A DNA stretch of 32,095 nucleotides from NCBI GenBank assembly GCA_937899835.1, contig CALCCE010000158.1, positions 1-32,095 on the forward strand, given 5' to 3'. Shown one piece after another: positions 1-32,095 of this stretch (position 1 is its first letter; each line of letters starts with the position of its first letter). Position numbers and translations under genes: made by a program. Origin of the DNA: an uncultured Flavobacteriales bacterium (GTDB lineage: Bacteria; Bacteroidota; Bacteroidia; Flavobacteriales_G; Salibacteraceae). Under the pieces are notes generated by a model, which saw nothing but the letters and a program-made list of their open reading frames with translations, was not told where the DNA came from and ran no database searches.

Positions 1-200
1 ACCTGCCCACCGATGTGGAGCAAGCTACTTTGGTGATCTACAGCCTGGATGGCAAGGAGTTGATGAGTTTCAACAACCTCGATCGTGGCTACGGCAATGT
101 ATTGGTAGCAGGCAACGAGTTGCAACCCGGCAACTATGTATACCGCCTGGTGGCCGACAATGAAGTAGTGGACAGCAAGACCTTGGTATTGTCCAAGTAA
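1..200 (+). CDS. 3' end of an S74/T9SS-tail secreted protein (partial)
   Basis: This is the last 65 codons of a gene that begins outside the window. The open frame runs from base 3 with no start of its own and ends in TAA at 198-200. The peptide (LPTDVEQATLVIYSLDGKEL..., ending in LVLSK) is the T9SS type A sorting domain also found at the ends of the next three genes. The 200 bases align without gaps to 1438-1637, 2926-3125 and 4321-4520. It is therefore the tail of a fourth paralogue, and the array extends leftward. T9SS tails direct export across the outer membrane and are usually removed or replaced by a cell-surface anchor. The function of the missing N-terminal part cannot be read here. 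Confidence 0.9.
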   Translation, partial: LPTDVEQATLVIYSLDGKELMSFNNLDRGYGNVLVAGNELQPGNYVYRLVADNEVVDSKTLVLSK

Positions 201-227
201 TGTCCCACCGCAATTAAAACTATTCAT

Positions 228-315
228 CCCGAGGGGGTCAACTAACTCCCCTCGGGTTGATCGCTGTCCGCCAGCAGCAATACAAAAACAACCGAAGGCA
301 GTGGCGGATTCCTTC
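228..315 (+). promoter_or_regulatory. Three-hairpin leader element, copy 1
   Basis: P1 is a 10-bp stem, 228-237 with 247-256, with one G-U pair. P2 is GCTG 263-266 with CAGC 275-278, and its loop carries CCGCC at 268-272. P3 is GAAGG 294-298 with CCTTC 311-315, and its loop carries GGCGG at 303-307. The two loops can pair with each other (6 bp including TCCGCC/GGCGGA), as a kissing or pseudoknot contact. The start codon lies 17 nt beyond P3. No T-run follows P1, so it is not a typical terminator. The structure is inferred by eye and by comparison with copies 2 and 3. Confidence 0.55.
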
Positions 316-332
316 AAAAACACCCAAACACT

Positions 333-1637
333 ATGAAAAAGCAATATTTCAAATTACCGCTTGCTCTTGCGGTATCGGCCTTATTACTGGCTGGTACCAG
401 TTCAGCCCAGTCTTTATTTACACCTACTGGTACGGTTTTCAACGGTTCTGGTGGTGGTGTTGGCGTTGGAGCCAACCCTACATTTGCCAATTTGGATGTG
501 GTAGGCAACAACGTACTCATCCGTCCAAGCAACAGCTTCAATCCCAATGGAAAATTCATTGGGTTAGGCGAATCAGGCGGTGTGGTTGGACCAATCAACG
601 GTTGTGATATTTACGGTTTTCGCGCCCAGCGAGATCTGCGCACCTTTATCAACGTAGGCATCCGCCAAAACAGCCCTCCAGGTGGTCCGGTATTCATTGG
701 TGACGGTATTCCTACCATTTCCTGGGGCTCAGAAGTACCCGTTTTCGGAACGTTTACCTTGCCCCGAATTCTCAACTTTGCCTTCGACAATTCGAACAGC
801 AATTGCGGTACAACCATCGCCAACATGGCGGCTCCGACCAGCACCTACCAGTTTACGGTGTTTGGCGATGCCCTGGCTTCGGGCGGAATTTTCATGGATT
901 CAGATGCCCGCTACAAGCAAAATATTCAGCCGATTGGTGATGCCTTGAGCCTTATTTCTCAGATCCAAGGAACCACCTATACGATGAACCGTGAGGCTTT
1001 TCCGGAACTGAATTTTAAAGAAGGAACAAACTATGGGTTCATTGCTCAAGACTTACAAAAGGTCCTGCCGGAAGTGGTGCGCGAAGATGAAGAGGGCTAC
1101 TTGGCCGTCAATTACATGGCGGTAGTTCCCTTATTAGTAGAAGGAATTAAGGAGCACCAGGAGTTAACAGCTGCTCAAAACGAAGTGATTTCGGCTCAAA
1201 ACCAAGAGCTGGAAGCGGCTAAAGTGGCCAACGAAGCGCTAAACACCCAAGTGCAAGAGCAACAAGCGGTCTTAGAGCAACAAGACGTACTCATCCGTCA
1301 AATCCTGCAAGAGCTGGAAGGCATGAGAAACGGCAACGCACCTGCCGCCAAAGGCAACGCAGCCAGCACCGGCGAAACCAGCCAGTTGTTTCAAAACCGT
1401 CCCAACCCATTCCGCGAAAGCACCGAGATTCACTTTTACCTGCCTACCGATGTGGCCCAGGCAACTTTGGTGATCTACAGCCTGGACGGCAAAGAACTGA
1501 TGAGCTTCAACAACCTCGACCGTGGCTACGGCAACGTATTGGTAGAAGCCAATGAACTGCAACCTGGCAACTACGTGTACCGCCTTGTAGCCGACAACGA
1601 AGTAGTGGACAGCAAGACCTTGGTGCTGTCGAAATAA
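333..1637 (+). CDS. Secreted S74-domain (tail-fibre-like) protein with coiled coil and T9SS tail
   Basis: The 434-residue protein starts with a signal peptide (residues 1 to about 25, ending SSAQ). A variable region of about 160 residues follows and contains a block shared by all copies (IRPSNSFNPNGKFIGLGESG). The S74 intramolecular chaperone domain begins near S190 in SDARYKQNI. In this family the domain trimerises, helps folding and may cut itself just before this Ser; the Ser and the Lys five residues on are both present. Residues about 275-330 form a Gln/Glu-rich coiled coil. Residues about 355-434 are a T9SS type A sorting domain. It is probably a trimeric surface or secreted fibre. Start choice: the ATG gives a clean MKK signal peptide in an AT-rich context. 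It is the second member of a same-strand tandem array with spacers of about 130 nt. The ligand is unknown. Confidence 0.85.
   Translation: MKKQYFKLPLALAVSALLLAGTSSAQSLFTPTGTVFNGSGGGVGVGANPTFANLDVVGNNVLIRPSNSFNPNGKFIGLGESGGVVGPINGCDIYGFRAQRDLRTFINVGIRQNSPPGGPVFIGDGIPTISWGSEVPVFGTFTLPRILNFAFDNSNSNCGTTIANMAAPTSTYQFTVFGDALASGGIFMDSDARYKQNIQPIGDALSLISQIQGTTYTMNREAFPELNFKEGTNYGFIAQDLQKVLPEVVREDEEGYLAVNYMAVVPLLVEGIKEHQELTAAQNEVISAQNQELEAAKVANEALNTQVQEQQAVLEQQDVLIRQILQELEGMRNGNAPAAKGNAASTGETSQLFQNRPNPFRESTEIHFYLPTDVAQATLVIYSLDGKELMSFNNLDRGYGNVLVEANELQPGNYVYRLVADNEVVDSKTLVLSK
1254..1637 (+). repeat. Homogenised 3' segment of the array, copy in gene 2
   Basis: This 384-nt stretch covers the late coiled coil and the T9SS tail. 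It aligns without gaps to 2742-3125. The encoded tails are nearly identical, while the N-terminal regions differ clearly. This suggests recent gene conversion or strong constraint. Confidence 0.7.
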
Positions 1638-1667
1638 TCGATTGCCCCCCATAGTAAGGTTTATGCC

Positions 1668-1752
1668 CCCGAGGTGGCCAATCGGCTACCTCGGGCTTAT
1701 TGCTTTCCGCCAATAGCAAAACCAAAAATGGCAAACAGGGGCGGTTGTTTGC
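1668..1752 (+). promoter_or_regulatory. Three-hairpin leader element, copy 2
   Basis: P1 is 12 bp with one G-U pair (1668-1679 with 1684-1695, loop AATC). P2 is TTGCT 1700-1704 with AGCAA 1715-1719, with CCGCC at 1707-1711 in its loop. P3 is GCAAACA 1731-1737 with TGTTTGC 1746-1752, a perfect 7-bp stem whose 8-nt loop contains GGCGG at 1740-1744. The order, the spacing and the complementary loop pentamers match copy 1, although the stem sequences differ. The ATG of the next gene is 20 nt after P3. Confidence 0.6.
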
Positions 1753-1772
1753 TACCCCAATAGCTAAATCTT

Positions 1773-3125
1773 ATGAAAAAGTATTTTCGTTTTTCTGCTG
1801 CTATCCTAATAGCTGCTGCACTTCTGTTGACAGATTCTGTTTTAGGCCAAGCCCTTTTTACGCCTTCTGGTGGAACTTCTACGGGGGCAGCTGGTACACT
1901 GGGCATCGGAATCGATGCGGATCCGGCACTGGCACCACTGGATATTGTGGGCAACAACGTGCTGATCCGGCCAAGCAATAACTTCAACCCCAATGGGAAA
2001 TTTATAGGACTTGGTGAATCGGGAGGTGTGCTTGGACCCATTAACGGTTGCGATTTATATGGCTTTAGAGCACAGAGAAATCAAAACACCAATTTTATCG
2101 GTGAGGCCTTTATAAACGTAGGGATTCGCCAGATTCCCCTTGCAGAACCAGGGTTTGATTTTAATGGGAATAATTTTCCCACCGTTTCCTGGGGAGGGTT
2201 TACAGAGGTCGTACCAGGGAAGCCTTTTCTCAACAACCTCGATTTTTTAAATGACAACTCTGATGACAATTGTGGTGATATCGTGGCGCGGATGTCACCC
2301 ATGAACAGTCCTTATCAATTCACGGTATTTGGAGATGCCTTGGTCACTGGCACTTTGTTTCAAAACTCAGACGTGCGCTACAAGCAAAACATTCAACCCA
2401 TTGGCAATGCCATGGATTTGATCGCCCAACTGCAAGGAAGCACCTATACCATGAACCAGGAGGCATTTCCTGAAATGAACTTTAAAGATGGGACGCAATA
2501 CGGTTTCATTGCGCAGCATGTAGAGGAAGTAATTCCTGAAATGGTGCAAGCCAATGGAGAAGGGTTTTTGTCGGTGAATTATACCGCTATGGTGCCCCTT
2601 TTAGTGGAAGGTCTGAAAGAGCAACAAGACGTGGTGGAAGGGCAAAAAGAAGTCATTGAAGCGCAAAGCCAGGAGTTGGAAGTTCAAGGTCAGGAGTTGG
2701 CTGCGGCAAAGCTCGCCAACGCAGCAATGAACAGTCAACTGCAAGAGCAACAAGCAGTCTTGGAGCAACAAGACGCACTCATTCAGCAAATCCTGCAAGA
2801 GTTGGAAGGCATGAGAAATGGCAATACACCTGCCGCCAACGGCAACGCGGCCAGCTTTGGCGAAACCAGCCAACTGTTTCAAAATCGTCCCAACCCCTTC
2901 CGCGAAAGCACTGAGATTCACTTTTACCTGCCTACCGATGTGGCCCAGGCTACTTTGGTCATCTACAGCCTGGATGGCAAAGAGTTGATGAGCTTCAACA
3001 ACCTCGACCGTGGCTATGGCAATGTACTGGTAAAAGCCAATGAACTGCAACCTGGAAACTACGTGTACCGCCTGATTGCCGACAACGAAGTAGTGGACAG
3101 CAAGACCTTGGTGCTGTCGAAATAA
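1773..3125 (+). CDS. Secreted S74-domain protein with coiled coil and T9SS tail, paralogue 3
   Basis: The 450-residue protein has the same plan as its neighbours. It has a signal peptide (1 to about 25, ending VLGQ) and a variable region with its own insertions (for example GIGIDADPALAP). The S74 domain begins at S199 in SDVRYKQNI, with the paired Lys at 204. The coiled coil, about residues 285-350, is longer than in the other copies because of repeated QELEVQGQELAAAK-type units. The T9SS tail is almost identical to that of the upstream gene. The length differences come from the N-terminal region and the coiled coil. The likely role is a trimeric cell-surface or released fibre. It is probably co-transcribed with its neighbours, since no intrinsic terminator with a T-run separates them. 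Substrate or binding partner unknown. Confidence 0.85.
   Translation: MKKYFRFSAAILIAAALLLTDSVLGQALFTPSGGTSTGAAGTLGIGIDADPALAPLDIVGNNVLIRPSNNFNPNGKFIGLGESGGVLGPINGCDLYGFRAQRNQNTNFIGEAFINVGIRQIPLAEPGFDFNGNNFPTVSWGGFTEVVPGKPFLNNLDFLNDNSDDNCGDIVARMSPMNSPYQFTVFGDALVTGTLFQNSDVRYKQNIQPIGNAMDLIAQLQGSTYTMNQEAFPEMNFKDGTQYGFIAQHVEEVIPEMVQANGEGFLSVNYTAMVPLLVEGLKEQQDVVEGQKEVIEAQSQELEVQGQELAAAKLANAAMNSQLQEQQAVLEQQDALIQQILQELEGMRNGNTPAANGNAASFGETSQLFQNRPNPFRESTEIHFYLPTDVAQATLVIYSLDGKELMSFNNLDRGYGNVLVKANELQPGNYVYRLIADNEVVDSKTLVLSK
2742..3125 (+). repeat. Homogenised 3' segment of the array, copy in gene 3
   Basis: This is the partner of the segment at 1254-1637, collinear over 384 nt. The encoded tails differ at only a few residues. 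Confidence 0.7.
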
Positions 3126-3152
3126 CCAATTGCCTTTCTAAATAAAATACCC

Positions 3153-3238
3153 TCCTGAAGTGGCTTTTGAGCTACTTCAGGAGATTGCTGGCCGCCAACG
3201 GCATCATAAAAATAAGCGGGAACAGGGGCGGCTGTTTC
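3153..3238 (+). promoter_or_regulatory. Three-hairpin leader element, copy 3
   Basis: P1 is 13 bp with one G-U pair (3153-3165 with 3170-3182, loop TTTG). P2 is TGCT 3186-3189 with GGCA 3200-3203, with GCCGCC at 3191-3196 in its loop. P3 is GGAACA 3219-3224 with TGTTTC 3233-3238, with GGCGGC at 3227-3232 in its 8-nt loop. The possible loop-loop contact is 6 bp. The ATG follows 22 nt after P3. P1 starts 27 nt after the previous stop codon, compared with 27 and 30 nt in the other two copies. Confidence 0.6.
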
Positions 3239-3260
3239 TTTCATAAACACCCAAATAAAT

Positions 3261-4520
3261 ATGAAAAAGCACTATCGTGTTTTGTCGGCAGCTCTGGTAG
3301 CTACCGCCATGTGTGTGGCCGGATCGCTTTCGGCCCAAACTTTATTCACACCATCGGGAACGGTATCCAACGGTTCTGGTGGTGTTGGTGTGGGAGCCAA
3401 TCCTGCTTTTGCACCGCTGGATGTGGTAGGGAGTAATATTTTGTTGCGTCCCTCTAACTCTTTTAATCCGAGTGGCAAGTTCATCGGTATCGGTGAATCC
3501 GGTGGAGTGGTTGGGCCGATCAACGGCTGTGATCTTTACGGTTTCCGCGCCCAGCGTAACATCAATCAATCCTTCATCAATATGGGCATTCGCAGGATCA
3601 GCATCCCAGGTGGACCACAAGCCTTTATAGACGATTTACCAACCATTTCGTGGGGTGGAGACGTATCGTTTTTCCCGGGAGGAACTCCTTTCCGCAAAAG
3701 TCTTGATTTTCTCTATGACAATTCCGGGACTAGCTGTGGAACTACCGTAGCCCGAATGTCTTCTCCGAGTCTCACCTATCAGTTGACGGTTTTTGGTAGT
3801 GCCTTGGCTTCGGGTGGCGTTTTTGTCAACTCCGATGCGCGCTACAAGCAAAACATCCAGCCCATTTCCAATGCTATGGGTTTGTTGACCCAAATTCAGG
3901 GAACCACCTATACCATGAACCTCGAAGCGTTTCCTGAGCGCAACTTTAGCGAAGGCACTCAATACGGTTTCATTGCGCAGGATTTGCAGCAAGTCGTGCC
4001 CGAAGTGGTGCAGGAAGACGAAGATGGATACCTGGCCGTCAATTACTCTGCTGTGCTTCCTTTGATGGTAGAAGGAATCAAAGAGCAACAAACGGTGATT
4101 GAAACCCAACAAGCTCAATTGGAAGAGCAGCAAACTGTATTGCAACAGCAAGATGCGTTGATTCGTCAATTGCAGGAAGATGTACGGGCCTTGCAAACCG
4201 CCATGCAGGTAGAGCGCAAAGATGCGCCTGGCACCAGCACTTCCACCAGCCAGGAAGAAGGAGCTCAGCTCTTCCAAAACCGTCCAAATCCGTTTATGGA
4301 AAGCACCGAAATTTTCTTTTACCTGCCCAACGATGTGGCCCAGGCCAGCCTGGTGATCTACAGCTTGGAAGGCAAAGAAATGCTGACCTTCAATGGTCTC
4401 GACCGTGGATATGGCAACGTATTGGTAGAAGCCGGCCAATTGGAAGCTGGCAACTACGTTTACCGACTCATTGCCGACGGTGAAGTGATCGACAGCAAGA
4501 AAATGCTCTTGTCGAAATAA
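3261..4520 (+). CDS. Secreted S74-domain protein with coiled coil and T9SS tail, paralogue 4
   Basis: The 419-residue protein is the last of the array. It has a signal peptide (1 to about 25, ending SLSAQ). Its variable region shares the IRPSNSFNP-type block, here LLRPSNSFNPSGKFIG. The S74 domain begins at S191 in SDARYKQNI, with Lys at 196. A Gln-rich coiled coil covers about residues 270-325, and the T9SS tail runs from about 340 to 419. Its tail is more diverged than those of the two upstream genes (for example DVAQASLVIYSLEGKEMLTF), so it seems to have escaped the recent homogenisation. It is followed by a hairpin with a T-run, which closes the transcription unit. Probable surface or secreted fibre; ligand unknown. 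Confidence 0.85.
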   Translation: MKKHYRVLSAALVATAMCVAGSLSAQTLFTPSGTVSNGSGGVGVGANPAFAPLDVVGSNILLRPSNSFNPSGKFIGIGESGGVVGPINGCDLYGFRAQRNINQSFINMGIRRISIPGGPQAFIDDLPTISWGGDVSFFPGGTPFRKSLDFLYDNSGTSCGTTVARMSSPSLTYQLTVFGSALASGGVFVNSDARYKQNIQPISNAMGLLTQIQGTTYTMNLEAFPERNFSEGTQYGFIAQDLQQVVPEVVQEDEDGYLAVNYSAVLPLMVEGIKEQQTVIETQQAQLEEQQTVLQQQDALIRQLQEDVRALQTAMQVERKDAPGTSTSTSQEEGAQLFQNRPNPFMESTEIFFYLPNDVAQASLVIYSLEGKEMLTFNGLDRGYGNVLVEAGQLEAGNYVYRLIADGEVIDSKKMLLSK

Positions 4521-4544
4521 TACCGCTTTTTGAAAAGTGGACGA

Positions 4545-4576
4545 GGGTGATGCTCTGTGGAGTGTCACCCTTTTTT
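4545..4576 (+). terminator. Intrinsic terminator of the S74 array
   Basis: GGGTGA at 4545-4550 pairs with TCACCC at 4565-4570. An inner CTC/GAG may extend the stem after a TG/TG mismatch. Six T residues follow at 4571-4576. It lies 24 nt after the last stop codon and just before the convergent glucan operon ends. Confidence 0.75.
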
Positions 4577-4578
4577 AT

Positions 4579-7038
4579 TTACCCCACTTTGCGCTTGGGT
4601 AGCGCCTGATCCGTGGCTTTGGGCCATTCCAATTTGAGGTTGAGGCTGCTGGCCAAGGCCAGAAATTCCTCTGATTTCGATTGACTTTCTTCGGAGAAAA
4701 GCTCCATTTCCCATTTTGGCAGCAACTGCTGGCTAAGGCGGAAAACCCGATTTTGTACTCTTTCGGGGTTAAAATCGATTTCCATTTCGCGGATCAGCTC
4801 CAATTGCGCGTTGAGTTTTTGCAAAAGCTTGAGGGGGGCCTTGTCTTCCGGCAAACGATCGAGCCAGTTCACCAGGTGTTGGGCCACGGAAACCGCCATG
4901 GTGTCTATGTCAACATTTACTTGCCAGTGCCGCACCTCCCGCGCCAGTTGCCGCAGTCGCCGGTTGTTGAGCGATTGTGCCGAAAAGAAGTGCGAAAGCT
5001 CCTTTTGCACCACCATTTCCAAGTTGCGTTGCAGGATAGGCGGAATCTGCAAATTCGATTCCCGCATCACATTCATCAAGTTGTAGTTGCGGTCGAAAAT
5101 CTTGCGGTAGGAGTTTTCGGCTTGCTGCACGTTCTTTTCCAGAATCTTATCCAACACCTTGATCTGTTCGTCTTTGAACATTTCGCGCATGGAGAAATTG
5201 GGCCCCGGAAAATACTCCTGCATGATTTGAATCACCTCTGAAAGGTGTGCCGAGTTGAAGGCCTTGCGCAGTTTCACTGCCATTTCCTGGAAATCATGAT
5301 CTGAGATTTTGCCGCTGGCCGAGCCAATGATGTGGTGTTGCCCGAGGTAAATAGCGGCAAATCGAAAGCGCTTTTCCGATAAAGTAATCTGCGAATAGAT
5401 GGTGGTGCTTCCGATGGTCATCCGTTGCAAACCAGCTTCCAGGCGCTCAAAATAGTCGCTTTCGGCATTATAGCTCAAGATATCGATGTTTTCGGGCTCT
5501 TCGGAAAACAGGGAAGTAACGGCAAAATGCATTCCCACATTGAACAGGCGCAAGCGTGCCGGTTGCACGTGCTTTTCATAAATCACCGCTCCATTTTGAA
5601 GCTCGGGCAGGTTGCTTGGAGCGTTGCGCAATTGTGCCACGAAATCGGCTTCCAGCTTGCGGTCCGATTCCCGTTCGGCCAATTGAATGGCGCGGTTGGC
5701 ATATTGCAGAATTTGGGTGGTTTCAATGCCCGAGACCTCATCGAAAAACCAGCCGCAACTGGTATACATCAACAACGCCTGGCGTTGCATTTCCAGCAGG
5801 CGAATAACGTGGGTGCGTTGATTTTTCCGGGGTGCTTTTTTGAATCGGGTTTTGAAAAAGCATTCTACACTTTCGTGAGAGCGATCTTGAATGACCTCCA
5901 GGTAATCGTTGCGCAGTACCCACGGGTTATCCGTAAAGGCGGCAATTTCTTCCTCGTAAATCGGTATCAATTGATCGCGCAACCAGTCGAGGGCTTGCCG
6001 CAGGGGCGCCCGCCATTCCTGCGTCCAATTGGGGCGCCCGCCCGTGTTGCAGCCGCAGTTGTTGCGCCAACGCTCCACGCCATGGGCACAGCTCCAGGAG
6101 CTGTATTCAAAAATTTCCACTTCCCACTCGGGCGGACACAACTCCAAATATTGGCTGTAGTTGGTAAGCCGGGCCAGTTGGTTTTCTTCGATGTGTCGGA
6201 TGCAGTAAGCCAGGGCCATTTCCCCGTGCCGGTGGTGGTGGCCATAACTCTCTCCATCGGTGGCAATGTGCACCAGTTGTGGGTGGTGGTTTTTATCATC
6301 AAAACCTTGCATCAAGGCATTGGCAAACTGTTTACCGTCTTTCAGCAGGCCGTTAAAAGCCACACTTTGACTGATGGGGCCATCGTAGAAAAACAAGGTG
6401 ATCGATTTGCCGTTGGGCAGCTGGCACCGGTAGGGACGCCTTGGGTCGACACCCGGATGCCAGTGCGCCTCGTGCCTCGCCTTGCTGCGCATGGCTTGTG
6501 ACGGAGCCAGCAACGTATATTGAACACCATGGTTTACCAGCAATTCTAAGGTCTCCAAGTCTACCGCGGTTTCGGCCAACCACATGCCCTCTGCCTTGCG
6601 GCCAAAGCGCTTCTCAAAATCTTGTAGTCCCCAAATGATCTGGGTTTCCTTATCACGGCGGTTGGCCAGGGGCATAATGATGTGGTTATACACTTGTGCC
6701 ATGGCCGAACCATGTCCGCCAAAATATTCCTGACTCAATCGATCGGCCTCAATGATCTTACTGTAGTAATACGGGTTGTGCTTTTCCATCCACGACAGCA
6801 GGGTAGGACCAAAGTTGAAGCTCATCTTGGCATAGTTGTTCACAATGTCGATGATGCGGTGATCTTCGTCCAGCACCCGGGCTGCCCCATTGGGGCCGTA
6901 GCACTCCGCAGTAATGCGGTCGTTCCAATCGTGGAAAGGTGCTGCCGACTCCTGAATTTCAATTTCTTCCAGCCATGCGTTTTCGCGTGGTGGTTGGTAA
7001 AAGTGCCCGTGGATACAGAGGTAACGCGGTTGACTCAT
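4579..7038 (-). CDS. GH57 family alpha-glucan hydrolase/transferase, DUF3536 type
   Basis: The 819-residue cytoplasmic enzyme has no signal peptide. The N-terminus HGHFYQPPREN (10-20) is the GH57 opening motif. The probable nucleophile is E156 in GMWLAETAVD, matching the WLPE-type motif of GH57. The probable acid/base is D261 in TDGESYGHHH. A long C-terminal part with the DUF3536 character follows. The family acts on alpha-1,4 or alpha-1,6 glucans, as amylase, amylopullulanase or branching-type transferase; which one cannot be read from sequence. It is the last gene of the operon, starting 10 nt after the glgB stop, so it probably trims or remodels the polymer made by GlgE and GlgB. The length is usual for this subfamily. 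Confidence 0.85.
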   Translation of the reverse strand: MSQPRYLCIHGHFYQPPRENAWLEEIEIQESAAPFHDWNDRITAECYGPNGAARVLDEDHRIIDIVNNYAKMSFNFGPTLLSWMEKHNPYYYSKIIEADRLSQEYFGGHGSAMAQVYNHIIMPLANRRDKETQIIWGLQDFEKRFGRKAEGMWLAETAVDLETLELLVNHGVQYTLLAPSQAMRSKARHEAHWHPGVDPRRPYRCQLPNGKSITLFFYDGPISQSVAFNGLLKDGKQFANALMQGFDDKNHHPQLVHIATDGESYGHHHRHGEMALAYCIRHIEENQLARLTNYSQYLELCPPEWEVEIFEYSSWSCAHGVERWRNNCGCNTGGRPNWTQEWRAPLRQALDWLRDQLIPIYEEEIAAFTDNPWVLRNDYLEVIQDRSHESVECFFKTRFKKAPRKNQRTHVIRLLEMQRQALLMYTSCGWFFDEVSGIETTQILQYANRAIQLAERESDRKLEADFVAQLRNAPSNLPELQNGAVIYEKHVQPARLRLFNVGMHFAVTSLFSEEPENIDILSYNAESDYFERLEAGLQRMTIGSTTIYSQITLSEKRFRFAAIYLGQHHIIGSASGKISDHDFQEMAVKLRKAFNSAHLSEVIQIMQEYFPGPNFSMREMFKDEQIKVLDKILEKNVQQAENSYRKIFDRNYNLMNVMRESNLQIPPILQRNLEMVVQKELSHFFSAQSLNNRRLRQLAREVRHWQVNVDIDTMAVSVAQHLVNWLDRLPEDKAPLKLLQKLNAQLELIREMEIDFNPERVQNRVFRLSQQLLPKWEMELFSEESQSKSEEFLALASSLNLKLEWPKATDQALPKRKVG

Positions 7039-7048
7039 GCAAAAAGGT

Positions 7049-8992
7049 CTAAGCTTCGGGTTTTAACACAATCATGGCCAGTGGGGGCAAGGTAAGCTCC
7101 AGGGAGTACTCCCGACCGTGGCTCGTCTCGGCTTTGGGTTGGAAGGTGCGCTTTTTCAGCGCTCCACTGCCCCAGTAGTTTTTGTGATCGGTGTTGAGCA
7201 CCAGTTGCCATTTGCTATTGCCCGGAACTCCTAAGCGGTAGTTTTCACGCACCACCGGAGTAAAGTTGCACACGACCAACAAAGGAGCCGTTCCCGGGTG
7301 ACCTTTGCGCAAGTAGGCAATTACCGAGTTGCTGTGGTCGGCATAATCGATCCATTCAAAGCCGGATGCATCGAACGCCAGATCGCTAAAAGCTTGCTCT
7401 TTCCGGTACATCTTGTTCAGCTCCCGCACCAGTTGTTGCACGCCTTTGTGCGGCTCAAATTCGAGCAAGTGCCAGTCCAGGCTTCCATCGTGGTTCCACT
7501 CCGAAGTTTGGCCAAATTCTCCGCCCATAAAGAGCAACTTGGTGCCAGGATGCGTAAACATATATCCGTACAAGAGGCGCAGGTTGGCAAACCGCTGCCA
7601 TTCATCGCCCGGCATCCGGTCGATGAGCGGTCCCTTGCCGTGCACCACCTCATCGTGCGAAAGCGGAAGCATGAAGTTTTCCGTAAAGGCGTAGGTCATG
7701 CTAAAGGTGATGTCGTTTTGGTGGTATTGGCGGTAGAACGGATCTTTTTTAAAGTATTCCAATGTGTCGTGCATCCAGCCCATCATCCACTTTTGCCCGA
7801 AGCCCAAGCCACCCAAATAAGTGGGCCGGCTCACCCCCGGCCATGCGGTAGATTCTTCGGCAATGGTTTGTACCCCTGGAAAAGCCCCATACACGGCTTC
7901 GTTCATTTCTTTGAGCAGCGAGATGGCCTCTAGATTTTCGCGACCGCCGTGTCGGTTGGGCACCCATTCGCCCGCTTTGCGCGAATAGTCGAGGTAGAGC
8001 ATAGAAGCTACTGCGTCTACCCGCAAGCCATCGGCATGAAATTGATCGACCCAAAACACCGCGTTGCTGATGAGGAAAGACCGTACTTCGTTGCGGCCAT
8101 AATTGAAAATGCAGCTTTTCCAATCCGGGTGAAAGCCCAGGCGTGGGTCAGCGTGTTCGTAGAGGTGAGTACCATCAAATAGGGCTAAACCGTGTGCATC
8201 TTCGGGAAAATGGCTGGGCACCCAATCCAATATCACCCCAATCTTAGCCTTGTGGCACGCATCGATGAGGGCCTTTAACTCATCGGGGTTTCCATAGCGG
8301 GAAGTAGGAGCAAAGTAGCCCGTAAGCTGGTAGCCCCACGAACCGTAGAAAGGATGCTCCATCACCGGCAAAAATTCCACGTGGGTGAAGCCCATGTCCG
8401 AAACATACGCTACCAACTCCTCCGCCAGTTCTGCATAACTCAGCGAACGCTGGTCTTCTTCCATTTTTCTGCGCCAGGAGCCCAAGTGCAGCTCATACAC
8501 CGAAAAAGGATGGTCGAGTGCCTGCTGTTCGGCCCGTTGGGCCATCCAGGTTTTGTCCTTCCATTTGTAGGAACTCTCCCAAATCACTGAAGCTGTTCGG
8601 GGCGGTTCTTCCCATTGAAAACCAAAGGGATCGCCTTTTTCCAGTATTTGACCACCATCCGACGTATGGATAAGGTACTTGTAGGCGTGGCCTGCTTTGG
8701 CACCCGGTACAAATCCTTCCCAAATGCCAGAGCTGTCCCAGCGCACATACAGCGGGTGCGACTCCTTGTTCCAACCGTTGAAATCGCCCATTACGTGTAC
8801 CTGCTGTGCATTGGGCGCCCAGACTGCAAAGTAGGTACCCTTGGTGCCTTCCACCTTCATGGGGTGGGCGCCCATTTTTTCGTAGAGCCGAAAATGCTTT
8901 CCCGACCGAAAAAGTTCAATGTCGAAATCGGTGAGTTCGCTGTGCGCTACCACCGTAGGCAGTACCGGTTTTTTCTTTTTGATTTTCGCCAT
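7049..8992 (-). CDS. glgB: 1,4-alpha-glucan branching enzyme (GH13)
   Basis: The 647-residue enzyme makes alpha-1,6 branches by cutting and transferring alpha-1,4 chains. The N-terminal carbohydrate-binding-like domain (about 45-135) contains the VWAPNAQQVHVMGDFNGW motif. The GH13 barrel follows, with the nucleophile D326 in GLRVDAV, the acid/base near E379 in AEEST and the third carboxylate D447 in LSHDEVVHGKG. The block RRENLEAI-type (here GRENLEAISLLKEMN) and the motif GVSRPTYLGG are typical of GlgB. It is shorter than the E. coli enzyme because it lacks the extra N1 domain. The Lys-rich N-terminus (AKIKKKK) is unusual but probably only charged. Third gene of the glgE operon, 16 nt downstream of the maltokinase gene. 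Confidence 0.95.
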   Translation of the reverse strand: MAKIKKKKPVLPTVVAHSELTDFDIELFRSGKHFRLYEKMGAHPMKVEGTKGTYFAVWAPNAQQVHVMGDFNGWNKESHPLYVRWDSSGIWEGFVPGAKAGHAYKYLIHTSDGGQILEKGDPFGFQWEEPPRTASVIWESSYKWKDKTWMAQRAEQQALDHPFSVYELHLGSWRRKMEEDQRSLSYAELAEELVAYVSDMGFTHVEFLPVMEHPFYGSWGYQLTGYFAPTSRYGNPDELKALIDACHKAKIGVILDWVPSHFPEDAHGLALFDGTHLYEHADPRLGFHPDWKSCIFNYGRNEVRSFLISNAVFWVDQFHADGLRVDAVASMLYLDYSRKAGEWVPNRHGGRENLEAISLLKEMNEAVYGAFPGVQTIAEESTAWPGVSRPTYLGGLGFGQKWMMGWMHDTLEYFKKDPFYRQYHQNDITFSMTYAFTENFMLPLSHDEVVHGKGPLIDRMPGDEWQRFANLRLLYGYMFTHPGTKLLFMGGEFGQTSEWNHDGSLDWHLLEFEPHKGVQQLVRELNKMYRKEQAFSDLAFDASGFEWIDYADHSNSVIAYLRKGHPGTAPLLVVCNFTPVVRENYRLGVPGNSKWQLVLNTDHKNYWGSGALKKRTFQPKAETSHGREYSLELTLPPLAMIVLKPEA

Positions 8993-9008
8993 TTTCGTTA
9001 CAGTTGAA

Positions 9009-10640
9009 TCAAGAATCGAGCATCCGCATGATGCCCATGAGTGGAATCACCACCCATTTGGGTCGGGCGTTGAGTTCGTAGCCCATTTCGTAAATGGCCT
9101 TCTCCAACATGTGATAAGTGAGCAAATAGTGAATTTCGTTGCTATAGCCAATATCCAGGCCGTTGGCCATGGCGGTTTTGATGTAGGTGTGCAAAAACAC
9201 CGAAGAAATGAAATTGTAGTAATTCTCTCCGGTATCGAACAACACCTCTTGGGTAAAGCCTAAACCTTCACCGTGGTTGAAAATGTTGGCATAGATGGCA
9301 TAGTGAAACGAACGCAGCATGCCCGCCACATCTTTGATGGGCGGCTGCTTGATCTTGCGGTCGCGAATGGTACTTTCTGGTTCCCCTTCAAAATCGAGGA
9401 TAAAAAAGTCGTCTTCGTTCACCAATACCTGCCCCAGGTGAAAATCTCCGTGGATGCGGATCCGCTTGCTGTTCAGCTTGCCATCGTCAAAAGCCAGGAT
9501 GTAGTTTTTGATCTCATTTTTCTGTTCCAGAAAACGTTCGGCATATACCTTGGGCAAATCTTCTAGTTTGTCTAAGCTTTGCTCGGCCAGATGGTAGCGC
9601 TGGTCGAATTGATAGTTCAGTCGGTTTTTGAGCCACACCGCATAATCGCCGTTGAACCCTTCCGGATGAAAATGGCGGTCGTATTTGTCAGAAGAAAGAC
9701 CAATGTGCATCTGAGCCGTACGCCGGGCCAGGTTTTGCACCCCTACCAAGGCGTCCCGCCCGATCAGTTCGATCATTTGGGGCCGAATTTTCGAGATGCG
9801 CAAAGGCCGGTGGCGACCGGTGCGTTGCAAGCTGCTGGGGTCGAGTCCCGAAGCTTTCACACGTTCGAAAAAAGCTTTAGAGTGGCCCAGGAAATAATCC
9901 CAGGCATTGTCTTCATGCTCCACCCGTTTTTGCATCAGTCCAATCGAGATATCGGGCAAAGCTTCGCGCTCCCAGTTGATGCTTCCGGCAAAAGCCGGTG
10001 AGTTTTTGAAAGCAGCACGTTCCGACAGAAAATGTGTGAGTTCCAAATCCGGGTTGGTTTCGCGAAATAACCGACGGTAGATCTTCAGGTAATATTCCTC
10101 GTTGAACACCACCGTGGTGTTGCTTTGATCAGCGTCCAAAAGGCGGGATTGTACCTCCATGTTGGTCACCTCTTCACGGAGCACTTTCCCCGATCGGAAA
10201 GCCAAAACACCGGGATCAAAAGGCACCTCAGCACTGGTATACAGTTGCCGAAACATCGTGTTGCGAAACGATGCCGAATACAGTGCATCCATCAACAAGC
10301 CCACCTCGTTTCCAATCTTGATTGGGGTAATGATGGCCGCATCGGGCACTTTGCCTGGGTCGCCATTGTAGTAGGATATGGGCAACAAATAGCGAGCTGT
10401 TTTGCTGGTGTAAAAAACCGTTTCGATGATGGTGATGTACACCTTTTTCTCTGGCGTGGGAAACTCCGTGAGGTATTCTAACCGGTAGTTTTTGATGCGG
10501 GAAGATTTACCTCCAAACCAGCGGCAATTGAGTAAGTAATTGGGGAAAACATCCCTCAAAAACCGCTCTACCAAGGGTTGATCTTCAAACAGATTGTCCC
10601 AAGACCGGTCGGTGACCAGCGTGTTCGCTTGTGGTTGCAT
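9009..10640 (-). CDS. mak: Maltokinase (Mak/Pep2-like)
   Basis: The 543-residue kinase phosphorylates maltose at C1 with ATP, giving maltose 1-phosphate, the donor for GlgE. The N-terminal cap domain carries CRWFGGK (39-45), which is characteristic of maltokinases. The kinase core carries the catalytic loop HGDFHLGQ (397-404, catalytic D399) and the metal-binding DFEGEP (416-421, D416), a fingerprint of this family within the aminoglycoside-phosphotransferase fold. It is longer than the actinobacterial enzyme. It is a stand-alone gene, not fused to a trehalose synthase (TreS), and no treS is present in this window. It starts 3 nt after the glgE stop, so the two are probably translationally coupled. 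Confidence 0.9.
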   Translation of the reverse strand: MQPQANTLVTDRSWDNLFEDQPLVERFLRDVFPNYLLNCRWFGGKSSRIKNYRLEYLTEFPTPEKKVYITIIETVFYTSKTARYLLPISYYNGDPGKVPDAAIITPIKIGNEVGLLMDALYSASFRNTMFRQLYTSAEVPFDPGVLAFRSGKVLREEVTNMEVQSRLLDADQSNTTVVFNEEYYLKIYRRLFRETNPDLELTHFLSERAAFKNSPAFAGSINWEREALPDISIGLMQKRVEHEDNAWDYFLGHSKAFFERVKASGLDPSSLQRTGRHRPLRISKIRPQMIELIGRDALVGVQNLARRTAQMHIGLSSDKYDRHFHPEGFNGDYAVWLKNRLNYQFDQRYHLAEQSLDKLEDLPKVYAERFLEQKNEIKNYILAFDDGKLNSKRIRIHGDFHLGQVLVNEDDFFILDFEGEPESTIRDRKIKQPPIKDVAGMLRSFHYAIYANIFNHGEGLGFTQEVLFDTGENYYNFISSVFLHTYIKTAMANGLDIGYSNEIHYLLTYHMLEKAIYEMGYELNARPKWVVIPLMGIMRMLDS

Positions 10641-10643
10641 GCT

Positions 10644-12605
10644 TTAGTTTTTGCTAATGCGGAAAAGGTGGAAGGGCAGCCGATAAGGGTTCAGCTCTAC
10701 ATAGTTCCACTCCTTGTTCCACTGGTAACTGTCGCCCGATACCAGATCGTGCATCACCAGGGTATCGCCCTCTTTGGCTCCTAGCGCGTCAAGTGGCAAT
10801 TGTACCCAGCCGCTTTGGGTATTGTGTGGATCGAGGTTGGCCACACACAGCAAGTGATTGCCGCTCTCCTGATCGGCTTTATAGTAGGCCAGCAGGTTGG
10901 GGTTCTCGATGGCGCACGCCTTAAAGTTGTTGGTGATGTGCAGGGCAGGATTTTCTTTTCGGGCCCGGTTGACCACCGAAATCACCTCTTTCAGTTTGTT
11001 GGTTTTGGTCCAATCCCAATGGTGCACCTCGTATTTCTCCGAATTCAGGTATTCCTCCTTGCCCGGCACCGCATCGTGCACAATTTGCTCAAACACCGGC
11101 CCGTAGATGCCGTAATTCGAACTCAATGTGGCCGCCAGAAAAAACCGGGTGAGGTAGATCGTTTCGTTACCTCCTTGTAAATGATACGGATTGATATCTG
11201 GAGTGTTGGGCCAGAAGTTGGGTCGGAAATAGTGTTGAGAAGGCGACTGCGTCAACTCTTCCATGTACTCAATCCACTCAGCCTTGGTGTTGCGCCATGT
11301 GAAGTAAGAATAGCTTTGTGTGAACCCTACCTTGGCCAATTGGTGCATCACCCGAGGCCGGGTAAACGCCTCCGACAGGAACAACACATCGGGGTATTGT
11401 TTTTTCACTTCGGCAATTACCCATTCCCAAAACACAAACGATTTGGTGTGGGGATTGTCTACCCGAAATACCTGTATTCCTTGTTCGATCCAGTAGATCA
11501 AAATGCTTTTCAATTCGTCCCAAAGCGATTTCCAGGCTTCCGTTTCGAAGTTGATGGGCAAAATGTCCTGGTATTTTTTAGGCGGGTTTTCCGCATACTG
11601 CACGCTGCCATCCGGCCGCCAGCGAAACCACTCCGGGTGCGCTTTCACGTAAGGGTGGTTGGGCGAACATTGCAAGGCATAGTCCATGGCAATCTCAATG
11701 CCGTGGTCTTTGGCCGTTTTGATCAGGCGCTTAAAATCTTTTAACGTGCCCAACTCCGGATGCAAGTCTTTGTGGCCGCCTTCCGCAGCACCGATGGCCC
11801 AGGGGGAACCCGGCTCGCCCGGTTCAGCTGTGGTAGCGTTGTTGCGCCCCTTGCGGTGGTCTACGCCAATGGGATGTACCGGTGGAAAATAAAGCGTATC
11901 GAAACCCATCTTGGCCACTCGGGGGATAAGGGCTTCACACTCTTTGAAAGTACCGTGTTGGCCCGGTTCGGAAGCGCTGGACCGTGGAAAGAACTCGTAC
12001 CAGGAACTGAAACGTGCTTTGGCGCGGTCGACATAAATTTCGAGTGTGTGGGCGTAGGTGGTGCTGTTGTCCGTGTAAGGGTACTTGCGAAACAATTGGG
12101 TCAACGCCTCAGAAAGTGCATTTTGCACCGCTTTTTTATAGAGAGTTTCGTTTTCGAATTGCGCGATCCAGGAGCTTACTTTGGCCTTTTCGGTTTTGTT
12201 TCCTGCCTTGGCAATGCGTTGCAAATACTGCACCCCGTCCAGTAGTTCCGAGGTGACCTGCTGACCGTCCTCTACTTTGCGTCCCAATTCATATTGCCAG
12301 TTGAGCGCATGGTCTACCCAACCCTCCAGGCGGTATTGGTAAACGCCCTGCTTTTCCAGCAGGATAGAGGCGCTCCAACGGTCGTTGGTGAGCGCTTTGA
12401 AATAGGTGGATTGCCACTTGCGTTGGCGTTCGTGGCGGTAGAAAAGCCGGGCCGCTACCAGGGTATGTCCATCGGCATAGATATCGGCTTCAATGGCTAT
12501 ACGTTCGCCCACCACACCTTTGGCACGGTATCGTCCCCCGTCGATTTCGGGAGAAACAGATGCGATTATAACTCGGTTTTGAGGTTTCATGTCTTGAGGT
12601 TCCAA
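10644..12605 (-). CDS. glgE: Alpha-1,4-glucan:maltose-1-phosphate maltosyltransferase (GH13)
   Basis: The 653-residue enzyme extends alpha-1,4 glucans by two glucose units from maltose 1-phosphate, releasing phosphate. An N-terminal beta-rich domain (about 10-130) and a helical insertion precede the barrel. The nucleophile is D383 in FRVDNPHTK, a GlgE signature, and the acid/base is E412 in LSEAF. PPVHPIG and the RKGRNN region around 240-256 also match GlgE. It is the first gene of the - strand operon glgE-mak-glgB-GH57. Two starts are possible, at 12605 and 12590, within a short direct repeat (ATGGAACCTCAA / ATGAAACCTCAA); the first is used here. Just upstream lie a weak -7 element and a perfect palindrome. 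Confidence 0.93.
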   Translation of the reverse strand: MEPQDMKPQNRVIIASVSPEIDGGRYRAKGVVGERIAIEADIYADGHTLVAARLFYRHERQRKWQSTYFKALTNDRWSASILLEKQGVYQYRLEGWVDHALNWQYELGRKVEDGQQVTSELLDGVQYLQRIAKAGNKTEKAKVSSWIAQFENETLYKKAVQNALSEALTQLFRKYPYTDNSTTYAHTLEIYVDRAKARFSSWYEFFPRSSASEPGQHGTFKECEALIPRVAKMGFDTLYFPPVHPIGVDHRKGRNNATTAEPGEPGSPWAIGAAEGGHKDLHPELGTLKDFKRLIKTAKDHGIEIAMDYALQCSPNHPYVKAHPEWFRWRPDGSVQYAENPPKKYQDILPINFETEAWKSLWDELKSILIYWIEQGIQVFRVDNPHTKSFVFWEWVIAEVKKQYPDVLFLSEAFTRPRVMHQLAKVGFTQSYSYFTWRNTKAEWIEYMEELTQSPSQHYFRPNFWPNTPDINPYHLQGGNETIYLTRFFLAATLSSNYGIYGPVFEQIVHDAVPGKEEYLNSEKYEVHHWDWTKTNKLKEVISVVNRARKENPALHITNNFKACAIENPNLLAYYKADQESGNHLLCVANLDPHNTQSGWVQLPLDALGAKEGDTLVMHDLVSGDSYQWNKEWNYVELNPYRLPFHLFRISKN

Positions 12606-12623
12606 CTTGGATTTTAGGTGGAA

Positions 12624-12631
12624 CTAAAGTA
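12624..12631 (-). promoter_or_regulatory. Candidate -7 element of the glgE operon
   Basis: Read on the - strand this is TACTTTAG, one base from the Bacteroidota consensus TAnnTTTG. It would place transcription start about 12 nt before the glgE ATG. No clear -33 TTTG is seen. The -33 region falls within the palindrome at 12646-12664. Confidence 0.4.
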
Positions 12632-12645
12632 GGCTTTTTTGCGGA

Positions 12646-12664
12646 AAGTGTAATAGTTACACTT
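12646..12664. promoter_or_regulatory. Perfect palindrome, candidate operator of glgE
   Basis: AAGTGTAATAGTTACACTT has 8-bp arms around TAG, with no mismatch. It lies 40 nt upstream of the glgE start codon, over the expected -33 region. It is also 72 nt upstream of the divergent lipoprotein start at 12737. The form suits a dimeric helix-turn-helix repressor; the protein is not in this window. Confidence 0.5.
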
Positions 12665-12736
12665 ATTCGGTTTGTGAAAGGTATGTTACCCTTAACTCCA
12701 CCAAATTCAGGAACTTGCCCGCTGAAAGAATTTACC

Positions 12737-13219
12737 ATGCCCACGATACGCTTTTTCACCCTTTGGTTTTTACTCCCTTTGCTCTTTGTTGCCTGCACGG
12801 GCAGCAGCAATCACACCTGGCAGCTGGAAACGCTCACACCCGAAGATCAGTCCATTTCGGACCGCATAAAAGTGCATTTCAAGGCAGACCGGGTAGTGCT
12901 TACCACCTGGCGGCCCCAGGCCAGCGAAATCACCTGGAACAAGAACATGGAAGGCCGCAGTCGCGAGGTGGTGTTCATCAAATACCTGGTAGGCAAGGCC
13001 AACGAAGCGGTAGGCCGCATTGGCATGGTAGCCGACTACGAAGGCCAGTTTTATCCCCTCGATCCGGAGGCAAGAAACGATTTTCGGCCCGATCCTTTGG
13101 ACGATCCGGTGGTCATCAATTACCTCGATTTGCGCAAATACCTCGACGACCGGTCAAACCCCACCCCCAGCGTAGGGATGATCGATCGGCGGGCACAACG
13201 CGAAGCCTTGCGGAAATAA
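12737..13219 (+). CDS. Hypothetical lipoprotein, 160 residues
   Basis: I do not recognise a family. The protein begins with a short hydrophobic signal (FFTLWFLLPLL) and a lipobox-like FVAC, with the lipid-bearing Cys at residue 20. The rest is hydrophilic, with a Pro/Asp-rich middle (DPEARNDFRPDPLDDP) and a basic end (RRAQREALRK). The frame is open upstream to 12674. The ATG at 12737 is preferred because it puts the signal sequence at the N-terminus. It is transcribed divergently from glgE and shares the spacer that contains the palindrome. Likely anchored in the inner or outer membrane, facing the periplasm. No catalytic motif was seen. Confidence 0.7.
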   Translation: MPTIRFFTLWFLLPLLFVACTGSSNHTWQLETLTPEDQSISDRIKVHFKADRVVLTTWRPQASEITWNKNMEGRSREVVFIKYLVGKANEAVGRIGMVADYEGQFYPLDPEARNDFRPDPLDDPVVINYLDLRKYLDDRSNPTPSVGMIDRRAQREALRK

Positions 13220-13431
13220 GGTTGTCCTCCGTTTCTTTTTTCAACTCTTCTTTTCTTTCTCTCTCTTGTAAGAGCTTGATTTATAGCACCCTGTAGTTTC
13301 CTGATAAACTAAGGAACTCCTAAGAAAAACCAGGAAGTTTTTCGGTAGTGAAATGGGGTTTCGACCCCTCAATTTTGTGTTGTCACCAATCGCCAACGAC
13401 ATGAAATTGAAAACCTTAATCTCCACATTGC

Positions 13432-13548
13432 GCCCTTTGGGGCACCCCCCTTAGCGCAAGGTGTTGCGCCTTGACGCGCTGCGCATTTGCGCCCCATTAT
13501 TTCGCCTAGGCAAAGCCCGGGGAACGCTGCAACCGGTGGCAGCTCCCC
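13432..13548. other. GC-rich hairpin cluster in a 432-nt spacer
   Basis: The spacer 13220-13651 has no convincing gene. Visible structures are GGGGT-TTCG-ACCCC at 13355-13368, GCCC/GGGC at 13432-13443, GCGCAA/TTGCGC at 13454-13469, GCGC/GCGC at 13481-13492, and a 10-bp bulged stem 13519-13530 with 13539-13548. A 17-codon reading frame (MKLKTLISTLRPLGHPP) starts at 13401 and stops just before the second of the clustered hairpins. This could be an extragenic repeat or a structured leader of the next gene. I cannot tell which. Confidence 0.4.
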
Positions 13549-13651
13549 ACCCAATTACCAATCACATTTCCACCCGCATTTCGGGGCAATCCTCTCTGGT
13601 CAACCACCTGGTTGATGAGCCGACCCCGCCATGCTTTTGCCAAACCAACTC

Positions 13652-14044
13652 ATGAAACTTTTCAATACTACCACCGGAATTATTTTTGCTGTGCTCCTTT
13701 TTGCCGCTTGTTCTAAAGAAACAGATACCAACTTTCAACCCGCCGAACCTGCTACCCAAACCTTAAATGGTACCCGCGGAGGGGTAGAAAATCGTCCTAA
13801 AGCAGTACTGGGCAGTATTGGTACCTCAGGAGGCGCTGGAATTGCAGATGTATCCGTGAAACTCCTGGAACCTCAAACCTCTCATATTTTAGACTTTGCC
13901 GTTTCCGATGCCAGTGGCAACTATAACTTTGATCCGATAGAGCAGGGGGATTATCAGGTCCAATTTACGCACCACGACTATCAGGATAAGTTGATCGCCA
14001 TTTCTGTGTCCGATACCCTCTATCAAATTGACACACTTTACTGA
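13652..14044 (+). CDS. Small lipoprotein with a carboxypeptidase-regulatory-like domain
   Basis: The 130-residue protein has a signal sequence with the lipobox FAAC (Cys near residue 19), followed by a polar linker. Residues about 50-125 resemble the carboxypeptidase-regulatory-like (CarboxypepD_reg/SpaA) beta-sandwich: GIADVSVKLLEP, then VSDASGNYNFDPIEQGDYQVQFTHHDYQ. Such domains are structural modules in surface proteins and carry no enzyme activity of their own. The ATG at 13652 is chosen over an in-frame ATG at 13631 because it starts directly at the signal sequence (MKLFNTTTG). It is followed by a strong terminator, so it probably forms a single-gene unit. Confidence 0.75.
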   Translation: MKLFNTTTGIIFAVLLFAACSKETDTNFQPAEPATQTLNGTRGGVENRPKAVLGSIGTSGGAGIADVSVKLLEPQTSHILDFAVSDASGNYNFDPIEQGDYQVQFTHHDYQDKLIAISVSDTLYQIDTLY

Positions 14045-14066
14045 GTACATTTCATTAGAAATGGGG

Positions 14067-14097
14067 ACCCGCTTCTATTACAGAAGTGGGTTTTTTT
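14067..14097 (+). terminator. Strong intrinsic terminator
   Basis: A 10-bp stem (14067-14076 with 14082-14091, one G-U pair) with loop ATTAC is followed by a T-run to 14097. A smaller hairpin, CATTTC/GAAATG at 14048-14063, precedes it. It ends the small lipoprotein gene. Confidence 0.85.
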
Positions 14098-14134
14098 GTG
14101 TCTGTATATTTCACCCCATGTTTGGTTAGGGTTG

Positions 14135-14143
14135 AATTTGTAC
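14135..14143 (+). promoter_or_regulatory. AATTTGTAC box, possible -7 region
   Basis: The same nonamer occurs at 16686-16694 and 20179-20187, also upstream of signalling genes. TTTG preceded by two A's resembles the 3' half of the Bacteroidota TAnnTTTG element. The start codon follows at 14157. No matching -33 was found. Confidence 0.3.
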
Positions 14144-14156
14144 CTTTTGAAAGGGA

Positions 14157-16577
14157 ATGAATATGCGGAAATTGCAAAGGATAGTGATCCCATTGGCGTT
14201 GGTATTTGCCCTGTGTGCCAACCCGTGGATAAGAAAGGTGAATGGGCAAGGGAGGGCAGATTCTTTGGAAAAAGCATTGCTCCGATTGCCAGAGAAAGCA
14301 GCTTTGCGGGAGGTGTTGCAATTGGACCGCGACCGAAAGTTGCCCGGTGCACTCCTGGTGCGCTTTGCTGCCAAAATGGAAGTCCACATTTCCGAATTTG
14401 CTCCCGGTGAAGAACGAGGGGCTGCCTGGGTTTTTGTAGGAAAATCGGCACAAACCCAAGGCCAATACGAGGCCTCCAATGTATTGATGGCCAATGCGCT
14501 CGAACAGTTCAAAATTGGCGCCAGGTCTATCCAGATTATCGACTGCTACCTTCTCATTGGGGCCAATCATTATTACCTCAACCAGTTGGAATCGGCAGAG
14601 GCCAATTTTAAAAAGGCACTGTCGCAAAGTAAAATTGTGGCCGATCGCCAGGCCGAATCTGCCATTTTGAAAAACATTGGAGTCTTGCAAATTGAGCAGC
14701 GCAAGTGGAAGGAGGCGGAGCAAAACCTGCGGGAGGCCATGGCGGTAGAGGATGAGTTGGGAAATTTGAAAGATGTAGCTGGCTCTCGGGTCAATCTTGG
14801 TCTGTTGGCTTACCGTCAGGAAGATTTTTCTGGCAGTTTGGTGCATTACAACGAAGCGTTGACCCTTTATCGGCAATTGGAGGAGCTTGGGTTAGAAGCG
14901 CGCACCCAGCTCAACCTGGGCATTTCTTATTTCAAGCTGGGGGATTTTGAAACCGCTCTAATACACCTCTATGAAGCCGTGCCATTGTTGCGCAACGATT
15001 CCTCTGAATTGCTCACTCTGGCCGAAGTGTACAGCACTATTGCCAACGTTTTCAACCGCATGGGGAAACCTGAAGACGCCCTTGAAAACCAGGAGAAAGC
15101 CTTGACGATCTTTCAAGAATTGGGCAACAAAAGTGAACTGCCGCACTTGATGAACAATATGGCCAACAGCTATCGGGATATGGGAAAGACCGCTACGGCC
15201 ATTAAGTACTACAACAAAGGTTTGGCACTTAGCCGGGAAATGGGCCGAAATTTTAGCGAAATGTTATCGCTCGACAATCTGGGTGAAACGTATGAGCAAG
15301 AGGGGGATTACCAACTGGCTGAGCAGCACTACTTAATGGCCTTAGCTATTTCCGATAGCTTGGGATTGCGCGAAAACATCGCCATTACGGGCAACGAATT
15401 GGCCCGACTCTATCAAAAAACGCAGAAGTTGGATCGGGCTTTTATGTACCTCGACCGTGCCCGTGACAGTGCCCTGGCGGGCAATCACCAGCGGGAGTTG
15501 ATGAAAAACCATGGGATTCGGGCCCTGTTGTTGGCCGATGAGCAAGACTACCAAAATTCAATGGTGTACCTCCGCAAGTCGGTGGCGCTAAAAGATAGCC
15601 TTACCGAGTTGGAGCAATCGAAAAGTATCAACGAACTGAACACCCGTTTTAAGGTAGACGAACTGAAACAGGCAGTGGGTTACCTCACTCCGTTGCGGGA
15701 AACCTTGCAAGAAAAACTCGATACGGTAAAAGAGGAAAACCGGTCGCTCGAAACGGCCTTTTACAGTGCCTCCATCATTGCTTTTCTGTTGCTCATTATT
15801 GCTAGTATGGCCTTCTGGCGCTACCGTGAGAAAAGGCGTTCGAACCAATTGCTGTTGCAAAAAAATGCACAAATCGAAGCCTTGATCAAGCAGCAGGCGA
15901 CCATCAATCGCGAGTTAGTGCACCGCTCCATCAACCACCTTTCGGTGCTCCAGTCGGCTTTAAGTAGCGATTCGCGGCAACTGGGGCCTGGTCCGGCCCA
16001 GCAAATTGTACGGGGCAATGCCTCGCGGGTGCGTGCCATGGCAGGTATTATCAAAACTTTGTTCATCAACAACCAAAAAGAGGACCAGCCCAACGACCTC
16101 ATTCCCATGGCACCCTACCTGGATCAACTGCTGACGGATTTGATCTCCAGCTTCGGGTGGTCACGGGAGAAGGTCAATTGCCAGGTAGTAGTCAATCAAG
16201 GCCTGCATTTGTCTTCGGATAAGGCAACAATCATCGGATTATTGGTCAACGAATCTGCCACCAATTCTTTTAAACACGGTTTTTTTGAGGGTATGGCCGA
16301 AAGGCCGGAACTGGAAGTCGTACTCAATTGGCAATCCGACGAAGCTGCCGAAGGCGGCAAACGCATCTTGGCTTTGGAAGTAATCGACAATGGAAGGGGG
16401 CTACCGGGAGCACTTTCGGAGGAAAAGACCGAAGGGGCAGGCGAACAGCGCCCACATTTTGGTTCTAAACTAATTCTGCAATTAACCGATCAACTCAAGG
16501 GACACCGTGAGCAACTGCCCGGCAAGGGACCCAATGGTAGGGGAATTGGCTATCGGTTCCTGTTTCCCATGAGTTAG
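14157..16577 (+). CDS. TPR-containing sensor histidine kinase (HisKA_2-like)
   Basis: The 806-residue membrane kinase has an N-terminal signal or anchor (about 8-22). A long array of tetratricopeptide-like helix pairs (about 95-480) is probably periplasmic. A coiled coil comes next and a single membrane segment at about 535-555 (IIAFLLLIIASMAFW). The cytoplasmic part has a second coiled coil and a HisKA_2-like dimerisation helix with the probable phospho-accepting H589 in LVHRSINHL. The ATPase domain has its N box at about 694-708 (LLVNESATNSFKHG), a G1 box in VIDNGRGLPG and a final GYRFLFPM strand. Start could instead be the ATG at 14163. It precedes a LytTR response regulator by 270 nt and is probably its partner. 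The signal sensed is unknown. Confidence 0.85.
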   Translation: MNMRKLQRIVIPLALVFALCANPWIRKVNGQGRADSLEKALLRLPEKAALREVLQLDRDRKLPGALLVRFAAKMEVHISEFAPGEERGAAWVFVGKSAQTQGQYEASNVLMANALEQFKIGARSIQIIDCYLLIGANHYYLNQLESAEANFKKALSQSKIVADRQAESAILKNIGVLQIEQRKWKEAEQNLREAMAVEDELGNLKDVAGSRVNLGLLAYRQEDFSGSLVHYNEALTLYRQLEELGLEARTQLNLGISYFKLGDFETALIHLYEAVPLLRNDSSELLTLAEVYSTIANVFNRMGKPEDALENQEKALTIFQELGNKSELPHLMNNMANSYRDMGKTATAIKYYNKGLALSREMGRNFSEMLSLDNLGETYEQEGDYQLAEQHYLMALAISDSLGLRENIAITGNELARLYQKTQKLDRAFMYLDRARDSALAGNHQRELMKNHGIRALLLADEQDYQNSMVYLRKSVALKDSLTELEQSKSINELNTRFKVDELKQAVGYLTPLRETLQEKLDTVKEENRSLETAFYSASIIAFLLLIIASMAFWRYREKRRSNQLLLQKNAQIEALIKQQATINRELVHRSINHLSVLQSALSSDSRQLGPGPAQQIVRGNASRVRAMAGIIKTLFINNQKEDQPNDLIPMAPYLDQLLTDLISSFGWSREKVNCQVVVNQGLHLSSDKATIIGLLVNESATNSFKHGFFEGMAERPELEVVLNWQSDEAAEGGKRILALEVIDNGRGLPGALSEEKTEGAGEQRPHFGSKLILQLTDQLKGHREQLPGKGPNGRGIGYRFLFPMS

Positions 16578-16685
16578 AACCCGTTTAGGATCTACTTTGG
16601 TGATTGGTTGAGGGGCCTTTGTTGCTGCACATTGACCAACTTCTAACTAGTAGAAATACGGGTGACTACCCGAGGTTTAGGCGGT

Positions 16686-16694
16686 AATTTGTAC
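16686..16694 (+). promoter_or_regulatory. AATTTGTAC box upstream of the first LytTR regulator
   Basis: This is the second occurrence of the nonamer, 153 nt before the ATG at 16848. Seven bases later a perfect hairpin follows (TCCCCT/AGGGGA, 16701-16716), which would be near the 5' end of a transcript started here. The function is inferred. Confidence 0.3.
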
Positions 16695-16847
16695 GAATTT
16701 TCCCCTATTTAGGGGAGTCAGGAAAAGATAGAAAGCCCGTATTTTAGACTCCGCTTCAACGGGAGTTGGCAATCAAAAGTGGCCGACCTTCATTAGAAGC
16801 CCGCGCAGCAGGAAGATAATCACAGGAAAGCACTGAATTACAAAACG

Positions 16848-17678
16848 ATGGAGCAGCAGGAAAAGATCAGCATTCTGGTGGTAGAAGATCAATTGTTGAT
16901 TGCCGATGAGTTGGTTGATATTTTAGAAATGGATTTGGGCTACCGGGTGAGTGCCGCGGTGACCAGTGGAGAAGCTGCGCTTGAGGCCGCAGCGGTTGAG
17001 TTGCCCGATCTGCTGTTGTTAGACATCCAGATTGAGGGCGAAATGGATGGTATTGCTACGGCAGAAGTGTTCAATCAACGCTACGATTTTGCCTTGCCCA
17101 TCATTTATGTTTCAACTCATTTTGATGCCAACACCCGCCAGCGGGCTTTGCAAACCCGGCCTGCCAACTACCTGGTGAAACCTTACCAGGACCACGAATT
17201 GGCTTTTGCCATTCAAATGGCGTTGCACAACAAAGAACAAGGCCGGGAAGTGGACCCGGAGCAGGGTCACCAACAGGGCCCTCCAAGCGGCCAGGTGGAG
17301 GAACTGCCCAATATACTCAACAACCGGATTTTTATTCGCCACGACAACCACCACGTAAAAATTGAATTGAGTGATGTACTCTGGTTGGAGGCCAATGGGG
17401 CTTATGTCAATTTTATAACCGCCCGCAAAAAGTTTACCCTTACCAACTGTAGCCTGGAAGACCTCGAATCGAAATTGCCGGGCAACCGCTTTGTGCGGGT
17501 ACACCGCAGTTTCATCATCAACCTCGACAAGGTGGTGGCGTTCAATTCCTACTCCATCACCATCGATGGTGCGGAGAAGGTACAAAACCTCAAAAATTCG
17601 ATGCAAAACCTCGATGGGCGTATCCCCATCACTGCACGGTACCGGGAGAATTTCGAGAAGCGTTTTCGCTTGATTTAG
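16848..17678 (+). CDS. LytTR-family response regulator
   Basis: The 276-residue protein has a receiver domain at about 6-125, with acidic-pocket E13/D14, phospho-acceptor D59 in LLLLDIQIEG, T90 in YVST and K111 in LVKPY. A polar linker rich in Gln, Glu and Pro covers 125-155. The DNA-binding LytTR domain follows (about 160-275), containing WLEANGAYVNF and the family motif FVRVHRSFIINLDKV. Phosphorylation of D59, probably by the upstream TPR kinase, would promote dimeric binding to direct repeats. The 270-nt upstream spacer suggests it has its own promoter. A stem-loop follows the gene. Confidence 0.9.
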   Translation: MEQQEKISILVVEDQLLIADELVDILEMDLGYRVSAAVTSGEAALEAAAVELPDLLLLDIQIEGEMDGIATAEVFNQRYDFALPIIYVSTHFDANTRQRALQTRPANYLVKPYQDHELAFAIQMALHNKEQGREVDPEQGHQQGPPSGQVEELPNILNNRIFIRHDNHHVKIELSDVLWLEANGAYVNFITARKKFTLTNCSLEDLESKLPGNRFVRVHRSFIINLDKVVAFNSYSITIDGAEKVQNLKNSMQNLDGRIPITARYRENFEKRFRLI

Positions 17679-17700
17679 AAACCATTTTCAACGGTTTCAC

Positions 17701-17737
17701 CTACTGGGAAAAAGCGTTATTCAGGCTTTTCCAGTAG
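17701..17737 (+). terminator. Hairpin after the first LytTR regulator
   Basis: The arms 17701-17715 and 17725-17737 pair over about 13 bp with a two-base bulge (CTACTGG with CCAGTAG at the base). No clear T-run follows, so termination is possible but not certain. The rest of the 300-nt spacer 17679-17978 holds no gene I would defend; a 64-codon open frame at 17746-17940 has no recognisable content. Confidence 0.4.
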
Positions 17738-17978
17738 TTGAAGCAATGGTGACTTTCTTTTACCGGAGCCTTGTTGTTCAGGCGCTTTTCCACATCTCTT
17801 TATTCCAGTTCATGCGCGCTGACTCCTGCCGATTGGCAACGGACCTGGTCGGCTTCAAAATGATTCAAAAACGGAACTACCCTTTCCAAAAACCCGATTG
17901 GTGGTTTGGGAAAAAAGAGTTGTACTCCTTCTTTAGTTAATGGTCATTTGGGAGGTAATCATTTAACAATTCCCATAC

Positions 17979-18554
17979 ATGCCTCCTTTTCAAACACAGA
18001 CCATCCAGCTCTTGCTGGAACGTGCAGTAGAAAAAGCCCAAACCACTATGGATTATTCCGGGCTTGAAACTTTGAGTGATCGAATCAACGAAGTAGCCCA
18101 GGAAAGCCTGGGAGTAGAGGTTAGCCGAAAGTACCTCTACGACAATGTGTATTGTCAAATCAAAAAAGCCATCAAAAGCCGGCAACAACAAGTGTTCCTC
18201 AGCCGAATGCACCTCAATGCCATCGCTTTGTTTCTCGGTTTTCGCGACATCATTCAATTCTTGCAAAAAAACGGCTACCGGTTTCCCAATCATTTTGCAG
18301 GTTTTCCGGAAGCGGGAAGCAACAACTTACACGCACGCTCAGGCACTGACTTTGTGGCCTCTGAACCTGAAGTAACTCGCACACCAATACGGGTTTCCCA
18401 ACCGGCCAATCCACGACTGGATTATACCGCACAAAGTCAGATGGGAATCGCTCATTCCGGAATTACTGTGCTGGGAGGTACGGTCTCGATCGATGCCCAA
18501 AACATCGCCGGTCGCGACCTGGTTTTTCAATCCCCTTTGGGGCAATCGGCCTAA
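17979..18554 (+). CDS. Unknown protein with a Bacteroidota HTH-like N-terminal domain and an IAGRDL motif
   Basis: The 191-residue soluble protein has no recognised name. Residues about 8-105 are helical and follow a pattern I know from many Bacteroidota proteins. A LSxxI...GVxxS segment (LSDRINEVAQESLGVEVSRKYLY) is followed by LxxMHLNAIALFLGFRDIIQFLQ, similar to the tLdaLarfLGF.sw.dF ending of that domain. It is probably a helix-turn-helix or protein-interaction module. A polar linker (about 110-160) follows. The C-terminal tail (VLGGTVSIDAQNIAGRDLVF, 161-180) looks like short beta strands and shares [IV]AGRD[IL] with the next gene product. That gene starts 19 nt downstream, so the two are likely co-transcribed. 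Function unknown. Confidence 0.65.
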   Translation: MPPFQTQTIQLLLERAVEKAQTTMDYSGLETLSDRINEVAQESLGVEVSRKYLYDNVYCQIKKAIKSRQQQVFLSRMHLNAIALFLGFRDIIQFLQKNGYRFPNHFAGFPEAGSNNLHARSGTDFVASEPEVTRTPIRVSQPANPRLDYTAQSQMGIAHSGITVLGGTVSIDAQNIAGRDLVFQSPLGQSA

Positions 18555-18573
18555 TTGCTAAACCGCTTTTGCA

Positions 18574-19608
18574 ATGGACAACAAACTGCAATCGATGGAG
18601 GACTGTGGTGCGGTGACCGATAACCTCAATTTGATCGGTGAGCACGTAGCGGGTCGCGACATCCACATTACCGTTAATTCCAGGCCGATTCTGGTGCTGG
18701 ATATGCTTAAACCTATCGGCCAACGCCTGTTGAAGCTACGGCCCTATTGGGGGCTGCTGCTGCTGCTGGGCGGACTATTTGTGCTTGGCTGGTACGGGTG
18801 CAGTGAGCCCTCGGGGCTGGTCTTGCGCAGAGCAACCTGGGCCCTGATGCCCTGTGGGTTGCTGCTGCTCATTGGCTATCCCCGCCGAATGCCTTGGCTT
18901 GTGACTTGCTCGATGATGGGAGGGCTCCTGTTGTGGCAGGTGAATCCTGAATATTGGGTAAACGATGGCTGCTATGCGCGTAGCGGCATGGCGGGACCAA
19001 TGGCGCTTACTGGTGGTTTCAGCATTGAAGCTTCGGGCCCTACTCATGAAATGGTAGCCGAAACGGTGCGCTTTCGGGTAGATTCGTGGCAGGAACGCAT
19101 CGCGGCCTCCTTGCCCTTTACCGACCGAGATGCCAGTTCGGCCGATTCTTTACAGGATGTACTCAAACGCTGTGGATTGCCGGAGGACGAAAGGGCGGTG
19201 CACTATTATTTCAGCAACAACGAGGAGGTACTCCGCTCTAAATGGAACCTGCAACGTATTGGGCTGAACCTGAGTCCTGAAAACCTGCTTTCTGAGGCAG
19301 GAGATGCGGCCGGGCGCTGCTTTCAATTGCCCTCAGGGAATCCGTCTTCCAGCAGCCTTACCCTGGGCATCTTCTTGCCCGAATCGGTAGAGTACATCAT
19401 TCACGATGGCAAACCCCTGGGCAATTCTGGCTGGCAGGTTCCAGTAGAATATACCGCCCCTGAACGGCTGCTTACTTGTGATTTAGAGGCCTCCCCCGAT
19501 GTTTCACGCATCACGCTGAACAGCATCCAAATCTTAGGCTTTAAACCCATAGAAACCTACCTCTTTGCTTTCAAAGGAGGGCATTGGGAATTTATCGGAC
19601 TTCAATGA
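18574..19608 (+). CDS. Unknown membrane protein with an N-terminal VAGRDI motif
   Basis: The 344-residue protein starts with a short soluble segment bearing LIGEHVAGRDIHITV (20-34), the motif shared with the preceding gene product. Three hydrophobic segments follow, at about 58-76, 88-104 and 108-124. A soluble domain of about 215 residues completes it; with a cytoplasmic N-terminus, three crossings would put this domain outside the cytoplasm. The domain has a few Cys residues and ends in FKGGHWEFIGLQ. I recognise no family. The context suggests a two-protein unit in which the GRD motifs bring the soluble HTH-like protein to the membrane; this is inference. Confidence 0.6.
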   Translation: MDNKLQSMEDCGAVTDNLNLIGEHVAGRDIHITVNSRPILVLDMLKPIGQRLLKLRPYWGLLLLLGGLFVLGWYGCSEPSGLVLRRATWALMPCGLLLLIGYPRRMPWLVTCSMMGGLLLWQVNPEYWVNDGCYARSGMAGPMALTGGFSIEASGPTHEMVAETVRFRVDSWQERIAASLPFTDRDASSADSLQDVLKRCGLPEDERAVHYYFSNNEEVLRSKWNLQRIGLNLSPENLLSEAGDAAGRCFQLPSGNPSSSSLTLGIFLPESVEYIIHDGKPLGNSGWQVPVEYTAPERLLTCDLEASPDVSRITLNSIQILGFKPIETYLFAFKGGHWEFIGLQ

Positions 19609-19739
19609 TTGAGCAATATTTTTTACATGCATTTCACCAACCGAATGACACATTTGGGAAAGAAATTGCCGGAGCAGAACCATCGAATGTGCTGCCCACT
19701 TTTCCCGAATCTTATTTCAACCCCCAAACTACTTCAAGC

Positions 19740-20012
19740 ATGAGTTCTAAACGACATGTGCTCCGAGCCATCGACGAAAAAGTACGTGGCATCTATTCTG
19801 TATGGCAAATCGGGGTTTCGCAAGATTTGCTGCGTGACCGCACCTATTGGTCGCAACGTGCCGATACGTTCAACTGGTCGGATTGGGAAGTTGACAATTG
19901 GCAACATGCCCTGGATGTGGAGAAATACTTTACCCTGGAAATGGGCATGCGCAGCAGTGGGGCGGTGCAAGGTCTCGACCCGAATTTGCGTACCTACCTT
20001 TTCGTATTCTAA
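19740..20012 (+). CDS. Small GIY-YIG-like protein, 90 residues
   Basis: The N-terminal half reads RAIDEKVRGIYSVWQIGVSQDLLRDR, like a GIY-YIG hairpin (GIY...QIG.s.d...R) but with a very short spacing. The C-terminal half, with DVEKYFTLEMGMRSSG ending in TYLFVF, fits a family of small stand-alone Bacteroidota proteins I recall, which end in GMKGGTGG...YVYIF. The Gly-rich loop is less conserved here. The frame is open upstream to 19584, and an ATG at 19605 overlaps the previous stop. The ATG at 19740 is chosen because it matches the family length. Nuclease activity is doubtful, as the usual catalytic Glu is not evident. It may belong to the preceding two-gene unit. Confidence 0.6.
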   Translation: MSSKRHVLRAIDEKVRGIYSVWQIGVSQDLLRDRTYWSQRADTFNWSDWEVDNWQHALDVEKYFTLEMGMRSSGAVQGLDPNLRTYLFVF

Positions 20013-20178
20013 TGGGTTTTTCCCGGATGTTGGGTGATTGCCGCCTGCTGGCTCAATGTTCGGGGAGCTATTGCTTCCCTGAAAAAAGATAAGTCGCTAC
20101 CTTCGTGCTGTTTTCGGGAGGTCAGTGCCTCTTTTTCCTGTTTCCATTTTTTGATATTCCTTTTGTTTGGGGAATTGT

Positions 20179-20187
20179 AATTTGTAC
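20179..20187 (+). promoter_or_regulatory. AATTTGTAC box directly before the LytS-like kinase
   Basis: This is the third occurrence of the nonamer, ending 3 nt before the ATG at 20191. If it is a promoter -7 region, the transcript would be almost leaderless, or else the true start is further downstream. Confidence 0.3.
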
Positions 20188-20190
20188 CAC

Positions 20191-21291
20191 ATGACGCTGC
20201 TGCGCAAATGGGATTGGAAATGGATTGGAATAGTGCTGGGCATTTGGACCCTCATTGCGCTGCTGATTTCTACCCAGCTTTATTTGTTTTTGCAAGACAG
20301 TGGTAACGCCTTGCCGTGGCCCAAAGTCTTCCTCATTCAGCTCATCGTTTGGTACCTCTGGGCGGCTTTCACGCCGGTGCTCTTGTGGCTGGGCCGATGG
20401 GTACGCATCGGTGGGCGACAATCCATTTTGGCCATTGGTTTCCATTTGGTATTCAGTGTAGCATGGGTGCTGGTGTTTCTGGTGGGCTACGTCATCGTGT
20501 TTCAATTCGTAGCGGAGGTTCCTTACTCTTGGCAGGGCTTTCAAGCCACTTACAAAACCTTTTTTCTACAACTGTTTCACTGGGACCTCATCATTTACTG
20601 GTCCATCCTGGGCATTGGTTATGCCTTCGACTATTACCGCCAAAACCGCGACCGGGAGTTACAAACCGTGCAGTTGGAGTCGCAATTGGTGCAGGCGCAG
20701 CTACAAGCCCTCAAAATGCAGTTGCAGCCCCACTTTTTGTTCAATACCCTCAACACCATTGCCGGCATGGTGCGGGTAGAAGAAAAGGCAGCGGCCATAC
20801 AGATGCTGGCCGGTTTGAGCGATTTGTTGCGGCAGGCCCTGGCCCGAAAAGATCAGCAGGAGGTGAGCCTGGAAGTAGAAATGGACTTTTTGCAGCGCTA
20901 CCTCAACATCGAAGCCATTCGTTTTCGCGACCAGCTTGCCCTGAAGGTGGAAGTTCCTGAGCACCTGCTTGCGGCCCGGGTGCCCAGCTTGTTGGTGCAA
21001 CCGTTGGTAGAAAATGCCTTTCATCATGGGCTGGCCAAAAAAATTGGAGCCGGTCGGTTGGAGATAACGGTGCAGCAACATGCTTCCGAACTGCGATTTC
21101 GTATTTTCAACGAAGGACCACCCTATCAGGAGCACCAAACCCAGGGGCAGGGAATTGGCTTGCAAACTACCCGCCAACGCTTGCAACAACACTTCCCCGA
21201 CCAGCACCAACTGCACATTGGCAACGTAGAGGGTGGGGTAGAGGTAATCGTAGCCATTCCGCTTAAGCTTGAACCAAAGGCCACTGCATAG
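20191..21291 (+). CDS. LytS-like sensor histidine kinase
   Basis: The 366-residue membrane kinase has four hydrophobic segments in residues 1-145 and no separate sensor domain. A coiled coil (about 148-175) follows. The His_kinase domain (PF06580 type) has the phospho-accepting H181 in LQPHFLFNTLN. The ATPase domain has LLVQPLVENAFHHGLAK (N box) and a G2-type GQGIGLQTTRQRL. An ATG at 20167 is also in frame, but the one at 20191 starts directly at the first membrane helix. The partner response regulator begins one base after its stop, so the two are certainly co-transcribed and probably coupled. Membrane-embedded kinases of this type often sense envelope state or small lipophilic signals; the input here is unknown. 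Confidence 0.92.
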   Translation: MTLLRKWDWKWIGIVLGIWTLIALLISTQLYLFLQDSGNALPWPKVFLIQLIVWYLWAAFTPVLLWLGRWVRIGGRQSILAIGFHLVFSVAWVLVFLVGYVIVFQFVAEVPYSWQGFQATYKTFFLQLFHWDLIIYWSILGIGYAFDYYRQNRDRELQTVQLESQLVQAQLQALKMQLQPHFLFNTLNTIAGMVRVEEKAAAIQMLAGLSDLLRQALARKDQQEVSLEVEMDFLQRYLNIEAIRFRDQLALKVEVPEHLLAARVPSLLVQPLVENAFHHGLAKKIGAGRLEITVQQHASELRFRIFNEGPPYQEHQTQGQGIGLQTTRQRLQQHFPDQHQLHIGNVEGGVEVIVAIPLKLEPKATA

Positions 21292-21292
21292 C

Positions 21293-22045
21293 ATGAAGTT
21301 GAACACCATAATTGTTGATGATGAGTTCTATGCCCGGCAATCGCTCAAGGTATTGCTGGAGCAAGACGCGGATGTGCGGCTGGTGGCCGAATGCAGAAAC
21401 GGGGCCGAAGCGGTGCAGGCCGTACGCCATTACCAGCCCGATCTGCTCATTCTCGACATTCAAATGCCCGAGATTAATGGCTTTGAGGTCTTGCGGCAAC
21501 TTTCGGATTTGGTCCTGCCCATCGTAATCTTTTCTACCGCCTACGATCAATATGCCCTTCAGGCCTTTGAAGTACACGCCCTGGATTACTTGCTAAAACC
21601 CTACAGCGACCAGCGTTTTTTTGAGGCCTTGAACCGGGCCAAACAACAATTGGGGCAAGCCCAACCCACTACCGATCCACGCCTGGCGGCCTTACTACAA
21701 CAATGGCAACCCGAAAGCCCCACCCGCATTGCCATTCGTTCTGCTGGTAAAACTAAATTGGTACATGTAGAAACCATTATTTGGGTAGAAGCAGCCGATC
21801 AATACGTGCGCTTGCACACTACTGAAGGAACTTTTTTACACCGCGAATCCATGAGCCGGATAGAACAACAATTGACCGGCCCCTCTTTTTTTCGCACCCA
21901 CCGATCGGCCATCGTAGCCCTCAATCGCATCACCGAATTGGAGACCTACGCGCAGGGCGATTGCTATGTGCATTTAAACAGTGGCGACCGCATCCGCCTG
22001 GCGCGCAACCGCAAAGAAGCCCTCGAACAGCAGCTCGGTTTGTAG
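21293..22045 (+). CDS. LytTR-family response regulator, partner of the LytS-like kinase
   Basis: The 250-residue regulator has a receiver domain (1 to about 120) with D9/D10 in the acidic pocket, phospho-acceptor D55 in LLILDIQMPEINGF, T/S in FSTAYDQYA and Lys in LLKPY. The LytTR DNA-binding domain (about 145-248) carries IIWVEAADQYVRLHT and FFRTHRSAIVALNRI. The ATG at 21293 is preferred over the in-frame ATG at 21269, which would overlap the kinase gene and add eight residues before the first beta strand. The spacing of one base from the kinase marks a two-component operon. Confidence 0.93.
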   Translation: MKLNTIIVDDEFYARQSLKVLLEQDADVRLVAECRNGAEAVQAVRHYQPDLLILDIQMPEINGFEVLRQLSDLVLPIVIFSTAYDQYALQAFEVHALDYLLKPYSDQRFFEALNRAKQQLGQAQPTTDPRLAALLQQWQPESPTRIAIRSAGKTKLVHVETIIWVEAADQYVRLHTTEGTFLHRESMSRIEQQLTGPSFFRTHRSAIVALNRITELETYAQGDCYVHLNSGDRIRLARNRKEALEQQLGL

Positions 22046-22144
22046 CTTTTGCCGAAAGCCTCCCAACAGCAACCCCGCCTTTCCCAACATCAATTCCCGC
22101 GTAGCCTCCAAGTCCGTAGCAACAGCGCCTTGATGGACCTACAC

Positions 22145-22162
22145 TTGTGGCATCAACCACAA
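22145..22162. promoter_or_regulatory. Inverted repeat before the NTF2-like gene
   Basis: TTGTGG (22145-22150) and CCACAA (22157-22162) flank CATCAA. The repeat lies 13 nt before the start codon at 22176, so it could be an operator or an mRNA hairpin. Confidence 0.35.
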
Positions 22163-22175
22163 AATACTTTTCACA

Positions 22176-22622
22176 ATGCGAAATCGAATCTTAGGCATGT
22201 GGCTGCTAAGCCTGTTGGCCATCACAGCCTGTACCGCACAAACTACAAACCCTACTCCTCCTATGATTGAAAAGATCATTGAAGCCTACGTGGCCGGTGG
22301 CGATCAAAACAACAGCTCGGTTTACCAAAACTACCAGAGTCCTGACTTTCGGGTAGCCTTCAACAACACGGCGAAGAACACCCTAAGCACCATGGACTAT
22401 AGCACCTACCACACTATGATCGACAACAAAACCTTCGGAGGTGATACCCGCAAGGTGATAATGGAAGAGGTGCAACTGCATGGGGATCAGATCGCCACGG
22501 TAAAAGTGCGCCTGGAAGGTAAGAAAGCCATTTTTTACAACCTCTTTTCGCTGGCCAAGGTAAACGGCGAGTGGCTGCTCGTGCAAGATATGGTATACAT
22601 GACGCCTAAAGCTGCAGGATGA
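22176..22622 (+). CDS. NTF2-like (lumazine-binding type) lipoprotein
   Basis: The 148-residue protein has a signal sequence with the lipobox AITAC (Cys at about 19). The mature part resembles the NTF2-like/lumazine-binding fold (PF12893 type). An initial helix (MIEKIIEAYVAGGDQNN) is followed by alternating strands and the typical end: VKVRLEGKKAIFYNLFSLAKVNGEWLLVQDMVY. These proteins bind small molecules or act as accessory subunits, and many have no assigned reaction. The stop codon overlaps the next start (ATGA), so it is translationally coupled to the peroxiredoxin-like gene. Together they suggest an envelope redox or stress function. Confidence 0.75.
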   Translation: MRNRILGMWLLSLLAITACTAQTTNPTPPMIEKIIEAYVAGGDQNNSSVYQNYQSPDFRVAFNNTAKNTLSTMDYSTYHTMIDNKTFGGDTRKVIMEEVQLHGDQIATVKVRLEGKKAIFYNLFSLAKVNGEWLLVQDMVYMTPKAAG

Positions 22623-23233
22623 TGAAAGTATGGATATTCATTTTCTTTGGGTTGTGCCAATGGGTGCCCTTGATGGCACAAGAAAAAAAGGGCACCGCCA
22701 TAGAAGTAGGGCACACAGCTCCAGAACTCATTACCAAAGACATTGCAGGCAATCCGGTACACCTTGATGCCTTGACCAAAGATGGAAAAGTAGTCTTGAG
22801 TTTTATGCGCTATGCGGGTTGTCCAGTATGCACTTATCGGGTACACGAACTCAAACAGCAACACGAAAGCCTGAAGGCACAGGGCTACACCCTGATCGTG
22901 GTGTTCGAGTCCAGCCCTGAGGTGCTGTTGCAATACCAGCGCGAATTCGATTTGCCTTTCACCATCATAGCCGATCCGTCCAACCGCTTATACGATGCCT
23001 ATGCAGTGGAAACCTCAGCGGGAAAAATGCTGAAAACCTCGCGGCAGAAAGAAATAAATCAACAGTTCAAAGCCGGAAAAGAAATGTACGCCAACAAATA
23101 CAAACGCGATGGAAAAATGACCCGCATCGGAGCCGATTTTGTAATTGGCCCAGGCAGGGTAGTGCTAAAAGTTCACTACGGAGCCCACATCGGCGATCAC
23201 CTCGAACTTAGCACTCTACTGGCCAGAAATTAG
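22619..23233 (+). CDS. Secreted peroxiredoxin-like protein (AhpC/TSA superfamily)
   Basis: The 204-residue protein has a signal peptide (1-21, ending PLMAQ), so it acts in the periplasm. The thioredoxin fold begins with VGHTAPELITKDIAGNPVHL and has the active site RYAGCPVCTYRV with Cys68 and Cys71 (numbered from the first Met). The CPxC arrangement, the following RVHELKQ helix and IIADPSNRLYDAY match the PRXL2/peroxiredoxin-like branch, which reduces peroxides or disulfides. A second ATG at 22622 is equally possible. It overlaps the NTF2-like gene by 4 bases and is followed by a strong terminator, ending the unit. Confidence 0.82.
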   Translation: MMKVWIFIFFGLCQWVPLMAQEKKGTAIEVGHTAPELITKDIAGNPVHLDALTKDGKVVLSFMRYAGCPVCTYRVHELKQQHESLKAQGYTLIVVFESSPEVLLQYQREFDLPFTIIADPSNRLYDAYAVETSAGKMLKTSRQKEINQQFKAGKEMYANKYKRDGKMTRIGADFVIGPGRVVLKVHYGAHIGDHLELSTLLARN

Positions 23234-23279
23234 AACCTTGCATTTCGGAAACAGGAAAAGGAAATCTTATCTGGCCTTA

Positions 23280-23317
23280 CCGCCCTTCGCGATTGCGCGA
23301 AGGGCGGTTTTTGTTTT
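23280..23317 (+). terminator. Strong intrinsic terminator
   Basis: A perfect 12-bp stem (23280-23291 with 23296-23307, loop ATTG) is followed by two runs of five T separated by G. It ends the NTF2-like/peroxiredoxin unit. Confidence 0.93.
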
Positions 23318-23413
23318 TGGTTAGTGGATCCTATTGGTGATCCTTCTCCTGAATCCATCGACTCAGCCAGTAGTTTGGCTCAGTCGCTGGGCCCGAATGA
23401 ATCCCCGAAGATT

Positions 23414-23436
23414 GATCGTAGTTTGCAACTACGATC
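23414..23436. repeat. Perfect 10-bp-arm palindrome in a 390-nt spacer
   Basis: GATCGTAGTT and AACTACGATC flank TGC, and CGTTTTCC follows. The surrounding spacer 23318-23705 has no convincing gene. A second imperfect inverted repeat (GACTCAGCC...GGCTCAGTC, one mismatch) lies at about 23358-23383. Such isolated palindromes are often extragenic repeats or remnants linked to IS200/REP-type transposases. No transposase is present here. Confidence 0.45.
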
Positions 23437-23705
23437 CGTTTTCCAAGATATGGAACATGCCCTTAGGAATCGTCCGGCAGGTCTAAAACCTAAATTATAC
23501 CCACCTTCGGCAGTTGGACACCGATGTTTGTCGTCGGAGGCAGACTATTCTTAAGTATAATTTCAGAGAACGGACTATTCATTGGAACTAAAATTGCTTA
23601 GCGCATAAAAATGGATCAAGTCCATAAAATGAGGTATTTTGAGGTCTCTTTACCACATACATCTTGATTTGATTCTTTCCATTTTTACTACTATCCCCAA
23701 TAAAT

Positions 23706-25229
23706 ATGAATTGTTTCGATCCCCTTTTTGCCAAAAAAGAAATCAGTATCCGTTTCGTTTCGGTAACCATTTGCTTGTTGTTCCTGCTTGTTGGTAGCAC
23801 CGCTGTGGCGCAGACCTACACCGAATCTACTATTGCGATCTTACCACCGGTTACCACCAGTTCGTTGGCATTCGCTGATCTGGATGGCGACCTCGACCAC
23901 GATTTGGTGATTGCTGGCATTGACACCACTCTCAATCCCATAACAAAGCTTTTCCTCAACAATGGAAATGGCGCTTTTACTGAAGCCAGCGCTTTTTTTA
24001 ACAGTGTAGATGAAGCAGAAGTAGCGTTTGCAGACCTCGACAATGACAACGATCAAGACCTAATCATCACCGGTGAAACTGCAGGTACGTTGATTACCAC
24101 CATATTTCTAAATGACGGCTTGGGCAATTTCCAAGAGAAGTTCAACCCGTCGTTGGTAGGCACCGATGCGGGTGGAATAGCCATTGCAGACATTGATGGC
24201 GATGGTGATCTGGACCTTTACATTGCTGGCTTTTCAGGTTTTAACGTGAAGTCAGGAAACCTGTATACCAACGATGGAACAGGAACTTTTACAGAAGTAA
24301 CAGGAACGGGCATAGATGTGCTTGGAAGCGCGGCCGCTTTTGCGGATATAGATGGCGATAATGATCAGGACTTATTGATTACTGGGACGACAGGTACTAC
24401 TTTAAACAACGTCTCCACAAAACTTTACCGCAATGACGGTCAAGGAAGCTTTACTTCAGATACCAACTCCAACTTGATTGGGTCCAGTTCAGGCGCCATT
24501 GCCTTTATGGATATGGATGGAGACGCCGACTTGGACCTTTTCATTGTGGGCTATGCATCAGGAGCCATTCCAACTTCCACCCTTTATACCAATGACGGAA
24601 CAGGCCTGTTTACCCAAGTAGCAGGAACGCCATTCACCGGGGTAGCCATTGGCGACATTGCAATTGATGATGCCGATGACGATGGAGACATTGATATCCT
24701 TATCACAGGCAATGCATTTCCTACCGCAGTCACTGAGCTCTATTTGAACGATGGCAATGGTGGATTTAGCTTGCTTAGTGGAACTCCGTTCAGTGGCGCA
24801 GTGGTTAGCTCGGTTGCCTTACGAGATGTTGACGGGGATTTTGATAAAGACGTGATTGTTTCCGGATTATTACCTGGAGCAGGTCCCGGTGGGTTTCTTA
24901 CCAAAGTTTACTTAAAAGATGGAGTAGGGTCCAATGTTAATGTGAAAGAAACGCTCGAAAAAGAGGCAGGGCACCTAAGTATATTTCCAAATCCGTCTAA
25001 TCGTGGTCGCATTACTATAGGGTGGAGTGGTTCGGAGGAAAAAGTGAACGGGTTTACGATTTTTGATGTTTCAGGTCGCACCCTGATCGCTTCTCAAACA
25101 CCGCGCATCCTTCAGGGGAACCGCATAACGGTTGATACTGCTTCGTTGAAGCAAGGTACCTATCTCGTTGAAGTATACCACGACGGTACGGTTTCTTACG
25201 GTAGGTTTGTGGTGGCTAATAGTAATTGA
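23706..25229 (+). CDS. Secreted FG-GAP/VCBS beta-propeller protein with T9SS tail
   Basis: The 507-residue protein has a signal peptide (about 16-36, ending AVAQ). Seven repeats follow, each with a Ca-binding DxDxDxD-type loop: DLDGDLDHD near 58, then near 110, 162, 214, 269, 322 and 374. The period is 52-55 residues, and seven repeats suggest a seven-bladed, integrin-like propeller. Residues about 420-507 are a T9SS sorting domain (LSIFPNPSNRGRITI ... GTYLVEVYHDG). Likely a secreted or surface adhesion or binding protein. It stands alone, after a strong terminator and a 390-nt spacer. It converges on the next - strand gene with no clear terminator between them. No enzymatic domain was seen. 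Confidence 0.87.
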   Translation: MNCFDPLFAKKEISIRFVSVTICLLFLLVGSTAVAQTYTESTIAILPPVTTSSLAFADLDGDLDHDLVIAGIDTTLNPITKLFLNNGNGAFTEASAFFNSVDEAEVAFADLDNDNDQDLIITGETAGTLITTIFLNDGLGNFQEKFNPSLVGTDAGGIAIADIDGDGDLDLYIAGFSGFNVKSGNLYTNDGTGTFTEVTGTGIDVLGSAAAFADIDGDNDQDLLITGTTGTTLNNVSTKLYRNDGQGSFTSDTNSNLIGSSSGAIAFMDMDGDADLDLFIVGYASGAIPTSTLYTNDGTGLFTQVAGTPFTGVAIGDIAIDDADDDGDIDILITGNAFPTAVTELYLNDGNGGFSLLSGTPFSGAVVSSVALRDVDGDFDKDVIVSGLLPGAGPGGFLTKVYLKDGVGSNVNVKETLEKEAGHLSIFPNPSNRGRITIGWSGSEEKVNGFTIFDVSGRTLIASQTPRILQGNRITVDTASLKQGTYLVEVYHDGTVSYGRFVVANSN

Positions 25230-25311
25230 ATGGAGTATTTGGTGAATCGGAGCGCAGCAACTCTTGATGCCAATTGGTCATTTAGCGCCCTAAGGGCTTT
25301 AGACAAGCGGC

Positions 25312-25980
25312 CTACTTCGCATACTTCTTCACCATTCTCCGAATGCCAATGGTACCCACTACCGTAGGAGCCACCCAAGGCACGATTGCCCAATAGCCGG
25401 GCAATACTTCCAAAAAGCGGTTAGCGCCAAATACAAAGAAGGCAGTATAGGCAGCTATGGCACTCACGAACATGCCCACCAGGTGATCTTTCAACCAATT
25501 AGAGCTCACCGGTGGCCGACGAATTTTTTTGATGAAATTGGGCACATCGGCAAGGCCAAGACCAGCGAAGATGAACATGAGAATGGCCGAACCATTTCCT
25601 CCCAGATAGATGCCATATATCACCATGCCGATAGCTGCGGCAATTACGAGGCCGTCTACTACGCGCTGCCAAAACAGAAACCGCATAGGGTTCTCTTTCT
25701 TGTAGTGTAACACCCGAATGCCATGCCAAAGGGGTTTGGCGGTAATGAGCGCGATGAACCCTAAAAATGCCCCGGTGATAGGTCGGCCTACGATCATGTT
25801 TCTTACACAAAGAATAGCAGCGGTCACCACTACCGTCCACATCAAGATCACATAAAACTTACCCGATAAGCGGTGGGCGGTTCCACCCTTTTTGGTGAAA
25901 GTAGGGACCCAGAATAGGACGATGCTGAGAAAGCCGGCACCGATGTGGAGGAAAAGTAAGGTTTGAAAGATGGGATGCAT
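25312..25980 (-). CDS. Seven-helix membrane protein, DUF2306-like
   Basis: The 222-residue integral membrane protein has hydrophobic segments at about 6-25, 42-62, 68-86, 106-127, 130-146, 166-186 and 192-213. HIGAGFLSIVLFWVP and the HRLSGKFYV loop resemble the DUF2306 group, whose function is not established. It is encoded downstream of a membrane-bound LytTR regulator. In the 143-nt spacer are four phased direct repeats and a perfect -7 element, so it is very probably controlled by a LytTR protein, most likely its neighbour. By analogy with LytTR regulatory systems it could be a target or a modulator of that regulator; this is inference. Confidence 0.75.
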   Translation of the reverse strand: MHPIFQTLLFLHIGAGFLSIVLFWVPTFTKKGGTAHRLSGKFYVILMWTVVVTAAILCVRNMIVGRPITGAFLGFIALITAKPLWHGIRVLHYKKENPMRFLFWQRVVDGLVIAAAIGMVIYGIYLGGNGSAILMFIFAGLGLADVPNFIKKIRRPPVSSNWLKDHLVGMFVSAIAAYTAFFVFGANRFLEVLPGYWAIVPWVAPTVVGTIGIRRMVKKYAK

Positions 25981-25996
25981 GACATTTGATTTTGAG

Positions 25997-26004
25997 CAAA
26001 CCTA
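25997..26004 (-). promoter_or_regulatory. Consensus -7 promoter element
   Basis: On the - strand this reads TAGGTTTG, an exact match to the Bacteroidota TAnnTTTG element. It lies 16 nt before the ATG of the DUF2306-like gene. The -33 region (about 26021-26027) has only a T-rich stretch, which would fit a promoter that needs an activator. Confidence 0.6.
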
Positions 26005-26034
26005 CCCCGAATAATCCCGGAAAAACAGGCGTAT

Positions 26035-26109
26035 GGGACGAATGACAAGCCTTTGTGACGACTGTCAAAGGCAAGTGATGAGTTGCAAAGTGCCAGGGAG
26101 GAGCGACAA
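26035..26109 (-). promoter_or_regulatory. Array of four phased direct repeats, candidate LytTR binding sites
   Basis: The + strand copies are GGGACGAATGACAA (26035-26048), GTGACGACTGTCAA (26055-26068), GTGATGAGTTGCAA (26075-26088) and GGGAGGAGCGACAA (26096-26109). Start-to-start distances are 20, 20 and 21 bp. All share GxGAxGA....CAA. LytTR proteins bind direct repeats spaced by about two helical turns, so position and phase fit. The nearest copy would lie roughly 45-58 bp upstream of the predicted transcription start. Confidence 0.7.
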
Positions 26110-26123
26110 AAAGGCCGTTTGGG

Positions 26124-27005
26124 TTAGGTGACCGGTCGTGCTTCCAGCAGTTCCCGAACGGCTGGGATATAAGACCTCGAAACCGGTACTTCAAAGTCGG
26201 GTACACCCTCTAACCGCAACTTCCAACCTTGGGCATTGCCGTTTACTTCGGCCACCGCATCGAGGTTCACCAGGTAGGACCGGTGACAGCGGACCATGGG
26301 TGTTTGCTCCCACTCACTTTCCAGTTTAGAGAGGGTGTTTCGCACCACTTCTTTTTGCAACGATGCAGCGCTTAGGTAGCTTATTGAAACGTAGTTCTGC
26401 ATGGCTTCGGCGAAGCGCAAGTCGGAGATGGGAATCTCCAACGGCTTTTCGTTGGTTGAAGCCAAAGCCACCTTGGCTACCGCTGGATTTTCAGCTAGGG
26501 CAGGAGTGAGGGCCAATTCCTGGGCTTGTTCCCGGTTTTTTCTACTGGCTTTCATTTGGTGGGTCATGCCCGCAAACACAATCGGAAAAATCCCCACCAA
26601 AACGGTGTTGCCCATCATCTCCAACAAAAACGACCAATTAAAAAACTGGTTCATCAGTAGCGAGAGGTAGCAAAAGTTGCCCAATGCAATCCAGGCCAGC
26701 AAAACCGAATTCTGGAAAATCCACTTGGCCAGAGTCCAGGAAGGCACATCGGTCCTAATCTTCAACACATAGTAGGTGAACAGATCAAAACACCAGCCGA
26801 ACAATACCGTTACTCCACCAAAACCCATGCATATCAGCAGACGTAGTCCATTTTCGTCGATATGGTGCAGGCCAAAAGGACGCAGGAAAAAGAGAAACAG
26901 GCTTACAAAAAGCCCAATGCCCAGCAAAGTACGCAGGTTTTTGCGCGGATGTTTTTGATCGGGAAAAGGTTCAGATAAGCTTCGAATCCAGGAGCGAGGC
27001 GCCAT
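26124..27005 (-). CDS. Membrane-anchored LytTR transcription regulator
   Basis: The 293-residue protein has no receiver domain. Four hydrophobic segments (about 28-46, 55-80, 94-117, 125-147) are followed by a charged linker (about 148-185) and a LytTR DNA-binding domain (about 190-290). That domain contains FAEAMQNYVSISY and the motif MVRCHRSYLVNLDAV. It is therefore a one-component membrane regulator. The gene is upstream of the DUF2306-like gene on the same strand. The repeat array starts 14 nt after its stop codon, so the downstream gene is the obvious target. A short palindrome (27060-27074) lies 54 nt upstream of its start. What it senses is unknown. Confidence 0.87.
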   Translation of the reverse strand: MAPRSWIRSLSEPFPDQKHPRKNLRTLLGIGLFVSLFLFFLRPFGLHHIDENGLRLLICMGFGGVTVLFGWCFDLFTYYVLKIRTDVPSWTLAKWIFQNSVLLAWIALGNFCYLSLLMNQFFNWSFLLEMMGNTVLVGIFPIVFAGMTHQMKASRKNREQAQELALTPALAENPAVAKVALASTNEKPLEIPISDLRFAEAMQNYVSISYLSAASLQKEVVRNTLSKLESEWEQTPMVRCHRSYLVNLDAVAEVNGNAQGWKLRLEGVPDFEVPVSRSYIPAVRELLEARPVT

Positions 27006-27059
27006 GCCTGCAAAATAATAAAGTTCTGGCAGCTCTGTAAGAAAAGCTTAAAAGAGGAT

Positions 27060-27074
27060 CTAAGGGAACCTTAG
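27060..27074. promoter_or_regulatory. Small palindrome upstream of the membrane LytTR gene
   Basis: CTAAGG and CCTTAG flank GAA, without mismatch. The site is 54 nt upstream of the start codon at 27005, in the expected promoter region. It could be an operator. Confidence 0.35.
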
Positions 27075-27079
27075 GGCAT

Positions 27080-27110
27080 AAAAAAGGCTGCCCGGTAAGA
27101 GACAGCCTTT
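27080..27110 (-). terminator. Terminator of the small secreted protein gene
   Basis: On the - strand AAAGGCTG and CAGCCTTT form an 8-bp stem around a 12-nt loop, followed by further T residues. It lies 19 nt after the stop codon at 27130. Confidence 0.75.
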
Positions 27111-27129
27111 GAAAAACGTTTGAAAGACT

Positions 27130-27549
27130 TTATATCGATACAATCGCTACATCCCAGTTGTTGTTGGCGTTGGGCCAAGTATTTACAAATACGATTTGGT
27201 AACCCATGCCACCGGCACAAGGGCCATTGTTGTAGGCATCTGGAAAATCAACACCACAGCCCATAAAAGGATTATATGATCGAGCTGAGCCGATACCATT
27301 GTTTTCAGTAGCCTCTATGTAGATGAGCGGCAGCGTGTTGAGGTAGCCTGTGAAAACAGCATTTCCACCTGGGGGAATGAAGGCCGCTTGAGATATAGAT
27401 GGTGTGCAAGAACCTTTGCGGAGGTCCCAGGTAGATATAACCTCCATATCGTGGCAGGTGGTGTTATAAACGGTAATGGTTTGGTTTTGCGCCAAGGCAC
27501 TGGTGCCCAGGCAAAGGAAAGCCAGAAGGGCCAAAATTTGGGTTTTCAT
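27130..27549 (-). CDS. Small secreted hypothetical protein
   Basis: The 139-residue protein has a clear signal peptide (1-20, MKTQILALLAFLCLGTSALA). The mature part begins QNQTITVYNTTCHDMEVIS and is rich in Asn, Gly and aromatic residues. Four Cys residues in the mature part (in TTCHDM, GSCTPS, MGCGVDF and GPCAGG) may form two disulfides. The shape suggests a small beta-sandwich. No T9SS tail is present, so it probably stays in the periplasm or leaves by another route. I recognise no family. It has its own terminator and an AT-rich upstream region. Confidence 0.65.
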   Translation of the reverse strand: MKTQILALLAFLCLGTSALAQNQTITVYNTTCHDMEVISTWDLRKGSCTPSISQAAFIPPGGNAVFTGYLNTLPLIYIEATENNGIGSARSYNPFMGCGVDFPDAYNNGPCAGGMGYQIVFVNTWPNANNNWDVAIVSI

Positions 27550-27660
27550 AAATAAAGAGAATTAAGGGTTTATAGAACCGTGAAAATAAAAGGTTCTTCA
27601 GGTTTTTACAAATCTGTCATCTTTCCAAACAATGAATAAACCCTCCAACTTGTGCGTAAT

Positions 27661-27888
27661 CTCTGATTCTTACCAAAGAAAAAGGGGCCGCTCTTATCAA
27701 AGAACCGCCCCTCTTTTCACCCAAAGAGGTCAGAGTGATGTTGCTGCATCACGAATAGTGACCTCTACTCTCTAAACACTTTGATGGGAAGAAAAGAACG
27801 TTGATGTGTCCCATCTGATACCCATTAATGAAAACACCTTGCCAAACTTTGTCACCAACGGAAGATTTGATGAAAGATGGGATGTTTT
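27661..27888 (-). ncRNA. Candidate structured RNA block, copy A
   Basis: Read on the - strand the block can form GATGGGA/TCCCATC (27783-27789 with 27809-27815). A nested hairpin follows, outer AGAGGTCA/TGACCTCT (27725-27732 with 27759-27766) and inner GTGATG/CATCAC (27735-27752), and then a terminator. It may be a small RNA or only a 3' untranslated tail. No promoter is certain. Confidence 0.3.
27674..27711 (-). terminator. Terminator at the end of structured block A
   Basis: On the - strand GGGGC pairs with GCCCC (27707-27711 with 27684-27688). The stem extends inward after one mismatch, and TTTTTCTTT follows. The same structure occurs 632 bp away in copy B. Confidence 0.65.
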
Positions 27889-27985
27889 ATCCATTGTAAT
27901 GTGTTGAAAAATAGTGAGTTGGTTTGTGCTGTATAGTCTTTTATAAGCCTGCGATCGACGGAATGGATTTGGTCAATCCTTTCCC

Positions 27986-28006
27986 AAAACCGGAAAAACC
28001 TTCCGG
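27986..28006 (-). terminator. Hairpin after the T9SS-tail pseudogene
   Basis: CCGGAA (27990-27995) and TTCCGG (28001-28006) pair, and on the - strand TTTT follows. It lies 24 nt past the stop at 28031. A weaker version follows the intact gene in copy B. Confidence 0.5.
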
Positions 28007-28030
28007 AAATCAAAAAATGATCCGGCTCCT

Positions 28031-28288
28031 TTAGCGAACCACCACTTTACGAATGGCATTGGCATGGTCTTCGGTCTGCAGTTGCAACCAATGGATGCCT
28101 GAGGGAAATGATGCTGAAATGATGCTGGTTTGTCCTGTAAAGGTATCGCGGTGCAACAAGCGCCCGTTGAGGTCTTTTAATTCGAAATCCACTGGTGTGG
28201 GATAAGGACTGCGGAATTGTAACCGCCGGTCGGCTGGGTTGAGGAATATTTCGAAAGGGGCTGCCGCAGGAGGTTCGGCAACGTTCAA
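28031..28288 (-). pseudogene. Truncated T9SS-tail copy of the downstream secreted protein gene
   Basis: The open frame of 85 codons encodes only a T9SS sorting domain (PFEIFLNPADRRLQFRSPYPTP ... NAIRKVVVR). It corresponds to the last 85 or so residues of the 304-residue protein at 28663-29577. There is no signal peptide and no good start; the first possible one is a TTG. The upstream side of the fragment is the 3' flank of the neighbouring copy, because a 632-bp duplication joined a gene end to the tail region. Substitutions such as FPNP to FLNP in the normally conserved Pro-Asn-Pro motif suggest relaxed constraint. Probably not functional. Confidence 0.8.
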
Positions 28289-28292
28289 TTTG

Positions 28293-28520
28293 CTCTGATT
28301 CTTACCAAAGAAAAAGGGGCCGCTCTTATCAAAGAACCGCCCCTCTTTTCACCCAAAGAGGTCAGAGTGATGTTGCTGCATCACGAATAGTGACCTCTAC
28401 TCTCTAAACACTTTGATGGGAAGAAAAGAACGTTGATGTGTCCCATCTGATACCCATTAATGAAAACACCTTGCCAAACTTTGTCACCAACGGAAGATTT
28501 GATGAAAGATGGGATGTTTT
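28293..28520 (-). ncRNA. Candidate structured RNA block, copy B
   Basis: This is identical by eye to the block at 27661-27888. The hairpins lie at 28415-28421/28441-28447, 28357-28364/28391-28398 with an inner 28367-28372/28379-28384, and the terminator stem at 28316-28343. It lies beyond the hairpin that probably ends the coding transcript, so an independent RNA is possible. Confidence 0.3.
28306..28343 (-). terminator. Terminator at the end of structured block B
   Basis: Same stem as in block A: GGGGC with GCCCC (28339-28343 with 28316-28320), then a T-rich tail on the - strand. Confidence 0.65.
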
Positions 28521-28618
28521 TTTCATTGTAATGTGTTGTAAAAGAGTGAGTTGATTTGTTCTTTGTAGTCTTTCAGAAGTGTGCTATCGACGGAATGGAT
28601 TTGGCCAAATCTTTCCCC

Positions 28619-28637
28619 AAAACGGAAAATTCTTCCG
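28619..28637 (-). terminator. Hairpin after the T9SS-tail secreted protein gene
   Basis: CGGAA (28623-28627) and TTCCG (28633-28637) pair, with TTTT following on the - strand. It begins 25 nt after the stop. The stem is only 5 bp, so it is a weak terminator. Confidence 0.45.
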
Positions 28638-28662
28638 AAAATCAAAAAATGATCCGCCTCCT

Positions 28663-29577
28663 TTAGCGAACCACCACTTTACGGATCGAATTGGCATGGC
28701 CTTCGGTATGCAGTTGCACCCAATAGATGCCTGAAGGAAGCGATTCAGTGATAATGCTGGTTTGTCCCGTAAAAGTTTCGCGGTACAACAAGCGTCCGTT
28801 GAGGTCTTTGAATTCCAAATTCACTGGTGTGGGATAAGGACTGCGGAATTGCAACCGCCGGTCGGCTGGGTTGGGGAAAATTTCGAAAGGGTCTGCCGCA
28901 GCATTTTCGGCAACACTCACATTGTTGTCGGTGCAACTTGGAGCGATCCCGGTAGCATGAAAGCCCAATACACCGTCTTCGTAACAACGCAAACCGGTAG
29001 AGTAGTCGAAATCACAAATCACTTGTTGCCTGGTTGTGCCAAAATTGAAAAGAAAACTCATGTCGCCTAAACGCTCAATTACTTCCGCTTCTACAACTCT
29101 TGGAGGGTTGGGGCTTCCTGCATTGGTGTAGGTGAGGTACAAAACCCGAAGAGCTGTATTGTTGATGGTAGTCGTGGCGATTGAATCGACATGAACCACC
29201 ACGGTATCGGTATCGTTGGGGAAATTGACGGTGGTTTCTAAAATGGACCAAGAGTCGCCTGCTTGCGCGGAGAAGTCAAACAATAGTTCAAATTGATTGA
29301 AATCCGGATTGTAGAGCCAAACGCTGTCTGCATTGGATTTGATGAATTCTACTTCGGGCCGAAAAGAGCAAATGATGTCGCCGTCTTTGACAATTTTGGA
29401 ACAAGTGTCGCCCAAAACAACGGTGTCTTTTTCGACGTACAAACGAACTGCTTCATAGATCGGATATAAGGAGGAGGCTTTTCCAAAATGCCATTCAGCG
29501 CCAACAGGTGCAAAGCTTTGAGCAAATGGTGAAAGAGACGTAGCCAGGAGGATGGCCAAAAGGGATAGCTGTTTCAT
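28663..29577 (-). CDS. Secreted protein of unknown function with T9SS tail
   Basis: The 304-residue protein has a signal peptide (1 to about 20, ending PFAQ). A mature domain of about 200 residues begins FAPVGAEWHFG and has many beta strands (for example DTVVVHVDSIATTTINNTALRVLYLTY) and several Cys. The T9SS type A sorting domain covers about 220-304 (PFEIFPNPADRRLQF ... GIYWVQLHTEGHANSIRKVVVR). The WHFG...Y beginning is common in secreted T9SS proteins of this phylum, but no function is known to me. It is transcribed divergently from the LytTR regulator at 29787 across a 209-nt spacer. That spacer has a 7-bp inverted repeat (GTGTAGA 29586-29592, TCTACAC 29659-29665). Its 3' end was duplicated into the pseudogene. 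Confidence 0.82.
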   Translation of the reverse strand: MKQLSLLAILLATSLSPFAQSFAPVGAEWHFGKASSLYPIYEAVRLYVEKDTVVLGDTCSKIVKDGDIICSFRPEVEFIKSNADSVWLYNPDFNQFELLFDFSAQAGDSWSILETTVNFPNDTDTVVVHVDSIATTTINNTALRVLYLTYTNAGSPNPPRVVEAEVIERLGDMSFLFNFGTTRQQVICDFDYSTGLRCYEDGVLGFHATGIAPSCTDNNVSVAENAAADPFEIFPNPADRRLQFRSPYPTPVNLEFKDLNGRLLYRETFTGQTSIITESLPSGIYWVQLHTEGHANSIRKVVVR

Positions 29578-29786
29578 AAGATACAGTGTAGATTAATGAA
29601 TGAAAGTAGGTTTTGGGGATCCCTTGTTTTCAAGATACCACATGGAATAAAAGGGATGTCTACACATGAAAATTTTCCTGTAATCTGGTTCGCAGAGAGC
29701 GTTTTTTCTCCAATTATTTGCAAAAAAGACCGAATCCCTGCACCTTAGAGGGCCTAACCAAATTTGTTGACCTTATTCCCTAAAAT

Positions 29787-30524
29787 ATGAAAGTGCTGAT
29801 CGTTGATGACGAACCAGACGCCTTAGACAACCTGGAAATCATGCTTTCCGATTGGACCGAAGGGATCGAAGTGGTGGGACGCGCACAAGGAGTGGCTACT
29901 GGTGTCAAGAAATTTAGGGAAACCCAACCCGACATCATCTTTCTCGACATCGAGATGCCGGATGGAAACGGCTTCGAATTGTTGGCTCAACTGCCTACAG
30001 CTGGTTTTCATGTCATATTTGTGACTTCTCACGACCGCTACATGCTACGAGCCTTGCGCCTGGCAGCAATCGACTTTTTGCTCAAACCCATCAATCCGGT
30101 AGAACTGCAATCTGCGGTGCAGCGGGCGCAGCAGAAGCTCAATGAAAAAGACGAGCATACGAAACGGCAAGTGCTACAGGAAAACCTCAATGCAGATGAA
30201 CCTTCGCGATTGGTAGTGAGCGACAAAAACAACATTTACCTCATAGAAATAAGCGATTTATTGTATTGCAAGGGCGAAGGCAACTACACCACTTTTTACC
30301 TAAGGGAAGAATCCCCGGTGGTGATTTCCAAAACCTTGAAAACTTATGAGAAGCTTCTGCTCGACGAACATTTTTTTCGGGTACACAACTCTTACATTGT
30401 GAACCTCAAAGCCGTAAAACGCATCGAAAAAGGAACCTCTGATCGTCTGGTGATGCGCAACGGTGATAAAGTGCCCATTGCCACCCGCCGAAAATCGGAG
30501 GTGATTCAATTGTTGACACAGTGA
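29787..30524 (+). CDS. LytTR-family response regulator
   Basis: The 245-residue regulator has a receiver domain (1 to about 118) with D7/D8, phospho-acceptor D54 in IIFLDIEMPDGNGF, T in FVTSHDRYM and Lys in FLLKPINP. A charged linker follows. The LytTR domain (about 140-245) carries LLYCKGEGNYTTFYL and FFRVHNSYIVNLKAV. It is followed after 177 nt by a TPR membrane protein that is probably its kinase. The 177-nt spacer (30525-30701) shows no terminator with a T-run, so co-transcription is possible. The divergent T9SS gene is a potential target, not tested by any motif I can see. Confidence 0.92.
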   Translation: MKVLIVDDEPDALDNLEIMLSDWTEGIEVVGRAQGVATGVKKFRETQPDIIFLDIEMPDGNGFELLAQLPTAGFHVIFVTSHDRYMLRALRLAAIDFLLKPINPVELQSAVQRAQQKLNEKDEHTKRQVLQENLNADEPSRLVVSDKNNIYLIEISDLLYCKGEGNYTTFYLREESPVVISKTLKTYEKLLLDEHFFRVHNSYIVNLKAVKRIEKGTSDRLVMRNGDKVPIATRRKSEVIQLLTQ

Positions 30525-30701
30525 ACCAACGTTTTTGAGGTTTGGATGGTCTACTAAATGCTGTGGGGTAGATATCCGTTCCCACCTACTTAGCAATAGC
30601 CTCTTCGGAAAACACTGGCTGTCAAACGCCTCAATCTCGGCAATGAATGCATGGTTCAGATGGCCGTCTGATAACTTTTTTGAACGTATTTAATCCGTTT
30701 T

Positions 30702-32095
30702 ATGTCGTATCTCAGTTCTACTCCCAATTGCATTCGCTTGGTATTGTTCTGCTGCTGTTTTGTGGTTAACCTCCACGTAGGCTATTCTCAAACTTTCGCC
30801 AAAGATTCGGCTATCAAAAGTTTCACCACCATCGTCAACATGGCTCGGAAATCGAGGATGAAGCGAGATACCTTAGAATATGCTCAACTGCTGGATTCTT
30901 TGCGGAACATCCACCAACAATATGCGATTCAACATGCTCCCATTTCCATTGCCGTCACCGAATTGGTGCATGCGCATCAAACTTTCCAATACGAAAAAGG
31001 CCTCGCATTGGCGGATTCTATTGATCTCATCATTGATGATGAAAAGTGGGTGAAATACAAAGCTAATTTTTTGATGGAACGTTCAACCCTGTTGTTTCGG
31101 TTGAGCCGCTTGAGTGAATCGCTCTACTATTTAAAACAGGCATTGGAGGCTGCTGAGAACCACGGGAACCTCATATTGAGGGGAAAAATCCTTGCAAACC
31201 TTGGCAACCGCTACTTTCGACTGGGAGATGATGAAAAAGCGCTGGAGTATTACCTGGAGAGCCTTGCCGAAAAACAGAAAAATGACGACACCAATTCTAT
31301 TCCCTTTACCTTACAAGGGTTAGCGGCCATTTATTCTCGGCAAGCCAATTCTGAAAAGGCCATCGAAGTGGGCATGGAAGCCATTCGAATTTTTCAAGCC
31401 AATGATCAAAACTGTGAGGCGGTTCGGGTATATGGCATGGTTGCCGCAGAAATTTACAATTTAGGGAGCTTGGATTCTGGGAAGTTGATGCTCAGGCAAA
31501 CCATAGAGCTGGCCGATCGCAACCAATGCAAATATGGGTCATGGTTGTCGAGTTATGCATTGGGCCATTTAGAATGTTTGGACAACAACCATGCAAAGGG
31601 AATTGAATGTTATCAGAAAGCTTTGGAAGGCGGCTCCTTGTTGGATGATCGGATAAGAACCACCATTATGATTGAAATGGTGCGGCCCTTGCTTCGATTG
31701 GGAGATCGTGAGTTGGCCGGGAGGTATCTGGACTCGGCCCGTGCCAGGATAGATTCTATTGAGGGGTATAGTATACAAATGTCATTTTATGTTTCCGAAG
31801 ATGCGTTTTACCAATCGGAAAATAACTGGTCCCAGGCTTATGAAAGTGCCAGGAAAGCTCAAGCATACCGCGATTCTATTCGAAACCAGGAACGAGATGC
31901 ACTATTGGAAGAAACTAGAGTGAAATTTGATGTTGCTCGTTTAGAAGATCAACAAAAATCCTTGTCGGAAAATCTTGGATTGAAAGAACGGGAGTTGAAA
32001 CTTTCGGAGAACAACAATCGACTGAAAAACGGCATTTTAGTCTTTGGTTTGCTTGCCTTGCTCACTGGTGCCGGAGCCGGGTTCTTCTTTTTCCA
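30702..32095 (+). CDS. TPR membrane protein, probable sensor histidine kinase (partial)
   Basis: The gene starts at ATG 30702 and is open to the window end, giving 464 codons with no stop. It has a signal sequence (about 9-30, ending VGYSQ). Tetratricopeptide-like helix pairs cover about 80-400, for example LANLGNRYFRLGDDEKALEYYLESLAEK. A coiled coil (about 405-440, RLEDQQKSLSENLGLKEREL) and a hydrophobic segment at the very end (GILVFGLLALLTGAGAGFFF) follow. This is the same order as the TPR kinase at 14157-16577, and it follows a LytTR response regulator. The missing part is therefore expected to be a histidine kinase core, though a LuxR-type or other output cannot be excluded. The sensed signal is unknown. 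Confidence 0.8.
   Translation, partial: MSYLSSTPNCIRLVLFCCCFVVNLHVGYSQTFAKDSAIKSFTTIVNMARKSRMKRDTLEYAQLLDSLRNIHQQYAIQHAPISIAVTELVHAHQTFQYEKGLALADSIDLIIDDEKWVKYKANFLMERSTLLFRLSRLSESLYYLKQALEAAENHGNLILRGKILANLGNRYFRLGDDEKALEYYLESLAEKQKNDDTNSIPFTLQGLAAIYSRQANSEKAIEVGMEAIRIFQANDQNCEAVRVYGMVAAEIYNLGSLDSGKLMLRQTIELADRNQCKYGSWLSSYALGHLECLDNNHAKGIECYQKALEGGSLLDDRIRTTIMIEMVRPLLRLGDRELAGRYLDSARARIDSIEGYSIQMSFYVSEDAFYQSENNWSQAYESARKAQAYRDSIRNQERDALLEETRVKFDVARLEDQQKSLSENLGLKERELKLSENNNRLKNGILVFGLLALLTGAGAGFFFF

Follow-up and report, generated by a model that had tools for sequence, protein, structure and literature searches.

A phased direct-repeat array as a candidate multi-site operator between a LytTR gene and a DUF2306-like gene in Bacteroidia

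We observed an array of four phased direct repeats between a LytTR gene and a DUF2306-like gene in the window, which here means the whole 32,095-nucleotide stretch of DNA analysed. The array, its phasing and its conservation among relatives were observed directly, together with a fixed distance to the -7 promoter element and co-occurrence with one clade of LytTR proteins. The array is probably a multi-site operator for the adjacent, predicted membrane-anchored LytTR regulator, by which the DUF2306-like partner would be activated. Since many relatives in the class keep this layout, the array is most likely the site through which the LytTR protein activates its neighbour. It would give a concrete DNA code and a fixed promoter geometry for a membrane-anchored LytTR group found in many families of one class; among the literature matches listed, LytTR sites in this phylum were described for two Bacteroides operons only (PMC6193735).

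Repeat array and promoter in the window

A spacer of 143 bp separates the LytTR gene (26124-27005, minus strand) from the DUF2306-like gene (25312-25980, minus strand). It contained four diverged copies of a 15-nt unit on the minus strand, which is the strand of both flanking genes. The promoter-distal copy 1 (TTTGTCGCTCCTCCC) occupied positions 26096-26110 and was followed by copy 2 (TTTGCAACTCATCAC, 26075-26089) at a step of 21 bp, copy 3 (TTTGACAGTCGTCAC, 26055-26069) at a step of 20 bp and the promoter-proximal copy 4 (CTTGTCATTCGTCCC, 26035-26049) at another 20 bp, the first bases on the minus strand being 26110, 26089, 26069 and 26049, respectively. The earlier note, which used the plus strand, had given the coordinates and the phasing (20, 20, 21) of these four direct repeats correctly.

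When the whole window was searched without a motif at steps of 20 or 21, the best array of four 14-mers was the present one (start 26035, steps 20, 20, 21). Its score, 59 of 84 summed identities, was reached by none of 200 window shuffles (maximum 51). With a weight matrix built from other genomes only, the array scored 52.4; the maximum was 15.5 in 150 shuffles of the 32-kb strand and 11.1 for plus-strand sites in the window. The array scan detected no further phased array in the window. A plain repeat finder did not list the array as a direct-repeat family; its copies have diverged and its steps are not uniform. That divergence might suggest chance or low-complexity similarity, and in the spacer alone the best pair of 14-mers at steps of 19-22 was identical at 11 of 14 positions, a value reached by 1.3% of spacer shuffles. 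However, the whole-array test and the conservation across families described below make chance hardly credible as an explanation.

An exact TAnnTTTG -7 element (TAGGTTTG, 25997-26004, minus strand) was found 30 bp past the end of copy 4, or 45 nt counted from its start. The earlier observation that the repeats lie behind a LytTR gene and before an exact -7 element was confirmed. A putative weak -33-like element, TGTT (26024-26027, minus strand), lies 19 bp before the -7 element. The last copy is located upstream of this -33 position, and the direct repeats lie on one DNA face with a period of about 20-22 bp; both are features of LytTR operators. The layout TGTT-19 bp-TAGGTTTG matches the TGTA-19 bp-TATCTTTG published for the LRS-like operons of Bacteroides (PMC6193735 Table 3).

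Genes flanking the array

The LytTR gene encodes a protein of 293 aa with four predicted long helices followed by a LytTR DNA-binding domain. This domain (Pfam E 7.2e-18, residues 190-287) was the sole one above the Pfam cut-off, and no MHYT domain was found in the regulator by Pfam. In the AlphaFold model (pLDDT 83), the helices spanned residues 20-41, 52-80, 92-118 and 124-163, and the Foldseek matches of the model were the LytTR domain 3d6w, ComE 4cbv and AgrA 4xqj/3bs1, including AgrA-DNA structures. As predicted from the model, the protein of 26124-27005 would be anchored in the membrane via the four-helix domain.

The gene at 25312-25980 encodes a membrane protein of 222 aa, the presumed target and partner, which is called DUF2306-like from the Pfam matches of its relatives. 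The window protein itself matched DUF2306 (PF10067) at E 1, with 10 bits against a gathering cut-off of 31.6, whereas six of the 11 aligned partner relatives matched PF10067 at E up to 0.1 (best 8.5e-10). Judged from these matches, the relatives can be assigned clearly, the window protein only weakly. One relative, in G028, was 55% identical to the window partner and had the same gene arrangement, and H12, H36 and H166 were invariant across the 11 aligned relatives. The partner model was all-helical (pLDDT 77), and no PDB fold matched it at E 0.001 (best 0.26).

Conservation of the gene pair and the array

Within the same family, 12 of 35 genomes had a LytTR relative at E 1e-20 or better, and a DUF2306-like relative at E 1e-15 or better was present in 11 of 395 genomes drawn from the class. 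A LytTR gene lay directly upstream on the same strand at 11 of 13 loci, the window included (exceptions, L042 and L043). Further loci were obtained from three families (4 of 9, 4 of 13 and 127 of 200 genomes, the last being family f69), together with 40 stretches taken by place.

The spacers were compared by a motif-free self-match, whose shuffles ignore kinship. The 11 LytTR-DUF spacers gave peaks at lags of 20 (z 6.9), 40 (z 4.5) and 21 (z 3.3), and all other lags from 8 to 44 were between z -2.5 and 1.7; individual spacers were often not significant (p below 0.06 in 4 of 11). In f69, a mixed LytTR-adjacent group of 13 loci showed lags of 19 (z 5.5), 20 (6.7), 21 (3.6) and 40 (4.5). A second LytTR-adjacent group of 26 loci, mostly from genus g164 and strongly related, showed lags of 19 (z 7.5) and 20 (z 6.4), along with off-register peaks at 41 (z 8.8), 38 (5.2), 42 (5.0) and 29 (4.5). 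The 31 f69 promoters without an adjacent LytTR gene gave z 3.5 at 19, 2.5 at 20 and 2.8 at 40. By eye, a distal copy and the LytTR stop codon overlap in many of the loci L067-L092 (f69, mostly g164), for example TTTGTAAAACGTCCC, and a further CGTCCC-like word occurs in these loci only about 12 bp on, outside the 20-bp register.

Arrays were called in the promoters with a leave-one-out matrix, in which only the tested locus was removed from the training set; a call required at least two copies phased at steps of 19-22 and, over 200 shuffles, a p of 0.01 or less. The consensus of the fitted matrix was TTTGTCA[TA][TA]C[GA]TCCC. When a LytTR gene was present within 350 bp upstream, 46 of 48 DUF2306-like promoters contained an array (11/11 outside f69, and 23/24 and 12/13 in f69; misses, L075 and L115), versus 12 of 36 promoters with no LytTR gene within 350 bp (0/5 outside f69 and 12/31 in f69), a difference with a Fisher p of 4e-10 by a statistic that ignores relatedness. 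L065 and L066, which are the same places as L041 and L040, were excluded from these counts. The earlier note had made its proposal depend on conservation of the repeats before orthologous DUF2306-like genes, and this check, run here, found them conserved.

Because the training loci are the tested loci minus one, close relatives support each other in the leave-one-out scan. An earlier matrix from eight non-f69 loci, used with steps of 20-21, called arrays in 8 of 39 LytTR-adjacent f69 promoters and in 4 of 31 others; it under-called f69 because steps of 19 exist and the motif shifts at its centre from ATTC to AAAC. The leave-one-out matrix was trained with f69 loci and is less independent; hence, the motif-free tests and the set chosen by LytTR protein, described below, weigh more. 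Two pattern searches were also tried and rejected: an exact-pattern search of the own genome was too narrow and gave one match, and a search of 12 genomes with three mismatches and a fixed 20-bp step recovered the G027 spacer, with most others at the level of the reversed-pattern control.

Among the 58 arrays, 34 had two copies, 4 had three and 20 had four, and the steps were 20 (52), 19 (40), 21 (7) and 22 (3) in a scan that permitted 19-22. The proposal of four sites, which holds for the window, thus applied to 20 of the 58 arrays and was not the rule. In 55 of the 58 arrays, the last copy began 43-46 nt before a TAnnTTTG element (5/6 or better). This element was exact (6/6) in 46 of them, with 35 at 45, 9 at 44 and one each at 43 and 46; three further 6/6 matches were found elsewhere in the range of 15-119 nt.

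A weak -33 element is usual for activator-dependent promoters, and that of the window (TGTT) is weak. Along with this, the position of the array suggests activation rather than repression of the partner gene. Repression, in which the bound membrane LytTR protein would block the partner promoter until a signal releases it, is unlikely in our judgement, although CoxC, likewise membrane-anchored, represses via three LytTR repeats (PMC11347149) and the -7 elements are good, being 6/6 in the 46 arrays given above. The repeats of CoxC overlap the -35 box (PMC11347149), whereas the last copy here lies upstream of -33 and ends 30 bp short of the -7 element. Activation from sites upstream of -35 is reported for RcoM1 and for most LytTR regulators (PMC11347149).

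The repeats are intergenic in a same-strand gene pair, and an imperfect inverted repeat is present, so that a function in RNA, as a leader or attenuator on read-through from the LytTR gene, was also considered. However, the conserved features are the direct repeats, the helical step and the distance to the promoter, and we regard a role in RNA as very improbable. The RNA-structure reading was rejected, as no consensus pair was predicted in an alignment of 25 array sequences. L033, L039, L093, L098 and L123, which were misaligned rows in an earlier alignment, were omitted from the later one.

Association of the array with the LytTR clade

We assembled a set of 63 loci (9 + 54) chosen by the LytTR protein and scanned 283 bp behind the LytTR stop codon. 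Motif-training loci, duplicates, known paralogs, L258 (LytTR tail not found) and G351:C41 were omitted from the set. Arrays were found in 21 of the 63 loci, from 13 families, and 14 of the 21 had a -7 element at 43-46. When a DUF2306-like neighbour was present within the stretch of about 1-1.5 kb behind the LytTR gene, 17 of 24 loci had an array, versus 4 of 39 without such a neighbour (Fisher p 1e-6); the exceptions were thus seven pairs without a called array and four partnerless LytTR genes with one. Therefore, the array accompanies the LytTR-DUF2306 pair and not LytTR relatives generally. The motif-free analysis of this set gave lags of 19, 20 and 21 at z 3.8, 4.3 and 3.4, respectively, with minor lags at 12 and 40 (z 2.7 each) and 24 (z 2.1).

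A LytTR gene of the clade was present elsewhere in 12 of 13 f69 array genomes without an adjacent LytTR gene, versus 2 of 8 genomes lacking a called array before the DUF2306-like gene (G124 and G275; p 0.003), the genomes of this comparison being hand-picked. The 13 genomes comprised 11 from the leave-one-out scan and two, G426 and G447, by model R1 (described below) only, G447 weakly (E 0.028). G437, G444 and G495 stood outside the comparison, the latter two having LytTR and array in one locus. No LytTR of the clade was found in G433, which has an array and is 88% complete, and the clade LytTR gene of G438 has one internal stop. In G553, G442 and G445, the clade LytTR gene was 1.5-2.2 kb upstream of the array promoter. 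In the other nine array genomes, it was at least 16 kb off or on another contig and had no array behind it, and therefore the array remains with the target promoter.

Upstream of the LytTR start, the scan covered 53 of 55 loci (two being too short, and two loci occurring twice) and found no array of this motif. Seven of eight other LytTR loci of the own genome had no chain above 10.6, versus up to 15.8 in the shuffled window. The same values, 10.6 versus 15.8 in shuffles, applied to 11 distant LytTR loci (Aquimarina, Kordia, Parabacteroides and one further flavobacterium) obtained from the search with the LytTR protein and used as negative controls. The earlier suggestion of a binding code for a LytTR family can thus be retained for this clade (46/48) and not extended to LytTR proteins at large (none in 18 other loci).

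Other targets of the array code

A sequence-only model of 25 array-promoter stretches, R1, was run on 29 genomes and gave a match at E 0.05 or better in 28 of them (36 matches). The best match was a DUF2306-like promoter or operon in 26 genomes, of which 16 were in the training set and 10 outside it. In the own genome, where 128 of 1040 first-pass candidates were scored, the single match was the window site (E 1.2e-13). For G462 and G379, R1 matched nothing but the promoter of a DUF2141 gene (PF09912, E 2e-26), which has its own two-copy array and an exact -7 element at 44-45. The order in G450 and G456 was LytTR, array, DUF2141 and DUF2306-like. In G444, array, DUF2141 and DUF2306-like followed in sequence, and a DnaJ-like gene (named by eye) separated the LytTR gene from the array. 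From the array code, targets can be predicted in genomes without annotation, namely DUF2306-like and DUF2141 genes, and these two families gain a regulatory context.

Four of the eight remaining R1 matches were behind LytTR genes (G357, G439, G444 and G426); that of G444 was a weak pair (p 0.015), and the array scan found nothing at that of G426. The other four had no convincing array, three being single sites and one a weak pair without a -7 element. At L193:849-3370 (G357:C1), a same-clade LytTR paralog is followed by a clear four-copy array, an exact TAGTTTTG at 45 and then an amidohydrolase gene. At L163:691-1583 (G439:C4), a response-regulator LytTR gene is followed by an array of two copies and by CACTTTTG, a near -7 element, at 44; the array overlaps a short ORF and precedes a 1-Cys peroxiredoxin gene.

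The array of G439 indicates that the code may extend beyond the membrane-anchored clade, and accordingly another LytTR protein, such as a two-component response regulator, could bind the array, the adjacent LytTR protein being a mere neighbour. Two response-regulator LytTR genes are also present in the window (16848-17678 and 29787-30524). Against this, arrays track the clade both in cis (46/48) and by presence in the genome (12/13 vs 2/8), clade paralogs with other downstream genes also have arrays (L165, L173, L182, L183, L184 and L193), and the seven other LytTR loci of the own genome have none. We consider a different binder quite improbable; the co-occurrence suggests that the array is bound by the adjacent LytTR protein.

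Comparison with described systems

Earlier work already describes direct repeats bound by LytTR proteins, operators of this family with three repeats and, in Bacteroides, LRS-like LytTR operons. In published LytTR sites, two direct repeats of 9-11 bp are separated by about 10-13 bp, and most of these sites lie upstream of -35 (PMC11347149, PMC4847170, PMC6193735). The earlier note had presented more than two half-sites as unusual; this could not be upheld as without precedent, since RcoM1 and CoxC use three (PMC11347149). No published description of the present array was found among the matches listed (LytTR with Bacteroidetes/Bacteroidota, Cytophagales, DUF2306, DUF2141 and more than two repeats), and among the matches listed for the motif letters only unrelated subjects appeared.

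Of the systems described so far, the LRS-like operons of Bacteroides come closest. Those of B. thetaiotaomicron and B. ovatus share with the present system a LytTR regulator with multiple membrane segments, a membrane-protein partner and direct repeats with a period of about two turns just before a TAnnTTTG promoter (PMC6193735). Their repeats, however, are two of 11 bp with an 11-bp gap (TCCGGTATTCA / ACCGGAAATCA), and their partner, with an NfeD-like domain and DUF2154, is encoded upstream of the regulator (PMC6193735), whereas the unit here is near TTTGTCANNCGTCCC in up to four copies and the DUF2306-like partner is encoded downstream. The present system is set apart by its unit, copy number and partner and by an array placed before the partner. 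The LRS of S. mutans (HdrRM/BrsRM type) also has a LytTR regulator with a downstream membrane-protein gene and repeats before the promoter, and this gene order was found in the window and its relatives. It differs in that its regulators are soluble and its repeats precede the regulator operon, giving autoregulation (PMC6193735); in the window, four long N-terminal helices were modelled in the regulator, and no array of this motif was found before it.

CoxC and RcoM1 are likewise LytTR one-component regulators with three direct repeats, those of CoxC at intervals of 18-21 bp, and CoxC is located in the membrane (PMC11347149). In contrast to the present system, their repeat is TTNNNGCN / TTCNNGCA, which the consensus above does not match, their sensor domain is MHYT or heme, and CoxC represses (PMC11347149). 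HigX of Caulobacter has a four-helix membrane domain fused to a LytTR domain, although the motif reported for it is an inverted repeat of 8 bp that is imperfect and has no spacer (PMC13384398). For YpdB of E. coli, a printed oligonucleotide contains two GGCATTTCAT direct repeats 21 bp apart, and its GCATTTCATTCC resembles CATTCGTCCC by eye; YpdB is, however, a two-component response regulator with two sites (PMC4847170).

Proposed mechanism

By analogy, the array may operate like an LRS-like or one-component LytTR switch. The LytTR protein of 26124-27005, held in the membrane by its four-helix domain, would occupy the repeats with probably one DNA-binding domain per copy, the domains being placed on one DNA face about two helical turns apart (19-21 bp). 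The copy next to the promoter would set its bound domain against the weak -33 region, and with the domain at this position, the complex could recruit RNA polymerase to the TAnnTTTG promoter and turn the partner gene on. The published LytTR sites and the geometry here are consistent with an activator that fills phased half-sites and touches the polymerase at the weak -33. The copy number suggests cooperativity, and additional copies may confer higher affinity or a sharper response. By analogy with LRS, in which the membrane protein inhibits its regulator, a signal probably passes back from the partner to the regulator within the membrane. Taken together, conservation, co-occurrence with the clade and the fixed distance to the -7 element lend good support to the earlier idea of a LytTR operator upstream of a promoter.

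A broader generalisation is tentative, our doubt somewhat exceeding our confidence. The system could represent a previously undescribed membrane one-component class in Bacteroidia (the class being judged from the promoters and the named relatives), in which a LytTR oligomer lies along two to four or more phased half-sites beside -33/-7 and the promoter is brought to the membrane. It would drive a DUF2306-like protein, in some lineages a DUF2141 protein, that senses or feeds back, with the copy number tuning the threshold. The array makes it testable how a membrane-fixed regulator reaches and uses several chromosomal sites.

Other genes in the window

Three consecutive plus-strand genes (333-1634, 1773-3122 and 3261-4517) contained a Peptidase_S74 (endosialidase chaperone) domain, and two of them showed a match to the type IX secretion tail below the cut-off; this row possibly encodes secreted fibre-like proteins. 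On the minus strand, the four-gene row at 4582-12605 is a GlgE-type alpha-glucan cluster, composed of GH57/DUF3536, an alpha-amylase with CBM48 (branching-enzyme-like), a maltokinase-like protein and a GlgE-like maltosyltransferase. Furthermore, two response-regulator LytTR genes, a TPR protein with HisKA_2 and a LytS-type kinase (His_kinase) were found on the plus strand at 14157-17675, 20167-21288 and 29787-30524.
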